Shown: positions 1 through 64,000 of the stretch, piece by piece
How positions within the stretch are numbered: the first letter of the stretch is position 1
How the letters are laid out: each line of letters begins with the position of its first letter
Origin: Myxococcales bacterium
Lineage (GTDB): Bacteria > Myxococcota_A > Polyangia > Polyangiales > Ga0077539
Length of the DNA: 64,000 nucleotides
Reading direction: 5' to 3'
Assembly: GCA_016792845.1 (NCBI GenBank)
Contig: JAEUKH010000035.1
Coordinates: forward strand, 1 to 64,000
Program-made: the position numbers and the translations under genes
The notes under the pieces: generated by a model
What the model was told of the DNA's origin: nothing
Databases searched by the model: none
Seen by the model: the letters and a program-made list of their open reading frames with translations, nothing else

Positions 1-1083
1 CCCAAGCACCTGGTCACGCGCCTGACGCGCTCGCGGCTGGAGCAGCTGACCGAGGACCTGATCGCGCGCAGCATCGCGCCGTGTGAGCTCGCGCTCAAGG
101 ACGCCGGGATCGACAAGAGCAAGATCGACGAGGTCGTGCTCGTGGGCGGCATGACGCGCATGCCGGCGGTGCAGGAGGCGGTGAAGAAGTCCTTCGGCAA
201 AGAACCCAACCGCAGCGTGAACCCGGACGAAGTGGTGGCCGTGGGCGCGGCCGTGCAGGCCGGCGTGCTCGGCGGCGAAGTGCGCGACGTGCTGCTGCTC
301 GACGTCACCCCGCTCACGCTCGGCATCGAGACCGCGGGCCAGGTGGCCACGGCGATGATTCCGCGCAACACGACGATCCCGGCGAAGAAGACCCAGACGT
401 TCTCGACCTATAGCGACAACCAGCCCGGCGTCGAAATCGTCGTGCTCCAGGGCGAGCGCCCGATGTCGCGCGACAACAAGGTGCTCGGCACCTTCAAGCT
501 CGACGGCATCCCGCCGGCGCCGCGCGGCATGCCGCAGATCGAGGTGACCTTCGACATCGACGCCAACGGCATCCTGCACGTCTCGGCCAAGGATCTGGGC
601 ACCGGCAAGGACCAGAAGATCACCATCCAGGGCTCGTCCGGCCTCTCCAAGGAGGAAGTCGAGCGGATGACCAAGGAGGCCGAGCTGCACGCCGCCGAGG
701 ACAAGAAGCGGAAGGAAGCGGTCGAGACCAAGAACCAGCTCGATACCGCGATCTACCAGTTGGAGAAGACGCTCAAGGAGGCGGGCGACAAGCTGGACGC
801 CGGCGTCAAGTCCAAGGGCGAGGCGGCCATCGCCGACGCCAAGAAGGATCTCGAGAGCAACGACACCGACCGCATGAAGGCGGCCCTGGAGAAGATCAGC
901 TCCGTCGGAGCCGAAATCTACCAGGAAGCCCAGAAGGCGGCCCAGGCCGCCGGCGGTGCGGCCGAAACCGGCGCGGCGTCAGCCGGAGCCGGTGCGGCCG
1001 AAGGCACCCCGAAGAAGACCGAAAAGAAGGCCGACGTCGTCGATGCCGACTTTGAGGTCGTCGACGAGGACAAGAAGAAGTAA
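1..1083 (+). CDS. dnaK: Chaperone DnaK (Hsp70), C-terminal part, 5' truncated by the window
   Basis: This frame is open from base 1 to a TAA at 1081-1083 and encodes the last 360 residues of DnaK. It holds the end of the ATPase domain ([14 protein letters not shown], then [11 protein letters not shown]), the interdomain linker ([16 protein letters not shown]), the substrate-binding beta domain ([15 protein letters not shown]) and the helical lid. The tail ends in the conserved Asp-rich [13 protein letters not shown], preceded by an Ala/Gly-rich stretch. DnaK is the cytoplasmic ATP-driven chaperone that works with DnaJ and GrpE; neither is visible here. groES and groEL follow on the same strand after a hairpin. 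Base usage in this 3 kb block looks less GC-extreme than downstream. Confidence 0.98.
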
Positions 1084-1101
1084 GCTCCCATTTCCCCCTT
1101 T

Positions 1102-1136
1102 GCGCGCCTGCCGCTCGTCTGCCGCAGGCGCGCTTT
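1102..1136 (+). terminator. Hairpin with short T-run between dnaK and groES
   Basis: A perfect 10-bp inverted repeat (GCGCGCCTGC at 1102-1111, GCAGGCGCGC at 1124-1133) encloses a 12-nt loop and is followed by TTT. It starts 19 nt after the dnaK stop, so it probably terminates or attenuates dnaK transcription before groES. The T-run is short, so read-through is likely. No CIRCE element (TTAGCACTC-N9-GAGTGCTAA) is visible in this gap. Confidence 0.65.
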
Positions 1137-1186
1137 GCTCAGCACACACACACCAAACTCCACCCTTCAACCCTAACCAAATCCAT

Positions 1187-1483
1187 ATGGCTAACGTCAA
1201 AATCAAGCCGATCGGGGACCGCGTCCTCGTCGAGCACATCGAAGAAAAAGAGCAGGTCCGCGGCGGCATCATCATCCCGGACTCCGCCAAAGAAAAGCCC
1301 CAGGAGGCGAAGGTCATCGCCCTCGGCACGGGCAAGAAGGGCGACGACGGCAAGGTCACGCCGTTCGAAGTGAAGGTCGGCGACCGCGTGCTCATCAGCA
1401 AGTACGGCGGCACCGAGGTGAAGCTCGACGAAAAGAAGTACACGCTCGTCCGCGAGGACGACATCCTCGGCGTCATCGGCTGA
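1187..1483 (+). CDS. groES: Co-chaperonin GroES
   Basis: The 98-residue product has the normal GroES length. It starts [16 protein letters not shown] and contains the mobile loop ([20 protein letters not shown]) and the C-terminal [10 protein letters not shown]. It forms the heptameric lid of the GroEL chamber. The ATG at 1187 fits the conserved N-terminus; longer upstream reading would run into the dnaK 3' region and gives no recognisable sequence. The 50 nt before the ATG are A/C-rich with no AGGAGG-like sequence, unlike most genes in this window. groEL follows 42 nt downstream, so the two probably share a transcript. Confidence 0.98.
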
Positions 1484-1525
1484 GCCGCTCCCATCACTCA
1501 ATTCTCAACTCTCCACTAGAAACAC

Positions 1526-3160
<1,635 letters not shown>

Positions 3161-3176
3161 GAGGTCTCGCCCCTCG

Positions 3177-3200
3177 CCCCTGAGCCTTCGGGCTCGGGGG
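3177..3200 (+). terminator. UUCG-capped hairpin after groEL
   Basis: A 10-bp stem (CCCCTGAGCC at 3177-3186, GGCTCGGGGG at 3191-3200, one T-G wobble) is closed by the very stable TTCG tetraloop, 17 nt after the groEL stop. No T-run follows. It is probably a strong hairpin terminator or 3'-end stabiliser for the groESL transcript. The rest of the gap up to 3398 shows nothing clear. Confidence 0.6.
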
Positions 3201-3398
3201 TCGCGCTGACGCCTCGCTCACGTCTCACCTCGGGTGGGTCGCGGGCGGGGCGTTCGCCGTTTGGGGAGCGCCGCCGGTCTCGGGCGTTGTGCCCGACGGC
3301 GCGAGAGGGCCTCGGCGGCGCGACGTGTCAGGCGGGCGCGCCTTGATGATTCGAAAGAGCACCACGGCGGGCGCCCGGTGGTTTATACCGCGCAGGTC

Positions 3399-5153
3399 AT
3401 GCGTGGCGGTTGGCGAGTCATGGCGGCGCTGCTGGTCTCTCTTGCGGGGTGTGGCGACCCTCCCGCGGTGGCGGCGCCTCCCCGCACGGTGGCGTCGGCC
3501 CGCCGTGGGAGCGCGCGGCGTCGTGGGGCTGACGCGGCGCCTCCGCAGGTTGACTCGGCCGAGCGCTGCGGCGAGGCGACCCTGCGCACCCTGGCGACGC
3601 TGCGTCGCGGGCACAGCGTGCACGGTCAGCCCTTGTGCACCGAGGTGTTCAACGGTCGCTTCGCGGTGGTGCTTGCGACGGGCAGCGAGCGCGAGGCGAG
3701 CGACGTGTGGGCGGTGTTTCACAACGGCAGCCGCGATGAGATCCACCGGGTGGGCAACTGGCCGGTGGGGGTCCGCATCGAGTTTGGGCGCATCGTTTCG
3801 GGGTGGGTGTACCTCGTGGGGCGCTCGGTGGCGCGCGAAGATCAGCCCGCCGGGGCCAAGGTGCTCGCGATCTTTCCGCTGCCGCGGCCCGGGGGCGAGG
3901 CGACCCGCATCGCGCCGCTCTCGCCGCTTGAGGCCGAGCTCTTGCGGTCGAGCGACAGCGACGACCTCGGGCGACGGCTCGGCTTCGAGGTGGCGGGCGC
4001 GAACCTCACCGAGGCCGCCGCGACGCAGACCGTGCGCAGCATCGCCGAAGGGGGGCCCAATGCGCTCTTCGAGCACCTCACGCCCGAAGGCGCGCCGACC
4101 CTCAGGGTGTGGCAAGACGGGGTGTTCCAAGAGACCGATTATGTGTCTCCGCAGGGTGACCCGACGAGCCCGCATGTGTCGCACGCGCTGACGCTGCTTC
4201 GGGCCATCGCCCAGGACATGGATTGCAGCTCCGGCGAGCGCTGCGTCGCCCGGGGCGCGCCGAACGGGGCGACGCCGCCGGAGGTGTTGCTCCGCACCGA
4301 GGGCCGGCGGGTGGTGCTCTCGGCGCTGTTGGGCTCGGTCGAGCGGGCCGTCCCGAGCGAGCCGCCGCGTGGGGGTGCGTTGCGCGAGCGGCTCGGGCAC
4401 GCCGACGACCTCGCCTTCGCCCAAGGCCTGACCCTCGACGGCGAGGTGGGCGCCGTGGTCGGCGTCGAGGCCAACAACGCGCGGCTCGTGGCCTTCACCG
4501 TGACGCACCCGAACGACACCGTCGAGACCCGCGCCTACCGGGTCACCAACGGCGAGGCCCCGCGGGCCTTCGGCGACGACTCGCTCGGTCGGGTCGACAG
4601 CCGCGAGCTTCACCTCCGCGACTACGACGGCGACGGCGGGTTCGAGCTCGTCTCGGTGGGTCGCCGCGGCGCAGAGACCGTCGTCTCGGTCAGTTCGGCC
4701 TATGCGCCCCCGCGGGTGTCGCAGCACCGCCTCGTGCATCGCCTCGACATGCTGCGCGCCGCGTTCGGCGAGCCGAGCCTCGGCACCCTCGACCAGCGGC
4801 TCCGGGGGTACGCGATCTCGCCCGCGCCCGAAGAGACCGCCTGCGCCAGCCTCGAACGCCTCGCCCAAGATGACCGCGGCGCGCGGGCCGTGCTCGGCAG
4901 CGCCCTCATGGTGATCGACTACAACGAGCGTGGGCAGCCCTTGCGGGGCACGCCTCGTCGGGTGACGGGTGCTCCCCTCACCCGCGACGTGGCGGGCCTT
5001 CTTGGGCCCTTCTCGGGTCGGCGCTGTGCCGACCTGCGGTGCAACTTCGGCCAGGCCTGGTGCCGCCCCCGGGTCGAGGGCGAAGAGGGCGTGCTGTGGT
5101 TCGGTGACGGCGGCCGACGGGTGGCCGCGATCTCGCGCTTTGTGTCGCGCTGA
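3399..5153 (+). CDS. Predicted outer lipoprotein of unknown function
   Basis: The 584-residue product starts with a short signal ending in a lipobox (LVSLAGC, Cys18), so it should be lipid-anchored and exported. An alternative ATG at 3420 would put the Cys at position 11. The body has no enzyme motif I recognise. A short Asp-rich loop, RDYDGDGGFELVSVG near residues 405-420, resembles the calcium-binding repeats of FG-GAP/VCBS beta-propeller proteins. Several Cys near the C-terminus (RRCADLRCNFGQAWC) could form disulphides. It stands alone on the plus strand and its 3' end converges on the pseudokinase gene with a 14-bp gap. Confidence 0.8.
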   Translation: MRGGWRVMAALLVSLAGCGDPPAVAAPPRTVASARRGSARRRGADAAPPQVDSAERCGEATLRTLATLRRGHSVHGQPLCTEVFNGRFAVVLATGSEREASDVWAVFHNGSRDEIHRVGNWPVGVRIEFGRIVSGWVYLVGRSVAREDQPAGAKVLAIFPLPRPGGEATRIAPLSPLEAELLRSSDSDDLGRRLGFEVAGANLTEAAATQTVRSIAEGGPNALFEHLTPEGAPTLRVWQDGVFQETDYVSPQGDPTSPHVSHALTLLRAIAQDMDCSSGERCVARGAPNGATPPEVLLRTEGRRVVLSALLGSVERAVPSEPPRGGALRERLGHADDLAFAQGLTLDGEVGAVVGVEANNARLVAFTVTHPNDTVETRAYRVTNGEAPRAFGDDSLGRVDSRELHLRDYDGDGGFELVSVGRRGAETVVSVSSAYAPPRVSQHRLVHRLDMLRAAFGEPSLGTLDQRLRGYAISPAPEETACASLERLAQDDRGARAVLGSALMVIDYNERGQPLRGTPRRVTGAPLTRDVAGLLGPFSGRRCADLRCNFGQAWCRPRVEGEEGVLWFGDGGRRVAAISRFVSR

Positions 5154-5167
5154 CCGCGGCCTGTCGC

Positions 5168-8041
5168 TCACTGCGCGTAGCGCGCGGGGCCGATCGGGAA
5201 GTAGAGCGCGAAATCCCACGCGGCGGGCGCGGGGGCGAGCAACCTGACGCTGTGGGCCACGTCTTCGAGGCAGGTGCTCACCGGGGGCTCGTTCAAAACG
5301 CCGCGGAGGCGCACCGTGCTGATGCGCACGGCGCCCGCGTTGACGTGCACGCCGACGGTCACCATGCGGGTCTCGAGGCCCTCGACGCAGTCGGCCACGC
5401 CGCGGCGCATCGACTGGAAAATCCGCTGCTTTTCAGCCGCCGGAGGCTCGGCCGAGCTCGGCGCCGGGCGCGCCGCCGCGGGGGTCGTCGGGGGCGCCAC
5501 CGCAACGACCGGAGGCGTCTGGACGGGCGGAGGGGTCACCTCGGCCGGAGGGGCCGCTGCGATGGGCGCGGGCGGAGGGGTCACCTCGGCCGGAGGGGCC
5601 GCTGCGATGGGCGCGGGCGGCGGCGCTTCGGCCGGAGGGGGCGCGGGCGGCGGCGTCTGCGGGGCTTCGACCGCGGGCGGAAGCACCACAGTCTGCGTCG
5701 GGCGCGCGGCCGCTTCGAGGAGCACCGCGTCGACCGAGCGGGCCGCGATGATGAGGCCCACGGTGGCGATCACCGCCGAGACCACGGTGGCCCCGGCGAG
5801 GAGCTGCGCGGCCCTGAGATGCTGCGCGGGGTCGCCTACGAGCGAGCTGCGCGGCGGCGCTTCGGCGGTCTCGACCGGCGCGACGCTGCGGCGGGTGGCC
5901 GGCACCGGGGTGGGGTTCTGCGGGCGCTGCGAGGGCGTCGCGAGGGGGGTGGGGACGCGGAGCGCGAGCTCTCCAGAGTTGCTGCGCTCGCGGGCGCCGG
6001 GGCGCAGCGAGGGGCCGCGTTCGGCGGGCTGCTCGGAGCTCCGGCGGGCGCCGCTGACCACAGGGAGCGACGGATCTTGCCGCGGCGGCAGCGTGTCGGG
6101 GCGCCTGGCCTCGATGCGCAGGCCGTGCTCGGACGGTTCGGCGGTGACCTGGGTGATGTCGTTGGGGTCGACCCCGAGGCTGGCCATCTGGGTGACCGCG
6201 CTGCCCTCTTCGAGGAGCGACTGCGAGAGCTCTTGAAGGGCGTCGCGGGGCGCCTCGGCCGAGGCCGCGGGGGTCGGGTCGGGGGGGCTCGGCTTGTCGC
6301 TGCCGCGGCGCACCTCTTCGCTGGCCTCGCGGTCGGCCGCCAAGGCGCTCTGGCTCAGGGCGTCGTAGGTCACCACGGGCGTGTGATCGCCCCCGAGTGA
6401 CGAGAGGTCGCTCGGCAATTTCGGCGCCCGCGGCACCACCGCCCCCGGCATCACGTCGTTGGCGACGTGAGGCACCCCCTGGAGGGTGTGACGCTTCGAT
6501 GCCACAAACTCGCCCGCGCCCGCCGGGCGCTCAGGGCTCACCGCGGGATGCACCGAGCGCGGCATCGGCGGCGGGGTCGACCGAGGCCGGTCGGGCAGCC
6601 GTGAGGGCACCAAAGGCGACCCGTGCGGGCGCGAACCCGGCGCCCTCAGCGTTTCGCGGAGGCTCGGCCGCGGGAGCGCCGACGCCGACTGCGGACCCTT
6701 CACCGCAGGCTCTGAAGGCGTCGCGGCCTGGGCGAGAGGCGCCTCGGTCGCGGCCGGGCCGGGGGGTGGGGGCGGCGCCTCGGGCTCCGAATCGCGCACG
6801 ATTTCAGCGGGCGGCGGCGCAAAATGGATGAGGTCGTCGGCCGGGAGGATGTCGACCATCGACAGACGCTCGGCGTCGGGGGCCTCGCTGACGAGCTCGA
6901 CCGCGGGCAGGGCCTCGGGGCTGGGCTCGGGGGCGGGCTCGGGGCTGGGCTCGGGGCTGGGCTCGGGCGCGGCCGTGAGGGGCTCGGGCGCGGGGGGTGT
7001 GCTGGCCGCGGGGGCGCGCGGAGGCGACGACGCGGGGGCAGCGACCGGCGACTCGAAGTCGATGAGGTCGGTGGCGCGCGGGCTCGCGAGGGCCGCGAGG
7101 GCCACGGGGTCGACGCCGAGGAGCGAGAGGCGCTCGAACGCGTCAGGGTCGAGGGCCCGGTGGAGGTCGTGGGCGAAGGCCGAGGCCGAGGTGTAGTGCT
7201 GGTGCCGGGCGACGTTCCACGCGCGGGCGAAGACGTTGTCGACGGCTTCGGGGAGGGCGGTGCGGAGGGTGTGCGCGGCCGGCAGGGTGCTGCCTCGGAG
7301 CACGGCGGCGAGCTCGTGGGCGCGCGCGGTGCCGAAGGGCGGCTTGCCCGTGAGAGCCTCGAAGGCGAGCACCGAGAGGGCGAACACGTCGACCGCAGGC
7401 CCTGCCGGAGCGACGAGCTCCTCGGGCACGAGGTACCCCGGCCGCACGAGCTCGGCGGCGGCGCGGTCGGTGATAAAGCCCGCCGAGACCAGGGCGTGGA
7501 GGTACCCGGCTTCTTCGATCCAAACGGTGAAGGGGTCGGGCTCGATCATCACCGTGTCGGGGCTGAGGGCGCGGTGCAACACCGGCGGCTCGGCGGCGTG
7601 GAGGGCGTCGAGGGCCGAGGCCAAGACGGTCACGATGCGCACGACCTCGGGCGGCGCGAGGAGCACCCCGGCGTCGATCTGTTCGCGCAGCGAGCGACCG
7701 GCGGGGCGGCGCGCGACCACGGTGGGCTGTCCGCTCTCGGCGTCGACCGCGAGCACCTCGGCGATGGCGGGGTGACGCAGCGCGCTCAGCGACGTCATGG
7801 TCTCGACGAAGGCTCGAGACGCGCGCTCAGAGCGCGCCACCATGCCGGGGTACACCGACCACACGAGGCAGGGCTCGGTGGTGGTGCCGTCGACCTGTCG
7901 GGCGAAATGGGTCGCGACGAGTCGATTGCGGCGCAAGAGCCGCTCGGGGGCGAAGCGCCCCAGCACCACCTCGCCGCGGGTTGGGTCACCGGGCGTCGAA
8001 GCGCGCGACGCCTCACCTTCGCTTGTTGCTCGTTGTGCCAT
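5168..8041 (-). CDS. Ser/Thr pseudokinase with Pro-rich linker, TM helix and C-terminal periplasmic domain
   Basis: The 957-residue product carries a protein-kinase-like domain at about residues 22-300 that keeps fold motifs (YLVPEEL for APE, DVFALSVLAFEALTGKPPF) but lacks the catalytic ones. The VAIK Lys position reads CLVWSVYPG, HRD reads HRA (HRALSPDTVMI, about residue 155) and DFG reads WIEEAG. About 450 residues of Pro/Ala/Glu-rich linker follow, then a TM helix (about 747-770), a 15-residue tandem repeat and a C-terminal domain with two conserved-looking Cys. That end recalls AgmX/PglI-type myxobacterial C-termini. The ATG at 8041 has GAGAAGG upstream. Probably a membrane-spanning scaffold or sensor, not an active kinase (inference). 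Confidence 0.85.
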   Translation of the reverse strand: MAQRATSEGEASRASTPGDPTRGEVVLGRFAPERLLRRNRLVATHFARQVDGTTTEPCLVWSVYPGMVARSERASRAFVETMTSLSALRHPAIAEVLAVDAESGQPTVVARRPAGRSLREQIDAGVLLAPPEVVRIVTVLASALDALHAAEPPVLHRALSPDTVMIEPDPFTVWIEEAGYLHALVSAGFITDRAAAELVRPGYLVPEELVAPAGPAVDVFALSVLAFEALTGKPPFGTARAHELAAVLRGSTLPAAHTLRTALPEAVDNVFARAWNVARHQHYTSASAFAHDLHRALDPDAFERLSLLGVDPVALAALASPRATDLIDFESPVAAPASSPPRAPAASTPPAPEPLTAAPEPSPEPSPEPAPEPSPEALPAVELVSEAPDAERLSMVDILPADDLIHFAPPPAEIVRDSEPEAPPPPPGPAATEAPLAQAATPSEPAVKGPQSASALPRPSLRETLRAPGSRPHGSPLVPSRLPDRPRSTPPPMPRSVHPAVSPERPAGAGEFVASKRHTLQGVPHVANDVMPGAVVPRAPKLPSDLSSLGGDHTPVVTYDALSQSALAADREASEEVRRGSDKPSPPDPTPAASAEAPRDALQELSQSLLEEGSAVTQMASLGVDPNDITQVTAEPSEHGLRIEARRPDTLPPRQDPSLPVVSGARRSSEQPAERGPSLRPGARERSNSGELALRVPTPLATPSQRPQNPTPVPATRRSVAPVETAEAPPRSSLVGDPAQHLRAAQLLAGATVVSAVIATVGLIIAARSVDAVLLEAAARPTQTVVLPPAVEAPQTPPPAPPPAEAPPPAPIAAAPPAEVTPPPAPIAAAPPAEVTPPPVQTPPVVAVAPPTTPAAARPAPSSAEPPAAEKQRIFQSMRRGVADCVEGLETRMVTVGVHVNAGAVRISTVRLRGVLNEPPVSTCLEDVAHSVRLLAPAPAAWDFALYFPIGPARYAQ
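5525..5621 (-). repeat. 45-bp tandem repeat inside the pseudokinase gene
   Basis: Two near-identical 45-bp units start at 5531 and 5576, with partial copies at the flanks. They encode the 15-residue repeat PPAEVTPPPAPIAAA in the periplasmic Pro-rich stalk. Such repeats expand and contract by slippage, so copy number may vary between strains. Confidence 0.85.
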
Positions 8042-8364
8042 TGGCTCTGCACCTTCTCGCTTGCCTGCGCCGACCGTCGGAAATCGACCCGCGCCCCCCG
8101 CGAACGGGGCGTGCACGAGGCGGCCCGCAGCCGCGATGGTAGCCCGCCCCAGGGCGCCCTCGCACAATGCCCGACAGAAAGACTTATGGAGGCACACTGT
8201 AGGGCGGCCTCCATCATTCTTGATGGGCAGAAAGTGGCCTTTTTCGGGGTCTGGCGCCAATGCCGACCGGTCGGGTGTTGGCTTGCCCGGCGCATTCGAT
8301 GGAAGCGCGCGACAATGTAGCGACTTTCGGGTGAAGCGGCCGGGTCGTGACGAGGGGGTTGGCG
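8042..8364. other. 323-bp divergent intergenic region with one inverted repeat
   Basis: This gap separates the pseudokinase (minus) from the outer-membrane protein gene (plus) and must hold both promoters. The clearest structure is the 8-bp inverted repeat at 8186-8214, listed separately. A Shine-Dalgarno sequence (GAGGGGG, 8352-8358) precedes the plus-strand ATG at 8365. I see no convincing -35/-10 pair and no small gene. Confidence 0.6.
8186..8214. promoter_or_regulatory. Inverted repeat, candidate operator
   Basis: ATGGAGGC (8186-8193) and GCCTCCAT (8207-8214) are perfect 8-bp arms around a 13-nt spacer, mid-way between two divergent genes. The position fits a repressor or activator site. 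No transcription-factor family is assigned. Confidence 0.35.
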
Positions 8365-9543
8365 ATGCTCACGGGGTGGCACAGGGTTGGCGCGGCCGTC
8401 GCCGTGATGGGGGCCGGGGTGCTCGGCGGAGCTCCGGGATGGGCCGACGAGCCCTCGGCGATGACGGCGGGGGTCGCGGCCTCGGCGGGCGTGGCGTCGG
8501 GGGCGGGTTTGGCGTCGGGGCGGGCGCTGCGGCTCGATCTGCGGGCGGGGGTGGCGGTGTCGCCGAGCGTGTCGCTCGACGCGCGGTTGGGGTTCGGGCG
8601 GAGGGTCCAGCGCGAGGGCCCCGGGCAGACGACGACGGAGTTGGGCCTCGGGGTGTCGTGGCGTCCGCGGTGGGGTGATGGGGCGCGGGGGTTGTTGGAG
8701 CTTGGCGCGGGGCTGAGCCTCGCGGGTGACACCCGGCGCTTGGGAGTCAACGCCGCGCTGGGCGTGCTCTGGTCAGCCGGGAGCGGCGTCTGGGCCGGGC
8801 CCGCGTTGCGGTACGTTCACCGTGTCGAGCCCGACGTTCTTGACGGCGGCGCGTCGCAGCAACCCGAAGACGCGCGGGCGGTGACCTTGGGCCTGGTGTT
8901 GCACTTCGACGGGCTCGGCGAGACGGCGCCGCAGCGGGCGAGGCTCCCGACGGTGGCGGCGCCCGAAGCGGGCGGGGGCGACCGCGACGACGACGGCGTG
9001 GCCGACCGCGAGGATCTCTGTCCGGCCCTCGCGGCGGGGGCGACGGCGGATGCGCGACGGGCGGGGTGTCCGGCCAGCGACGTCGACGGCGACGGGTTTT
9101 GGGACGCCGACGATCGCTGCCCCATGGTGGCGGGTCGCGACGCGGGCTGCCCGCTGCGCGACTACGACGGCGACGGGGTGGGCGACGCGGTCGACCAGTG
9201 CGTCACGGTGGCGGGCCTCGCGGCGCATCAGGGTTGCGCGCCGCCGGTTCGTGCGACGGTGAGCGCCGCGCTCGCGACGGTGCGCTTTCTGCGGGGCCAC
9301 GACCGCATCGTCGGTCGGGTGAGCTTTTCAGCTCTCGACGCCGCGGCCGCGCAGCTGCGGGCCGAGGGCGGGCGCGCGGTGCTGGTCGGCGGGCGCGTCG
9401 CGGGTGAACCCCCGGGCCTCGCGGCGTCACGGGCGCTGCGCGTGAGGGCCTATCTCACCGAGGTCGGGGTGGGCGCCGCGCGGGTCGAGGTGGCGCCGCG
9501 GATCGCCGACGAGGCCGTCGTCGAGGTCACCGTCTCGCGCTGA
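8365..9543 (+). CDS. Outer-membrane protein with thrombospondin type 3 repeats and degenerate OmpA-like end
   Basis: The 392-residue product starts at the ATG at 8365, which has a good GAGGGGG 6 nt upstream, and has a signal peptide likely cut after Ala27. Residues about 30-200 have alternating hydrophobic residues and Gly, like a small beta-barrel. Three Asp-rich calcium-binding thrombospondin type 3 repeats follow (DRDDDGVADREDLCP, DVDGDGFWDADDRCP, DYDGDGVGDAVDQC). The last 100 residues resemble an OmpA-like peptidoglycan-binding domain only weakly, and its usual motif (NxxLSxxRA) is not clear. Likely an envelope structural protein. Confidence 0.8.
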   Translation: MLTGWHRVGAAVAVMGAGVLGGAPGWADEPSAMTAGVAASAGVASGAGLASGRALRLDLRAGVAVSPSVSLDARLGFGRRVQREGPGQTTTELGLGVSWRPRWGDGARGLLELGAGLSLAGDTRRLGVNAALGVLWSAGSGVWAGPALRYVHRVEPDVLDGGASQQPEDARAVTLGLVLHFDGLGETAPQRARLPTVAAPEAGGGDRDDDGVADREDLCPALAAGATADARRAGCPASDVDGDGFWDADDRCPMVAGRDAGCPLRDYDGDGVGDAVDQCVTVAGLAAHQGCAPPVRATVSAALATVRFLRGHDRIVGRVSFSALDAAAAQLRAEGGRAVLVGGRVAGEPPGLAASRALRVRAYLTEVGVGAARVEVAPRIADEAVVEVTVSR

Positions 9544-9624
9544 GCACGGCGGCTGCATTGCGCTCACCAAGACCGCCTCCGTCGGGAACTTTCCCATGGA
9601 CCGCGCGTCGGAGTGAGACCGCCG

Positions 9625-11409
9625 ATGTTTCAAGCGCGCCCCCACGCAGAGCACGCACGGTTTCGTGCACGGTTGCAGCGCCTCTCGGCCGCGGTCGCGT
9701 CGCAGCGCCTCGGGGTCTACGCGCTCTCGGGTCTCGCCGCGGGCGCCTCGCTCGGGGCGCTCGGTGCGGCGGCGATGTGGCTGGTGAGACGCGCTACGTG
9801 GGTCGCTCTGCCCACGGTGTGCGGGGCGCTCGGCGCGCTGCTGGGCCTCGCGATCGGGCACCGTCGCCAGTGGTCGTTGGTGACCCTCGCCCAGGTCATC
9901 GATGCGCGCTACGGCTTGCCCGAGACCGTCTCGGTGGCCGCGTCGGTCGCGCCCGAGCACCGCGCCGCGCCGCTCTTCTTCGCCGCCGCGAACGAGGCGC
10001 TGCGGGGCGTCGAGGCGCGCGCCTTGAGGCCTGCGCTGCGACCGTGGCACGGGCTCGCCTTGGGGGCGTTGGGTGTACAGCTCGGCCTCGCGGCGGCGCG
10101 TGGTGGCGCGGCGGCGCACGCGCCCTCGGTCACCGAGGCCGCAACGGTTCGGCTCACCGAGATCGAGCTCCCGAGCCTTCGTGCGGTCGCGCGCCTCTCC
10201 GTACTTCGGAGCGGCGACCCTCGGCGCGACGCTCAGCTCGCCCGCATCGCCGACACCGCGCGAAGGCTCCGCGCCGAGGCCCCGCGGGGCGTCGACCCCC
10301 GGGCCGCCCTCCGCACCCTCGACGCGCTCTCGGCGCAGCTCGAAGCCGAGCGTGAAGGCCGCGCCGCGCTCGACCGCGCCGCGGGGCTCGAACGCGCCGC
10401 CCAACGGCTCGCAGCGGCGGGCTTTCCGGAGGCCGCAGAGGCGCTCCGGGCGCACGATTGGGCGGGCCTCGACCGGCAGCTCGACCAACTCGCCGACGCC
10501 CGCGAGGCGCGCGACCGGGCGCGGGCCCGCGAGGCGCTCTCAGACGCCGCCGCGCAGCTGAGCGACCCCGCGCTCGCCGAGGCGCTCAACGACGAGGCCG
10601 ACCTCCTGCGGCAGCGGGCCGATCGGAACAGCTTGCTGCGACAGCTCTCAGAGGCCCTGGGGGAAGATCCCGCGGTTCAGCGCGCGGCCGAGCATCTCGC
10701 GCGGCGCGGCGACGCGGAGGCCGCCCGAGACCTCGCAGCGAGGCTCGAAGCTGCCCTCGCGGGGCTCTCGGCGAGCGAGCGGGAGCGGCTCACTGAGCGG
10801 TTGCGGCGCGAGGCCACGCGGGCTGAGGGGCTCTCGCGCTTCGAAGAGTCAGCGTCGACGGCGGCGCTGATGAGCCCCGAGGCGCTGCTCGAAACGCTGA
10901 GAGCCCTCGCCCAAAGCGCTGACCCGCCGTTTGACGAGCCGCGCGAAGACGGAGCGACCGCAGACGAGCGCCCCGGCGCGATGCCCTGGCCTACGCTCCA
11001 ACGCGGCGGCACCCGCGCGATGCGTCGTCAGGCCGCGCTCGACGCCGCGCAGGCGGGCGTGTCGGCGGCGCGCGAGGCCGTCGAAGGCCAGGGCGGCGGG
11101 GGCGAGGGCGGGGGCGGCGGCGAGGGCGGGGGCGGCGGCGGGCGCGGCGGCGGCGCGGCGGGGCACGAGGGGCGCACCGACGCGGTGAGCGCAGAGAGCT
11201 TTCGGGCGCGGGTGACCGGGCGGCTTCACCGCGGCGGATCGGGCCTCGGGCAAGCCGCGGGCACACAGCGCGGGCGCGCGGGCGGCGTGGCCTCAGCGAC
11301 CCGGAGCGACGCGCCCGAGGGGGCGACGCCGGCGGCGCTCCGGGGGGTCGAGGTGAGCGAGATCCCGGCGTCGTACCGCGCGCATGTTCAACGGTATTTC
11401 GAGCCCTAA
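9625..11409 (+). CDS. Two-TM, long alpha-helical membrane protein (DUF4175-like), first gene of the MoxR operon
   Basis: The 594-residue product has two hydrophobic helices near the N-terminus (about residues 30-55 and 58-78), then DARYGLPETVSVAA, similar to the start of DUF4175-type proteins. A long Ala/Arg/Glu-rich, probably coiled-coil region (about 180-430) follows, then a Gly-rich hinge and a short conserved-looking end (EVSEIPASYRAHVQRYF). I chose the ATG at 9625, with GGAG about 11 nt upstream, over a GTG at 9613. The MoxR ATPase gene starts 15 nt after its stop. DUF4175-like proteins often accompany MoxR/DUF58/vWA genes, which supports a shared envelope role. Confidence 0.8.
   Translation: MFQARPHAEHARFRARLQRLSAAVASQRLGVYALSGLAAGASLGALGAAAMWLVRRATWVALPTVCGALGALLGLAIGHRRQWSLVTLAQVIDARYGLPETVSVAASVAPEHRAAPLFFAAANEALRGVEARALRPALRPWHGLALGALGVQLGLAAARGGAAAHAPSVTEAATVRLTEIELPSLRAVARLSVLRSGDPRRDAQLARIADTARRLRAEAPRGVDPRAALRTLDALSAQLEAEREGRAALDRAAGLERAAQRLAAAGFPEAAEALRAHDWAGLDRQLDQLADAREARDRARAREALSDAAAQLSDPALAEALNDEADLLRQRADRNSLLRQLSEALGEDPAVQRAAEHLARRGDAEAARDLAARLEAALAGLSASERERLTERLRREATRAEGLSRFEESASTAALMSPEALLETLRALAQSADPPFDEPREDGATADERPGAMPWPTLQRGGTRAMRRQAALDAAQAGVSAAREAVEGQGGGGEGGGGGEGGGGGGRGGGAAGHEGRTDAVSAESFRARVTGRLHRGGSGLGQAAGTQRGRAGGVASATRSDAPEGATPAALRGVEVSEIPASYRAHVQRYFEP
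11093..11160 (+). repeat. Gly/Glu low-complexity tract within the DUF4175-like gene
   Basis: Almost pure GGC/GGG/GAG codons encode a Gly-rich hinge with single Glu and Arg insertions. It is a slippage-prone, extremely GC-rich stretch. Confidence 0.8.
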
Positions 11410-11424
11410 GCGGAGACCCAGCTG

Positions 11425-12459
11425 ATGACCGACGACGCGACCTTGCAGGCAGAGCTTGAACACGCGCGGGCCTCGCTCACGCGGCTCCGCGAAGCGGTGG
11501 GGCAGGTGATCGTAGGGCAGCGCGACACCGTCGACGCGGTGCTCGCGGCCTTGATCGCCGACGGGCACGTCTTGCTGGAGGGGGCTCCGGGGCTCGGCAA
11601 GACGCTGCTCGTGCGCACCCTCGCGGCGGCGCTCGCGCTGCAATTCGGGCGGGTTCAGTTCACCCCCGACCTCTTGCCGAGCGACATCGTGGGCACGCAG
11701 GTGATGCACACCGGGCCCGAGGGCGCGCGCACCTTCGGGGTGCACGAGGGGCCGATCTTCTGCAACTTGCTCCTCGCAGACGAGATCAACCGCGCGTCGC
11801 CGCGCACGCAGTCTGCGCTGCTTGAGGCGATGCAAGAGCGCGCCGTGACCCTCGGCGGGCGGCAGCGCGCGCTCGGCCGCCCCTTCCTCGTGCTCGCGAC
11901 CGAGAACCCCATCGAGATGGAGGGAACCTACCCCTTGCCCGAAGCCCAGCTCGATCGTTTTCTCTTCAAAATCACGGTAAACGAGCCCGACGAAGACGAG
12001 CTCGTCGCGGTGCTGCGGGCGACCACCGGGGCCGCGACGACGCCCCCCGCGCCGGTGCTCGACGCCGAAGGGCTCTTGGCGCTCCAGCGGCTCTGTCGCG
12101 GCGTCGAGGTGATCGAGCCGGTGGCCCGCTATGCGGCGCGGCTCGTGCGCGCGAGCAACCCCGCGGGCGCCGACTGTCTCGCGTCGCTGCGCGGGGCGCT
12201 CCGCTTCGGCGCGGGGGTGCGCGGCGCGCAGTCTTTGATCGTAGGGGCCAAGGCCTTCGCGCTCATCGACGGCCGGTACCACGTCGCGTACGACGACATC
12301 GCGCGGGTCGCGAAGCTGTGCCTCGCGCATCGCATCCACCGCAGCTTCGAGGCCGAGCGCGAGGGCATGCGCCCCGAGCACATCGTCGACACGTTGCTCC
12401 GCGGCGTCGCGCGTCACGACGCGGCGGTCGATGCGGCGCTTCGGGAGCCGCGCCGATGA
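11425..12459 (+). CDS. MoxR-family AAA+ ATPase
   Basis: The 344-residue product matches MoxR ATPases in length and motifs: Walker A GAPGLGKT (residues 53-60), Walker B with sensor context LLADEINRASPRTQSALLEAM, and the sensor segment LVLATENPIEMEGTYPLPEAQLDRFLF. MoxR proteins are cytoplasmic chaperone-like ATPases that act with DUF58 and von Willebrand A proteins to activate or assemble complexes at the membrane. Here the partners are encoded downstream (DUF58 at 16430, vWA proteins at 17308 and 19164). The stop overlaps the next start as ATGA, so translation is probably coupled. The specific client is unknown. Confidence 0.95.
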   Translation: MTDDATLQAELEHARASLTRLREAVGQVIVGQRDTVDAVLAALIADGHVLLEGAPGLGKTLLVRTLAAALALQFGRVQFTPDLLPSDIVGTQVMHTGPEGARTFGVHEGPIFCNLLLADEINRASPRTQSALLEAMQERAVTLGGRQRALGRPFLVLATENPIEMEGTYPLPEAQLDRFLFKITVNEPDEDELVAVLRATTGAATTPPAPVLDAEGLLALQRLCRGVEVIEPVARYAARLVRASNPAGADCLASLRGALRFGAGVRGAQSLIVGAKAFALIDGRYHVAYDDIARVAKLCLAHRIHRSFEAEREGMRPEHIVDTLLRGVARHDAAVDAALREPRR

Positions 12460-14474
12460 GGCCCTGGGCGGCGCTTTTCGTGCCGGTGGTGATGGCCGCC
12501 GAGGCCCAGGCTCAGCCTCAGGTGAGCGTCTCGGTGGCGACGGTGTTCGCGTCGAATTGCATCGCGCGGCACGCGAGCGGCGAGCTCGATGTGACGGTCA
12601 CAAACCCGGGCGCGGCGAGCGTTCGTGGGCTGCTCGTTCTCACCGTCGACCGAGAGGCCCAAGTGAGCGCCCAAACCGCCCTCGGGGTGCGCGTCGAGGT
12701 GCCCGGGCGTGGAGCGCGACGCGTGCGACTCGCGAGCCTGCGCCCGGTGCCCTTCAACCCCTTGCGCGTGCAGCTCTTCGACGAGAGCGGGCGGCGGCTC
12801 GTCTCGGAGCCCGTTCGGTTGCAGAGCGCGGCGCGGCGCTTCGTGCTCGACGCCACCCGTGAGGGGCGCCTCGCGCGGGCCGACGCCATGGTCAACGAGC
12901 CGCTGCCCGGCGACCTCGACGCGGAGCCATTTTATTGCACCCTCGCCCACGACCCCGTCGACGCCGGGCTCAGCTGGCCGCGCACCCGCGAGGGCTACGG
13001 CGGCGTGACCGCGGTGGTGAGCGACGCGAGCGTCTTGGCGGCCCTCGACGGTGACGCGCGGGTGGCTCTCGGTGACTACCTCCTCGGCGGCGGACAGCTG
13101 TTTGTGGCCGTCGACGCGCCGAGCGCGCTTCGGTCTGAGACGCTGGCCCGGCTCGTCGGGGGCGAGGTGCGAGGGCGCCCTGCGAGCGCGGCAGACGCCC
13201 TCTCGCTGCGCTTTGCGCCGTGGCGCGCGGCGCGACAACCCCTGGCGACGAGCCTCGTGGGGGCGCGGTTCTGGGAGGGTGACAACCTTCAGGGAGACTG
13301 GTTCGAGCGCGTGACGGCGCCCGCCGCGCTGCCCAGGCTCGGGGCCTCGAACGCCTACGGCTTCGGCTTCGTCCACCTCCTCTCGTGGGACGCCACCCAC
13401 ACCCCGGCCCTCGACGACCCGTGGAGCGTCGAGACCCTCCGCGCCCTCGCTCACAACGCCGCCTCGACCGCCTCGGTCGCGTGGCTCCACCCCGAACCCG
13501 AGACGCTCAGCGTCCCGACCGCGGTGAGCGCGTGGCTCTTCGCGCCCCCGATCGCGCGACCGAGCCCCGCCGAGGCGCTCCAGCGTTGGGCGCCCGCGGC
13601 CCTCGGCGCCGCCCTCTTCGCCCTCGGGGCCCACCGTCGTCGCGGCGCGGCGCTGGCCCTCACGGCCCTCTCGGGGCTCACCGCCGTGGCGACCTACCGC
13701 GCCGCCCGGGAGGCCCGTCGCAAAGTGTTGACGGTTCGTCAAATTCATCTCACTGAGTTCGCCGCTGGGGCGCGCCGCGGCGTCACCCGCGGCTGGGTCG
13801 GTGTCTCTGCGCTCGACCCGCAGCCCCTCACCTGGGCGGCGCCCCGGGGTCACCGCCTCTCGGTGCCATCGCCCTACGCCAAGCGCACATCAAGCAGCAT
13901 CGAGGGCCCCCTCGGCGCCGCCCTGACGATGCCATCGCTCGACCCAGATCGCGGGCTCGTGCTCCGCGATGACGGCCCCGACTCGCTGAGCGGAAGTCTT
14001 GACATCGTGTCAAATCAAGACGGCGTTCGCCTCACCAACCGCTTCGCCGAGACGCTCTACGACCTGGTGCTGTTCGGCGCCCGCGACGGCGGCGGGTATT
14101 ACCTCGCGCGGCTCGACCCTGGGGTCACCGCGGTGCCTCCGGGAGAGGCGCCGTGGCAGCGGGTTTCGGCGGCATCGTTGGCGCGCATGGGCCTCGACGT
14201 CGAGCCCTCAGCGCAGGGCGGCGCTGACCCCGACGACCCTGCCGTGCGCTTCGCGGCCCTCGCGCGCCCGGGAGCCCCCCCAGAGCGCCCGAGCTGGCTC
14301 AGCGAGCCGTCGAACGCCCTCGCGTGGATGGCCGGCATCGCGGTCGCCGCGTCACCGAGTCGGAGCTTGCCCACCCAGCTTGCCGCGCAGCCGTCGGTCT
14401 TCGCGCGACGCGGGGGGTCAGACCCGTCAGCGCTACGATTTGTGCGTGTGTACGGCCTCGGAGCGTCGCGATGA
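12456..14474 (+). CDS. Exported/membrane protein of the MoxR operon, unknown function
   Basis: The 672-residue product has a signal peptide (cleavage near AQA-QP, about residue 20), an Ig-like beta region (ELDVTVTNPGAASVRG), and a segment AVVSDASVLAALDGDARVALGDYLLGGG that resembles the GATase1-like fold found in other proteins of such operons. A hydrophobic stretch (about 400-440) could span the membrane once or twice, followed by Arg-rich sequence and an extracytoplasmic-looking C-terminal domain. It overlaps the genes on both sides by ATGA. It may be the counterpart of GldG-like substrate proteins of gliding/ABC clusters, but that is only a positional guess. Confidence 0.75.
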   Translation: MRPWAALFVPVVMAAEAQAQPQVSVSVATVFASNCIARHASGELDVTVTNPGAASVRGLLVLTVDREAQVSAQTALGVRVEVPGRGARRVRLASLRPVPFNPLRVQLFDESGRRLVSEPVRLQSAARRFVLDATREGRLARADAMVNEPLPGDLDAEPFYCTLAHDPVDAGLSWPRTREGYGGVTAVVSDASVLAALDGDARVALGDYLLGGGQLFVAVDAPSALRSETLARLVGGEVRGRPASAADALSLRFAPWRAARQPLATSLVGARFWEGDNLQGDWFERVTAPAALPRLGASNAYGFGFVHLLSWDATHTPALDDPWSVETLRALAHNAASTASVAWLHPEPETLSVPTAVSAWLFAPPIARPSPAEALQRWAPAALGAALFALGAHRRRGAALALTALSGLTAVATYRAAREARRKVLTVRQIHLTEFAAGARRGVTRGWVGVSALDPQPLTWAAPRGHRLSVPSPYAKRTSSSIEGPLGAALTMPSLDPDRGLVLRDDGPDSLSGSLDIVSNQDGVRLTNRFAETLYDLVLFGARDGGGYYLARLDPGVTAVPPGEAPWQRVSAASLARMGLDVEPSAQGGADPDDPAVRFAALARPGAPPERPSWLSEPSNALAWMAGIAVAASPSRSLPTQLAAQPSVFARRGGSDPSALRFVRVYGLGASR

Positions 14475-15100
14475 TCGAAGCCACCGCCCTCTCTCGACGG
14501 CGTCACCCCGGCGCCGGATGGGTCTTCAGGTCGTTCTCGCACGCCTTCGAGGCGGGCGCGCTCACGGCGCTGCGCAGCGACGACCCGGCGACCGCGTCGG
14601 GGCTCCTCCGCGCGCTCGCGACCCTCGACGCCTGCGACGCGGGGGAGCTTCGCTTCGACGGGCGCGCGCTCGGCGAAGGCCCTGCCGCGATCCGCAGGCA
14701 GATCGGGTACCTCGGCCCACCGGCGGCGCTCGCCGCGACCCCTGACGAGCCCTTGAGTGTCTACGCGCGGCGCGCCTTCGCGGGTCGAAGCGTCGACCCC
14801 GAGACCTTCGAGGGCCTGCTTGAGATGGTGGCCCTCGACGGAATGGGCGCGCGGGCCGTCTCGACCCTCACGCCCGACGCGCAGCGGCGCCTCGCCCTCG
14901 CGCTGACCCTCGCCCACGACCCGCGCTGGCTCCTCCTCGACGCCCCCGGCGCGCGCCTCGACCTCAGCGCCCAAGACGCGCTCTTCGCCTTCCTGCGGGC
15001 GCTCTGCGAGACCGGTCGGGTGGTGGTGGTCGCGGGCCACGACCCGTCGTTCGAGGCCGCTTACTGTGACGCGACGGTGACCGTCGAGGTGCCGCGATGA
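14471..15100 (+). CDS. ABC-transporter-type ATPase homologue with degenerate catalytic motifs
   Basis: The 209-residue product aligns by eye with ABC ATPase subunits from start to end: IRRQIGYLGP is the Q-loop region, WLLLDAPGARLDLSAQDALFAFLRAL is Walker B plus D-loop, and VVVVAGHDPSFEAAYCD is the H-loop. Key residues are missing. The Walker A position reads RSDDPATASGLLRAL with no GxxGxGK[ST], the LSGGQ signature reads LTPDAQ, and the catalytic Glu after Walker B is Ala. ATP hydrolysis is therefore unlikely, although the H-loop His is kept. ATGA overlaps on both sides tie it to the operon and to the membrane partner that follows. Confidence 0.8.
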   Translation: MIEATALSRRRHPGAGWVFRSFSHAFEAGALTALRSDDPATASGLLRALATLDACDAGELRFDGRALGEGPAAIRRQIGYLGPPAALAATPDEPLSVYARRAFAGRSVDPETFEGLLEMVALDGMGARAVSTLTPDAQRRLALALTLAHDPRWLLLDAPGARLDLSAQDALFAFLRALCETGRVVVVAGHDPSFEAAYCDATVTVEVPR

Positions 15101-16440
15101 GCGCGCCTCAGCTTCGCGCCGGAGCCGTCGTCGCGGCCCTGCCCTGGGGGGCGGCCTTCGCGCTCGGGTCATGGGCGCTCGCCGCTGCGCCCGGGCAGAT
15201 CGTCGCCTCGCGCTTCGACCTCGCCGTCAACCTCGTCGTCGCGGGGGCGTGGGCGGGGGCGGGGCTCACGACGCGACGGGCCCTCCGCCTCGAAGACCGC
15301 GACGCCCGCGACCGGCGCACGCTCTCGGGCGACAGCCTGACCGTCGACGCCCTCGCCTTCGTCGGACGCCTCGGGTGTGACACCCTCGTGTTCTGCGCGC
15401 CCTTCGCGCCCCTCGGCGCCGTCGCCGCGGCCCTCGACGCGACGCCCGCCGCGCAGCTCGCACGCCTCGGCCTTCTGTGCCTCGCGACGCTCTCTCTCTC
15501 TCTCGGCGCGGCGATGCAGCTCGGTCGCACGACGCACGGCGCGGCGGCGCACACCGCCCTCGGCGTCGCCCTGGGCTGCGCGCTCTCGCGAACGCTCTGG
15601 GCGCTCGCGCCGACACACTGGGGGGTCGCGCGTTGCGTCGCGGCGCTCGTCACCGAGACCGCGCGTTGGGGCGTCGCGTGCGGCTGGCTCGCCGCGGCGG
15701 GGCTCGCGCTCGCCCTCTCGGCGTCGTGGCGATTGAGCAGCGACACGGCGGCCGCGACCCGGCTCCACGCGCGCGTCACGGCGCTGTTTCTGCTGCCGAC
15801 CGCCGCCCTCGCGGTGTGCGGGGCGACGGCGGCGAGCGGGCCCCTCAGCCTCGCGGTCTCGGGTCGCGCGCTGGTGCTCGGGCTCGGCGCCGTGGCGCTC
15901 ACCGCAGGGCTCGCGACGCCGCACCTCGGGGGCGCGCGAGAGGCCTTCACGGGCACGCTGCGGCGCATCGCGCTGTGGTTGACCCTGAGCGTGCTCGCCC
16001 TCGCGGCGATGGCGTTTCGTGCCATCGAGGCGGCGAGCTTCGACGTGGGCTTCGCGAGCCTCGTTCCCCCGCTCATGGGCGCGGTGACCGTCGCGTGGAG
16101 CGTGGGACTCTTGGGCCTGCACCACACGCTGGCGCGCCGCGCGGGCGCCCCGCAGAGCGCGCTTCGGGTGCTCAGCCTCTTGGCTGCGAGCGCCTTCATC
16201 GTGCCGTCGCTGCGCTCTCCTTGGGCCAACGTCGATCGGGTCTTGGGCTCGCTGAGCGTCACCGAAGCGATGGCCGTGATCGATCGCCTCGGCGCCTACG
16301 ACCGCAGCCTCTTCGCCCTGGTCGCCCACGGCGCGCTCGCGGCACCGGCCGTGTGGGGCCCGCTGGCGGGAGCGGTGGCGGTGGCCGCGGCGGGGGTCGT
16401 CGGCCTCGCCCGCGGCGGTGAGGTGAGCGATGCCCGCTGA
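15097..16440 (+). CDS. Polytopic membrane protein, probable partner of the degenerate ABC ATPase
   Basis: The 447-residue product has about ten or more hydrophobic segments separated by short Arg-rich loops and no large soluble domain. No transporter signature is clear. Position directly after the ABC-like ATPase, with an ATGA overlap, suggests the permease half of an ABC-2-like pair. Its own stop lies 11 bp inside the following DUF58 gene. Function and substrate are unknown. Confidence 0.75.
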   Translation: MSAPQLRAGAVVAALPWGAAFALGSWALAAAPGQIVASRFDLAVNLVVAGAWAGAGLTTRRALRLEDRDARDRRTLSGDSLTVDALAFVGRLGCDTLVFCAPFAPLGAVAAALDATPAAQLARLGLLCLATLSLSLGAAMQLGRTTHGAAAHTALGVALGCALSRTLWALAPTHWGVARCVAALVTETARWGVACGWLAAAGLALALSASWRLSSDTAAATRLHARVTALFLLPTAALAVCGATAASGPLSLAVSGRALVLGLGAVALTAGLATPHLGGAREAFTGTLRRIALWLTLSVLALAAMAFRAIEAASFDVGFASLVPPLMGAVTVAWSVGLLGLHHTLARRAGAPQSALRVLSLLAASAFIVPSLRSPWANVDRVLGSLSVTEAMAVIDRLGAYDRSLFALVAHGALAAPAVWGPLAGAVAVAAAGVVGLARGGEVSDAR

Positions 16441-17311
16441 GCTCTCGCTCGGCCCCGGCTTCTTCGAGGGGCTCGAGACGCTCCGGCGCAGGCTCGCGCC
16501 CCGGGTGTCGTCGGGGCTCGTGGGTTCGCACATGAGCACGCGGCGCGGGCAAGGGCACGCCTTCGAGGCCCACCGCGCGTACGCTCCGGGCGACGACCTC
16601 AGGCGTCTCGACTGGAGCACCCTCGCCCGCAGCGACGAGCCCATGGTGAAGGTCTTTCGCGCCGACGAAGACGTCGAGGTGCGGGTGCTGATCGACTGCT
16701 CGGCCTCGCTCGAAGGCGCGAAATTTGAGCACATTCTGCGCCTCACGGCGGGCCTCGGGTACCTCGCCCTCAGCGCCGGCGAGCGCCTCTCGTTGCGCCG
16801 CACCGCAGCGCCGTTTACGCCCTGCTCCGCGCGCCCGCTTCGCGGCCGAGAGGGCGTCTCGTCGCTCGTGTCGCTCTTGCGGAGCCTCGACGTCGCCGCC
16901 CCGAGCGCGTGCCACGACGCCGTGATGGCGCTCGCCGCGATGCGCCCCGGGGTGATGGTCTTGCTCACCGACGGGCTCGAAGAGGGCCCCCTCACGACGG
17001 CCATCGCCCACGCCGGGGCCCGCGGCCACGACGTGCGGGTCGTCCAGGTGCTCTCGCACGACGAGCTCAGCCCGCCGCCGGGTGACGTCGTCGAGCTCGA
17101 AGACGCAGAGACCGGCGCGTGCGTCACGGTGACCCTCGATGCGGCGACGCTGGGCGGGTATCTCAGCCGCCTCGCGGGGCTCTGCAACGGCCTCCGACGC
17201 GCGGCCCTCGGCGCGGGCGGCGCGTACCTCCGAAGCGGCCCCGGCGAGGCGATCGACGCGGCCCTCGTGCGGCTCATCGACCGCGCGATCGACCCCGAGG
17301 TGGCGTCATGA
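16430..17311 (+). CDS. DUF58 family protein
   Basis: The 293-residue product shows the DUF58 core RAYAPGDDLRRLDWSTLARSDEPMVK and then a vWA-like fold with the Asp-Xaa-Ser motif DCSASLE. DUF58 proteins are the usual cytoplasmic partners of MoxR ATPases. It starts inside the end of the upstream membrane gene (11-bp overlap) and its stop overlaps the next ATG. Confidence 0.93.
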   Translation: MPAELSLGPGFFEGLETLRRRLAPRVSSGLVGSHMSTRRGQGHAFEAHRAYAPGDDLRRLDWSTLARSDEPMVKVFRADEDVEVRVLIDCSASLEGAKFEHILRLTAGLGYLALSAGERLSLRRTAAPFTPCSARPLRGREGVSSLVSLLRSLDVAAPSACHDAVMALAAMRPGVMVLLTDGLEEGPLTTAIAHAGARGHDVRVVQVLSHDELSPPPGDVVELEDAETGACVTVTLDAATLGGYLSRLAGLCNGLRRAALGAGGAYLRSGPGEAIDAALVRLIDRAIDPEVAS

Positions 17312-19167
17312 GCGGCTTCGTGTGGCTCGCCCCGGTCGGCCTCGCGGCGCTCGGCGCCCTCGGCCTCCTCGTGCTGCTCTACATCTTGCGCGCGACACCG
17401 CAGCGACGGCGCGTCTCGTCGACGCTCCTCTGGCGCCCCGAGGCCCGGCCGCCGGTCGCCTCGACGCCCTTTCGTCGCCTCGTCTCAGAGCCAGCGCTGT
17501 GGTTCGAGCTCGCGGCGCTGGCCGCTGCGGCGACGGCCCTCGGGCAACCCGCGACGCGCACGCTCCGGCGCCCCGCCGCGCAGGTCGCGGTGGTGCTCGA
17601 TGCCAGCGCCTCGATGCTCACCGTCGAGGGGAGCGCACGCCGCTTCGACCTCGCGCGGCGCGCGGCATTGGCGAGGCTCGCGACGCTCTCGAACGACACC
17701 GAGGTGTGGCTCTTCGAGGCCCGCGCCCGGCCGACCTTGGTAGCCCACGGGACGCCCGCCGCCGTGCGGGTCGCCCTCGCCTCGCGCCCCGCCCCGAGCG
17801 CCGTCGAGGGCTCTCTCGGCGCGACGCTCTCGTTGGCGTTTCAGCGGCTCGCGCCCTTCGGCGGAGCGGGCCGCGTCGAGGTCTTCAGCGACGGCCTCGA
17901 AGGCCGCACCATTGCGCCGCCTGCCGAGGTGGGCTTTCAGCTGTTCGCCTTCGGCGAGGCCCATGACAACCACGCGCTGCTCCGCGCCGAGGCCGCGATC
18001 GAGCACGACCCCGCGGCGGGCGATCAGCTCGTGGTGGTGGCGCTCGCGGCCAATTTTTCGTCCGCGACCGAGGGCATGACGGTGGTCGTCGAAGACCCCG
18101 AAGGCCGCACGCTCTCGCGGGTCACGGCAAGGCTCGGGCCCGACGCGCGGCAGCCGCTCCGTCTCGCGTGCCCCCGCGGCGCGCTCGAGACCGCCGCGCC
18201 GTTGCGCGTTCGGGTTCTTGAGGGCGACGCCCTCGGGGCCGACGATGTCCAGTGGCTGAGGGTTCCGCCGCCGCGTCGGCTCGACGTGCGGCTCTACGGT
18301 CGTTCGCACGAGAGCCCCGTCGTACGGGCGCTTTTGAGCGACCCTGAGGTGCGCGTTCGCGCGCTGAGCCTCGCGTCACCCGCCGACGAGGCCCCGCTCT
18401 CGGTCTTTGAAGGCCAGTGCCCGCCGCGCCGCCCCGCGGGTGACCTCTTGGTCTTTGGGCCGCCCGAGGGCCCCTGCCTCGGCACCGTCGTCGGCCCGCG
18501 CCTCGTCGCCCCCGCGGTGACGGCCTTTGACGGCGCCGACCCGCGGCTGCGCTTCCTCTCGCTCGACGACCTCGTGATCGATGAAGCGCGCCCGTTCACG
18601 CACCTGCCAGGCACCGCCCAGGGCCTCTTGCGGAGCGACCGCGCCGCGCTGATGGTCGGCGACGCCGGGCCCGACGGGCACACGACGCTGGTCGGATTCG
18701 ACCCCGCGATGAGCGACTGGCCGCACCACCACGCGTTCGTCATTTTCGTCCGAAACGTGATCGAAGAGGCGCGGCGGCACCGTGACCTCGCGGTCGCCCG
18801 CAGCGTCGCCGCGGGGGCTGTGTTCGAGGCACCTCGCACCCACAATGCGGCGGTCCTCGTCGGCCCCGACGGGGCGGTTCAGCTCGCCGCCGCCGGGGCG
18901 ACGTGGCGCACCGAAGACACCCTCACGCCGGGCCCGTACACCCTCCGCGAAGGCTCACGGTCGCTGCATTTTGTGAGCAACCTGCGGAGCGCCCAAGAGA
19001 GCGACCTCAGGGCCCCGGCCGCGACGCCGGTGCGACGCGACGCGCGCCCTCCGCAACCGCAACCGCAGGTGGCGGCGTACGCCGGATGGCTCCTCGCGCT
19101 GGCCGCGTTGGCGGTGTCGGGAGAGCTGCTCTTCTTGCGGGGGCGCGACGCGCGGGAGGCGCCATGA
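17308..19167 (+). CDS. BatA-like membrane-anchored von Willebrand A protein
   Basis: The 619-residue product has the BatA layout: an N-terminal TM helix (residues about 5-27), the conserved cytoplasmic loop with SSTLLWRP, a second TM (about 65-85), then a vWA domain with MIDAS start VVLDASASM near residue 98. Further Ig-like extracytoplasmic sequence follows, and a C-terminal TM helix (about 590-612) with a short Arg-rich tail. vWA MIDAS domains bind partners through a divalent metal. The start is the ATG at 17308, overlapping the DUF58 stop. It probably works with the next gene as the membrane client of the MoxR/DUF58 pair. Confidence 0.88.
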   Translation: MSGFVWLAPVGLAALGALGLLVLLYILRATPQRRRVSSTLLWRPEARPPVASTPFRRLVSEPALWFELAALAAAATALGQPATRTLRRPAAQVAVVLDASASMLTVEGSARRFDLARRAALARLATLSNDTEVWLFEARARPTLVAHGTPAAVRVALASRPAPSAVEGSLGATLSLAFQRLAPFGGAGRVEVFSDGLEGRTIAPPAEVGFQLFAFGEAHDNHALLRAEAAIEHDPAAGDQLVVVALAANFSSATEGMTVVVEDPEGRTLSRVTARLGPDARQPLRLACPRGALETAAPLRVRVLEGDALGADDVQWLRVPPPRRLDVRLYGRSHESPVVRALLSDPEVRVRALSLASPADEAPLSVFEGQCPPRRPAGDLLVFGPPEGPCLGTVVGPRLVAPAVTAFDGADPRLRFLSLDDLVIDEARPFTHLPGTAQGLLRSDRAALMVGDAGPDGHTTLVGFDPAMSDWPHHHAFVIFVRNVIEEARRHRDLAVARSVAAGAVFEAPRTHNAAVLVGPDGAVQLAAAGATWRTEDTLTPGPYTLREGSRSLHFVSNLRSAQESDLRAPAATPVRRDARPPQPQPQVAAYAGWLLALAALAVSGELLFLRGRDAREAP

Positions 19168-22061
19168 GCGCGCTGCAATGGGGCGCCCCCTGGGGCCTCG
19201 CGCTGGTGCCCTTGGTGCTCCTGGTTTGGGGCCTCGCGCTGCGCCGCACGTCACCCGCGCGGCGGTGGGCGCTCCACCTCACGGCCCTCTCGGCAGGTCT
19301 CTTCGCCCTCGCGGCGGCCGACCCGAGGGTGAGCCTTCGCCGCCACCGGCTCGCGGTCATCGCCCTCGTCGACCGCTCGGCCTCGGTCGCCAGCGAGGGA
19401 CTCGACGCCGAGGCCCGCGCGCTCCGCGATGAGGCCCGGGCGCAGCTCCGTCGCGACGACCTGTACGGCGAGCTCGATTTCGCAGGCGACGTGGCGACGG
19501 TGCGCGCCCTCGGGCCCATCGCACACGGGCTCGCGCTCGAACGCGGCGCAGTCGACGCCCAGGAGACCGACCTCGCGGGCGCGGTCGTGCGCGCGGCGGG
19601 AGCGCTCCCAGACGACGCCTCGGGGCGGCTCGTGGTGCTGACCGACGGTGCCACCACCCGGGGCGACCTCGACGAGGCCGTAGCCCACGCCCGCGCGCTC
19701 GGCGTCGCCGTCGACGTGGTGCCCGTCGCCCACCGCGGCGACCCCGCGCTCCAGCTCGTGGCGCTGCGAATGCCGGCTCGCGCGAGCGAGCGAGAGACCA
19801 TCGACCTGCGGGTCCAGACCCGCGCACGTCACCGTCAGCGGGTGCGCCTGGCGGTGCGCCGTGACGGCCGCGAGATCAGCCAGACCGAGACAGAGGTCGC
19901 CGCCGGAGATGACCTGGTCGCCCTCACCGACGAGAGCCCGGGCCCGGGCCTCCACCGCTACGAGGTGTCGCTCGAAGCCTCACAGCCGGGCCGCGACGAC
20001 ACCACAGCCGACAACCGCGCCGAGAGCATCGTGCGGGTGCGGGGCGCGAGCGCGGCGCTCGTCCTCGAAGGCGACCCGGGGGCGGCGGCGCCCTTCGCAG
20101 AGACGCTTCGACGGGGCGGCTTCGAGGTCACCCTCGGCGGGCCCAACGACGTGCCCGCTACGCTCGGCGCGCTCGCGCGGTACGACCTCGTGGTGCTCTC
20201 AGACATCGCCGCGCGGGCCCTCTCGCCCGAGCAGATGCAGGGCTTCGCCGAGTACGTTCAGACCCTCGGCGGCGGGCTCTTGCTCTTCGGCGGCGACCGA
20301 AGCTACGGCCCCGGCGGATACGCCCAGACGCCCATCGAGTCCCTGAGCCCTGTGCGCTTCGACCTGCGACAAGAGCGCCGACGGGCCTCGCTCTCGCAGG
20401 CCATCGTCATCGACTACTCGGGCAGCATGGCCGCCATGGCGGGCAACGCCACGAAGCTCGCGCTCGCCGACGAGGCCGCCATCCGGAGCGCCTCGCTCCT
20501 CGGCCCCGACGACCGCCTCGGCGTCGCCCACGTCGACGTCGCCACCGCCTGGACGGTGCCCATGGGACGCGTCACCTCGATGGCCGCCGTGGCCCGGCGC
20601 CTCCGCGGCGTCGCCATGGGCGGCGGCGGCATCCTCGTGCCCGTGGCGCTCCGAGACGGCTACGCGGCCCTTCGCGGCGAGCGCACCGACCTGCGCCACC
20701 TGCTCCTCTTCGCCGACGGCGCCGACGCCGAGGAGATGCCCGGATGCGAAATCACCGCCGCGGCGGCCCATCGCGCGGGCATCACCACCAGCGTGGTCTC
20801 GCTCGGGTTTGGCAGCGACACACCGGCCCTCGAGCGCCTCGCCGCCGTAGGCCACGGACGCTTCTACCTCGTCGAAGACGCCCAGCGGTTGCCGACGGTG
20901 TTCTCCCAAGAGACGGTCTTGGCCACCCGAGCGTCGATCTCAGAGCGGAGCTTTCGCCCCACCCCGAGCGCGGCCGACCCGCTCCTCCGCGACGTCGATT
21001 GGGCCCGCGCGCCTTCGCTCCATGGGCATGTGGTCACCCTCGCGCAGCCCCGCGCTTCGGTGCTGCTCACGGGGCCCGACCGAGACCCCATCCTCGCCCT
21101 CTGGTCGCGGGGCCTCGGCCACGTCGGAGCCTTCACGAGCGACGCAAAAAACCGCTGGGGCCGCGACTGGATCGCCTGGCCCGAAGCCCAACGCCTCTGG
21201 GTCTCTCTCGCCCGACGCCTCGCGCGACGCGACGACCCGCTGGTGCGCGTCGACACGCGGCTCCGCGACCAGCGACTCACCGTCGAGCTCAGCGCCGTCT
21301 CCGCCGACGGCCGCGCCGACCTCTCGCGGAGCCTCTCGGTTCACCTCGGCTCCGCGCATCGCCCCGGCGCGACCCGCGACCTCGCCCCCACCGGCGGAGG
21401 CCGCTACGAAGCAGAGCTCGCCCTCGACGGCGAGGGCGCCTACACCCTCACCGTGCGCGACAACGCCCTCGGAGCCGTCGTCGCCACCGCCGGCGTGGTC
21501 TCTCCCCTCGGGCGCGAGCACCGCGTCGCCCCCGACCTCGACGCCCTCCGCCGCCTGAGCGCGGCCACCCAGGGCCGCTTCGACCCGCCCCGCGGCACGC
21601 GCTTCTCGCCCCCGACGGGCCCGCGACGCGGCGCCGAGCGGCTCCAACCCCTCGCCACCGCCCTCGGCATGGTGGCCCTCCTCGCGGCGGTCGCGCTGCG
21701 ACGCTTGCGGCTCACGGTATGGCCGCGCACAAGCTCGGCGGCTCCGAAGCGCGTCCCGCGAGGCATCCAGCGCCTCTCTAGAGCCCTCAACCTGAGCCCG
21801 ACGGCCGACACCTCACCGAGCCCGTCGCCCTCGACGCACGGCCCCGCCAGGCCGCCGCAACGGCCCATCGCACCCCACGAGGGGGTCAGAGCGGCCCTGG
21901 CCCGACCGAGCGCGGCCCTCCGACCCGAGCATGCGCGCGCCGCCGCGGGCCCTCGCCCGGGAGCACCGCGCGTTCAGGCCCCGCGCCCCGCAGACACGTC
22001 GCTGAGGGCCATCGTGGCGTCGCGCCGCAAGGCGTCGTCGCGCGACCCGTCGGGGCAATAG
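19164..22061 (+). CDS. Large membrane protein with two vWA-type domains and a GATase1-like domain
   Basis: The 965-residue product has two N-terminal TM helices (about 9-28 and 36-55), a first vWA domain (MIDAS VDRSASV near 71), a beta region, and a GATase1-like domain (about 290-400, LGGGLLLFGGDRSYGPGGY). A second vWA domain follows (MIDAS IDYSGSM near 415), then another TM (about 830-850) and a Pro/Arg-rich cytoplasmic tail. This architecture is common beside BatA-like genes. It closes the operon, and its last 88 bp lie antisense to the convergent gene at 21974-22642. Confidence 0.87.
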   Translation: MSALQWGAPWGLALVPLVLLVWGLALRRTSPARRWALHLTALSAGLFALAAADPRVSLRRHRLAVIALVDRSASVASEGLDAEARALRDEARAQLRRDDLYGELDFAGDVATVRALGPIAHGLALERGAVDAQETDLAGAVVRAAGALPDDASGRLVVLTDGATTRGDLDEAVAHARALGVAVDVVPVAHRGDPALQLVALRMPARASERETIDLRVQTRARHRQRVRLAVRRDGREISQTETEVAAGDDLVALTDESPGPGLHRYEVSLEASQPGRDDTTADNRAESIVRVRGASAALVLEGDPGAAAPFAETLRRGGFEVTLGGPNDVPATLGALARYDLVVLSDIAARALSPEQMQGFAEYVQTLGGGLLLFGGDRSYGPGGYAQTPIESLSPVRFDLRQERRRASLSQAIVIDYSGSMAAMAGNATKLALADEAAIRSASLLGPDDRLGVAHVDVATAWTVPMGRVTSMAAVARRLRGVAMGGGGILVPVALRDGYAALRGERTDLRHLLLFADGADAEEMPGCEITAAAAHRAGITTSVVSLGFGSDTPALERLAAVGHGRFYLVEDAQRLPTVFSQETVLATRASISERSFRPTPSAADPLLRDVDWARAPSLHGHVVTLAQPRASVLLTGPDRDPILALWSRGLGHVGAFTSDAKNRWGRDWIAWPEAQRLWVSLARRLARRDDPLVRVDTRLRDQRLTVELSAVSADGRADLSRSLSVHLGSAHRPGATRDLAPTGGGRYEAELALDGEGAYTLTVRDNALGAVVATAGVVSPLGREHRVAPDLDALRRLSAATQGRFDPPRGTRFSPPTGPRRGAERLQPLATALGMVALLAAVALRRLRLTVWPRTSSAAPKRVPRGIQRLSRALNLSPTADTSPSPSPSTHGPARPPQRPIAPHEGVRAALARPSAALRPEHARAAAGPRPGAPRVQAPRPADTSLRAIVASRRKASSRDPSGQ

Positions 22062-22642
22062 CAGCCCACCGGGGTCTCGATGGGGTTCGCGTCGAAGAGC
22101 ACGTCCCACACCCGCGGCCCCTCGGCCGAGAGCGCTTCGCCGAGGAAGTTGGCGTCGAGCCACACGAAGCGATCGCGCTGCAACACCCCTTGGGCGACCT
22201 TCACGAAGCTCTGCAACCGGCGGTCTTCGACGCCCACCTTGGGGGTCTCGACGATCCACCAGCCCGCGGCCTCACGATGGGCCTCGAACTGGCACTCTTG
22301 CAGGGTCGCGTACCGGCCCACGAGCGAGAAGCCCACCCGCAGCACGGTCTCGCGCGACGACCCGGGCGGGGGGCGCCCCTCTTCACGGGTCGCGACCCAC
22401 CCTCGCCCGTCGACGCTGGGCACGAGGTAGAGCCACAGCGCGGCGCTCGCCGCGGCGTCGCACCACACGGTAAAGCACGGCAAAACGCTCTCGAATTCCA
22501 GGGCCCACTGCCGCAGCTGCTCGGCCTCGAAGGGCGCCCCGAGGGCCCCCGCGGCGAGGCACCGGGCGGCGTCGGCCCGCGCGCGCTCGTACTGCTTCGC
22601 GCGAAGCTTCGTGATGCCGCAAGAGGCCCCGCACGCGCTCAT
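21974..22642 (-). CDS. Hypothetical protein, cytoplasmic
   Basis: I do not recognise this 222-residue protein. It starts MSACGASCGITKLRAKQYERA and contains several Cys and many Trp (CFTVWCDAAASAALWLYLVPS, then WWIVETPKVGVEDRRL). It has no signal peptide, TM helix or known motif. Its ATG is 7 nt downstream of the stop of the coiled-coil gene at 22650-25562, so the two are probably co-transcribed. Its 3' end overlaps the large vWA gene by 88 bp on the opposite strand. Confidence 0.7.
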   Translation of the reverse strand: MSACGASCGITKLRAKQYERARADAARCLAAGALGAPFEAEQLRQWALEFESVLPCFTVWCDAAASAALWLYLVPSVDGRGWVATREEGRPPPGSSRETVLRVGFSLVGRYATLQECQFEAHREAAGWWIVETPKVGVEDRRLQSFVKVAQGVLQRDRFVWLDANFLGEALSAEGPRVWDVLFDANPIETPVGCYCPDGSRDDALRRDATMALSDVSAGRGA

Positions 22643-22649
22643 CGCGCCC

Positions 22650-25562
22650 TCAGCCGACGCTCTCGACCGCCCTGAGGAGCCCCACCAGGTCGTGGGCCAC
22701 CATCGCGCCGCGGCCGTCGACCAAGATGGCCGAGATGCCCTCGCGCACCCGCGCCACGGCGTCGACCAGCGCGCGGTTCTGCGCGCTCAGCACGTCGAGC
22801 TCTGAGCGGAGCCTGCGCTCAAGCGCGGCCACCTGGCGATCGCGGTCGTCGAGTTGGGCCATCACCCCGCGGAAGCGAATGTCGCGAGCGTCTGCGTCGG
22901 CCGAGAGCTTGCCCGCCACCGCGCCGAGCCGCGCGGTCTCAGCGCGACTCTGCGCGAGCGCCTCTTCGGTCTCGGCGAGCCGGAGCGCGGTCGCGTTGAG
23001 ATCGGTCATCACCTGGTCGAGCTTGAAGCCGCCCTGAGGGCTCGGCGGCGCGAGGTCGAACGCGGGCTCTACCGCGACGGTCACCACCTTCTCGACCACC
23101 CGCTCGACCTCGCCGCGCGGCGATTTGAGCGCGGTCTCAGCCTCGCCGAGCCGCATCGCGAGGCCCTGAGCCTCGGCCCCGAGGGCCCCGAGCTGAGCCG
23201 CGTGATGCTGCGTCAGCGCCGACACCGCGGCCTCGGCCTCGCGCAACCGCAGGGCCGTACCCTCGTACTCGGCGCGGAGCCCCTCAAGCGTACGCTCGCG
23301 CGCGTCGAGCTGCTGGCCGATCTCGGCGGCGGCCTGGGTGCCCGCCACTTCGAGCGCGCGCAACAGCCGCTCGACCTCGTGCTGGAGCTCGGCCACCCGA
23401 CGCTCGTAACCCGCCCGGGCGCCGTCGAGCTCCATCGAGCGATGGGCCATGCGCGCCTCGACGCCGAGGTTGATGGCGTAGAGCCGCGCCACTTCGCCGC
23501 GCGCCTCGTGCGTCGCGATGCGCTGCTGCTCGAGCGCCGAACGCTCTTTGGTGAGCTGCAAATCGAGCTCTCGCAGCGTGTGCTCAAGCTCACGGACCCG
23601 CGTGCTCATGCCCCGCAGCGCCCCCGAGAGCTTCGCCTCGCGGATCTCAAGGCCCTCGACCTCGCGCTGGAGCGAAGCCAGCCCCGCGCTGTCGTCGGGC
23701 TCGGGGTCGGCCGCCTCGGTCGCGACCGCGCGCGGCGCCGCGGTCTGGGCACGCAAGGTCTCAAGGGTCGCGCTAAGGGTCTCGACCTCCCACCGCGCGC
23801 GTTGGGCATCGCTCGCGTGGCGCAGCGCCTCGGCCTGCCACGACGCCGCCGCGGCGCCCCTCGCCTCGGCCTCGACCAAGGCCGCGCGGGCCGCGTCGCG
23901 CTCGGCCTCGACCGCCGCGAGGGCCCCCGGGTCGACGGTCTCCGTCGGCGCCACCGCGGCGCGCTCGGCGAGCTGAAAGCCGAGCTCGCGAACGAGCCCC
24001 TCGGCCCGCGTCACCGCCCCGCGCAAGGTCACGATCTCGGCGCCGGCCGCCCCGAGGCGGGCCTCAAGCTTCGCGAATTCTTCTGCGCTCTCAGCGATTT
24101 GCGCTGCACTGCTCGCCCGCTCTGCGGCCGCCGCGGCCACCAGCGTCGCGAGCTCGGCCTTGAGCGCGGCTTCGCGCTTGGGGTCACCCTTGGGGCGCGA
24201 CGCGAGGGCCTCGACTTGGGCTTGAAGCTCAGCCTCGCTCGCCTGCGTCTCGTCGAGCTCTGAGCGGAGCGCCTCGGAGACACCCTGCGCGAGCCCGAGC
24301 GCCTCGGTGAGCCCCTTTCGCTCAGCCTCGAAGGCCGCCGCGGCGCTAGAATAGGCCGCGAGCTTGCGGGCGTGCTCGACGTTCTGCGTCTCGCCTTCGG
24401 CCTTGAGCGCGTCGAGGGCGACCTTCAGCCCGTCGCGCTCGGTCTTGAGGGCCTCACGCTCGGCCTTGAGGGCTTCGCGCTCTTTGCGGGCCTCGTCGCG
24501 CTCTTTGCGGGCCTCGTCGCGCTCTTTACGGCCGCGGGTCGCCTCTGCGAGGGCGCTCTCGCGCTGGTGCTCTTTGGCCCCCGCTTCGTCGCGCAGAACG
24601 TCGAGCGCCTTCTGGAGGAGCCCCAATTCACTCTTCAGCTTGTCGACCTCGGGGTCGGGCCCCTTGGGGAGCTCGGGCGAGCGCCGATTCATCTGCGCTT
24701 CGAGCTCGACGCGTTGCCGCAACTTTCGCTCGTCTTCGAGCTCCTTCGAGAGCTTGACGGCGCGCTCGCGGTGCTTGCGATTCTCTTCTTCGAGCTCTTT
24801 GAGCCCGTGCTCGAAGCGTTGAATCTTGACCCACCGCTCGGCGCTCGCGGTCTCGACGTCTTTGAGCTTCGCGCGGGTCTTGGCGTGCTCAGCCTCGGCC
24901 GCTTCGAGGGCCCCCGCGCCGAGCTGCTCGGCGAGCTGGCTCGGCACCTGAACCACGGTCAAGAGGTCGAGCGGGGCGCCTGCGTCAGAGGCCACCGCGA
25001 CGACGGCCTCGGGGCGAGCGGGGTCGCCGTCGATGAGCCTGGTTTCGAGCGACACCGCGTCGGCGCCCTCGTCGAGCGAGCCGACGAGGTAGCCCATGAA
25101 GGGCCCGCGGCCGAAGAGGTGAACCGAGGCGAAGCGCTCGCCGCAGAGCGACCGCAGGGCGCTGTGGTCAGCCCCGCCGCGCAGCCCGTTCGGCTCAAGG
25201 GCCCGCGGCGCGTCGTCGGGCTCGCTCGCCACCACCAGCACGCCCTCGCTCCCCAATGCCCGACGGGCCTCGTCGAGCAGCGCCACCAACGACGGAACCA
25301 CCCCCGCGTCAGGCACGATCACCACATCGAGGCGGCCGTGAAACGACGCCAACGCCCCGGGCACGAGCGCCCGCACCGCGATGTCTTCGCCCACGCCCCC
25401 AAAGCAGACCACCGACGCGGCCCCGAGGGCCCTCGCGCGATGGGCCACGTCGCCCGAGCGGGTGCCCACCACCGCGACCCGGCGACCCGCGAGGAGCGGC
25501 GCCAGAAATGCGGCAAGAGCGAGGTCTGAGTAACGGGCCCGGGTCGCTGACTGTGCACTCAT
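22650..25562 (-). CDS. Rossmann-like (methyltransferase-type) domain fused to a very long coiled coil
   Basis: The 970-residue product begins with about 230 residues resembling a class I methyltransferase fold: VAVVGTRSGDVA (29-40) at the SAM-binding loop, then ASVVCFGG, RLDVVIVPDAG and EGVLVVASEPDD. The loop lacks the usual GxGxG, so activity is doubtful. About 700 residues of almost unbroken Glu/Ala/Arg/Leu heptads follow, with KERDEAR repeats. The layout recalls myxobacterial polarity and motility scaffolds such as FrzS and AglZ, which join a non-catalytic globular head to a coiled coil, but the head is different. I chose the ATG at 25562 over a GTG at 25616. Confidence 0.82.
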   Translation of the reverse strand: MSAQSATRARYSDLALAAFLAPLLAGRRVAVVGTRSGDVAHRARALGAASVVCFGGVGEDIAVRALVPGALASFHGRLDVVIVPDAGVVPSLVALLDEARRALGSEGVLVVASEPDDAPRALEPNGLRGGADHSALRSLCGERFASVHLFGRGPFMGYLVGSLDEGADAVSLETRLIDGDPARPEAVVAVASDAGAPLDLLTVVQVPSQLAEQLGAGALEAAEAEHAKTRAKLKDVETASAERWVKIQRFEHGLKELEEENRKHRERAVKLSKELEDERKLRQRVELEAQMNRRSPELPKGPDPEVDKLKSELGLLQKALDVLRDEAGAKEHQRESALAEATRGRKERDEARKERDEARKEREALKAEREALKTERDGLKVALDALKAEGETQNVEHARKLAAYSSAAAAFEAERKGLTEALGLAQGVSEALRSELDETQASEAELQAQVEALASRPKGDPKREAALKAELATLVAAAAAERASSAAQIAESAEEFAKLEARLGAAGAEIVTLRGAVTRAEGLVRELGFQLAERAAVAPTETVDPGALAAVEAERDAARAALVEAEARGAAAASWQAEALRHASDAQRARWEVETLSATLETLRAQTAAPRAVATEAADPEPDDSAGLASLQREVEGLEIREAKLSGALRGMSTRVRELEHTLRELDLQLTKERSALEQQRIATHEARGEVARLYAINLGVEARMAHRSMELDGARAGYERRVAELQHEVERLLRALEVAGTQAAAEIGQQLDARERTLEGLRAEYEGTALRLREAEAAVSALTQHHAAQLGALGAEAQGLAMRLGEAETALKSPRGEVERVVEKVVTVAVEPAFDLAPPSPQGGFKLDQVMTDLNATALRLAETEEALAQSRAETARLGAVAGKLSADADARDIRFRGVMAQLDDRDRQVAALERRLRSELDVLSAQNRALVDAVARVREGISAILVDGRGAMVAHDLVGLLRAVESVG
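24477..24540 (-). repeat. 21-bp heptad-encoding tandem repeat
   Basis: Three copies with period 21 start at 24477, 24498 and 24519. They encode ERDEARK heptads in the coiled coil at 22650-25562. The match to the 7-residue coiled-coil period suggests growth of the rod by in-frame duplication. Confidence 0.85.
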
Positions 25563-25680
25563 GGTTGGGTCTGAAGCGCCCTTTCGGGCCGCGGCAGTGT
25601 AGACCGCTTTCGCCACCGATGGGTCACCGAAAAGGGCCCCCCTTGCAGTCGAGGTCTGTTCAGCGCCGCGCGCGGCCCTG

Positions 25681-28152
25681 TCACGGCGGCGCGTGCGGCC
25701 ACTCGATCAGCGCCATCGGGCGGTCGTGGTGCGCGGTGACCGTCGCGAGCCAACCCGCGACGCGCTGAAACTCCGGCTGCTCGAAGAGCCGCGAGAGCAC
25801 CCCCGCCGGGGCATCGCCCGAGGCGCCGACGAGCCGCGCGACGCTCCGCAACACGCTCGACGGCTCTGATGGCAGCTCGATCACGTCGGCGTCGGCGCCG
25901 AGACCGCCGAGCACCCGCGCCCGGGCCAGCGCCGCCACGAGCCCGCCCTCGGTGTCGACGAGCCCCAACCCGCGGGCCCGCGCGCCCACGAACACCCGCC
26001 CCTCGCCCACCCGGTCGATCTCCGCGGGGGTGCGGTGCCGACCCGCCGCCACCCGGGCGAGAAAAAGGTTATAGAACTCGCCGACGCGCGCCGCGAGAAA
26101 GCGTCTTTCGTCGGGCGTGTAGGGCCGAAAGAGGCTCTCCATGTCGGCCCGGGGGCCGCGACGCGCGAGCTCGACGCCCACGTTGAGCCCTTCGAGAAGC
26201 CTTGAGATGTCAGCCTTTCCGTAAAAGATGCCGATCGAGCCGGTGAGCGTCGAGGGGTCTGCGAAGATCTCCCGCGCCGCCGCGGCGACGTAGTATCCCC
26301 CCGAGGCGGCCACCCGCGACATCGAAGCAACGACGGGCTTTCTCCTCGCCGCGAGCTGCACCGCCCGCCAGATGAGATCGCTCGCGAGGGCGCTCCCGCC
26401 CGGAGAGTCGACCCGCAAGACGATGGCCCGCACCCGCGCGTCGGCCGCGGCGAGCTCGATCGCCTCGGTGAGGGTTTGATCTCCGACGGTGCGCGCCCCA
26501 AGCCCGGGCACCTCGCTCGACGCCCCGTCGACGATGTCACCGTCGACGTAGATCACCGCGACGCAGGGCCCCGTCGCCCAGCGCGCGCTGCGGTACCCGA
26601 CGTAGTCATCGAGGTCGACCCGGCTCGCGCCGAGGCTGTTGGCCATGGCCCGCTGCGTGGTGAGCAAGGTCGCCACGGCGTCGACGGTGTGGGCGTCGTG
26701 GGCGTCGCGGGCGGTGTACGGCCCCCCTTCGACGAGGCGCCCGGCGAGCGCGAGCGACACGCCGCGGCTCCGCGACACGGCCCCCACCAAGATGTCACGC
26801 CAGTCGTCGAGGAGCTGCGCCTCTTGGGCCCGGGCCGCCTCGGTGGCGCCCGTGCGGGTGAGCTGCTCGGGGGCGCTCTTCCAGTCGCCGATGCGCACAA
26901 AATCGGTGCGGACGCCGAGCTCCCAGAGCGCCCCGCCGAGGTAGTACCGCGCCGCCCGGAGCCCCGCGATGCGCACGCCCCCCGCCGGGTCGAGCACCAC
27001 CCGGTCGGCGCCCGCGCACGCATACCAGGTGCTCGCGCTCGCGTCGGTGAGGTGACACACCACGCGGATGCCCGCGCCGCGCAGACGCGCGAACACCTCA
27101 CGCAGCTCTTCGGCGTGGGCGAGCCCACCGACCTCGGCCCGCGGCGCGAAGAGCACGCCCCGCACCGTCGCGTCGCGGCGCAACCGATCGAGCCTCAACA
27201 AGAGCCGCGCAAAGCCGCGCGTCGAGGGGCTCGCGTCGAGGTCGACGGTCACCACCTGCGAGCCGAGCGCGAGGCTGCTCTGGCTGCGGTCGCCGTCCCA
27301 CCCGAGGGCGGCCACGAGCCCGGTGACCGCGCGCCCGTCGTCGTCGCCGACGAAGCCCCCGAGCGCCGCCGAGGCCTGACCGAAGCCCACTTCGAGCCCC
27401 GCCGAGACGCGCCAATCACCCCGATCGCTCGCGAGACCCTCGGCCCGGAGCGCACCGAAACCCGGCAATCCGAGGCGCGCCACCGCGCGGCCGTAGAGGG
27501 CGCCCTGCCAATCGAGCGCGCCGTCGAGGCCCAGGGTCAGCCCTTCACGCCCCGTCGGGCGCCAGGCCACCCCCAAGACCGCCGCGCGGGTGACCCCGAT
27601 CGCAGGGTCTGACGGCCCCACAAGGCCCCGCACCGACGCGCCGAACGCGAGCTGCGCGCTCGCCCGGTAGAGGGCCCCGAGGTCGAGCGCGCTGCGCCCA
27701 TCGAGGCCCGCGGCGCGGTCGTCGAGGCCCGCGTTGAGACGCCACCGGAGCCCCACCGAGAGGCGGCGGTCGAGCGCATACCCGAGCCCGACCTCGGCCC
27801 GCGCCGAGGCGCCCGTCCGGTCTTCGGCCGCGCGCGCCAACCCCGCCGGACGCACCCACTCAGCCCCCAACGAGAGCCCAAACCCGAAGGGCAGCGGCGT
27901 CGCCCAGGTGAGCGAGGTCGCGTGAAGCGACGAGGGCCCGCGGCGGAGATCTTCGACATGCACGAGCCGCGTCGACGACGCCCGCCCAAGGGTCACCCCG
28001 GCCGGGTTCACCCGCGCCGCCTCGGCCCCCGAAACCGAAGCCACCGAAGCCCCGGGGAAGACCGTCTCGCCCAGCATCCCCTGCGCAGCACCCGCGCGGC
28101 CCCCGAGGAGCGCACCGAGGCACACCGACCACACCGCACTTCGTCGCGTCAC
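25681..28152 (-). CDS. SppA-type (S49) signal peptide peptidase fused to an N-terminal barrel-like domain
   Basis: The 823-residue product starts at the GTG at 28152, followed by a signal peptide (cleavage near GRAGAAQG). Residues about 30-340 are Gly-rich with alternating hydrophobics (FGFGLSLGAEWVRP, VGLGYALDRRLSVGLRWRLNAG), like an outer-membrane barrel of the PorV/FadL style. Residues about 345-760 are a full-length SppA with both halves: the general-base Lys425 (GDWKSAPEQ) and nucleophile Ser617 (RVAASGGYY), followed by TLTGSIGIF. SppA normally degrades cleaved signal peptides at the inner membrane. Here the architecture suggests an envelope protease tied to a barrel (inference). Confidence 0.85.
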   Translation of the reverse strand: MTRRSAVWSVCLGALLGGRAGAAQGMLGETVFPGASVASVSGAEAARVNPAGVTLGRASSTRLVHVEDLRRGPSSLHATSLTWATPLPFGFGLSLGAEWVRPAGLARAAEDRTGASARAEVGLGYALDRRLSVGLRWRLNAGLDDRAAGLDGRSALDLGALYRASAQLAFGASVRGLVGPSDPAIGVTRAAVLGVAWRPTGREGLTLGLDGALDWQGALYGRAVARLGLPGFGALRAEGLASDRGDWRVSAGLEVGFGQASAALGGFVGDDDGRAVTGLVAALGWDGDRSQSSLALGSQVVTVDLDASPSTRGFARLLLRLDRLRRDATVRGVLFAPRAEVGGLAHAEELREVFARLRGAGIRVVCHLTDASASTWYACAGADRVVLDPAGGVRIAGLRAARYYLGGALWELGVRTDFVRIGDWKSAPEQLTRTGATEAARAQEAQLLDDWRDILVGAVSRSRGVSLALAGRLVEGGPYTARDAHDAHTVDAVATLLTTQRAMANSLGASRVDLDDYVGYRSARWATGPCVAVIYVDGDIVDGASSEVPGLGARTVGDQTLTEAIELAAADARVRAIVLRVDSPGGSALASDLIWRAVQLAARRKPVVASMSRVAASGGYYVAAAAREIFADPSTLTGSIGIFYGKADISRLLEGLNVGVELARRGPRADMESLFRPYTPDERRFLAARVGEFYNLFLARVAAGRHRTPAEIDRVGEGRVFVGARARGLGLVDTEGGLVAALARARVLGGLGADADVIELPSEPSSVLRSVARLVGASGDAPAGVLSRLFEQPEFQRVAGWLATVTAHHDRPMALIEWPHAPP

Positions 28153-28259
28153 CGCGCGACGGTACACGCTCCGCCGCGCGGCGTGCGAGGGCCCTCGCGG
28201 CCCCCACGTCGACTTCGGCTGCACAAGGCCCCTGCGAGAGGGTAAGCTCGCCCGCGGAG

Positions 28260-28856
28260 ATGCCGAAGGCCCCTGCCGCTGCGCTCGCGATGGCGCTGTT
28301 GTTCTGCGCGCCCGCCGCGACGGCCCAACGCGCACACCCGCCGAGCGGCACCGCCGAGGCCCTCACCCACTACGAGCGCGGCCGGGCCTTCTACGCCTCG
28401 GGCCGCTACCGGCTCGCCGCCGCCGAGCTCGAACGCGCCGTGCGGCTCGACCCCACGGGCACCAACCTCCTCTTCAACCTCGGCACCATCTACGAGCGAA
28501 TGGGCGAAATCGGCCGAGCCCACGCGGCCTTCACCACCTACCTCACGCTCACCCACGACGACGCCGAGGCCGACCGCACCCGCCGCATCTTGACCCGCCT
28601 CGACGGCGCCGCGGTCGAGCTCCGCGCCCTCCATCGCCGCCGCGGTCGCGCCGACGCCGCCTTCTTTCTCAGCACCGGCGCCGCGCTCCTGAGCACCGCC
28701 CTCGGGGTCGCCTGGCTGGCCACCGACGACCGCGCGACCCCCGACCCGGTGCCCGTGGGCCTCACCGTCGGCGGGGTCTCGCTCGGCATCTTCGCCGCCG
28801 TGCTCTACTTCGCCCGCGAAGCGCCTGCCCCGCGCGCGTTCTACGCCCCCGACTGA
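28260..28856 (+). CDS. Small exported TPR protein with C-terminal membrane helices
   Basis: The 198-residue product has a signal peptide (ending about Ala22, PAATAQ), two or three TPR units (ALTHYERGRAFYASGRYRLAAAELERAV, then TNLLFNLGTIYERMGEIGRAH) and two C-terminal hydrophobic segments (ADAAFFLSTGAALLSTALGVAWL, VGLTVGGVSLGIFAAVLYF). A similar TPR plus two-TM layout recurs at 49048-49959. It diverges from the SppA-like gene across 107 bp and its last 16 bp overlap the convergent hydrolase gene. Confidence 0.8.
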   Translation: MPKAPAAALAMALLFCAPAATAQRAHPPSGTAEALTHYERGRAFYASGRYRLAAAELERAVRLDPTGTNLLFNLGTIYERMGEIGRAHAAFTTYLTLTHDDAEADRTRRILTRLDGAAVELRALHRRRGRADAAFFLSTGAALLSTALGVAWLATDDRATPDPVPVGLTVGGVSLGIFAAVLYFAREAPAPRAFYAPD

Positions 28857-29698
28857 GGCCGCCGCCAGTCGCGCCCCACCGCCTCGGCCTGCCCCCTCCG
28901 GGCGAGCCGCGCGAGGTGCGCCCGCGCGCTCTTCGACGCGAGCGGCCAGAGGTGAACCGGCGTGTCGGCGTAGGCCCGAGACACCAGCGTCGCGAGCGGC
29001 AACGCCTGCACCTCAAGGGCCGCAAGCACCTTGGCCTCGCGGGCCTCGCGGTGCGCGATGTAGTGCGACAGGTGCGCCCGCGGCGCCTCGATGGGCGTGC
29101 CGTGCGCGGGCAGGAGCGAGCCGAGCTCAAGCCCTCGGAGGCGATCGAGCTGGGTGAGGTAAGCGTCCATGTCGCCGTCGTCGTCGGGGTCGATGAGGAT
29201 GGTGCCCACCGAGGCCACCATGTCGCCCACGATGGCCCACCGGTGCGGCGCGCTCACGAGGCAGAGATGCCCCGGGGCGTGCCCCGGCGTCGCGAGGAGC
29301 TGCAACCCGAGCGCGTCGAGCCTAGGGTCGATGGTGTCGCCCTCGTCGACCTCGCGATCGACGGTGACGCGCCCCTTGAGCTTCGCCGCGGTCTTCGGGT
29401 GCGCCAAGAGCGGCGCGCCATACTTCGCGCGGAGCCACGCGGCGCCGCCCACATGATCGGCGTGGTGGTGCGTGACGACGAGCCCCAAGAGTCGATGCCC
29501 CGCCCCGAGCCGCGCGTCGATCACCGCGTCGAGCTCGGTCTGCGCGTCGGCGTAGGGCGACGCAGGCTCGACCACGATGAAATCTTCGTGCCCGACGACC
29601 CACACGTTGGTGTGCGTGGCGGGCGGCAGCGTCGGCGACCGCAGCGGCAGGCCCACCACACCCGGGGCCGCGGGTTTGACAGCGGTTTCGTAGGTCAT
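28841..29698 (-). CDS. Metallo-beta-lactamase-fold hydrolase
   Basis: The 285-residue product carries the metal motif THHHADH (His77, His79, Asp81, His82), a later His in TPGHAPGHLCL, the bridging Asp in IVGDMVASVGTI and the final His in LLPAHGTP. A C-terminal winged-helix-like tail resembles LACTB2-type hydrolases. Such enzymes cleave thioester, lactone or phosphodiester bonds; the substrate here is unknown. The start is the ATG at 29698. It is divergent from the lipoprotein amidohydrolase across only 53 bp, which contain an inverted repeat. Confidence 0.9.
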   Translation of the reverse strand: MTYETAVKPAAPGVVGLPLRSPTLPPATHTNVWVVGHEDFIVVEPASPYADAQTELDAVIDARLGAGHRLLGLVVTHHHADHVGGAAWLRAKYGAPLLAHPKTAAKLKGRVTVDREVDEGDTIDPRLDALGLQLLATPGHAPGHLCLVSAPHRWAIVGDMVASVGTILIDPDDDGDMDAYLTQLDRLRGLELGSLLPAHGTPIEAPRAHLSHYIAHREAREAKVLAALEVQALPLATLVSRAYADTPVHLWPLASKSARAHLARLARRGQAEAVGRDWRRPQSGA

Positions 29699-29717
29699 GT
29701 CGGCGCTACTTCGAGAG

Positions 29718-29743
29718 GGTAACAGCCTCACACTGGTGTTACC
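29718..29743. promoter_or_regulatory. Inverted repeat between divergent hydrolase genes, candidate operator
   Basis: Perfect arms GGTAACA (29718-29724) and TGTTACC (29737-29743) flank a 12-nt spacer. The site fills the middle of the 53-bp gap between the metallo-beta-lactamase-fold gene and the amidohydrolase gene, so one bound regulator could control both. Confidence 0.45.
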
Positions 29744-29751
29744 ATTCGACG

Positions 29752-31563
29752 ATGCGATGGCGTGCCGCGACCTTGCTCTGCTTGACCACCGTGATGTCGT
29801 GCCGCGACCCGGTAGCCCCCAACGACGCGCTCGACGCGGGGCCCTCGGTCGACCGCAGCGCCCGCGAAGACCTCGCGCCCGTTGACATTTCGCCCGTTGA
29901 CCGGGGCGACCCCGACGTCGCCCTCGACGCGGGCCCGAGCCTCGACCGCGGCGCCGCCAATGACCTGGGCGCCGACGCGGGCCCGAGCCTCGACCAAGGG
30001 GTCGACGTGCCCACCCTCGACACCCCGGTCGACCGCGGGCAGAGCATCGACCAGCCGACGCCCCTCGACATGCCGATGGCCGGCGACAGCGGCAACGATG
30101 TTCCGGCGGTTGATGTGCAGCCTGTTGATGTGCCGCCCCGCGACAACGGCCCTCTCGCCGACGTCGGCCCCGCGGGATACGCCGGCGTGGGCGAAGGCAT
30201 GAGCCCCGACGCCATCCCAGAGCGAAGGGTGCGATGCAACAACGACCCCGCGCGGGCGCCCACGGTCACTCCCGGCGCGGCCGATCGGTACGTGCTCCGG
30301 GGTCGGGTGGTGACCCCCACGGGGGTGCTCTCGCCCGGCGAGGTGCTGGTCACCAACGGCCTCCTGAGCTGCGTCGCCGCGAGCTGCGCCGCGCGCACGG
30401 GCTACGCGGGCGCCACGGTGATCGAGACCCAGGGCATCATTCACCCCGGCCTGATCAACGCGCACGACCACCCGCAGTACGATTGGATGCCCCCGTGGCC
30501 GCCGCCGCGCCGCTTCACCAACTCGGGTCAGTGGCAATCGGTGGCCGAGTACCGAAGCTTCACGCAGCCGCTCCGCGACAACGAGGGCATGTACACCTGC
30601 GAGATGGTGAAGTGGGGCGAGCTCCGCGCGCTCGTCGCGGGCACCACCACCCTGCAAGGGGCGCCGAACCGCATCTGTGTCACCCGCACGCTGGTGCGAA
30701 ACATCGAGTACGGCAACGATTTCGGCGGCGTCGACACCCACCGGCCGAACACCCTCGGCATCGCCACGGTCAACGCCACCGACGCCATGGGCCTCCGCGC
30801 CGACATGGACACCGGCGCCCTCACGGCCTACCTGCTGCACCTCTCGGAGGGCATCGACGAGACCTCGCGGCGCGAGTTCGACCTCATGGTGCAGCGCAAC
30901 CTCCTCGCGCCGGCGATGGTGGTGATCCACGGCACGGCCTTCCGCGCGGCCGAGTTCATGGCCTACGGCGCGGCGCGGGCCAAGCTCATCTGGTCGCCCC
31001 GCTCGAACATCATCCTCTACGGCCGCACCACCGACGCCGCCGCCGCCCGCGACGCCGGCATCAACATCGCCCTCGCCACCGACTGGACGCCCTCGGGCGG
31101 CCCGAACCTCCAAGGCGAGCTCCGGTACGCCCGCAACCTCTCGCGCGCCGTCTTCAACAACCGCTTCACCGCCCGCGAGCTCGTCGAGATGACCACCGCC
31201 CGCGCCGCCGAGGTGATCGACCGCCCCCAGATCGGCGCCCTCGTCGAAGGCCGCTACGCCGACCTGGTGGTGATCCCCGACACGGGCTGCGACGCCTACG
31301 ACGCCATCATCGACGTGCCCACCAGCGACATTCGCCTCGTCATGATCGGCGGCCGCCCGCGGTACGGCGAGGCCGCCCTCTTCGACGCCCTCCCCGAGGC
31401 CGCCCGCGCGCGCTGCGAAGCGGTGACCTTCTGCGGCGCCGCCAAGCGCATCTGCGTCGCCGAAGCCGCAACCACCGACCTGCTCAACCAGACCCTCGTC
31501 GACATCGAGACCAACCTCCGACGATTCTCGACGCCGTACCCGCTCGTGCCCCTCTGCCCTTGA
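29752..31563 (+). CDS. Lipoprotein amidohydrolase (metal-dependent hydrolase) with Asp-rich stalk
   Basis: The 603-residue product has a lipoprotein signal (LTTVMSC, Cys17), about 130 residues of Asp/Pro/Val-rich repeats (LDAGPSLDRG and variants), and then an amidohydrolase of the ATZ/TRZ type. Visible metal ligands are the HxH at His238 and His240 (NAHDHPQYD), His in VVIHGTAF and Asp in ALATDWTPSGG, with the family motif SPRSNIILYG. These enzymes deaminate or hydrolyse ring or amide substrates. A surface-anchored form suggests a role on extracellular material. The Cys-rich C-terminus (CDAYDAI, ARCEAVTFC, KRICVAE) may be disulphide-bonded. Confidence 0.9.
   Translation: MRWRAATLLCLTTVMSCRDPVAPNDALDAGPSVDRSAREDLAPVDISPVDRGDPDVALDAGPSLDRGAANDLGADAGPSLDQGVDVPTLDTPVDRGQSIDQPTPLDMPMAGDSGNDVPAVDVQPVDVPPRDNGPLADVGPAGYAGVGEGMSPDAIPERRVRCNNDPARAPTVTPGAADRYVLRGRVVTPTGVLSPGEVLVTNGLLSCVAASCAARTGYAGATVIETQGIIHPGLINAHDHPQYDWMPPWPPPRRFTNSGQWQSVAEYRSFTQPLRDNEGMYTCEMVKWGELRALVAGTTTLQGAPNRICVTRTLVRNIEYGNDFGGVDTHRPNTLGIATVNATDAMGLRADMDTGALTAYLLHLSEGIDETSRREFDLMVQRNLLAPAMVVIHGTAFRAAEFMAYGAARAKLIWSPRSNIILYGRTTDAAAARDAGINIALATDWTPSGGPNLQGELRYARNLSRAVFNNRFTARELVEMTTARAAEVIDRPQIGALVEGRYADLVVIPDTGCDAYDAIIDVPTSDIRLVMIGGRPRYGEAALFDALPEAARARCEAVTFCGAAKRICVAEAATTDLLNQTLVDIETNLRRFSTPYPLVPLCP
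29925..29995 (+). repeat. Direct repeat in the lipoprotein stalk
   Basis: A 23-bp sequence at 29925-29947 recurs exactly at 29973-29995 (period 48 bp). It encodes DAGPSLD in the Asp-rich stalk of the amidohydrolase lipoprotein. Confidence 0.8.
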
Positions 31564-31597
31564 CGCGCCGAAGGCCGATGGGCATAGCCCGAGGCCT

Positions 31598-31885
31598 ATG
31601 CAGAATCGCGAACACCTTCGGGCGATGCTCGGGGCCCTGGCCGACGTAAAGGTCGAGGGCGACCGTTTCACCATGGGCGAAAACTGGGACGTCACCCTGC
31701 ACGCGGGGCGCCCCGGCTCGGGGCTGTCTGTTCAGCAGGTCACCACCATCGAGCTGCGCGAGGGCTTCGCGCTCGTCGAGACCTCGAAGGGCCATCGGTA
31801 CGTGATCGTCGACACCGACCTCCACGCCATCGGCCAAGAGCCCTCGAAGGGCGAGCGCACGGGCCGCAAGGCGGGCTTCTTCTGA
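31598..31885 (+). CDS. Small hypothetical protein
   Basis: This 95-residue cytoplasmic protein (MQNREHLRAMLGALADVKVEGDRF) has no signal, TM or motif I recognise. The even charge pattern and the gap of 34 nt after the amidohydrolase stop suggest a real, possibly co-transcribed gene. A strong hairpin follows it at 31900. Confidence 0.65.
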   Translation: MQNREHLRAMLGALADVKVEGDRFTMGENWDVTLHAGRPGSGLSVQQVTTIELREGFALVETSKGHRYVIVDTDLHAIGQEPSKGERTGRKAGFF

Positions 31886-31899
31886 GCCCCAAATGACCA

Positions 31900-31933
31900 A
31901 ACGGGCGGTCGAGCCTCTCACTCGCCGCCCGTT
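31900..31933. terminator. Bidirectional hairpin between convergent genes
   Basis: Outer arms AACGGGCGG (31900-31908) and CCGCCCGTT (31925-31933) continue into inner arms CGAG/CTCG around a 7-nt loop, with one bulged T. It lies 15 nt after the plus-strand stop and 46 nt from the stop of the minus-strand lipoprotein, so it can end transcription from both sides. Confidence 0.7.
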
Positions 31934-31978
31934 CGGGGCGCTCAGGTCTCAGGTGTCAGGGCGACCGTCGCTGCAGGC

Positions 31979-32350
31979 TCAGTAGCCGCCCACCCGGACG
32001 GCGCCCGACACGCCCATGCCGCCGCCGCCGACGTAAACACCCGACGAGGCCGCGGGGGCCACATAGGCCGGGCGCGCATACACCGGCGCCGGGGCTGCGT
32101 ACGCGGGCTGGGCGTACACCGTCGAGGTCTGCACGAAGGGCGCGTTGCGGTAGTAGTACCCGGGGCGGTAGTACGCGTTGTTGTAGTAGCCGCCGTTGTA
32201 ATACACGGTGTTCGGCTGGGCGTAGTTGGTGTAGCCGTAGGTGGTGCCGTAAGCCGGGCGGGCCGCGACCACACAGCCGCCGAGCGCAAGCGCGCCAAGG
32301 GCGGTCACAGCGAGGAGACTGGCGACACGGGCGAGAGCGGTCTTCTTCAT
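31979..32350 (-). CDS. Small Tyr/Ala/Pro-rich lipoprotein
   Basis: The 123-residue product has a lipoprotein signal (ALALGGC, Cys26) and a mature part made largely of Tyr, Asn, Ala, Pro and Gly (YTNYAQPNTVYYNGGYYNN, then AAPAPVYARPAYVAP), ending in a Gly-rich tail. The composition suggests an unstructured surface or periplasmic protein; no enzymatic motif. A candidate promoter with an inverted repeat lies just upstream, with the -10 so close that the transcript could be nearly leaderless. Confidence 0.8.
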   Translation of the reverse strand: MKKTALARVASLLAVTALGALALGGCVVAARPAYGTTYGYTNYAQPNTVYYNGGYYNNAYYRPGYYYRNAPFVQTSTVYAQPAYAAPAPVYARPAYVAPAASSGVYVGGGGMGVSGAVRVGGY

Positions 32351-32357
32351 GGCGCAA

Positions 32358-32410
32358 ACCCTAACACCCCCGAAGTTGACGAGCAATCGCCGGGCCGCCC
32401 CTTCGGGGGT
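32358..32410 (-). promoter_or_regulatory. Candidate promoter and 10-bp inverted repeat upstream of the Tyr-rich lipoprotein
   Basis: Perfect arms ACCCCCGAAG (32366-32375) and CTTCGGGGGT (32401-32410) are separated by 25 nt. On the minus strand a weak promoter, TTGCTC (-35) and TAGGGT (-10, 32358-32363) with 17-nt spacing, has one repeat arm inside its spacer, as an operator would. The predicted start of transcription falls within a few bases of the ATG at 32350. Confidence 0.35.
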
Positions 32411-32544
32411 CGCGAAGGGCCCGGGCGTTGATGAGCAGGTGGCGTACTTACGACGCGCCCCTGGTAAAGCTTTCACCCCGTGTCGAATTTTCTCTCGCCG
32501 GGTCGTTCTTGCCTCGACCAGAGCCGCACGCTATCACGCGGCCG

Positions 32545-33492
32545 ATGAGTGCGACGACGCCCGGGTCGGACGTAGAGTCTCTCCGCCTCCGGGCTGAGCA
32601 GGCGCTCGGGGCGGCGCGACCCAAAGAGCAGGTCTGTCGGCTCCTCGAAGACCTCGCCGCGCGGGCCCCCGAGGCGAGCCAGGCGGCTTGCTTCGCGCAT
32701 CGAAACCTAGCCGAGCTGAGGCTCCAAGAGAGCCCCTGGGCGGCGGCGCTACACCTCCGGAAGCTGCTCGCGGTCGACCCCGACGACGACATCGGGCACG
32801 CCCTCATGGGGCTCAGCCAGGCGCTCCAGGGGCACTACAAAATGGCCGTCGCGTCGTTCCGCCGCGCGGTGAGCCTCAGCCCGTCGAACCCTTGGTACCG
32901 GCACAACCTCGGGCACCTGCTCGATGTGGCCCTCGACAACCCCTCCGAGGCGCTCCAGCACCTTCGCCGGGCGCACCGGGCCGAGCCCTTCCAAGAAGAG
33001 GTCGGCGCCTCCCTCGCGCATTGTTTGGGGCGCTTGGGTGAGTGCGCCGAGGCCCTCTCGCTCGCCCATGCGCTGCTCGAAAAGCACCCGGGCCACCGCG
33101 ACCTGCGGCTGCTCGTCGACTGGCTCGAAAAGGGCGCCCCCGCCCGCAACCGCAGCGCCCCCCGGGCGCCCATGGTTCAGACCCTCGCGACCCAGCCCGC
33201 GCCCGAGCTCGGCCCCCTCGAATCGGCCCTCGCGGTGCGGCTCGAACGCGCTGAGACCCCCCGCGCGATGGCCCCGGCCCTGGGCGTGCTCTGGCGCAAG
33301 GTGCTCGACGCCGGGCTCGCCCGCGAGAAGCTGCCGCCCGCGGCCTGGGTCGCCGCCATGGTCTACGCCCTTGAGCGACACAAACCGGGTGCCCGTCGAC
33401 AGCGCGAGCTCGCACAACTGTTCGGCGTCGGCATCAGCGCCATGACCGGCAGGTACCAGTCGCTCAAGACCCTCCTCCGAGACGGCGGGTGA
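32545..33492 (+). CDS. TPR protein with C-terminal helix-turn-helix-like region
   Basis: The 315-residue product has no signal peptide. Residues about 10-195 are TPR-type helices (AACFAHRNLAELRLQESPWAA, HYKMAVASFRRAVSLSPSN). After a variable linker the last 90 residues (AAWVAAMVYALERHKPGARR, then RELAQLFGVGISAMTGRYQSLK) resemble the cyclin-like/TFIIB or DUF6398-type helix-turn-helix in pattern. It may therefore bind DNA or a partner (inference). I chose the ATG at 32545; a longer reading to 32428 is possible. A palindrome directly overlaps its stop codon. Confidence 0.75.
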   Translation: MSATTPGSDVESLRLRAEQALGAARPKEQVCRLLEDLAARAPEASQAACFAHRNLAELRLQESPWAAALHLRKLLAVDPDDDIGHALMGLSQALQGHYKMAVASFRRAVSLSPSNPWYRHNLGHLLDVALDNPSEALQHLRRAHRAEPFQEEVGASLAHCLGRLGECAEALSLAHALLEKHPGHRDLRLLVDWLEKGAPARNRSAPRAPMVQTLATQPAPELGPLESALAVRLERAETPRAMAPALGVLWRKVLDAGLAREKLPPAAWVAAMVYALERHKPGARRQRELAQLFGVGISAMTGRYQSLKTLLRDGG

Positions 33493-33515
33493 TGTTCACA
33501 GCGTGAACATTGTCA
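33490..33515. promoter_or_regulatory. 19-bp palindrome between convergent stop codons (copy 1 of a recurring motif)
   Basis: ATGTTCAC (33492-33499), AGC, GTGAACAT (33503-33510) is a perfect 8-bp inverted repeat. It sits exactly between the TGA of the TPR gene (33490-33492) and the TGA of the convergent cytochrome gene (33513-33515). The same sequence class occurs at 59097-59115 and 62568-62586. It has no T-run, so it may be a protein-binding site or a bidirectional hairpin. Confidence 0.6.
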
Positions 33516-34721
33516 CGGGCAGCGGAGCCTGAGGCTCTCGATGTCGTCGTGGCACTGGGCGCAGGGGCGCTCGTTGGCGCGGAGCATCGCGCCGCAGCGT
33601 GCCGCGAAGCCGGGCCCGTGCGGGTTGAAGCCCCCTCCGCCGCGCGGCAACGTGGCGTGGCAGGTGACGCAGTCGCGCTCGCTGTGACAGCTCACGCATT
33701 GGGTCATGGCCCGTCGCGCCTCGACGCCGTGGTGGCGCGGGCCGACGACGCGGGCGCTCCAGACCTCGGGGGGCGGGTGGATGCGCTCGCTCGTACGACC
33801 GGCCGGAGAGGCCCCTGCGCCGACCCCCGCGCGGTCGTGGCAGGCGACGCAGAAGCTCGCCGTGCGGTGGCAGCTCGTGCAGCGGTCGGCCGCGAGGCGC
33901 GCCTCGGCGGGGTGCTGGGTGAGGTAGTCGTTGGGGTGCGTCCGTCGGTCGCGCATGCGGCCGTCGTGGCACTCGGTGCACTGCTCGTCGCGGTGACAGA
34001 CCGTGCAGCGGGCGGCGTCTCGCGCGGCGGCGGCCCGATGGTTGAACCAGAAATCAGCGTCGTGGTGGAGCGCCGGGAGAAGCGTCTCGGGCGGGTTCAT
34101 GCTCGCCTCGGCGAAGCGCGTGATGAGCTGCCCGGTGGGCTCCGTGAGGTGGCAGAGCGCGCAGCGGCCCCGGGGCGTCTGGAGCGTGTGACAGCGCACG
34201 CACTGCTCCATCGTCGGGAGCTCAAGGCGCGTGGCCATGCCCACGTTGACCACGTTGGCGTGACAGTCGACGCAGCGCTGGCCCTGCGAAACGTGGGCGG
34301 CGTGCGAGAAGTGCAGGTTGCTCGGCCCGATGTCGACCCGCGCGATTCTCAGCGGTTGCCGCGGGTCGAAGCCCTCGTGGCACCCGTCGCAGCGCGCGAC
34401 CCCTTGGCCCGCCGCGACGGCCTTCTCGGGCTGACGCCTGTCGATGGCGTGGCAGGGCCGACAGCTCGCCTCGGGGGGCGTGAGGCGGTCGCTTACCGAA
34501 GTGCTTCCTGAAGCGTTGGTGTGGCACGACTCGCAGCGCACGCCGGGCATCGCGAGGTGCCGTCGGTGGTCGAAGCGAAGCGGCAGCGCCTGGGTCGGAT
34601 AGATCGCATACGAAGGCACGCGGACCCGCGGTTGCGGAGCGGTGCGCTGCGGCTGCGCGGTCACCGCACCGGCCAACGCGGCGAGCCCGAGCCCCAAAGC
34701 CCATCGAAGCATCGCGCGCAT
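33513..34721 (-). CDS. Periplasmic 13-haem cytochrome c
   Basis: The 402-residue product has a signal peptide (cleavage near AVTAQP) and thirteen CxxCH haem-binding motifs, from CESCH near residue 60 to CAQCH near the end. Several are preceded by the FDHRRHL/FSHAAHV type of segment that supplies the distal His in c7/NrfB-like modules. It should mature in the periplasm through the cytochrome c maturation system. Its ATG overlaps the stop of the upstream barrel gene as TGATG, so the two are translationally coupled. This fits an MtrA/OmaB-like role, carrying electrons through the partner porin. Confidence 0.93.
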   Translation of the reverse strand: MRAMLRWALGLGLAALAGAVTAQPQRTAPQPRVRVPSYAIYPTQALPLRFDHRRHLAMPGVRCESCHTNASGSTSVSDRLTPPEASCRPCHAIDRRQPEKAVAAGQGVARCDGCHEGFDPRQPLRIARVDIGPSNLHFSHAAHVSQGQRCVDCHANVVNVGMATRLELPTMEQCVRCHTLQTPRGRCALCHLTEPTGQLITRFAEASMNPPETLLPALHHDADFWFNHRAAAARDAARCTVCHRDEQCTECHDGRMRDRRTHPNDYLTQHPAEARLAADRCTSCHRTASFCVACHDRAGVGAGASPAGRTSERIHPPPEVWSARVVGPRHHGVEARRAMTQCVSCHSERDCVTCHATLPRGGGGFNPHGPGFAARCGAMLRANERPCAQCHDDIESLRLRCP

Positions 34722-36169
34722 CAGAATGGCCCCCGAAGCGAGAGAACGCCCATCGCCCGCACGCGATGACCGACGACCTTGTTCATGTCATCTTCGAGGG
34801 CGACGCTGAGGTCGGCGAGCGCGTTGATGCGCACGAGCACCGCGGCCACGACGCCGAGGCTCGCCACCTGGCGTTGGCTCCGCAAGGTGTCGTCAGAGTA
34901 CCAGAGCGACAGCCCCAGTTCGGCCCGCACGCGCCCCGGGCGGAGCCACCAGCGGCCCCCGAGGTCGCCGCCCGTGCGAAGCGCCACGTCGCCGTACTCG
35001 CCCACCGCGCGGAGCCACGCGTCGCCGCGCGGCCGTCGGAGCTGCAAGGCCGCGGTGACGCCGCCCGCGTAGCGCCCCTGGTCGGCCTCGGGTTGAGCGT
35101 CGCCCTCGCGGAGCGTCGCGTCGAGCGCATAGCGTCGACCCAGGACCGAAGCGACCAGGGTGAAACCGCCGCCGAGGGCGCGCTCGGCGTGAAGCCGGAG
35201 GTCGTCGGTGGGGTCGATCCAGAACGATGACCAGATCGCGCTGAGGTCGAAGGTGGGGCGCGAACGCGAGAGCTCGACCCCGAGCACGCCGCGGCCCGGC
35301 CAACGGCGTTCGAGGGCCAGCGAGGCCCAGGCGAGGCGACGCTCGGCGACGCTCAGAACGCCCTCGGTGTTGAGCCGAAACCCGCGCCCCAAGGCGAGGT
35401 CGACGATCACCCCGGCCTTCTCTTCGACCACGCCCGCGCGGCTCTCGGTGCGGCGCCAGCTCGCCCGGGCTTCGAGGCGACCGCCGCCGTGGTAGTCAAC
35501 GCTCGCCCCCACGAGCCAGGCCGCGCGACGGTCTTCGACCCAGGGCGCGAGGGTTTGATCCCACCCGGTGCGGTCGACGAACTGGAGCCCGTCGCGCGAA
35601 AATCGCCCGTTTGACAGCGGAAAGCCCGCCCGCGTCTCTAGCCCCCCGAGCGCCTCCACCGACACCCGCTCGCCCACATGGACCCGCGCCCGCGCGCCGT
35701 CAAAGAGGAGCATCCCGAGGGGGTCGAACACCCACTGCCGCCCCACCCTCAGATCGAGGGCCCCGCCCGCGAGGTGATCGACGTCGAGGTAGGCCCAAGG
35801 CAGGTCGAGCGCGCGGCGCGCGAAGAGGGGCGTAAACTCCGTGGCCCGGGCGCGGTTGACCTCGTCGAGGCACTGCGCCGTGCCGGGGTCGCACGCCGTA
35901 CCAAAATCGCTGTCAATTCGCAGTCTTGCGCGAAGCGTGAGGCGCCATCCGTGGCGGTCTCGGCTCGCGTCGTATCCCGAGAGCGTGAGGGTCTGGGTCA
36001 CCCGACGAAACGAAAGCACCGACGCCCCGAGCGGCCCCCGGAGCTGATAGCTCTGTCCGAGGGTCTCGGCCCGCACCTCGGCCTCGAGGGCCCGGGCCTC
36101 ACCCGTGACGAGGGCCGCGGCCCCGAAGAGCGCCCCCGCGCGCGCCCTCGACGCACCCCGCCCTCGCAT
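34721..36169 (-). CDS. Outer-membrane beta-barrel, probable porin partner of the 13-haem cytochrome
   Basis: The 482-residue product has a signal peptide (cleavage near ARALEAE) and then continuous alternating amphipathic beta-strands with paired charged and aromatic residues (WRLTLRARLRID, LDLRVGRQWVFDP, GFTLVASVLGRRYAL). It ends in Phe, the classic barrel-assembly signal. Length is close to the Geobacter Omb porins (about 435 residues) and shorter than Shewanella MtrB (known sizes). Coupling by TGATG to the cytochrome gene supports a porin-cytochrome complex. No extracellular OmcB/MtrC-like cytochrome gene is adjacent. The ATG at 36169 is immediately preceded by an in-frame GTG. Confidence 0.82.
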   Translation of the reverse strand: MRGRGASRARAGALFGAAALVTGEARALEAEVRAETLGQSYQLRGPLGASVLSFRRVTQTLTLSGYDASRDRHGWRLTLRARLRIDSDFGTACDPGTAQCLDEVNRARATEFTPLFARRALDLPWAYLDVDHLAGGALDLRVGRQWVFDPLGMLLFDGARARVHVGERVSVEALGGLETRAGFPLSNGRFSRDGLQFVDRTGWDQTLAPWVEDRRAAWLVGASVDYHGGGRLEARASWRRTESRAGVVEEKAGVIVDLALGRGFRLNTEGVLSVAERRLAWASLALERRWPGRGVLGVELSRSRPTFDLSAIWSSFWIDPTDDLRLHAERALGGGFTLVASVLGRRYALDATLREGDAQPEADQGRYAGGVTAALQLRRPRGDAWLRAVGEYGDVALRTGGDLGGRWWLRPGRVRAELGLSLWYSDDTLRSQRQVASLGVVAAVLVRINALADLSVALEDDMNKVVGHRVRAMGVLSLRGPF

Positions 36170-36193
36170 CACTCCCCCATCAGGCGCGAGCGA

Positions 36194-36664
36194 TCACGAG
36201 AGGTCGCTGACGCGCTGACCGCCGAAGCGCGCGATCAGCTGGTCGTCGTAGTGGTCGGCCACCGCGCCCACGCGCTGAATGAGGTGCTCGACCTCGGCCG
36301 GTTCGAGGTCGGTGCTGCGGCGCTCGGCGAGCACCACCACGCGGTCGTGCAAGAGCCCGAAGGCCAGCGGGCCCATCCCCTGCGCGTTGAGCTCAAGGAG
36401 CCGACGAAACAGCGCCGCCTCCTGGGCCGCGTCGATCTTGACGATGGGCGCCACCACCCGCAGCTGCGGCGCGTCTTCGCCCTCGCGGGGATTGCGCAAG
36501 AACACCGCCACCGCGGCGCTGCCGCGCATGAGCGACCAGCCTCGGCCGATGCCGCCCGGCGGGTCGAGCTTGACCGCCTCGGGGTCGACCCCCAACTGTC
36601 GAATGGTCTTCTCAATCAGCCCGACGGCCCGCTCAAACTCGACCGTGATTGTCTCTTCGCTCAC
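36194..36664 (-). CDS. YbjN/CesT-like protein
   Basis: The product of about 156 residues (VSEETITVEFERAVGLIEKT onward) has the mixed alpha/beta pattern of the YbjN/type III chaperone-like family, for example GSAAVAVFLRNP, RRLLELNAQGMGPLAFGLLHDRVVVLAERR. These small cytoplasmic proteins act as sensors or chaperones and have no enzyme activity I can assign. The start is decided by the ribosome site: GGAGG touches an ATG at 36670 but stands 6 nt before a GTG at 36664, so I prefer the GTG. Confidence 0.8.
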   Translation of the reverse strand: MSEETITVEFERAVGLIEKTIRQLGVDPEAVKLDPPGGIGRGWSLMRGSAAVAVFLRNPREGEDAPQLRVVAPIVKIDAAQEAALFRRLLELNAQGMGPLAFGLLHDRVVVLAERRSTDLEPAEVEHLIQRVGAVADHYDDQLIARFGGQRVSDLS

Positions 36665-36683
36665 TCGCATCCTCCAGCGCTGG

Positions 36684-36718
36684 GGCGCGATTCGGCACCC
36701 TGCGCCGGGCCCTGTCAA
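36684..36718 (-). promoter_or_regulatory. Candidate sigma70-type promoter for the YbjN-like gene
   Basis: On the minus strand a perfect -35 TTGACA (36713-36718) in the context GCTTGACAG is followed after 17-18 nt by a weak -10 (CCGAAT/CGAATC). The same GCTTGACAG context occurs in the fab-cluster promoter at 57611-57639, which supports it. Confidence 0.35.
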
Positions 36719-36765
36719 GCACGAGCGAGTGGGAGCCCGCAGGCCGAACGTGCTAAGGCGCGGCG

Positions 36766-37677
36766 ATGCAGACGGTGAGGCTCGTGGTGCGCTACGACGG
36801 CGCACACTTCGCGGGGTGGCAGCGGCAGCGCGGGGTCGCGACCGTGCAAGAGGCCCTCGAAGACGCCGTCGCGACGATGGTGGGTGAGCGGGTCACGGTG
36901 CGGGGCGCCGGGCGCACCGACGCAGGGGTCCACGCGCTCGCTCAGGTGGCGGCGTTTCATTCGCCGCGGGCGATTCACGCCCGGGGGTGGCGCTTGGGTC
37001 TGACCTCGCGGCTCCCGCCCACCGTGGCGGTCACCGACGCGCGCGAGGCGCAGCCTGATTTTGACCCGCGTCGGGCCTCGGCCGGCAAGCGCTACCGGTA
37101 CCTCTTGCACCTCGGGCCGATTCGAGACCCGATGCTCCACCAGCGGGCATGGCACATCCACGGCAAGCTCGATCTTGAAAAGCTGCGCAACGAGGCCGCC
37201 CACCTCGTGGGGACGCACGATTTCAGCGCCTTCCGCGCCTCAGACTGCGAGCGCGACACCACCACGCGGACGCTCTTCCGGGTGGCCCTCGTCGAGGGCT
37301 TCATGGGGCGCGACGACCTCGTCGCCGTCGAGGTCGAGGGTACGGCTTTTCTCAAGAACATGGTGCGCGTGATCGTGGGCACCCTGGTCGACGTCGCGCG
37401 CGACCGCCTCGCCCCCGGCACCGTCGTCGCCCGCTTCGCCGACGGCGACCGCACCCTCGCGGGAATCACCGCCCCGGCCGAAGGTTTGTACCTCGACGAG
37501 GTCTGGCTCCACCCCCAATGGCGCCTCGCCGACGACGTGCTCAACCTCCGGCCCGCCTACGCCGAACCCTTGATCGCCGCGCGCCTGCAGGCCCTCGGCG
37601 CCGACCCTCGGGGCCTCTCGGGCGACCCCATGGTCGAAGCCGCCTTCGAGGGCCCCCGCACCGGAGAGACCGAATGA
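36766..37677 (+). CDS. truA: tRNA pseudouridine synthase A
   Basis: The 303-residue product has the TruA catalytic motif AGRTDAGVHA with the nucleophilic Asp52 (equivalent to Asp60 in E. coli), plus YDGAHFAGWQRQ at the start, GKRYRYLL and the later FLKNMVRVIVGTLVDV. It converts U38-40 in the anticodon stem of tRNAs to pseudouridine. It is about 30 residues longer than E. coli TruA, with the extra sequence at the C-terminus. It heads a three-gene set: the next ATG overlaps its stop. Confidence 0.96.
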   Translation: MQTVRLVVRYDGAHFAGWQRQRGVATVQEALEDAVATMVGERVTVRGAGRTDAGVHALAQVAAFHSPRAIHARGWRLGLTSRLPPTVAVTDAREAQPDFDPRRASAGKRYRYLLHLGPIRDPMLHQRAWHIHGKLDLEKLRNEAAHLVGTHDFSAFRASDCERDTTTRTLFRVALVEGFMGRDDLVAVEVEGTAFLKNMVRVIVGTLVDVARDRLAPGTVVARFADGDRTLAGITAPAEGLYLDEVWLHPQWRLADDVLNLRPAYAEPLIAARLQALGADPRGLSGDPMVEAAFEGPRTGETE

Positions 37678-38369
37678 GACCCCCCTATCCCCTCGCCCTG
37701 CCCCTCAGCCTCGTCTTGGGCGCCGTCGCGGCCTGGGCCGACCCGCCGCCCAAGGTCTGCGTCGCCGTGGCCGGTGACCCCGACGAGGCCGTGCGGGCCC
37801 TCGCCGACGACGTCAACGCCGCGCTCGGGTCGAGCAACAGCCTCCGCGCCGTGGCCGATCGCGACACCCGCGAGGCCCTCCGGGGCGGCGTCGCGAGCAC
37901 CGCCGAGACCGCCGAGTGGCACACCGCCCGTCGCGCCCTCCGCGCCGCCGCCACCGACGACGCCGCCCTCGACGGCCTCGCCGAGCGCCTCGGGTGTGCG
38001 GTTTGGGTGACCCTCGCCACGCGCCCCGCGGGCACGGCCCTGCGCCTCTACGACGCGCGGCAGCGACGCGGCGCCGAGGTCGAGGTCGTTTCGTCGCTTG
38101 ACGCCGCCGCGGTGGTGACTCGCGTCGAGGGGCTGCTCGCGCCGTCGCGCGCGGGCGGCGCTCAGTCGAACGCCTCGCGCGCCACGGCTTCATCTTCTCA
38201 GGCTGCGGTGCCCTCGCGTACGGCCGCGCCCACGCCCCGATGGCGTCGGGCCATCCCCTGGGTCGCGCTCGGGTTGGTCACCGCCGCGGTGGTGGGTGCG
38301 TTTGTGGTGACGCAGAACCCGGAGCCGTCGAGCACACGGATCCAGGTCATATCGCGAGGCTCCGAATGA
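37674..38369 (+). CDS. Exported protein with C-terminal TM helix, unknown function
   Basis: The 231-residue product has a signal peptide (cleavage near Ala22, AAWADPPP), a mixed alpha/beta region (VCVAVAGDPDEAVRALADDV), a Ser/Ala-rich linker and a C-terminal TM helix (IPWVALGLVTAAVVGAFVV). I recognise no family. It overlaps truA and the following peptidase gene by ATGA on both sides, so it is certainly part of this transcription unit. Confidence 0.78.
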   Translation: MRPPYPLALPLSLVLGAVAAWADPPPKVCVAVAGDPDEAVRALADDVNAALGSSNSLRAVADRDTREALRGGVASTAETAEWHTARRALRAAATDDAALDGLAERLGCAVWVTLATRPAGTALRLYDARQRRGAEVEVVSSLDAAAVVTRVEGLLAPSRAGGAQSNASRATASSSQAAVPSRTAAPTPRWRRAIPWVALGLVTAAVVGAFVVTQNPEPSSTRIQVISRGSE

Positions 38370-39469
38370 ATCGACGTCGTGGGTGGTGGTGGCCGTTCTT
38401 CTCTGCGTGGGTCTTGCTCTTGAGCCTCTGGTCAGCGCCGGGCTTCGGCGACCCTGTCGACCGCCACGCCGCGGCCGATGACGCGCCCAACACCCACGGC
38501 ATGCAGCTCACGGTGCCGCCTGTCGGCGCCGGCGATGTTCGCCTCACCCGCGGCACGATCTCGCTGTCGTACCCGCCCGCCCTCGCGCCCTTGGTGGCCG
38601 CCGCGGTGGCCCACGCCGAGGGCGACCTCGCGGCGGTCTCGCAACAGATCGGCTCGTCTCGTCGCGCGCGGGTCGAGGTGCGCTTCGTCGCCGACGCTGA
38701 CGCCATGCGCGCCGCGGCGCCCCGCGAGCTGCCGCCCCCGGCGTACGCGAGCGGCGTGGCCTACCCCGGGCTCAACCTCGTCGTCGTAGCCACCCGCGCG
38801 CCGGGCAGCCTTGAGCCCATCAACGTGCGTCAGGTGCTGCGCCACGAGCTCTCGCACATCGCCTTCGGAGAGGCCACCGGCGGCGCGCCGATGCCCCGCT
38901 GGCTCACCGAAGGCCTCGCGGTCGAGCAGTCGGCCGAGCACAGCTTCGAGCGCTTCGAGCGCCTCGCGGTGGCGAGCTTCACCCGCGGCATCGTGCCCTT
39001 GAGCGCGCTCGATCGCAGCTTCGGCGCGCGCTCGGGCGACACCGTCGACGTGGCCTACGCCGAAGCCGCTGACTTTGTAGCGTGGCTCCTGCGCAAAGAG
39101 GGCCCCGCGCGCTTCGGGGTGATGCTCGCCCACGCCGCGAACGCGATGCCCTTCGAAGACGCCGTGCGCGAAGCCTACGGGCACAACCTCAGCGCCTTGG
39201 AGGGCGACTGGCGCAGCGAGCTCCGCGGCCGCTTCGCCCTCGCGCCGCTCTGGGCCGGCACGAGCCTGCTCACCGTCGCGGGCCTGGTCCTGACGGCGGT
39301 CGCCCTGGTGCGTCGCCGCCGCAAATCGAAGGCCATCGTGTCGCGTTGGGAGCGCGAAGAGCGCCGCCGGGCCGAGGCCCTCGCGCGGCTCGAACGCTCG
39401 CGCTGGCTCACCTTGCGACCGGGCTGGGTGGTCTACAACGGCGGCAAAGACGATCAGCGCCCGAACTGA
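38366..39469 (+). CDS. Membrane-anchored peptidase-MA-like zinc metalloprotease
   Basis: The 367-residue product has an N-terminal signal or anchor, an extracytoplasmic gluzincin-type domain with the zinc motif HELSH (His160, Glu161, His164) followed by PRWLTEGLAVEQS, and a C-terminal TM helix (APLWAGTSLLTVAGLVLTAVALV) with an Arg/Lys-rich cytoplasmic tail. The HExxH plus W-x-x-E-G layout is that of the peptidase MA family. The downstream Glu in TEGLA is the likely third ligand. It ends the truA operon. Substrate unknown. Confidence 0.87.
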   Translation: MNRRRGWWWPFFSAWVLLLSLWSAPGFGDPVDRHAAADDAPNTHGMQLTVPPVGAGDVRLTRGTISLSYPPALAPLVAAAVAHAEGDLAAVSQQIGSSRRARVEVRFVADADAMRAAAPRELPPPAYASGVAYPGLNLVVVATRAPGSLEPINVRQVLRHELSHIAFGEATGGAPMPRWLTEGLAVEQSAEHSFERFERLAVASFTRGIVPLSALDRSFGARSGDTVDVAYAEAADFVAWLLRKEGPARFGVMLAHAANAMPFEDAVREAYGHNLSALEGDWRSELRGRFALAPLWAGTSLLTVAGLVLTAVALVRRRRKSKAIVSRWEREERRRAEALARLERSRWLTLRPGWVVYNGGKDDQRPN

Positions 39470-39547
39470 CACCGACGCGGGGCGCCCAAACGAGACGCGC
39501 GGCAGAGACCCGAAGAGGGCCCATACCGCGCGCTGCCGACGCGACGC

Positions 39548-40459
39548 TCAGCGACCGATGCGCGGCGCCGTCGGGAGGAAGATCGACACCCCGAGGCTGA
39601 CCATCTGGTTGAAGACCAGGGTGCGGTCGTCGGCGTTGATGATCGTGCGGGGGTTCGACGAGAAGTACGTCGAGACGTAGTCAGAGAAGCCCGCGCAGCT
39701 CTCGTTGCCCGCGAGGCCGCAGGTGGTGAGCGTCGAGTTCTCGTCGGTGCCCGAGCGATTCCACGAGAAGGGGGTGGCCCGGTACTCGAGGTTGAGCGAC
39801 ACAAAGCGGTTGAGGAAGAAGTTCAGACCGAAGCCGAAGGTCGGCGCGATGGCGACGCGGCTCGCGCGGTTGGTCTGGCTCGCCCGCATGTTCACCATGG
39901 TGGCCTGACGACAGCCCGAGGGCTGGTTCATCGCCGTGCCGAGGCACGCGTCGGCGCGCTCTTCGACCCCCACGAAGGCGACGCCGCCCACGAGGTAGAG
40001 GTCGACGTCGGCGGTCACGCTCTGAAAGAGTGCGAACTTGCCGCGCAACGGGATGAAGGTCGCGTGCAGGTCGACCATGAAGTTACGCCGCCCGATCTGC
40101 TCGGCGAAGGCCGAACGTTGGGGCACGTTCACGGTGTTGCCGGGCGCACGGCCGGCGATGTTGTCGGTGAGCGAGGTGTCGATGTGCACCGGCGCGAAGG
40201 CGCCGCCCAAGCCCACCCCGAACCAGTCGGCCAGGTGGTAGTCGGCGCGCACACCGAAGAAGAGGTCTCGCGAGAACTCGTCTTGGAGCGTGATGCCCAC
40301 CGACGGAGTGATCGCGAGGCGGTTGAGCCGGTACTGCACCAGGCGCGACACCGAACGTGCACCCGCGAGCGGACCGCGGAGCTGAATCTCTTGGGCCTGT
40401 GCCGGAGCCGCCATCAGCGCAGCCCCAGCAAGCACCATCGTACCAATCAGACGCTTCAT
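39548..40459 (-). CDS. Outer-membrane beta-barrel protein (paralogue of the next gene)
   Basis: The 303-residue product has a signal peptide (MKRLIGTMVLAGAALMAAPAQAQE) and repeated amphipathic strands (ITPSVGITLQDEFSRDLFFGV, WFGVGLGGAFAPV, KFALFQSVTADVDLYLVGGVAF). The start is the ATG at 40459 with GAGGAA 7 nt upstream. It shares strand pattern and order with the product of 40489-41484, for example (F)ALFQSVTADVDLYLVGGV against FSMFSRFIFHWDMYLTAGV, so the two look like tandem duplicates. Small barrels of this kind recur in pairs in myxobacteria. Function unknown. Confidence 0.85.
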   Translation of the reverse strand: MKRLIGTMVLAGAALMAAPAQAQEIQLRGPLAGARSVSRLVQYRLNRLAITPSVGITLQDEFSRDLFFGVRADYHLADWFGVGLGGAFAPVHIDTSLTDNIAGRAPGNTVNVPQRSAFAEQIGRRNFMVDLHATFIPLRGKFALFQSVTADVDLYLVGGVAFVGVEERADACLGTAMNQPSGCRQATMVNMRASQTNRASRVAIAPTFGFGLNFFLNRFVSLNLEYRATPFSWNRSGTDENSTLTTCGLAGNESCAGFSDYVSTYFSSNPRTIINADDRTLVFNQMVSLGVSIFLPTAPRIGR

Positions 40460-40488
40460 CGAACGCTTCCTCATGGGCGCGGGGACCG

Positions 40489-41484
40489 TCACTTCGGCAG
40501 CCGGTAATCGAAGGAGAAGGGCAAGAACATCGTGAGGCCCACCGAGAGCATCACGTTGTCGGTGACACGGGTTTCGTCCGTCCAGCGGGCGGGGTTGCGG
40601 CGACACTCGTTGCAGTCGGTGCGGCCGTTGGCGCCCACTTCGACCGAGCTGATGGTCGTGTTCTCAAGCAACTCTGGGTAGATGTAGTTGCGGAGCTCGC
40701 CCGTGATGCCGAGCCAGCGGTTGACGAACACGCGAACCCCGAGGCCCGCGTTGAAGAGAATGCGCGTGCCCCAATCGAAGGTGCGCACCTCTGGGTCGAC
40801 CGCCGCGATGGGGCGCGTACGCATGATGCCCACGCCCGCGGTCAGGTACATGTCCCAGTGGAAGATGAAGCGCGAGAACATCGAGAATTTGCCGTAGAGC
40901 GGCACGTACGAAAAGTTGAGCGAGGCCGCGAGCTGGTACTCGTTGATCGGCACCACCAGCTGCGTCGAGCGGCCCACCGAGTAGTTCACATCAGAGGTCG
41001 CGTTGAGACCCTGAAAGAAGATCCCCGTGACGCCCACGGCCAGCACGTTGCTGATCCAGTAGTTGGCCGTGAGGCCGAACCCGGTGTGCTGCACGAAGGG
41101 GTCGTTGAGCGAGAAGTTGGCGTGCGGGTTGAGCTCGAAGCGACGCGCGCGGAGCGCATAAATGCGCTGCAACGCGTAGATCTCTTCGTTGAGCGGGTGC
41201 CGCTGCGCCTGGACGTCACCGCCCGGCACCGTCACCTGCAACGAAGCCGTGTCACCGCCCGTCGTGGCGGCCTGCGCCGCGGCTTCACCCCCGGCAGGCT
41301 GCGCCTCGGGGGTAGCTGCCTCCTCGGCGGTAAACGTCATCGAGCTACTCTCGCCGCCACCCTGCTGCTGCTGGGGCTGCGCTCCGCTCTGGCTACGGCG
41401 GCTCCGATGTTGCGCCGAAGCGCTCATCGGGACACTCAACACCGCCGCCGCAACCAACACCCGGGCGATCACACTGCGCGACAT
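40489..41484 (-). CDS. Outer-membrane beta-barrel protein with Gln/Gly-rich N-terminal extension
   Basis: The 331-residue product has a signal peptide (cleavage near SASAQH), about 70 residues of Gln/Glu/Ala/Gly-rich sequence, then a barrel (HANFSLNDPFVQHTGFGL, NYWISNVLAVGVTGIFFQG, YGKFSMFSRFIFHWDMYLTAG). A CNECR motif lies near the C-terminus. Three consecutive starts exist (GTG 41490, ATG 41487, ATG 41484); AGGGG is best placed for 41484. It sits 29 nt upstream of its shorter paralogue and has its own promoter at 41583-41612. Confidence 0.85.
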   Translation of the reverse strand: MSRSVIARVLVAAAVLSVPMSASAQHRSRRSQSGAQPQQQQGGGESSSMTFTAEEAATPEAQPAGGEAAAQAATTGGDTASLQVTVPGGDVQAQRHPLNEEIYALQRIYALRARRFELNPHANFSLNDPFVQHTGFGLTANYWISNVLAVGVTGIFFQGLNATSDVNYSVGRSTQLVVPINEYQLAASLNFSYVPLYGKFSMFSRFIFHWDMYLTAGVGIMRTRPIAAVDPEVRTFDWGTRILFNAGLGVRVFVNRWLGITGELRNYIYPELLENTTISSVEVGANGRTDCNECRRNPARWTDETRVTDNVMLSVGLTMFLPFSFDYRLPK

Positions 41485-41582
41485 CATCACCCCTGCTTCA
41501 ACCCTTCAGCACCACCGACAGGACCCTGTTGCGCGACTCGTAAGATGTTGGAATCGCAAGACTTTTCCGACTTCTGGGCGCG

Positions 41583-41612
41583 ACTATAACACGCGCTTTC
41601 TGCATGATTCAA
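41583..41612 (-). promoter_or_regulatory. Sigma70-type promoter for the outer-membrane barrel pair
   Basis: Reading the minus strand, TTGAAT (-35, 41607-41612) and TATAGT (-10, 41583-41588) are separated by 18 nt. They lie in an unusually A/T-rich patch about 100 bp upstream of the first barrel ATG. The -10 is identical to that of the ftsY promoter. Confidence 0.65.
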
Positions 41613-41659
41613 CGCAAATCCTTGCGACCCGGGGCGCCCGATTGCACACGCCAAAGCGT

Positions 41660-43078
41660 TCACGCATCGTCGCCGCGGGCGAAGAGGGCGTCGACGAAGT
41701 CGTCGGCATCGAAGGGCCTGAGATCGTCGCTCTTTTCGCCGACGCCGATGAAGCGCACGGGGAGCTTGAACTCGTCGGCCACCGCGAGGATCACCCCGCC
41801 TCGCGCGGTGCCGTCGAGCTTGGTGAGCACCACCCCGGTCACGTCGAGGGTCTCGCGGAATTCGCGGGCCTGGCTGATGGCGTTCTGCCCCGTGGTGGCG
41901 TCGAGGACGAGCAGGATCTCGTGCGGCGCGCCGGGCAGGGCCTTGTTGCAAGCGTCGCGGATCTTCCGGAGCTCCTCCATCAGCGGCGCCTTGTTCTGGA
42001 GGCGGCCCGCGGTGTCTGCGATCACGACGTCGATCTTCTCGTTCACCGCGCGCTGGACGGTCTCGAACACGACGCTCGACGGCTTGGCGGTCTCTTTGCC
42101 TTTGTGCACCGGCACGCCGACCCGCTTGCCCCACATCTCAAGCTGCTGGACCGCCGCCGCGCGGAAGGTGTCGCCCGCCGCGAGCAGCACCGAGCGCCCG
42201 GCCTCTTTGTACCGCCCCGCCATCTTCGCGATGGTGGTGGTCTTGCCCGCGCCGTTGACGCCCACCATCAAGATCACCAGCGGCCCCTCGGCCGGGGGCT
42301 GCGCGAAGGGCGGGGCACCCACCGCGAGGATCTCGTGGGCGTCGTCGCGCAGCACGTCCCACACCATCTCGGTGTCGGCGAGGTCTTTGCGATCGAGCTT
42401 CTGCTTCAACGAATCGAGCAGCCGACGGGTCGCCGCGGCGCCCACATCGCCCGTGAGCAGGGTCTCTTCGATCTCTTCGAGGAGCGCGGGGTCGAGCTCT
42501 TTCTTGCCCCGAAACACGTTGAGGAGCTTCGACATCCAGCCCGTGCGGGTCTGGTCGAGGCCCTTCTTGAGCGCCGTCAGGTCGCGCTTCTCGCGCCTGG
42601 CCCGGGGCTTCGGCTCGGCTTCGGGCTCAGCCTTGGCGACCTCGGCGACCTCAGCTTGGGCCGCCGCGGGCTCGGGCTGGGCCTCGCGCACCGGCGCGCT
42701 CGCCTCGGGCGTCGACTCGGCCGCGGGGGCCTCGGCGGCGGGTGCCTCTGCCGCGGGGGCCGAGCTCGGCGGGGCGGCCTCGGTCGCCTCGGCGCTCGGC
42801 GCGACCGGCGGCGCCTCGGGCGTCGGCGACGGAGGCTTCACGGAGCTGCGCGCTTCGGGCTTCACCGAGGCCCGTGCGGGCTCAGCCTTGGCGGGCGCGG
42901 CCTCGACCTTCTCGCCCTTCGGCGCGGCGTCAGACTTCGCGGCGCCGGCGCCCTTCGGCTCAGGCAGCTTCGGCGCGTCAGTCTCGCCTGACGGAAGCTC
43001 CTTTTTGCCCTGGGTCATGAACCAGAAGGCGCCTGCGGCAACCAGAACGACCAGGACGATCAACAATGTTGGGATCAT
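41660..43078 (-). CDS. ftsY: Signal recognition particle receptor FtsY with N-terminal membrane anchor
   Basis: The 472-residue product ends in a complete NG GTPase domain: G1 GVNGAGKT (about residues 272-279), DTAGRLQNK, and TKLDGTARGG. It docks the SRP-ribosome complex at the inner membrane for co-translational insertion of membrane proteins. Unlike E. coli FtsY, it begins with a true hydrophobic helix (IPTLLIVLVVLVAAGAFWFM) followed by about 120 residues of Pro/Ala/Glu-rich linker. It should therefore be a bitopic membrane protein. A clear promoter lies about 80 bp upstream. Confidence 0.96.
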   Translation of the reverse strand: MIPTLLIVLVVLVAAGAFWFMTQGKKELPSGETDAPKLPEPKGAGAAKSDAAPKGEKVEAAPAKAEPARASVKPEARSSVKPPSPTPEAPPVAPSAEATEAAPPSSAPAAEAPAAEAPAAESTPEASAPVREAQPEPAAAQAEVAEVAKAEPEAEPKPRARREKRDLTALKKGLDQTRTGWMSKLLNVFRGKKELDPALLEEIEETLLTGDVGAAATRRLLDSLKQKLDRKDLADTEMVWDVLRDDAHEILAVGAPPFAQPPAEGPLVILMVGVNGAGKTTTIAKMAGRYKEAGRSVLLAAGDTFRAAAVQQLEMWGKRVGVPVHKGKETAKPSSVVFETVQRAVNEKIDVVIADTAGRLQNKAPLMEELRKIRDACNKALPGAPHEILLVLDATTGQNAISQAREFRETLDVTGVVLTKLDGTARGGVILAVADEFKLPVRFIGVGEKSDDLRPFDADDFVDALFARGDDA

Positions 43079-43159
43079 GCGAGGCTCTGCCCCTCTCGGG
43101 CCCGATGGCTTGCCCCCAGCGCCCGGGTCATCGGTCGCTCGGCGCTCACCGGCCCCGGC

Positions 43160-43189
43160 ACTATAAAAAAACTGCGAACTGAGCGTCAA
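43160..43189 (-). promoter_or_regulatory. Sigma70-type promoter for ftsY
   Basis: On the minus strand TTGACG (-35, 43184-43189) and TATAGT (-10, 43160-43165) have 18-nt spacing, with six consecutive T in the spacer next to the -10. This is one of the few A/T runs in the window. Confidence 0.68.
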
Positions 43190-43234
43190 CGACCTGCCGA
43201 GACCACCCCCGTGCAGGGCATGCACACCCGAGGC

Positions 43235-44878
43235 TCAGCGCGCCGCGCCCCCGCGATCGCGCAGCCTCACCAGCGAGGCGACCCGGTCGGCTTCAGATTC
43301 TGACGGATTTTCAGGGCCATAACAGCCGACCTCGACCACCCCGAGGAGGGCCTCGGCCCCGGCCCCGGCCCCAAGCGCCTCGCGCGGCGTGCGCAGCGCC
43401 ACCCCCTGCGGGACCCGCCCGAGGCTCGGTCGAATTCGTTCATGGAGCTCCTCGCGCCACGAGCGCATCGCGACTTGGAGGTTGTACTGCCCGGGCCTCA
43501 CAAAATCGCCGGGCACCTCGCGGGGCGCGTACCCCGGCGCCCGCAACACGAAGGTCACCCGGCGCACGGCGTCGAGGTGCAGCACCCCGTCGGGCGCGAG
43601 CGGCGCGGCCTCGACGCCCTCGTACGAGAGCGTGACCCCCTCGACGTCGCGCCCGGTGGCCCGGTCGAGCACCCGGAAGTGCAGCGCGCAGCCCTTCATG
43701 CCCGCAACCGCCACGCGCTCGACCTGGTCGCGCTCGGGCAGACGCGGCGCCGGCGATGGCGTCGCGGGCGCCTCGGGCGGCACCGCGCGCTTTCGGAGCG
43801 AACCGAAGGCGTGAACCCCGGCGAGGCTCACCATCGCCCCCCCGAGGGCGCTCGCGGCCCACCAGGCCGGTACCGCGCGCATCTCGGGGCTGCCCACCCG
43901 AAGCGGAGCGCTCTCGGCGGCGCCGTACCACGGAGCCGTAGGGTCGAAGACCGCGCGGACGCTGAGCTCGCCGTCGCGGAAGAGCGACCAGGGCAGCACG
44001 AAGCGCACGGCCCCGCGGGAGTCGGTGCGGCCGCCGACGAGGCTCCGCGCGCCGGCCTTGAGCTGCAACGGCGCGTCGACCACGGGCTGCCGACCCGGGG
44101 TGATGACGCTCGCCACGAGCACCGCGCCCTCGGACGAGTCTTCGGCCCGCGCGACGCCCACAAGCACCTGAGCGTGCACGAGGAGCGCGCGAACCGGGCC
44201 GTCGAGGGTGTGCCCCGGCGCGACCTCAACCCGCGGCAGGAGCGCGTAGGCCCCGGCAGCGCGAAACTCGCTCGCCTCGACGGTGAGCTCGACCCGCCCG
44301 GCCGCGTCGGTGACCCCCGCGGTGAGCACCCGCGCGCTGCCTTCGGCGCTCGAGAGCACGAGGGCGACCGGGAGGTTGGCGAGGCTCCGAGCGACCACCT
44401 CGCCGAGGCTCACGGTGACCGTGGCCACGAGGGGGTCGACGCCGAGGGCGATGCCTTCGGGGGGTAGCTCAAGGTTGGCGCTCACGAAGGGCGCGTCGAG
44501 GTCGATGGCGCGCCGCAGGTGGCTCGCGTGCCGCACGCGGTCGCCCTCGAAGCGGGCCTCGATCTCGAAGCGGCGGTGTTCGGCGTCGGTGGGCACATCG
44601 AGGCGAACCTCGCCCAAGCGATCGGTGAGCACGGCCCGGCTCGGGGCCGCCACGCCGTTGTGGACGAGGGTCACGGTCACCCGCGCCCCGGGCACGCGTT
44701 GGGCGCGATCGTCGACGAGGCGCACGAGCAGGGTGAGCACGGCGCCGTCGGCCGACACCCGCGGCTCGACCCGCAGGTCAGAGGCGGCCTTGACCACCAA
44801 GGGGATGGCCGCCGCGCTGCGCGAGAGGCCCACCCCCACGAGGGCCCCGAGCCCGCACAGGAGGCCGCGCCGCGTCAC
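43235..44878 (-). CDS. Exported membrane protein with Ig-like/carboxypeptidase-regulatory-like domains
   Basis: The 547-residue product starts TRRGLLCGLGALVGVGLSRS after a GTG, which looks like a twin-arginine-type signal (R-R-x-L-L). Three or four Ig-like beta domains follow (LLVRLVDDRAQRVPGARVTVTL, VSLGEVVARSLANLPVALVLS), then one TM helix (WWAASALGGAMVSLAGVHAFG, about residues 375-400) and a cytoplasmic part with a carboxypeptidase-regulatory-like motif (FRVLDRATGRDVEGVTLSYE). I chose the GTG at 44878, 6 nt after AAGG; a GTG at 44884 is also possible. Function unknown, likely an adhesion or structural envelope protein. Confidence 0.75.
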   Translation of the reverse strand: MTRRGLLCGLGALVGVGLSRSAAAIPLVVKAASDLRVEPRVSADGAVLTLLVRLVDDRAQRVPGARVTVTLVHNGVAAPSRAVLTDRLGEVRLDVPTDAEHRRFEIEARFEGDRVRHASHLRRAIDLDAPFVSANLELPPEGIALGVDPLVATVTVSLGEVVARSLANLPVALVLSSAEGSARVLTAGVTDAAGRVELTVEASEFRAAGAYALLPRVEVAPGHTLDGPVRALLVHAQVLVGVARAEDSSEGAVLVASVITPGRQPVVDAPLQLKAGARSLVGGRTDSRGAVRFVLPWSLFRDGELSVRAVFDPTAPWYGAAESAPLRVGSPEMRAVPAWWAASALGGAMVSLAGVHAFGSLRKRAVPPEAPATPSPAPRLPERDQVERVAVAGMKGCALHFRVLDRATGRDVEGVTLSYEGVEAAPLAPDGVLHLDAVRRVTFVLRAPGYAPREVPGDFVRPGQYNLQVAMRSWREELHERIRPSLGRVPQGVALRTPREALGAGAGAEALLGVVEVGCYGPENPSESEADRVASLVRLRDRGGAAR

Positions 44879-45035
44879 CGTCACCCTTACATCGGTACCG
44901 CGATCGGTGCCCCGGCGCAACGAAACCCACGACGGCGCCGCGTGACTCTGATGTATTGTTGGGGCCTCGTGAGCAACCGTCAGCCCATCGAGGGCGGCCA
45001 CGCGGTTGCGGCATTGAGAGAACCGAGCGACACGG

Positions 45036-45845
45036 ATGTCTCAGGGTGCTCCTGCAAAGCCTCGACGGAAGATTCGCAACTACCTCATCGACCCGCGGTT
45101 TCAGCTTCGGTACACGGCCATCCTGGTGGGCGCCTCGGTCATCTTGTTGACCGTCTTGGGGGCCGCGGTGTGGCGGGCCGGGGCCGTGGCCGCCAACGAA
45201 GCGCGCAGCGCCGTCGACCTCGCGACGCTGGCGTCAAACCAGGCCGAGCGGGCGCTCCGCGAGAGCCAGACGGCCAACCACGCCCTGCGGCTCCAGCGCC
45301 TCGCCCAAGCCGCCGACGACCCCTCGCTCGCCCGGGCGATCGAGTCAGAGCTCGCCCAGTCTGACGCCGTGGCCCGAGAGAACCTCCGCGAGGTGGGCAC
45401 CCAGCGCGACCGGGCCTTCGCCCAACGCGACCGCATCGACCGCGACCGTCTGGCCTTTCGGCGGCTCCTGGTGGGCGGCGGCGCCCTCTTCGCGCTGGTG
45501 CTCGCGGCCCTCGGCATCATCTTCACGCACCGGGTGGTGGGCCCGGTCTACCGCTTCAAACAGCTCTTTTGGAAGGTGGGCCGGGGCGACCTCGAGATCA
45601 CCGAGCGGCTCCGCGAGGGCGACGAGCTTCAAGACCTCTTCGAGGCCTTTGTCACCATGGTGGCCTCGCTGCGCGCGAACCAGGCCCGCGAGGTGGCCGC
45701 CCTCGAAGTGGTGCTCAAGCGATTTAGCAAAGACGGCGTCGAGGGCGCGGGGGTCGAGGAGCTTCGCAAGGTGATCACCCGGATGCGGGCGGGCCTCGCG
45801 CCGAGCGAAGACGACACCCGGCCCTCGATGTTGCCGGGCGAGTGA
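45036..45845 (+). CDS. Two-TM HAMP-like signalling protein without an output domain
   Basis: The 269-residue product has TM1 (YTAILVGASVILLTVLGAAVW), a helical extracytoplasmic region of about 85 residues, TM2 (LLVGGGALFALVLAALGIIFTH) and a HAMP-like segment directly after it (RVVGPVYRFKQLFWKVGRGDLE). A short helical tail follows. No kinase, methyl-accepting or cyclase domain is present, so it probably acts through a partner protein. It diverges from the Ig-domain gene across 157 bp that hold no clear promoter. Confidence 0.82.
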   Translation: MSQGAPAKPRRKIRNYLIDPRFQLRYTAILVGASVILLTVLGAAVWRAGAVAANEARSAVDLATLASNQAERALRESQTANHALRLQRLAQAADDPSLARAIESELAQSDAVARENLREVGTQRDRAFAQRDRIDRDRLAFRRLLVGGGALFALVLAALGIIFTHRVVGPVYRFKQLFWKVGRGDLEITERLREGDELQDLFEAFVTMVASLRANQAREVAALEVVLKRFSKDGVEGAGVEELRKVITRMRAGLAPSEDDTRPSMLPGE

Positions 45846-45849
45846 GCCC

Positions 45850-46596
45850 TCAGCGCTTCGAGATCACCCCATCGCTGCCGAAGCTGTACGGCCCGGTCGG
45901 GAGCTTCGGGAGCACCGCACGCACCTTCTCGGCCGCGTCGCCCTCGACGGCCCACTTCGTCTCAGCGAGGCCGTCGGCGATGGTGGTCTTGATGCGCATC
46001 GAGTCTTCGCGGGCCAGGAGCGCCGCGAGGGCCCCCACCACCGTGGCGTCGCCCTGCTTCAAGAGCGTGCGCACGGTGTGAAAGCGCGTGTCTTCGTTGA
46101 CGTCATCGAGGAAGCCCACCACCGCCGGCGCGATGCGCGGGTCGGGCATCTCTTCGACGGCCATGATGCACTGGATCTTGCGCTCGGGGTTCTTCTGGTA
46201 ATCGGTGCCCTCGGCGGCGAGCACTGACAACATCTCGGCCACGAAATCTTCGGCCGAGAGCAGCTCGCGCAGCATCTTGATCGGCCAGTTGATGGCGTTC
46301 GACTTGCGGAGGAACTCTTTCACCGGCTCGACGGCGCTGTCGGCGTCGCGGGTGATGTGGTCGAAGATGTACTGCTTCTCTTCGCGGTCGGTGATGCCCG
46401 GGTCGACGGTGAAGTTGTAGCGCGGCAAGAGCGCGCGCCACCCCTCTTCAGTCTGGATCTTGCAGAGATATTCGATCGACGCGAAGCGGTCGGGGCTCAT
46501 GGCGCGCTTGTCGAGCACCCGCTCGCCGTGCCGCATGAGCGCCGCTTCACTGCCCGAACCCGAGTCACGCTTGAAGAGAAAATCGAGGAAGCCCAT
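45850..46596 (-). CDS. HEAT-repeat protein
   Basis: The 248-residue cytoplasmic product (MGFLDFLFKRDSGSGS) consists of helical pairs typical of HEAT/ARM repeats, for example DPRIAPAVVGFLDDVNEDTRFHTVRTLL and DATVVGALAALLAREDSMRIK. Such proteins are adaptors that bind other proteins. Its start is 43 nt downstream of the stop of the sensor gene at 46640-47755, so the two probably form an operon and the HEAT protein may be the sensor's cytoplasmic partner (inference). Confidence 0.82.
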   Translation of the reverse strand: MGFLDFLFKRDSGSGSEAALMRHGERVLDKRAMSPDRFASIEYLCKIQTEEGWRALLPRYNFTVDPGITDREEKQYIFDHITRDADSAVEPVKEFLRKSNAINWPIKMLRELLSAEDFVAEMLSVLAAEGTDYQKNPERKIQCIMAVEEMPDPRIAPAVVGFLDDVNEDTRFHTVRTLLKQGDATVVGALAALLAREDSMRIKTTIADGLAETKWAVEGDAAEKVRAVLPKLPTGPYSFGSDGVISKR

Positions 46597-46639
46597 AGAG
46601 TCGCGCGAGCATAACCACGGCCCGCGAAAGATCAATCGC

Positions 46640-47755
46640 TCAGCCGCCCTCTTCGCCGTTGCCCGTGAGCCGATCGACGAGGGTGTTGATGTTGGTGATG
46701 ATGCCGCCGAGCTCTTCGTCTTTGACCTCGACCCGGGCCTGGTCGTTACCCTGGATCATCTGCAAGAGCGCGGCCTCGACCTGCTCGATGTGCTTCTGGA
46801 GCGTGGCCGTGATCGCGAGGTTGACCACCACCACGATGAGGAGCCCCAAGAGGAGCACGAGGAGCACCGGGAGGGCCACCTCGCCGGCCGGTGAGGTCGC
46901 GTCGGTGATGCTCCGCAAGACGATGGCGCCGGCCTGCTGCGAGTACGCGCCGGGCATGGGCATCACCTGCGCGAGGTACTGCTCGCCGCCGAGCTGGATG
47001 CGGAAGCGAACCCGCGAGCGGAAGATGTTGTCGCCGCCCGAGGCGGGGCTGTTGGCCCAGGCCACGAGCTGCTCTTTCTCGCCCTGCCCCCCCGCCGACA
47101 GCGACTGAACCGTGATGCGGCCGTTCTCGCGGAAGAGGTAGCCCACGTCGACCCCGATGCGCTCGGCGGTGCTGCGGGCGGCGCTGTCAGCGACGGTGAA
47201 GCCCACCACGAGCCCGCCCCGCACGCGCCCGTCGCGGCGCACGAGCACCACCGCAGCTTCGAGCCAGCCCTGCTCGCCGTTGCGCAGGTAATCGCGCACG
47301 TCGGTGCCGTTGCCCTCGAGGGCGTGGGCCACCGCGGGGTACTCGGTGCGGAGGTTGCGCCGGGTGTCGATGTTGCGGTCGGCGTTGCGCGCGAGCACCA
47401 CGCCTTCAGCGTTGAAGAGCCACACCAGCTCAGGGGCGCGGTTGCGCCGGGGCAGCGTCGAGAGCTGCCGCACGAGGGCCTCGGCGGTGTCGAAGGCCGC
47501 GGCCCGGGCGGTGCCCTCGTTGTCGGCGGTGAAGACCGCGTCGACGGTGTTCGAGGCTGCGATGTCTTCGACCGCGTCGAGGAGGTCGTCGCCGTCTTGG
47601 GCGCGCACCGCGTCGAGGAGGGCCTGGGCGCGCTGCACCGAGGGCTCGACGTCGCGCACCAGGGCCTCGCTGGCCTGCCCCTTCACCAGAAACCACCCGA
47701 GAACACCGACCAAGAGAACGGCGATGACGTTGCCCGCGAGAAGCTTCCAGCGCAT
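46640..47755 (-). CDS. CACHE-like membrane sensor with truncated HAMP-like tail
   Basis: The 371-residue product has TM1 (LLAGNVIAVLLVGVLGWFLV), a large extracytoplasmic domain with PAS/CACHE-like beta-strands (ELVWLFNAEGVVLARNADRN, WLEAAVVLVRRDGRVRGGLVVGFTV), TM2 (ALPVLLVLLLGLLIVVVVNLAI) and a 55-residue HAMP-like helical tail. It lacks any enzyme or signalling output. The ATG at 47755 has GGAG 8 nt upstream. It resembles the sensor half of a chemoreceptor or histidine kinase, with output probably supplied by the HEAT protein downstream. Confidence 0.8.
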   Translation of the reverse strand: MRWKLLAGNVIAVLLVGVLGWFLVKGQASEALVRDVEPSVQRAQALLDAVRAQDGDDLLDAVEDIAASNTVDAVFTADNEGTARAAAFDTAEALVRQLSTLPRRNRAPELVWLFNAEGVVLARNADRNIDTRRNLRTEYPAVAHALEGNGTDVRDYLRNGEQGWLEAAVVLVRRDGRVRGGLVVGFTVADSAARSTAERIGVDVGYLFRENGRITVQSLSAGGQGEKEQLVAWANSPASGGDNIFRSRVRFRIQLGGEQYLAQVMPMPGAYSQQAGAIVLRSITDATSPAGEVALPVLLVLLLGLLIVVVVNLAITATLQKHIEQVEAALLQMIQGNDQARVEVKDEELGGIITNINTLVDRLTGNGEEGG

Positions 47756-47895
47756 GGTGTGGCTCCGACCTCCACGAGCCTGACGCGGGGCGCTTCTGCC
47801 CACTTCGAGAGGATCGTCAAATGTCGAGGCCACGGGCACCCATTTGCCCGTCAGGTCACGGCACCCTCAAAACCCCTTCGCGCGCACGGCGGCTC

Positions 47896-47924
47896 TTGGC
47901 GATTCTTAACAAAGCAGCTAACAC
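47896..47924 (+). promoter_or_regulatory. Candidate promoter for the deacetylase gene
   Basis: TTGGCG (-35, 47896-47901) and TAACAC (-10, 47919-47924) have 17-nt spacing in an A/T-richer patch 44 nt upstream of the ATG at 47968. Moderate match only. Confidence 0.35.
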
Positions 47925-47967
47925 CCGTGCCGAAGCGCGGTCAAGACGCTCTGTGGAGGCCCCTCGA

Positions 47968-49044
47968 ATGCCGGTAGACTCGCCCCTCGTGCCACCCCCT
48001 GCACCTCCGAGCGGGCTCGTGATCTTCTCAGACCCGCGCTTCGCGGCGCACGCCCCGGCCTCGTATCACCCCGAGCGCCCTCGGCGGCTTGACGCGGCGC
48101 TGCGGGGCGTCGAGCGCCTCGGCGACGTGGGCCGGGTCGACCGCCCTGCGGTCTTTGCGCGGCGCGAAGACCTCGAAGGTGTGCACGCCGCCGAGTACCT
48201 CGACGCGCTCGAGCTGAAGCTCGCCGAGCGGCCCGGTTACCTCGACCCCGACACCTACTTCAACGACGCCACGCAGACCGCCGCGTGGCTGGCCGCGGGC
48301 TCGGCCTGCGCGCTGGTCGACGCCCTCATCGACGGCGACGCGAGGGTCGGCGCCCTCATGGCCCGCCCGCCGGGGCACCACGCGACGCCGAACCGCGCGA
48401 TGGGCTTTTGCGTGCTCAACAACATCGCCGTGGCGGCCCGGCACGCGCTCAAGCGGGGCCTCAAGCGGGTGGCCATCGTCGACTGGGACGTGCACCACGG
48501 CAACGGCACCCAGGCCATCTTCGAGCACACGCCCGAGGTGCTCTTCGTGTCGCTTCACGAGTCTCCGCTCTACCCCAACTCGGGCTACGCCCAAGAGGTC
48601 GGGCAGGGCGAAGGGCGTGGCGCGACGGTGAACGTGCCGCTCCCGCCGGGCTCGGGCGGCGTGGCGTACCGCCAGGCCTTCGAGCGCATCGTGATGCCGA
48701 TCTTGAGCGAGGCCGCGCCAGAGCTCTTGCTGATCTCTGCGGGCTTCGACGCGCACTCGCGCGACCCCCTCGCGAACATGCAGCTCGACGACGACGACTA
48801 CGCGTGGATGGCCTCTCGGCTCCGCGAGGCCGCGGGCGAGAGCGCCCGGGGTCGGGTGGGGCTCTTCCTCGAAGGCGGCTACGATCTCCACGCGCTGGAG
48901 TTTGGGGTCGAGCACGCGCTGCGCGGGCTGCTCTCGCACGCCGACGACGGGCTCATGCCGCGGGGCCAAGACCCCTCGGCGGCCTTCGCCCTCAGCGCGG
49001 TGCTCGAGGCCCAGCGCCCTTACTGGAAGAGCCTGAAGAAGTGA
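47968..49044 (+). CDS. Histone-deacetylase-family (arginase fold) zinc deacetylase
   Basis: The 358-residue product contains the full class I/II HDAC-type motif set: RPPGHHATPNRAMGFCVLNN (His pair), the zinc ligands Asp174 and His176 in VDWDVHHGNGT, Asp261 in ISAGFDAHSRDP, and the C-terminal LEGGYD with the following residues. Bacterial members deacetylate acetyl-lysine proteins, acetylpolyamines or acetoin-pathway substrates. The HxNGTQ-type loop and length are closest to acetylpolyamine/HDAC-like hydrolases. GGAGG lies 8 nt upstream of the ATG at 47968. Confidence 0.93.
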   Translation: MPVDSPLVPPPAPPSGLVIFSDPRFAAHAPASYHPERPRRLDAALRGVERLGDVGRVDRPAVFARREDLEGVHAAEYLDALELKLAERPGYLDPDTYFNDATQTAAWLAAGSACALVDALIDGDARVGALMARPPGHHATPNRAMGFCVLNNIAVAARHALKRGLKRVAIVDWDVHHGNGTQAIFEHTPEVLFVSLHESPLYPNSGYAQEVGQGEGRGATVNVPLPPGSGGVAYRQAFERIVMPILSEAAPELLLISAGFDAHSRDPLANMQLDDDDYAWMASRLREAAGESARGRVGLFLEGGYDLHALEFGVEHALRGLLSHADDGLMPRGQDPSAAFALSAVLEAQRPYWKSLKK

Positions 49045-49047
49045 CCC

Positions 49048-49959
49048 TCAGCGCGGCGCCTCGCGCACCATCTCGGTGCGAGAGAGCCCCCGCTCGACGA
49101 AGTAGGTGATCACCGCGCCCACCGCGAGGCCGACCCCGAGGCCCAGAAAGACGTCGCTCCGCCCTGCGCGGCTGACCTGCTGGTCGTAGTCGTCGGCCGC
49201 CACCGCGCGCAGGGCGTAGACCCCCGAGGCGGCGAGGCTCGCGAGCGAGAGGCCGCCCGCGATGTAGCTGAGCACATGCGTGTGAGGAATGGTGCGGTAC
49301 CGGGTCTCGGGCTGGAGGCTCACGTACACGCCCATGGGCTCGCCCTCGCGCACCCGCACCCGCGCGCTCCAGGTCTGGAGGCCGTCACCCTCGACGCGGA
49401 CGGTGTGTTCGCCCGGGGGCACCACGGTGGGCGAGCGGGCCTCGGCCAGGGTCAGCACCCGCGCGTCGAGGTGGTACCGGGCCCGGGCCGCGAGGGGGCC
49501 GTCGATCTCGAAGCGCAGCGAGGTCTGCTGCTCACGGTGCAGCCGCGAGGCGCGCTGAATCTCGGCCATTCGTTCGAGGTCGGCGATGCGCCGCTCGACG
49601 TCGGCGCGGTCGGGGGCGTCGACCTTGTCGCGGAGGTAGCGTCGGTAGTCTTCGATGGCCGCGGCATAGTCGCCCGACATCTCTCGGGCGCGGGCGATGT
49701 TGAACCAGAGGTCTGGCGAGGGCGCCGCCGCGTTGGCCGCTTCGAACGCGTGGATCGCAGCCTGGTAGTCTCGGGCCCGGAAGGCGCGCATGCCCTCGGC
49801 GATGCCGCGCTGGGCCTCGGCCACCCGCGACGCGCCGGGGGTGGCGCTCGCTGGGCTCGGGCTCGGGGGCGACGCGGGGCTCACGGGTTGGGCGCCGGCC
49901 CACGGGGTGAGGAGCAAGCCTGCACCGAGTAACCCCGAAGCGCACCGTCGAAGCCTCAT
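49048..49959 (-). CDS. Exported TPR protein with PEGA-like domain and two C-terminal TM helices
   Basis: The 303-residue product has a signal peptide (cleavage near WAGAQP), a TPR pair (AQRGIAEGMRAFRARDYQAAI, DLWFNIARAREMSGDYAAAIEDYRRYL), a short helical linker, a PEGA-like beta domain (VVPPGEHTVRVEGDGLQTWSARV) and two hydrophobic segments near the C-terminus. It has the same TPR-plus-two-TM plan as 28260-28856. Its 3' end nearly touches the deacetylase gene (3-bp gap, convergent). Confidence 0.82.
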   Translation of the reverse strand: MRLRRCASGLLGAGLLLTPWAGAQPVSPASPPSPSPASATPGASRVAEAQRGIAEGMRAFRARDYQAAIHAFEAANAAAPSPDLWFNIARAREMSGDYAAAIEDYRRYLRDKVDAPDRADVERRIADLERMAEIQRASRLHREQQTSLRFEIDGPLAARARYHLDARVLTLAEARSPTVVPPGEHTVRVEGDGLQTWSARVRVREGEPMGVYVSLQPETRYRTIPHTHVLSYIAGGLSLASLAASGVYALRAVAADDYDQQVSRAGRSDVFLGLGVGLAVGAVITYFVERGLSRTEMVREAPR

Positions 49960-49975
49960 CGTGGCCGCGACGCTA

Positions 49976-51298
49976 TCACACCGCGCGGAGGAAGTTGCGT
50001 AGCCACACGATCTTCCACGAGCCTGCGAAGCCGACGGCGAGCCAGGGGTCCATCCCGATGAGGACGCGGGTCAGGGTGCCGGCGCGGTTCATGTCGCTGC
50101 CGCCGGTGAGGAGCACGACGGTGCCGCCGGCCGGGTCGGCGACGATGTCCCACCGGTGGCTGCTGCCTGCGAAATCGCCCGAGACGCCTTCGTGCCAGAC
50201 GGTGTTGCCCTCGACCCGCATCCGCTGCTCGCCGTCGAGGCGCGTGAGCGCGGTCTGCACATGCGACTGAAACCGCACGTTGTCTTCGCCCTCACCCGCC
50301 GCCGGGGGCTGCACATCGACGCTCCGGAACGAGCCCCAGATGCGCGGGTAGTTCGACACCTCACGGAGCCGCCGCAGCACGAGATCGGGCGCCGCCTGGG
50401 TGTACGACGCCACGGTCACCTGCTCGATCGCGCCGTCGGCCCGGAGCTTCATCGAGACCACGGCCTGCTCGTGCGAGAGCCAGAGCCAGGGGCCGGGCGG
50501 CGGCGGCGCGAGGGGCCCGGCGTCGGCCACGCCCTCAGACGGCCGCACCGGGAGGCTCTGCCCCGAGAGAATTTCTGCCCGACGCATGGCGCCGAGGGCG
50601 AGCACCGACCCCACGGCGATGTTCATCCCCGCGACGGCGGTGGGCGAGCGGCGCGCAACCTGGCGTAGGATCCAGTGGCCTTGCGAGGGGTCGCCCCAAG
50701 TGGCGAGCGAGAAGAGCGTGCCGCCGTCGGGTTCGGCGTTGAAGTCCCACCGCGAGACCCCGGGGCCGGCCTCGCTCTGGGTGATGGCCACGTCGACCCT
50801 GCGCTCGCTGACCTGATGGAGGTTGCAGAGCGCCGTCACGTCGAAGACCGGCGCGGCGACGTGGAAGCGAAACGCCTGCCGAGAGCCCCGGGTCGAGATC
50901 ATCTCGACGCCGTTCAAAATCGGCATGAAGCTCGGGTACTCTGCCGGGTTCGCGATGACCCCGCGGAGCCGCTCGGGCGACGCCGCGGTGCGTGCTACGA
51001 GGGTGATGCGCGCGTTCGGCCCCGCGTCGGGGTCGCGCGCCAGAAACGCAGGGCCCCGCGCGAGGAGCGGTCGAAGCGCCTCAAGGTCAGCGGCCGCAGG
51101 GGCGCTCAGGGTGGGCACCGAGGGCTCGCGACGGGCCGCCCCCCCATCGGGGCTCTGGGCGGGCCCTGGGGCGGCTGCCAGGGGCCCTGGCGCGGGCGAA
51201 CCCGCGGGGGCGCGCACACAGCCCGACGCGGCGAGGAGGGCCGCGAGGCGCAGCGCCTGCTTGACGGAGGGTCGGAGGGTCGTGACAACGAAGTTCAT
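49976..51298 (-). CDS. Lipoprotein with two START/SRPBCC-like domains
   Basis: The 440-residue product has a lipobox (LLAASGC, Cys27), a Pro/Ala-rich linker and two lipid-binding-type SRPBCC (START/Bet v 1) domains. The first, about 75-240, contains RLRGVIANPAEYPSFMPILNG and VSRWDFNAEPDGGTLF. The second, about 270-440, contains VLRRLREVSNYPRIWGSFRSV and SHRWDIVADPAGGTVVLL. These folds hold hydrophobic ligands, and a lipid-anchored pair suggests periplasmic lipid or polyketide binding. The ATG at 51298 shares bases with the start codon of the divergent acyl-CoA synthetase gene. No Shine-Dalgarno sequence is evident. Confidence 0.8.
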   Translation of the reverse strand: MNFVVTTLRPSVKQALRLAALLAASGCVRAPAGSPAPGPLAAAPGPAQSPDGGAARREPSVPTLSAPAAADLEALRPLLARGPAFLARDPDAGPNARITLVARTAASPERLRGVIANPAEYPSFMPILNGVEMISTRGSRQAFRFHVAAPVFDVTALCNLHQVSERRVDVAITQSEAGPGVSRWDFNAEPDGGTLFSLATWGDPSQGHWILRQVARRSPTAVAGMNIAVGSVLALGAMRRAEILSGQSLPVRPSEGVADAGPLAPPPPGPWLWLSHEQAVVSMKLRADGAIEQVTVASYTQAAPDLVLRRLREVSNYPRIWGSFRSVDVQPPAAGEGEDNVRFQSHVQTALTRLDGEQRMRVEGNTVWHEGVSGDFAGSSHRWDIVADPAGGTVVLLTGGSDMNRAGTLTRVLIGMDPWLAVGFAGSWKIVWLRNFLRAV

Positions 51299-52958
51299 GG
51301 CGCTCAAGCGGGTCGAGGATGTCACAGGCTGGCTCAAGGTGTTCGCCCGGGTCGGACTTTCTTCGGGTCTGGTGGGCCACGGTACGCCCCGCGCCGCGCG
51401 GCGGGCCGTGCAGCTCCTCTCGCGCGGCCAGGCCGGGCTCTCGACGGCGTTTCGGCTGCGGGCGCTCACCGACGGCGATCGTCCGGCGCTGGTGTCGGGC
51501 GGCCAGACCTTCACCTTCGCCGAGGTCGACGCGCGGGCCGACCGGGTGTGCGCGGGCCTCGCCGCGTTGGGGCTCGCGCGCCGCGACGCGGTGGCCCTTG
51601 TGATGCGCAACCGCCATGAGTTCTTCGAGCTCGAGGTCGCGACGGCGCGGCTCGGCGGCAGCGCCGTGAGCCTCTCGTGGCGCGCGACCGCGGCCGAGCT
51701 CAGGTACATGCTCGAACACTCTGGGGCCCGCGCGATTTGCTTCGAGGCCTCGCTCTGGCCGGTGATCGAAGAGGCCATCGCGGGCAACCCGAAGCTCCCG
51801 CGGGCGCGGTGCATCGCGCTCGACGACCCCGGCGACGCGGCGCGCGGGCTCACCCCCTACGCGTCGCTCCTCGAAGCGCGCCCTGACCCCGAGGCGGTCG
51901 ACGGCCAGGACGACGGCGCGGTGGTGATCTACACCTCGGGCACGACGGGCAAACCGAAGGGCGCGGTGCGAAAATTCGGGCTCGGCCAGGTGCTCGGCCT
52001 CGTGGCCTTCCTCGATCGGGTGCCGTTCACGCGCGCCGATCGTCACCTCTGCGTCTGCCCGCTGTACCACTCGACGGCCTTGGGCTTCGCGGGCCTCACG
52101 CTGATGGTGGGCGGCTGCGTGGTGATCGAGCAGCACTTCGACCCCATCGAGGTGATGAAGTGCATCGAGCGCGAGCGCATCACCACCGCGGCCCTGGTGC
52201 CGACGCTCCTGCACCGCTGGATGTCGCTCGACGACGCGGCCCTCGCGGCCTTCTCGACGCGGTCGCTGCGCGCGGTGATCAGCGTGGGGGCGCAGCTCCC
52301 GGCGCCGCTCAGCCGACGCGTTCGCGCGACGCTCGGGCCTGTGCTTTACAACCTCTATGGCGCGACCGAGACGGGGCTCGTGAGCGTGGCGACCCCCGAC
52401 GACCTCGCGGGCGACCCTTCGTCGGTGGGCCGCCCCCTGCACGGCGTCGAGGTGCGGCTCGTCGACGAATCGGGCGAGCTCGTCGCAGACGGCGCGGTGG
52501 GCGAGCTCTACGCCCGCAGCGCGATGCTGGTGGCGGGCTACCACGCCGACGCCGCGGCCACCTCGGCCTCGATGCGCGAGGGCTTCTTCTCGGTGGGCGA
52601 CCTCGCGAGGCGCGACGCCGAGGGCCGCCTCTCGATCGTCGGACGCCGCCGCGACATGGTGATCTCGGGCGGGGTCAACCTCTACCCCGTCGAGATCGAA
52701 GCGGTGATCGACGCCCACCCGTCGGTGGCCCAGAGCGCGGTGATCGGCGTGCCCGACCCCGAGTGGGGCGAGCGGCTCCGGGCCTTCGTGGTCTTGCGCG
52801 GGCCCTGCGACGCGGCCGCCCTTGAGGCCCACTGCCGCGCGACGCTCTCGGGCGCCAAGGTGCCGCGGGAGTGGGTGTTCCTCGCTGCGCTGCCGAGCAA
52901 CGCGACGGGCAAGGTGCTCAAGCGCGCGCTCGCCCTCGGGCAGTACGAGACCGCCTAA
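51297..52958 (+). CDS. Acyl-CoA synthetase / AMP-dependent ligase
   Basis: The 553-residue product has the ANL superfamily motifs: P-loop YTSGTTGKPKG (about residues 213-223), LYGATETG, VGDLARRDAEG, GRRRDMVISGGVNLYPVEIE and the C-terminal catalytic Lys in NATGKVLKRAL. It activates a carboxylic acid with ATP and transfers it to CoA; chain length cannot be told from sequence alone. The ATG at 51297 lies on the CATG also used by the divergent lipoprotein, so a later start (for example the GTG at 51339) is possible. Confidence 0.93.
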   Translation: MALKRVEDVTGWLKVFARVGLSSGLVGHGTPRAARRAVQLLSRGQAGLSTAFRLRALTDGDRPALVSGGQTFTFAEVDARADRVCAGLAALGLARRDAVALVMRNRHEFFELEVATARLGGSAVSLSWRATAAELRYMLEHSGARAICFEASLWPVIEEAIAGNPKLPRARCIALDDPGDAARGLTPYASLLEARPDPEAVDGQDDGAVVIYTSGTTGKPKGAVRKFGLGQVLGLVAFLDRVPFTRADRHLCVCPLYHSTALGFAGLTLMVGGCVVIEQHFDPIEVMKCIERERITTAALVPTLLHRWMSLDDAALAAFSTRSLRAVISVGAQLPAPLSRRVRATLGPVLYNLYGATETGLVSVATPDDLAGDPSSVGRPLHGVEVRLVDESGELVADGAVGELYARSAMLVAGYHADAAATSASMREGFFSVGDLARRDAEGRLSIVGRRRDMVISGGVNLYPVEIEAVIDAHPSVAQSAVIGVPDPEWGERLRAFVVLRGPCDAAALEAHCRATLSGAKVPREWVFLAALPSNATGKVLKRALALGQYETA

Positions 52959-52969
52959 GACCCGCGGGC

Positions 52970-53404
<435 letters not shown>

Positions 53405-53406
53405 GT

Positions 53407-54669
53407 CTACCTCTCGCATCGCGCGAACAAGAGCGACACGTTGGTGCCGCCGAAGCCAAAGCTGTTGCTGAGCGCGTACCGCATCGAGACCGGCCGCGCC
53501 TCGGTCGAGAGCGACAGCGCGCAGGCCGGGTCGGGAGCCGTCAGGTTCGCCGTCGGCGGCACGGTCTGCGTGTGCAGGCTCAGCACCGTGAAGGCCGCCT
53601 CGACGCCCCCCGCGGCGCCGAGCAGATGCCCCGTCATGCTCTTGGTGGCCGCCACCGCGACCGCGGGCAAATGCGCCCCGAAGATCGCCGCGAGCCCTTG
53701 CGCCTCTTGAACGTCGCCCACCGGCGTGCTCGTCGCGTGCGCGTTGACGTGCCCCACGACCTCAGGGTCGATGCCCGCCTCGGCGAGGCACTGGGCCATC
53801 GCACGCTGAGCCCCCTCGCCCTCGGGCGCAGGCTGCGTGAGGTGATGGGCGTCGTCGGTGGCCCCGTAGCCGACCAGCTCGGCGTACACCGTCGCGCCGC
53901 GGGCCACGGCCCGCTCATACGATTCGAGCACCAAGACGCCCGCCCCCTCGCCCATCACGAAGCCGTCGCGGCCCGCGTCAAAGGGCCGACTGGCGCCCGC
54001 GGGGTCGTCGTTGCGGGTCGAGAGCGCGAGCATCGCGTTGAAGCCCCCGATGCCGAGCTGCGTGATGCTCGCCTCGGCCCCGCCCACCACCATCACGTCT
54101 TGGAGGCCCCGCGCGATGAGCCGAAAGCCCTCACCGATCGCGTGGGCCCCCGAGGCGCAGGCGCTCATGGTGCAGTAGTTGATGCCCCGGAGGCCCAAGC
54201 GCATCGCCACCTGCCCCGCCGCGAGGTTCGCGATGGTCGAGGGCACGAAGTAGGGCGAGAGCTTCGAGGGGCCCCGGGCCTTCAAGACCTCGTACTGCCG
54301 CTCGATGGTCTCGAGGCCGCCCATGCCAGAGCCGATGATGCAGCCCATGCGCTCGCGCGCGACGGGCCCGAGCGACGCGCCGAGGCCGGCGTCTTGCCAG
54401 GCCATCTGCGCCGCGGCGAGGGCGAACTGAATGAAGCGGTCGCACTCTTTGACCTTCTTGCGCTCGATGAAGGTCTCGGGGTCGAAGTCTTTGACTTCAC
54501 AGGCGAATCGGGTGCGGTATGCGCTGGCATCGAAGCGGGTGATGGGGCCCGCACCGTGCCGCCCGGCGAGCAAGGCCGCCCAACTCGTCGCGCGGTCGAG
54601 GCCGAGCGGCGTCACCAGCCCGAGCCCCGTCACCGCCACCCGCACCCCGTCGCGTCTGTCGCTCTGCAT
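53407..54669 (-). CDS. fabF: 3-oxoacyl-ACP synthase II
   Basis: The 420-residue product has the KAS II catalytic triad: Cys171 in TMSACASGAHA, His in VNAHATSTPVGD and His in KSMTGHLLGAAGG, followed by NSFGFGGTN. It elongates acyl-ACP by condensation with malonyl-ACP in type II fatty-acid synthesis. It lies 81 nt downstream of acpP and 2 nt upstream of rpiB on the same strand, the usual acpP-fabF order. Confidence 0.97.
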   Translation of the reverse strand: MQSDRRDGVRVAVTGLGLVTPLGLDRATSWAALLAGRHGAGPITRFDASAYRTRFACEVKDFDPETFIERKKVKECDRFIQFALAAAQMAWQDAGLGASLGPVARERMGCIIGSGMGGLETIERQYEVLKARGPSKLSPYFVPSTIANLAAGQVAMRLGLRGINYCTMSACASGAHAIGEGFRLIARGLQDVMVVGGAEASITQLGIGGFNAMLALSTRNDDPAGASRPFDAGRDGFVMGEGAGVLVLESYERAVARGATVYAELVGYGATDDAHHLTQPAPEGEGAQRAMAQCLAEAGIDPEVVGHVNAHATSTPVGDVQEAQGLAAIFGAHLPAVAVAATKSMTGHLLGAAGGVEAAFTVLSLHTQTVPPTANLTAPDPACALSLSTEARPVSMRYALSNSFGFGGTNVSLLFARCER

Positions 54670-54750
54670 CGCGACGAGGCGCGTACCACGGGCGCGACGA
54701 GGGCCGCAACGGAGCCCTACAGCCCCGCGGCGGCCCGATGCGATCTGCGA

Positions 54751-54993
54751 CTACTTCGCGCAGGCGTAGATGAAGTCGATGGCGTCTTGGACGGTCTTGA
54801 TACGGTCTGACTTCTCGTCAGGGATGTCGATGTCGAACTCTTCTTCGAAGGCGAGCGAGAGCTCGACGATGCCGAGCGAGTCGGCGCCGAGGTCTTTGAT
54901 GAACTCGCTCTCGAGCCTGATGTTCGCCAAGGGCACATCGAGGTTCTTCGCAATGACCGCCTTGACTCGCTGCTCTACGTCGTTCAGTGCCAT
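54751..54993 (-). CDS. acpP: Acyl carrier protein
   Basis: The 80-residue product is a normal ACP. The phosphopantetheine attachment residue is Ser39 in DLGADSLGIVEL, within an acidic four-helix fold, ending DAIDFIYACAK. It carries acyl chains for FabD, FabG and FabF, all encoded around it. It starts 37 nt after fabG ends. Confidence 0.98.
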   Translation of the reverse strand: MALNDVEQRVKAVIAKNLDVPLANIRLESEFIKDLGADSLGIVELSLAFEEEFDIDIPDEKSDRIKTVQDAIDFIYACAK

Positions 54994-55030
54994 CTTCGTT
55001 TTCGCCCGTCTAAAGCGCTCTTCGCGCTGG

Positions 55031-55777
55031 TTACATGTACAGCCCGCCGTTGACCCCGAGCACCTGGCCGGTCACATACGCGGCCTCGTCTGAAGCAAGG
55101 TAAGCCACCGCGGCGGCCACGTCGGCCGCAGACCCGAGGCGGCCTGCGGCGGTCGACTCTCGGAGCTTTTGCTGAAGCTCGTCAGAGAGCCCCGCGGTCA
55201 TCTCGGTCTCGACAAACCCCGGCGCCACGACGTTGGCCGTCACGCCGCGCTTCCCGTACTCCTTCGCGAGCGATTTCGTCAAGCCGACGAGGGCGCTCTT
55301 GGTGGCCGCGTACACCGACTGCCCGGCGTTGCCGCTCTGCCCCACCACCGACGAGATCATCACGATGCGCCCGTACCGCGCGCGGATCATGGTCTTCACC
55401 GCCGCCCGCGCCAGCGCGATGGCCCCGAACACGTTGGTCTGAAACATCTTCGCGACATCGTCGTCGCGCATCATCGGCAAGAGCCCGTCGACGTTGACCC
55501 CCGCGTTCGACACCACCACCCCGAGGCTCTTGTGGTCGCGCACGATGCCCGCGACGGCGTCGTTCACCGCCTCGGTCGAGCCCACATCGAAGGGCACGAT
55601 GAAGCCCGCGCCGCCCGCGGCCTCGACCAGCGCCAGGGTCTCTTCGGCGGCCTCGCGGCGCGCGTTGTAGTTGATCGCGACGCGGGCCCCTTGCCGCGCG
55701 AGGGTGAGCGCGATGGCGCGACCGATACCCCGCGAAGCGCCGGTCACCAAGGCGACCCGGCCATCAAGACGAAACAT
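55031..55777 (-). CDS. fabG: 3-oxoacyl-ACP reductase
   Basis: The 248-residue product is a short-chain dehydrogenase with the NADPH motif TGASRGIGRA, the NAG motif (VSNAGVN) and the catalytic Ser-Tyr-Lys (ISSVVGQSGNAGQSVYAATKSA). It ends VLGVNGGLYM, as FabG does. It reduces 3-oxoacyl-ACP to 3-hydroxyacyl-ACP. Its ATG at 55777 lies 14 bp inside the 3' end of fabD, so the two are probably translationally coupled. Confidence 0.97.
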   Translation of the reverse strand: MFRLDGRVALVTGASRGIGRAIALTLARQGARVAINYNARREAAEETLALVEAAGGAGFIVPFDVGSTEAVNDAVAGIVRDHKSLGVVVSNAGVNVDGLLPMMRDDDVAKMFQTNVFGAIALARAAVKTMIRARYGRIVMISSVVGQSGNAGQSVYAATKSALVGLTKSLAKEYGKRGVTANVVAPGFVETEMTAGLSDELQQKLRESTAAGRLGSAADVAAAVAYLASDEAAYVTGQVLGVNGGLYM

Positions 55778-56738
55778 CACAATACCCCGCTGTTTCGAGG
55801 GCCGCCGCGGCGGCCTCAAGGCTCTCCGGGTCGCTCACCGAGAGCACCGTCGCGCCCTTCTGAACACGCTTGATGAGCCCCGCGAGCACCCGCCCGGGGC
55901 CGATCTCGACGAAGGTCGTCACCCCCGCGGCGAGCATCGCGCGCACCGAGTCGGCCCACCGAACGGCCCCGTCGGCCTGGGCCACGAGGAGGGCCCGACA
56001 GTCGCCGGCGTCGCGATGAATCGCCGCGTCGACGTTGGCCACCAGGGGCACCCCCAAGGGCCCGAATTGCACCGCCCCGAGCCCCTCGGCGAGGGCCTGC
56101 GCCGCGGGCTTCATCAGCGCACAGTGGAAGGGCGCGCTCACGTTGAGCGGCATCGCGCGGCCGCGGTGCTCGGCGGCCAGAACGCCCACCCGCGCCACGG
56201 CGTCGGCGTGACCGGCGATCACCACCTGGCCCGGCGCGTTGAAGTTCGCCGTCGAGACCACGCGCCCCGGGAGCTCGGCCTCGACCGCGGCGCAGAGCTT
56301 CACCACCAAGGCGTCGTCGAGCATGACCACCGCGCTCATGGCGCCCACCCCCGGCGGCACCGCGTCTTGCATCGCGCGACCCCGCAGGCGAAGGAGCCGC
56401 GCCGCGGTGGCGAGGTCGAGCGCGCCCGCGGCCACGAGGGCGCTGTACTCACCGAGAGAGTGCCCCGCCACGAGCGAAGGCGCGAGGGTCGGGCAGCGCA
56501 CCCGGAGCGCCGCGAGGCAGCCGAGGCTCGCGGCCAGGATCGCCGGCTGGGTGTTGGCGGTGAGGGTCAGGGTCTCGACGGGCCCCCCAAAAACCAACGA
56601 CGAGAGCGAGGGCGAATCGCCCAGACTCTCGTCGACGGTGTCGAAGACCGCGCGGGTCGCCGCGAAGGCTTCGAACATCGAGCGCCCCATGCCGACCTCT
56701 TGGGCACCCTGACCAGGAAACACGAACGCTACGCTCAT
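55764..56738 (-). CDS. fabD: Malonyl-CoA:ACP transacylase
   Basis: The 324-residue product has the FabD motifs FPGQGAQ, the nucleophile Ser94 in AGHSLGEYSAL, Arg in LRGRAMQ, and His in SAPFHCALMKP. It loads malonyl groups onto ACP. The ATG at 56738 has GGGAG 7 nt upstream; an earlier ATG at 56765 lacks this. fabH and plsX, usually placed between rpmF and fabD, are absent here. Confidence 0.96.
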   Translation of the reverse strand: MSVAFVFPGQGAQEVGMGRSMFEAFAATRAVFDTVDESLGDSPSLSSLVFGGPVETLTLTANTQPAILAASLGCLAALRVRCPTLAPSLVAGHSLGEYSALVAAGALDLATAARLLRLRGRAMQDAVPPGVGAMSAVVMLDDALVVKLCAAVEAELPGRVVSTANFNAPGQVVIAGHADAVARVGVLAAEHRGRAMPLNVSAPFHCALMKPAAQALAEGLGAVQFGPLGVPLVANVDAAIHRDAGDCRALLVAQADGAVRWADSVRAMLAAGVTTFVEIGPGRVLAGLIKRVQKGATVLSVSDPESLEAAAAALETAGYCDVSS

Positions 56739-56786
56739 CGTGGACTCCCTGAGTGGGACGCTCAAACGCGGCCGGGCGCGACGCGC

Positions 56787-56984
56787 TCAGCCTTCGGCGG
56801 CCGGCGTGGCCTTGGCCACCACCTGCTGGCCGTCGTAGAAGCCGCAGGCGCCGCAGACGCGGTGCGGGAGCTTCACTTCGCCGCAGTTGGGGCAGCGCAC
56901 GATGCCGGGGGCGCTGACTTTGTCATGGTTTGCACGGCGCATGTCGCGCTTGGTACGCGAGGTCCTACGCTTCGGTACGGCCAC
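56787..56984 (-). CDS. rpmF: Large-subunit ribosomal protein bL32, zinc-binding form
   Basis: The 65-residue product begins [20 protein letters not shown] and has the four-Cys zinc site in [18 protein letters not shown] (the C+ form). It is a 50S subunit protein. The order DUF177-rpmF-fab genes is conserved in many bacteria and links ribosome assembly with lipid synthesis. It starts 5 nt after the end of the DUF177 gene. Confidence 0.98.
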
Positions 56985-56989
56985 GGTGA

Positions 56990-57574
56990 TTACTCCTTCT
57001 TGGGGTTCTTGGTGACAAATGAGAGTAGCGGCGCGAGCCGAGGATCAACCTTCGATGCCTCGACCAGTCGGTCGCTGAGGTGGCCCCCCGATGCCTTCGC
57101 GTCGGGCGCCACCAGCGGCCGGGGGCACTCGCCCTCGTGCCGCGGATGAACGGGCGCTTCGAGCAGAATCTGCTCACGAAGCCAATGTGCGAGATCAATC
57201 TTGCCGTCGCTGTAGACGTCGGTGTCGAGCTCGTCGCGGGTGAGCTCGACCTCGGAGCCCGGCCCCTTGGCCGCCTGCCGACCGCGCGCCTTCTCAGCGG
57301 GCTCGAGCACCAGCGTAAACTCGCCCGCGAGGCGCAGCGGGAAGCGCTCAAGGCAGGCCACGCACTCGGCCGTGGCGGGCAGCGCGAAGTTGCCCGAGAG
57401 CGTCACATCGCGGCCGTCGACGTCGAGACGGAGCGCCGCCTCGCCGGGGCCGGCGGCCTCGAAGTCGGTGCCCGCGAACACCGTGCCGGCCCACGCGGGG
57501 TCGAGCACGAGGTCGAGCGACAAGCCCTCTTCTGTGGGGATCGAATCGAAGGTCAGAACCGGCGGCGCAGACAT
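56990..57574 (-). CDS. yceD: DUF177 / YceD family protein
   Basis: The 194-residue product belongs to the DUF177 (YceD) family by its context before rpmF and by its core: [22 protein letters not shown], then [23 protein letters not shown] and a CPRPL motif. YceD is required for normal 23S rRNA levels in E. coli and plants. The ATG at 57574 follows a GTG at 57577; neither has a good Shine-Dalgarno sequence. It is the first gene behind the strong promoter at 57611-57639. Confidence 0.92.
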
Positions 57575-57610
57575 CACAAAACCAAATGGCTGGGGTGCGA
57601 AAGGCGCGCG

Positions 57611-57639
57611 ACACTAGAGAGCACCGCCCATGCTGTCAA
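57611..57639 (-). promoter_or_regulatory. Sigma70-type promoter of the yceD-rpmF-fab-acpP-rpiB operon
   Basis: On the minus strand TTGACA (-35, 57634-57639) and TAGTGT (-10, 57611-57616) are exactly 17 nt apart, giving a leader of roughly 30 nt to the first ATG. It is the best consensus match in the window. Confidence 0.72.
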
Positions 57640-57718
57640 GCGCCACCCACCGCAATCGCACACCCGCCGCCGCTTTCGGCTGCCCCCGACCGGCGTGCTA
57701 CGACAGAATCACCCAACC

Positions 57719-58522
57719 ATGACGCGGCTTGTCGGCTTCTTCTCGAACCAGGGCGACCGTCTTCAATGCGCCACCGCGGCCGAGCGCGAGGCCCTCGGCT
57801 TCGACGCCGGGCGGAGCGACGGCTGGGGCGTCGGGAGCTACCACGCGGGCGAGGTCATCGTGCGTAAGCGGCCGGGCGACGCGCGGGCCTCGGTGGGCCT
57901 CGCCGAGGTCGTCGAGGGGCTGCGGGCGCCCTGCGCGGTGGCCCACGTGAGGCGCGCCACCGCGGGGGCCCGGAGCCTTGAGAACACCCACCCGTTTCGC
58001 TTCCGCCGGTGGCTCTTCGCGCACCTCGGCACGGTGATGACCGAGGCCCCGCAGCGCCGAGAGCTCCACGAGATGGTGCCTGAATTTCTCGCGCGCAGCG
58101 TGCACGGTCAGACCGACAGCGAGTGGCTCTTTCACCACCTCCTCGCGGGCCTCTGGGAGACCGGCCGCCTCGACGACGACGGGCTCGAGCGCGCGCAGAT
58201 CGTGGCCTCGGTGCGGGGCTCCCTCGACGCCCTCGACGCGCGGCTCGGCCTCAAGGCGCCGATGGCCTTCGTGCTCACCCAGGGTCACGTCATGCTCGCC
58301 TTCTCGCGCGGCGTCGACGCGGCCTGGGTGCGCCGCCAGGGGGTGCGCGACTGCCCGGCCTGCAAGCGCTCGCAGGCCGCCGATGAGGCGCTGAAGTACT
58401 TCATGTTCGCCGCGGGGGGCGCCGTCGAGGCCCCGGGGTGGCGGCGGCTCCCGTCGAGCCCCGAGGGGGCCTTCGTCTCGGTCGACGGCCACCTCGACGC
58501 CGCGGTGACGGCGCTCGAATGA
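57719..58522 (+). CDS. Class II glutamine amidotransferase-like protein with Thr in place of the N-terminal Cys
   Basis: The 267-residue product resembles the YafJ-type class II amidotransferases: MTRLVGFFSNQGD, SDGWGVGSYHAG (the GWG motif), VAHVRRATAG, ENTHPFRFRRWLFAHLGTV and SVHGQTDSEWLFHHLL. In this family the residue after Met is the Cys nucleophile; here it is Thr2. Met removal would expose Thr, which is a nucleophile in other N-terminal-nucleophile hydrolases, so the enzyme could still hydrolyse amides with altered chemistry, or be inactive. It overlaps the following lipoprotein gene by ATGA. A CPAC motif occurs near residue 222. Confidence 0.85.
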   Translation: MTRLVGFFSNQGDRLQCATAAEREALGFDAGRSDGWGVGSYHAGEVIVRKRPGDARASVGLAEVVEGLRAPCAVAHVRRATAGARSLENTHPFRFRRWLFAHLGTVMTEAPQRRELHEMVPEFLARSVHGQTDSEWLFHHLLAGLWETGRLDDDGLERAQIVASVRGSLDALDARLGLKAPMAFVLTQGHVMLAFSRGVDAAWVRRQGVRDCPACKRSQAADEALKYFMFAAGGAVEAPGWRRLPSSPEGAFVSVDGHLDAAVTALE

Positions 58523-59097
58523 AGGGCCTCGCCGCGGCGCTCGGGGGCGCAGGCCTGGTGAGCCTCGGCTGCGCCGCCGCGCCCGAGCCCCTGCCCTCGC
58601 GGCTCCGGGTCTTGGCCCCTGACTACGCCCGCTCGGCGCCCCCCGCGCGCCCCGGCGCGGCCCTCACCGGGCGCAGCGTCTCGGTGGTGCTCGACCCCGA
58701 CCGCGACCGGGCGACCCGCTGCGTGCGGCGCTACCTCGACGCCCTCGGCGCAGGCGACGTCGACGCGGCCCTCGGCGAGCTCGCGCCGGTGATCGGCGGC
58801 ACCACCCCGGGCGCCGAGCAGCTCCGCGAGACCCTGAGGGCGCGGCACCAGCAGTGGGCTCCGAGCTTCGCCGCCGCGCAGGGCCTTGAGCTCGTGGCCC
58901 CGAGCCTCTGCGCCCAGCACCGCGAGTGCCGACAGGCGGTGCTCGGGCCCGGCGACTGGTTCGCCGTCTGGAGGCTCGGCCCCCGCGCGACGCGCAACGG
59001 CCTCGCGCCGCCCGAGAGCGCGGTGCTCAGGGTCGTCGACGGCGAGGCCCGCATCGTGGGCCTCAGCACCGCGTCGCTCGCCCCGTCTCGGTTCTGA
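58519..59097 (+). CDS. Small lipoprotein, unknown function
   Basis: The 192-residue product has a lipobox (GLVSLGC, Cys18) and a mature part with a helix-rich segment (ATRCVRRYLDALGAGDVDAAL) and three further Cys, two of them close together (SLCAQHRECRQAV) and probably disulphide-bonded. The NTF2-like pattern (RRYLDALGAGDVDAALGELAPV) is suggestive. It is coupled to the amidotransferase-like gene and its stop codon overlaps a palindrome. Confidence 0.78.
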   Translation: MKGLAAALGGAGLVSLGCAAAPEPLPSRLRVLAPDYARSAPPARPGAALTGRSVSVVLDPDRDRATRCVRRYLDALGAGDVDAALGELAPVIGGTTPGAEQLRETLRARHQQWAPSFAAAQGLELVAPSLCAQHRECRQAVLGPGDWFAVWRLGPRATRNGLAPPESAVLRVVDGEARIVGLSTASLAPSRF

Positions 59098-59139
59098 TGT
59101 TCACACCGTCAACATTGAATGTTGACAGCGCACACATCA
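59095..59139. promoter_or_regulatory. Extended palindrome filling the gap between convergent genes (copy 2 of the recurring motif)
   Basis: ATGTTCAC (59097-59104), ACC, GTCAACAT (59108-59115) matches the 33492 site. Its second half is also one arm of a perfect 9-bp inverted repeat, GTCAACATT (59108-59116) and AATGTTGAC (59118-59126), with a 1-nt centre. A third, degenerate half (GCACACAT, 59130-59137) extends it. The whole region runs from the TGA of the lipoprotein gene to the TGA of the convergent TPR gene and is nearly self-complementary. Confidence 0.65.
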
Positions 59140-60015
59140 CCGCCGCTGGCCGTTGGCGCCTGGGGTCGAGAGCTCGAAGAGATAGTTTCGCGCGTCTTGG
59201 GCGACGCTGCCGTAGGGGTACCTCCGCAGGAGGTTTCTGAGGGTGGTGCGGGCGTCGCCGAACTGTTGGAGGTCGACCTGGCATTGGGCGATCTTGAAGA
59301 GGGCGTCGTCGGCGGCCTCGCGGTCGTTGCCGTCGGCGACCCCTTGGAGGATGACCACCGCCTCGCGCTGCCGCCCGAGGTGTCGGAGCGCGTCGGCTTG
59401 GGCGATGCGCACCATGGGGATGTGCCCGGCGTCGTCTTTGAGCCTGATGGCTTCGTCGTACGACTCGTTGGCTTCGGCGTACCGGGCCATGCGCGCGTGC
59501 TCGAGGCCGCGCTCGTAGGCGACCACCGACAGGTCGACCCTGAACCGATCGACGACGTCTTGGAACATCGCCAGCTCGACCGCCGAGAGGCGCTCGCGGC
59601 GCAGCTGCTCCCACGCCTCGACGGCCTCTTGGCGGCGGCCGTCGCGCACGAGGTCGTAGAAGGCCTGGGCGCGCTGATCGAGCTGGGTGCGCTCTTCGCG
59701 CTCGCGGAGCGCCGCCGAGAGCTCTCGCCGCGCGACGTCTTCGCTGCGCCGCAGCCCCCTGATCTCGACGTCTTTCTCGCGGATCGAGGCGTCGAGCCAG
59801 AGCTTGATGCCGCCGAAGATCACCACCACGAAGAGCACGTAGGCGGTGGCCGAGTTGACCGTGATGCGCCGCTCGTACCCGGCCTGTCGGCGCGCGATCG
59901 ATTTGACGTCGGCCGACAGGGCGGCGGTGAGGTTGTTGGTCTTGATGATGAGTCCGCGCGATTCAATGATCTCGCGCTTGATCTCTCGAAACTCATCGGG
60001 CTCTCGGCTTGACAC
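59137..60015 (-). CDS. Membrane-anchored TPR protein
   Basis: The 292-residue product has a cytoplasmic N-terminus of about 50 residues, one TM helix (ATAYVLFVVVIFGGIKLWL), a coiled-coil stretch (REKDVEIRGLRRSEDVARREL) and C-terminal TPRs (YAEANESYDEAIRLKDDAGHI, AADDALFKIAQCQVDLQQFGDARTT). The layout resembles YbgF/YfgM-type periplasmic TPR proteins. The GTG at 60015 is the only reasonable start; it has no clear Shine-Dalgarno sequence. Confidence 0.82.
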   Translation of the reverse strand: MSSREPDEFREIKREIIESRGLIIKTNNLTAALSADVKSIARRQAGYERRITVNSATAYVLFVVVIFGGIKLWLDASIREKDVEIRGLRRSEDVARRELSAALREREERTQLDQRAQAFYDLVRDGRRQEAVEAWEQLRRERLSAVELAMFQDVVDRFRVDLSVVAYERGLEHARMARYAEANESYDEAIRLKDDAGHIPMVRIAQADALRHLGRQREAVVILQGVADGNDREAADDALFKIAQCQVDLQQFGDARTTLRNLLRRYPYGSVAQDARNYLFELSTPGANGQRR

Positions 60016-60116
60016 GGTGCACGTCGGTTAGCAGCCCCGCGGGGGCGGCGGCAAGTCGGCGGTGCTTGCAGCCAGGCCCCGAAGCTGGTAGGTGCGCCGC
60101 CGAGGACACTGCCGAC

Positions 60117-60692
60117 ATGGGCCAGATCTACGACATCAACGACGTTCGCCGCGGCCAGAAGCTCGACATCGAGGGCCAGCCCTTTCAAGTAGTCACGGTT
60201 GACTTTCGCAAGCCGGGCAAAGGCACCCCGTCGACCGTGGTCAAGATGAAGAACATGATCACCGGCGCCGTGCTCGAGAAGACCTACAAGGCCGGCGAGA
60301 AGCTCAGCGGCGCCGACGTCGAAGAGCGCGACATGCAGTTTCTCTACCCCGAGGGCGACCAGCTCGTTTTTATGGACAATGAGTCCTTCGAGCAGACCCA
60401 CGTCGCCGCCGCGGCGGTCGAAGAGAACCGGGGCTTCCTCCTCGACAACGCCACCTGCGCGGTGGTGCTCTACAACGGCCGCCCGATCGGCATCACCCTG
60501 CCGACCTTCGTCGAGATGGAAGTGATCGAGACCGAGCCCGGCTTCAAGGGCGACACCGCGAACAACGTGCTCAAGCCCGCGACCTTCAAGACCGGCGCCG
60601 TGGTGCCCGTGCCGATCTTCATCAACGTCGGCGACTGGATCAAGATCGACACCCGCACCGGCGAGTACGTCGAGCGCGTCGCCAAGCGGTGA
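60117..60692 (+). CDS. efp: Translation elongation factor P
   Basis: The 191-residue product has EF-P domain order: an N-terminal KOW-like domain with the modification loop RKPGKGTPS (Lys35, equivalent to Lys34 of E. coli) and two OB domains ending GDWIKIDTRTGEYVERV. EF-P rescues ribosomes stalled at polyproline, which matters here because many proteins in this window have long Pro-rich linkers. The loop Lys and the coupled epmA gene point to beta-lysylation. Confidence 0.97.
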   Translation: MGQIYDINDVRRGQKLDIEGQPFQVVTVDFRKPGKGTPSTVVKMKNMITGAVLEKTYKAGEKLSGADVEERDMQFLYPEGDQLVFMDNESFEQTHVAAAAVEENRGFLLDNATCAVVLYNGRPIGITLPTFVEMEVIETEPGFKGDTANNVLKPATFKTGAVVPVPIFINVGDWIKIDTRTGEYVERVAKR

Positions 60693-61837
60693 ATCGGGTC
60701 TCGGGCCGCGTCTACGCCCGCCCGTCGCTCGCCCGGGTGGTGCTCCTCGTGGGCACCGAAGCCCGCACCTATCCCTGCTCACCCTCGCTCTCGACCCCCG
60801 CCGGGGCCCTCGTACAGCTGCACCTCGACGCCGACGGTGTTGCCCGCGCGTGCGAGCTCGTGGCCTTGGCCCAGCGCGACCCTTTCGCGCCCGGGGCCGA
60901 GACCCGTCGCTTCGCGCTCGACGCCGTGGCGGGCCATCTTCGCACGCGCAGCGCCATCGCCCGCGCGCTCCGCGATCACCTCGACGGCGCGGGCTTCGTC
61001 GAGGTCGACACCCCCGCGGTGGTGCCGAACCCCGGCAACGACCCCCACCTCGCGTCGTACCCCGTAGGCCCCGTCGGCTGGCTCAGCACCTCGCCCGAGT
61101 ACCACCTGAAGCGCCTCGTCACGGGCGGCGTCTCGCAGTGCTATCAGTTCGCGCGGTGCTGGCGCGCCGACGAGCTCGGGGCGCGGCACCAGCCCGAGTT
61201 TACGATGCTCGAATTCTACCGCGCCTGGGCCCCCCTCGACGCGGTGCTTCACGACACCGAGGCCCTGGTCGTGACGGCCTTCTGCGCCGCCGGCGGCGAC
61301 GGTCGGCGCCTCACCCGCGGCGGCCGCGAAATCGCCCTCGACCGCCCCTTCGCGCGGCTGACCGTGCGCGAGGCCTTCGCGCGGTGGGCCCCCGAGGTCG
61401 GCGACCCCATCGCCCTCGCCGCCCGCGACGAAGCGCTCTACTATGAGGTCTTTTCGAGCCGCGTCGAGCCCATGCTCGGGCGCGAGCGGGCGACCTTCCT
61501 GACGGGCTTCGCCAGCGTGCAGGCCTCGCTCGCGAGGGTCGACCCGGGCTGCCCCGAGACCTGCCTGAGGGCCGAGCTCTACATCGACGGCGTCGAGCTC
61601 TGTAACGCCTTCGACGAGCTCACCGACCCGGTCGAGCAGCGGGCGCGCTTCGCCGCCGACAACGTCACCCGCGCGGCGCTCGGGCGCCCGGTGTACCCGC
61701 TCGACACAGCCTTCTTGAGCGCCCTCGACGAGGCCATGCCGCCGAGCGCGGGCAACGCCCTCGGCTTCGACCGCCTCGTGATGCTCGCCACCGGCGCCCC
61801 GAGCCTCGACGCCGTCATCGCCTTCCCGCGGCGCTAG
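60689..61837 (+). CDS. epmA: EF-P--lysine ligase EpmA (GenX/PoxA)
   Basis: The 382-residue product is a truncated lysyl-tRNA-synthetase paralogue lacking the anticodon-binding domain. It shows class II motifs FVEVDTPAVVPNPGNDPHL, STSPEYHLKRL, CWRADELGARHQPEFTMLEFYRA and GNALGFDRLVML, matching EpmA. It attaches beta-lysine to the EF-P loop Lys. Its GTG start overlaps the efp stop as GTGA, so production is coupled. EpmB, the lysine 2,3-aminomutase that makes the preferred substrate, is not in the window. Confidence 0.95.
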   Translation: MNRVSGRVYARPSLARVVLLVGTEARTYPCSPSLSTPAGALVQLHLDADGVARACELVALAQRDPFAPGAETRRFALDAVAGHLRTRSAIARALRDHLDGAGFVEVDTPAVVPNPGNDPHLASYPVGPVGWLSTSPEYHLKRLVTGGVSQCYQFARCWRADELGARHQPEFTMLEFYRAWAPLDAVLHDTEALVVTAFCAAGGDGRRLTRGGREIALDRPFARLTVREAFARWAPEVGDPIALAARDEALYYEVFSSRVEPMLGRERATFLTGFASVQASLARVDPGCPETCLRAELYIDGVELCNAFDELTDPVEQRARFAADNVTRAALGRPVYPLDTAFLSALDEAMPPSAGNALGFDRLVMLATGAPSLDAVIAFPRR

Positions 61838-62001
61838 AGACGCGACAAAGTCGTCGGACCGAGCACCGCGAAGGGGCGCAAGTGATGCAAGGCGACGGGG
61901 CGAAGACGGGATGTTGGCCCGTCGAGACCCGGCAACGCAGCAGCGCGCCGCGGACCTAAAGTGGGGCGACGGGAGACTACTTGGTCGCGTCTGTAGGCGC
62001 C

Positions 62002-63480
62002 TCAGGGCTGCAACACGAAGATCAGCACCTTGTCGTCGCGCCACGCGACCCGGGCCCGCCGGTCGGCCCCCAATTGACGCGCGAGGCGCATGCTCTCGGG
62101 CCGCGCCACCAAGAGCACCCAGCGGCTCCCGAAGCGACCCGTGATGGCCGCCACGGGGTCGGCGTCGTCGCCCGCCACCACCCGCCGATAGTCGACGTAG
62201 CGCCGCGGGTCGTACTCGACGAAGAAGTACGGGTCGAGCCCGTAGAGATAGCGGTTGTGGTGGTTGAAGAAGAACAGCGGCGCAAACTCGGCCCACCCGC
62301 CGTGAAAGACCACCTCGCCCGGCGCCGTGTGTGACGCGAGGAAGCGCGCCGCCCCTTCGGCCTCGCGGTACCCCGCCCGAAACCCGCCCGCGTCGACCTC
62401 GCGCCAGTGCCACGCGCCCGCCAGCGCGAACGCCGCCATCGCCCCGGCCCTCAGCCAGCGCAGAACGCGCGGCGCGGCCAGACCCTCGAAGACGCCACGC
62501 GAGAGCGCACGCGCACCGAGCATCACGGCCACCGGCGCGGCGTACTCGATGAAGCGCTGCGCCCGCAATGTTGACACTGTGAACATCGCGAGGGTGACGG
62601 CGAGGAGCGCGTCGCGCGGGTCGAAGCGGCGCCGCGCGAGGGCCGCGAGGGGGACGACGGCGCCGAGGGCGATGGCGGGCCACACCCGCGGCGCGAGCGA
62701 CCACGTCGCGGGCGCCCACTCGGGACCGATGTCAGGCCTGAGGGTGTTGCGGCCGTGGCTGAGGTAGGGCCCGAGGTGCAACATCAGAAAGTCCCAGGTC
62801 GCGGGGGCGAAGGGGTTGAGGCTCAGCCCGAGCACGAGGCCGCCGAGGGCGTAGGCGACGAGCCTGACGGCGCCCGGGCGGCCCTGTCGCCATGCGATCG
62901 CGGCGGCGAAGACGGCGATGGGCGCGAAGAAGAGGGCGCCCTGGTAGGCCCACATGGCCACGAAGGCCGCGAGGGCTACGCGGCGCGGGCGGTTCGCTTC
63001 GAGGGCGTCGACGAAGAGCACCAGGAGCGCGAGGCAGAGCGGCATCGCGCGGGTCAGCACCATGCGGTAGAGAAAGACGTCGCCGCAGAGCGGCAGCGCG
63101 AGGGCCCAGAACCACATGGGTCTCGCGCCGTCTTTGGCCATCTTCGTGAGCGTCGCGGCGAGGCCGAGGGCGCCCACGGCGATGGCCGCCGCGCGGTGCA
63201 TCAGCACGAGCCCGAGCGGCGCGAGCGGCGCGATCAGCGCGTGGTAGAGAAAGTGATGGTCGGCCCAATGCTCGGCCGTGATCGAGCACACCATCCACGG
63301 GAAGTCGCGGCGAAAGCCCTCGTAGTAGAGCAGCCAGCCCATCTTCGCGTGATACATGCCGTCGACGTCGGGGAAGGCGTCGTGCCGCAAGACGAGGCTC
63401 GCGATGAGCATCGCTTCGAGCACAAAGGTGAGCGCGAAGGTGCGCGCGAGGGCGCGGAGGTCGGGGGGCGCGACAGACAC
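62002..63480 (-). CDS. Polytopic membrane protein, GT-C-like
   Basis: The 492-residue product has about ten hydrophobic helices (ALTFVLEAMLIASLVL, PLCLALLVLFVDAL, AVRLVAYALGGLVLGLSL) and a first extracytoplasmic loop with DAFPDVDGMYHAKMGWL, where the acidic residues recall the GT-C glycosyltransferase (PMT/OST) active site. The C-terminal soluble part includes VVFHGGWAEFAPLFFFNHHN. A lipid-linked sugar transferase is the best guess, not proven. The start is a GTG at 63480. A copy of the recurring palindrome lies inside it at 62568-62586. Confidence 0.8.
   Translation of the reverse strand: MSVAPPDLRALARTFALTFVLEAMLIASLVLRHDAFPDVDGMYHAKMGWLLYYEGFRRDFPWMVCSITAEHWADHHFLYHALIAPLAPLGLVLMHRAAAIAVGALGLAATLTKMAKDGARPMWFWALALPLCGDVFLYRMVLTRAMPLCLALLVLFVDALEANRPRRVALAAFVAMWAYQGALFFAPIAVFAAAIAWRQGRPGAVRLVAYALGGLVLGLSLNPFAPATWDFLMLHLGPYLSHGRNTLRPDIGPEWAPATWSLAPRVWPAIALGAVVPLAALARRRFDPRDALLAVTLAMFTVSTLRAQRFIEYAAPVAVMLGARALSRGVFEGLAAPRVLRWLRAGAMAAFALAGAWHWREVDAGGFRAGYREAEGAARFLASHTAPGEVVFHGGWAEFAPLFFFNHHNRYLYGLDPYFFVEYDPRRYVDYRRVVAGDDADPVAAITGRFGSRWVLLVARPESMRLARQLGADRRARVAWRDDKVLIFVLQP
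62566..62586. promoter_or_regulatory. Copy 3 of the recurring palindrome, inside a coding region
   Basis: ATGTTGAC (62568-62575), ACT, GTGAACAT (62579-62586). Read on the minus strand this is ATGTTCAC, AGT, GTCAACAT, then TG, matching the 59097 site in all but the variable centre. It encodes MFTVSTLR within the membrane protein. Confidence 0.5.
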
Positions 63481-63489
63481 CGCCCGAGG

Positions 63490-63858
63490 TTACAGCCCGC
63501 GGGGCACTTTCGTGAGGTCGAGTTGACGCATCGCCTCGCGCAGCACCGCCGAGCGGTTGGCCTTGGTGTGACCGAGCTTCTTCAGGTCTTTGACCACGCG
63601 GTCGAGGTGCTCAAGGTCTTCGGTGTAGAACGAAATGCAGATGACCTTGTAGTGCTCGGGCTTCTCTTGCGGCGGCTTGGCGCGGCGCAGCCCGGGCCCG
63701 CGGGTTGATTCGCCGATGGGCACCTCGGTGGCGAAGAAGGTCTCGCGGAGCACGTCGTCGACGTCGTCGGCGAGGATGCTCTGGATGCCCCGTCGCGCGG
63801 TCGCTTCGGCTTGGGCGGGCTCTTGCTTTGCGGCGGCGCCGCGGGTCTGTCGTGCCAT
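63490..63858 (-). CDS. Ribbon-helix-helix-like protein next to a ParA-like ATPase
   Basis: The 122-residue product has an unstructured N-terminal half (MARQTRGAAAKQEPAQAEA) and a C-terminal segment YKVICISFYTEDLEHLDRVV followed by KANRSAVLREAMRQLDL, which matches the beta-strand plus two-helix pattern of ribbon-helix-helix (CopG/ParG/MetJ) DNA-binding proteins. The ATG at 63858 overlaps the stop of the upstream gene as TGATG, with GAGG 7 nt before it. By position it is the likely ParB- or ParG-like partner of the ParA homologue. Confidence 0.75.
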   Translation of the reverse strand: MARQTRGAAAKQEPAQAEATARRGIQSILADDVDDVLRETFFATEVPIGESTRGPGLRRAKPPQEKPEHYKVICISFYTEDLEHLDRVVKDLKKLGHTKANRSAVLREAMRQLDLTKVPRGL

Positions 63859-64000
63859 CACTGCACCTCGGCTTGGGCGACCACCGACTCGACGCTGCTG
63901 CGCACGTTGCGTTCGAGCGCCGCGGCGACCTGCTTCACCACGTTGGCGTAGTCTTCGGCGCCGTGAGAGTCGGGCGCATACTCGAAGATGGTCTGCTTGG
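63858..64000 (-). CDS. ParA/MinD-family ATPase, C-terminal fragment, cut by the window edge
   Basis: Only the last 46 residues are present. The end (TIFEYAPDSHGAEDYANVVK, then QVAAALERN and a Glu/Val-rich tail) matches the C-terminal helix region of ParA-type partition ATPases, which typically read (V)FEYxPxSxGAxDY. The Walker motifs lie outside the window. Its stop (63860-63858) overlaps the next start as TGATG, so it is translationally coupled to the ribbon-helix-helix-like gene. Confidence 0.7.
   Translation of the reverse strand, partial: KQTIFEYAPDSHGAEDYANVVKQVAAALERNVRSSVESVVAQAEVQ

Follow-up and report, generated by a model that had tools for sequence, protein, structure and literature searches.

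A barrel gene coupled to a 13-haem cytochrome gene in Myxococcota: a probable trans-outer-membrane electron conduit with a modular 6+7-haem plan

Conduits composed of an outer-membrane porin and a multihaem cytochrome are known chiefly from work on metal-respiring or iron-oxidising bacteria. Shi et al. (2014) described two-gene clusters in Anaeromyxobacter (Group IV) and Kuenenia, in which a porin gene is paired with the gene for a 12–14-haem cytochrome and no outer cytochrome gene is present (PMC4245776). The extra haems of the Anaeromyxobacter and Kuenenia clusters have been argued to be able to span the membrane, the Ignavibacterium cytochrome contains 14 haems, and the Pcc porins are predicted to have 18–22 strands (PMC4245776). 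Myxococcota metagenome-assembled genomes (MAGs) in general have likewise been observed to encode secreted multihaem proteins (PMC11495043).

The DNA analysed here, called the window throughout, is a 64-kb stretch from a Myxococcales bacterium. A sequence-only reading had reported in it a 482-residue barrel protein and a cytochrome with thirteen CxxCH motifs, translationally coupled by TGATG; both genes are indeed found on the minus strand (Table 1), the stop codon of the barrel gene and the start codon of the cytochrome gene overlapping in that motif at 34721, with one base in common. An alternative GTG start at 36172 would extend the barrel protein to 483 amino acids. The CxxCH motifs of the cytochrome are located at residues 63, 87, 111, 150, 174, 187, 239, 248, 281, 291, 342, 351 and 387. 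The barrel protein ends in Phe (...LSLRGPF), as had been claimed, but this is not a trait of the family, the relatives ending in K, R, P, L and other residues. That no outer cytochrome gene adjoins the pair was also correct: the window contains no further CxxCH gene.

Table 1. Coordinates of the pair, its modules, the upstream gene and the lipoprotein genes discussed in the text.
Feature	Sequence	Position	Strand	Details and basis
Outer-membrane beta-barrel gene	window	34721..36169	-	482 aa from ATG; ORF list
13-haem c-type cytochrome gene	window	33513..34721	-	402 aa, N-terminal signal peptide; ORF list
N-terminal hexahaem module, residues 23-200	window	34122..34655	-	ActA/QrcA/c7-like; phmmer, hmmsearch, NCBIfam, Foldseek, ligand map
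C-terminal heptahaem module, residues 205-402	window	33516..34109	-	Ligand map; half found alone with barrel in distant lineage
YbjN/TY-Chap1-like gene	window	36194-36805	-	203-aa ORF, 22 bp upstream of barrel gene
YbjN/TY-Chap1-like region, C-terminal ~157 aa	window	36194..36667	-	Pfam PF22551, E 2.6e-14
Relocated lipoprotein	source genome, G000:C4	126716-127408		Motif CGASPCH; also listed as L233:9392-10522 (G000:C4)
Giant lipoprotein	L213, distant Myxococcota	5581-11104		26 CxxCH
Giant lipoprotein	L214, distant Myxococcota	5782-11767		34 CxxCH
Giant lipoprotein	L217, distant Myxococcota	38-6502		28 CxxCH

The predicted barrel is supported by an AlphaFold2 model built from a 53-row alignment (pLDDT 89.2, pTM 0.81), in which 22 long strands extend over residues 28–478, a number within the 18–22 of the Pcc porins. 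In the same model the strands follow the signal peptide, and no domain ahead of strand 1 is able to plug the lumen. Foldseek searches with the model returned ushers and OprD-type porins, which are large open barrels, at low TM-scores (at most about 0.48); we therefore regard the protein as a barrel of this kind to which no solved structure is closely related. Its sequence has no match in Pfam, NCBIfam or PDB, none of 53 relatives matched the MtrB/PioB model of Pfam, and seven of them gave a weak match with the generic OMP_b-brl model. The source genome has no MtrB/PioB match above cut-off, and the cytochrome matches neither the MtrA chain in PDB nor the NCBIfam decahaem model.

The MtrB/MtrA or OmbB/OmaB layout attributed to the locus thus stands as regards the pairing of a barrel gene with a cytochrome gene and falls as regards MtrB/PioB or MtrA family membership. 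The HMM comparison with the MtrA/B and PioA/B families, which the sequence-only reading had named as a check, yielded no match; since that test failed (MtrB_PioB: PF11854 and NCBIfam) and the cytochrome carries 13 CxxCH motifs and is not a decahaem protein, we rejected MtrAB or PioAB identity. The haem count does differ from the 8–10 of the best-studied conduits, as had been pointed out, but the count alone is not new because pairs with 12–14 haems and no outer-cytochrome gene were already described (PMC4245776).

The cytochrome is matched by the Pfam model Cytochrome_C7 (PF14522) above its cut-off, and its N-terminal half by QrcA of NCBIfam with an E-value of 1.7e-10, short of the model cut-off. 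Its N-terminal six-haem stretch (residues about 40–190) aligns with ActA structures (E 8e-10 for the single sequence with phmmer; 3e-17 for the profile with hmmsearch), and a Foldseek search with the model of this module finds ActA by fold (6btm/8k9e). The structure prediction is confident only in the N-terminal half, the signal peptide and the C-terminus; poor prediction of the rest of the C-terminal half is expected because haems are absent from the prediction. Nevertheless, the cytochrome is not an ActA or QrcA subunit: the similarity is confined to the N-terminal half, the genes for the partners in those complexes are not adjacent, and the single-copy cytochrome gene has only one other match in the source genome, a genuine ActA gene elsewhere (G000:C50).

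The division into two modules is seen in a ligand map based on an alignment of 46 order-level, 19 far and four very distant 13- or 12-haem proteins with seven seven-haem proteins. All 13 CxxCH motifs are kept in 46/46 order-level sequences and in the 19 far relatives. Haems 1–6 are accompanied by the invariant H52, H140 and H143 and the near-invariant H55 and M171, while haems 7–13 are accompanied by exactly seven invariant distal histidines (220, 228, 262, 270, 315, 331 and 368). Since seven conserved extra His residues thus match seven haems, all haems of the C-terminal half are probably bis-His ligated, judging from conservation, and this half would form a heptahaem wire; it also has a conserved Cys pair (376/401). 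The persistence of the motifs in the order-level and far sequences, together with the recurrence of the gene overlap (see below), indicates that the 13-motif pair is not a chance occurrence. Some matches contain an apparently internal TAG, for which recoding was considered and rejected, this TAG being the gene's own stop codon, immediately behind the last CxxCH. At four loci of the window's family (L037–L040), the 13-haem proteins begin with a lipobox-like sequence (LGAACG, LALAACAS), unlike the window copy, and these proteins may be lipid-anchored.

A barrel homologue occurs in 98 out of 145 genomes of the order. Starting from the barrel, HMM searches over all ORFs of this high-GC DNA revealed a homologous multihaem cytochrome gene directly 3′ on the same strand at all 40 loci fetched, at least 37 of these cytochromes having 13 CxxCH motifs and the remainder 12. 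When the window is included (41 pairs), 36 show a start–stop overlap, 30 of them at −4 and six at −1. Conversely, a cytochrome-first scan of GTDB genomes revealed the barrel gene directly 5′ in 78 of the 80 loci kept, the other two lying near a contig edge; 77 of the 80 cytochromes have 13 CxxCH motifs (the two sets of loci overlap in some genomes). Of 20 further loci from elsewhere in the phylum, in different orders and classes, 19 have the barrel gene and the twentieth lies at a contig edge. Homologues encoded apart and not co-occurring had been named as an outcome that would speak against the conduit; to the contrary, on contigs long enough for both genes the pair is never split. The other such outcome, a barrel model that does not accommodate the cytochrome, finds no support in the large, unplugged barrel. 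Amongst the named carriers are Sorangium cellulosum, Polyangium, Minicystis rosea, Labilithrix, Sandaracinus and a MAG filed as Nannocystis. In a tree of the C-terminal half, sequences from one host family cluster together and that of the window falls within the clade of its own family (100/98 for seven rows); this grouping is consistent with vertical inheritance.

Four gene arrangements can be distinguished. In the first, typical for most of the order, the barrel and 13-haem cytochrome genes are followed within roughly 3 kb by a lipoprotein gene whose product combines an Ig-like domain (PF13205) with a PSCyt1-like region, the latter having a conserved Met-Pro and a single haem-type motif, CX2CH or, more often, CX4CH; this lipoprotein was matched at 91 of the loci examined. 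The second is that of the window's family, where the lipoprotein gene never adjoins the pair and one copy is located elsewhere in 10/10 good genomes, including the source genome (Table 1). The outer cytochrome of most Pcc clusters is missing from the window, and in this family no gene of that kind lies beside the pair; a candidate surface partner, the lipoprotein whose gene adjoins the pair in most of the order, is relocated here. A conserved 84-aa ORF lies 5′ of the relocated lipoprotein gene and accompanies the lipoprotein across the order too.

In the third arrangement, found in f29, a distant lineage, and on one occasion in f57, the barrel is paired with a seven-haem protein that corresponds to the C-terminal half only. 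These seven-haem versions (L203–L207, L220 and L221) are mostly start–stop coupled to the barrel, and several have lipoboxes. That the barrel and the heptahaem half occur alone together points to the C-terminal half as the barrel's partner within the cytochrome; by the tree of that half, the N-terminal hexahaem module has apparently been lost more than once. In the fourth arrangement (f27 and f31), the gene for a giant multihaem lipoprotein abuts or overlaps the barrel gene on its 5′ side and the 13-haem gene follows; by gene content and order, the three loci of this kind in Table 1 are likely complete three-part conduits of the classical Pcc layout.

The YbjN/TY-Chap1-like gene upstream of the barrel gene in the window is likely in the same operon as the pair. 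It sits beside the barrel gene at 34 of 155 loci, being kept there across the window's family and also in certain further families of the order, and beyond it the genes are on the plus strand. On the other side of the pair, just downstream of the cytochrome gene, a small Tyr/Ala/Pro-rich lipoprotein (VAARPAYGTTYGYTNY...) is encoded at 31979-32476 on the minus strand. The TPR gene at 32428-33492 on the plus strand was discarded as a part of the system, its CcmH-like TPR match being weak and generic. Elsewhere in the source genome, a pentahaem protein with a MYXO-CTERM-like tail is encoded at G000:C18:70339-70815 (L244), and pentahaem proteins that resemble lipoproteins on contigs C17, C19 and C56; all are candidates for surface cytochromes. 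The genome also includes Alternative Complex III (ACIII) with an adjoining oxidase operon, and three cytochrome c assembly homologues, while a search of it found no NapC/NirT-type quinol dehydrogenase.

The pair thus very probably forms an electron conduit of the Pcc type across the outer membrane, distinct in sequence from MtrAB: next to the gene for a porin-like barrel lies, in conserved adjacency and with the TGATG overlap, that of an exported cytochrome whose 13 haems are within the 5–14 of Pcc-type partners. The barrel, with its 22 predicted strands and open lumen, would be placed in the outer membrane and the cytochrome exported to the periplasm, where the heptahaem C-terminal half, either threaded into the barrel or docked against it, would form the wire across the membrane. 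The ActA/c7-like hexahaem half would reach into the periplasm and trade electrons with carriers that the quinol pool supplies, possibly by way of Alternative Complex III. At the surface, electrons would be handed to or received from an outer lipoprotein, in a direction that the sequence does not fix; this lipoprotein would be the giant multihaem protein in the distant relatives and the Ig-like protein with a single haem motif in most of the order. For the window pair, the surface partner is probably the relocated Ig-like lipoprotein or one of the pentahaem lipoprotein or MYXO-CTERM proteins.

What such a conduit would serve is a further matter. Sorangium and Polyangium, both well-known carriers, are aerobic soil bacteria, so that respiration with acceptors outside the cell is no obvious use of the conduit. 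It is possible, although we lean slightly against it, that the pair has a non-respiratory task at the cell surface, such as assimilatory Fe(III) reduction, redox balance at low oxygen or the feeding of extracellular oxidative enzymes in predation or polymer attack; it is single-copy and vertically inherited in lineages that include those aerobes, and its usual neighbour encodes only a one-haem-motif lipoprotein, but no enzyme of a pathway of this kind is consistently linked with it. Inward transport, by which the periplasm would receive electrons from Fe(II), Mn(II) or organic donors outside the cell as proposed for PioAB and MtoAB, appears unlikely: PioAB, MtoAB and some Fe(II)-oxidising mtr clusters are likewise devoid of an outer cytochrome (PMC4245776, PMC7096707), and the oxidase operon next to ACIII in the source genome would suit such a flow, yet there is no MtrB/PioB or MtrA/MtoA homology, and the distant relatives have surface lipoproteins of 26–34 haems, as metal reducers do. 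Both alternatives are themselves kinds of conduit, so that their probabilities overlap with that of the main reading. Separate functions of co-transcribed genes, one for a porin specific to some substrate and the other for a soluble multihaem protein of the periplasm that stores electrons or works with ACIII, are improbable: the N-terminal module does resemble periplasmic ActA/c7 cytochromes and the complex of barrel and cytochrome is a proposed one, but this explanation fits poorly with adjacency and coupling that are universal over the phylum in four gene arrangements and with the reduction of one of these to the barrel and heptahaem half, and the barrel lacks a plug and matches no substrate-specific porin family.

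Within the conduit reading, we tentatively propose, with somewhat less than even confidence, a Myxococcota-wide family with a modular 6+7-haem wire, vertically inherited in aerobic predatory and saprophytic myxobacteria. In this family the component at the surface (a lipoprotein with 26–34 haems, an Ig-like one bearing a single CX2-4CH motif, or no such gene within the operon) would have been swapped repeatedly and the role would be one of housekeeping, not anaerobic metal respiration.

No description of the pair was found in open-licence literature on Sorangium, Polyangia, Myxococcales, Myxococcota or myxobacteria in connection with porin–cytochrome or multihaem topics, nor are these taxa mentioned in the main text of Garber 2024. 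In particular, we came across no earlier account of a 13-haem family spanning the order, of its module plan and changing outer partners, or of its occurrence in Sorangium, Polyangium and their relatives. The interest of the pair lies in this host range and in the modular natural variants, not in the haem number. Its presence is unexpected because Sorangium and Polyangium are familiar as soil bacteria that respire oxygen, and a single-copy, coupled and ligand-invariant pair in most of an order to which these genera and Minicystis belong raises the question of the purpose of outer-membrane electron transfer there; the cultivated carriers provide culturable hosts for testing. The lineages with seven or 13 haems, and those that have or lack a giant outer cytochrome, amount to natural truncation experiments on the membrane-spanning part of the wire.

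Amongst known systems, ActA of Alternative Complex III and QrcA are alignable with the N-terminal six-haem stretch, but the cytochrome described here has seven further haems, the ACIII or Qrc partner genes are not adjacent to it and the true ActA is encoded elsewhere. MtrAB, PioAB and MtoAB similarly consist of a co-encoded barrel and periplasmic multihaem cytochrome, in PioAB and MtoAB likewise without an outer cytochrome, but have 26–28 strands and 10 haems as compared to 22 and 13. OmbB-OmaB-OmcB of Geobacter sulfurreducens likewise combines a porin-like barrel and, adjacent to it, a multihaem cytochrome of the periplasm, and the distant relatives of the window pair add an outer multihaem lipoprotein; OmaB, however, has eight haems, the gene for the outer 12-haem cytochrome is missing here, and the pair has no NCBIfam or PDB match with that system. 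The two-gene Pcc clusters of Anaeromyxobacter, a member of the same phylum, and Kuenenia are alike in having a porin-like gene, a periplasmic 12–14-haem cytochrome and no outer cytochrome gene; compared by description only, their cytochromes measure 338–344 amino acids, whereas the one in the window has 402 amino acids, 13 haems and the 6+7 plan. Finally, the present pair is distributed order-wide and not in known metal reducers.
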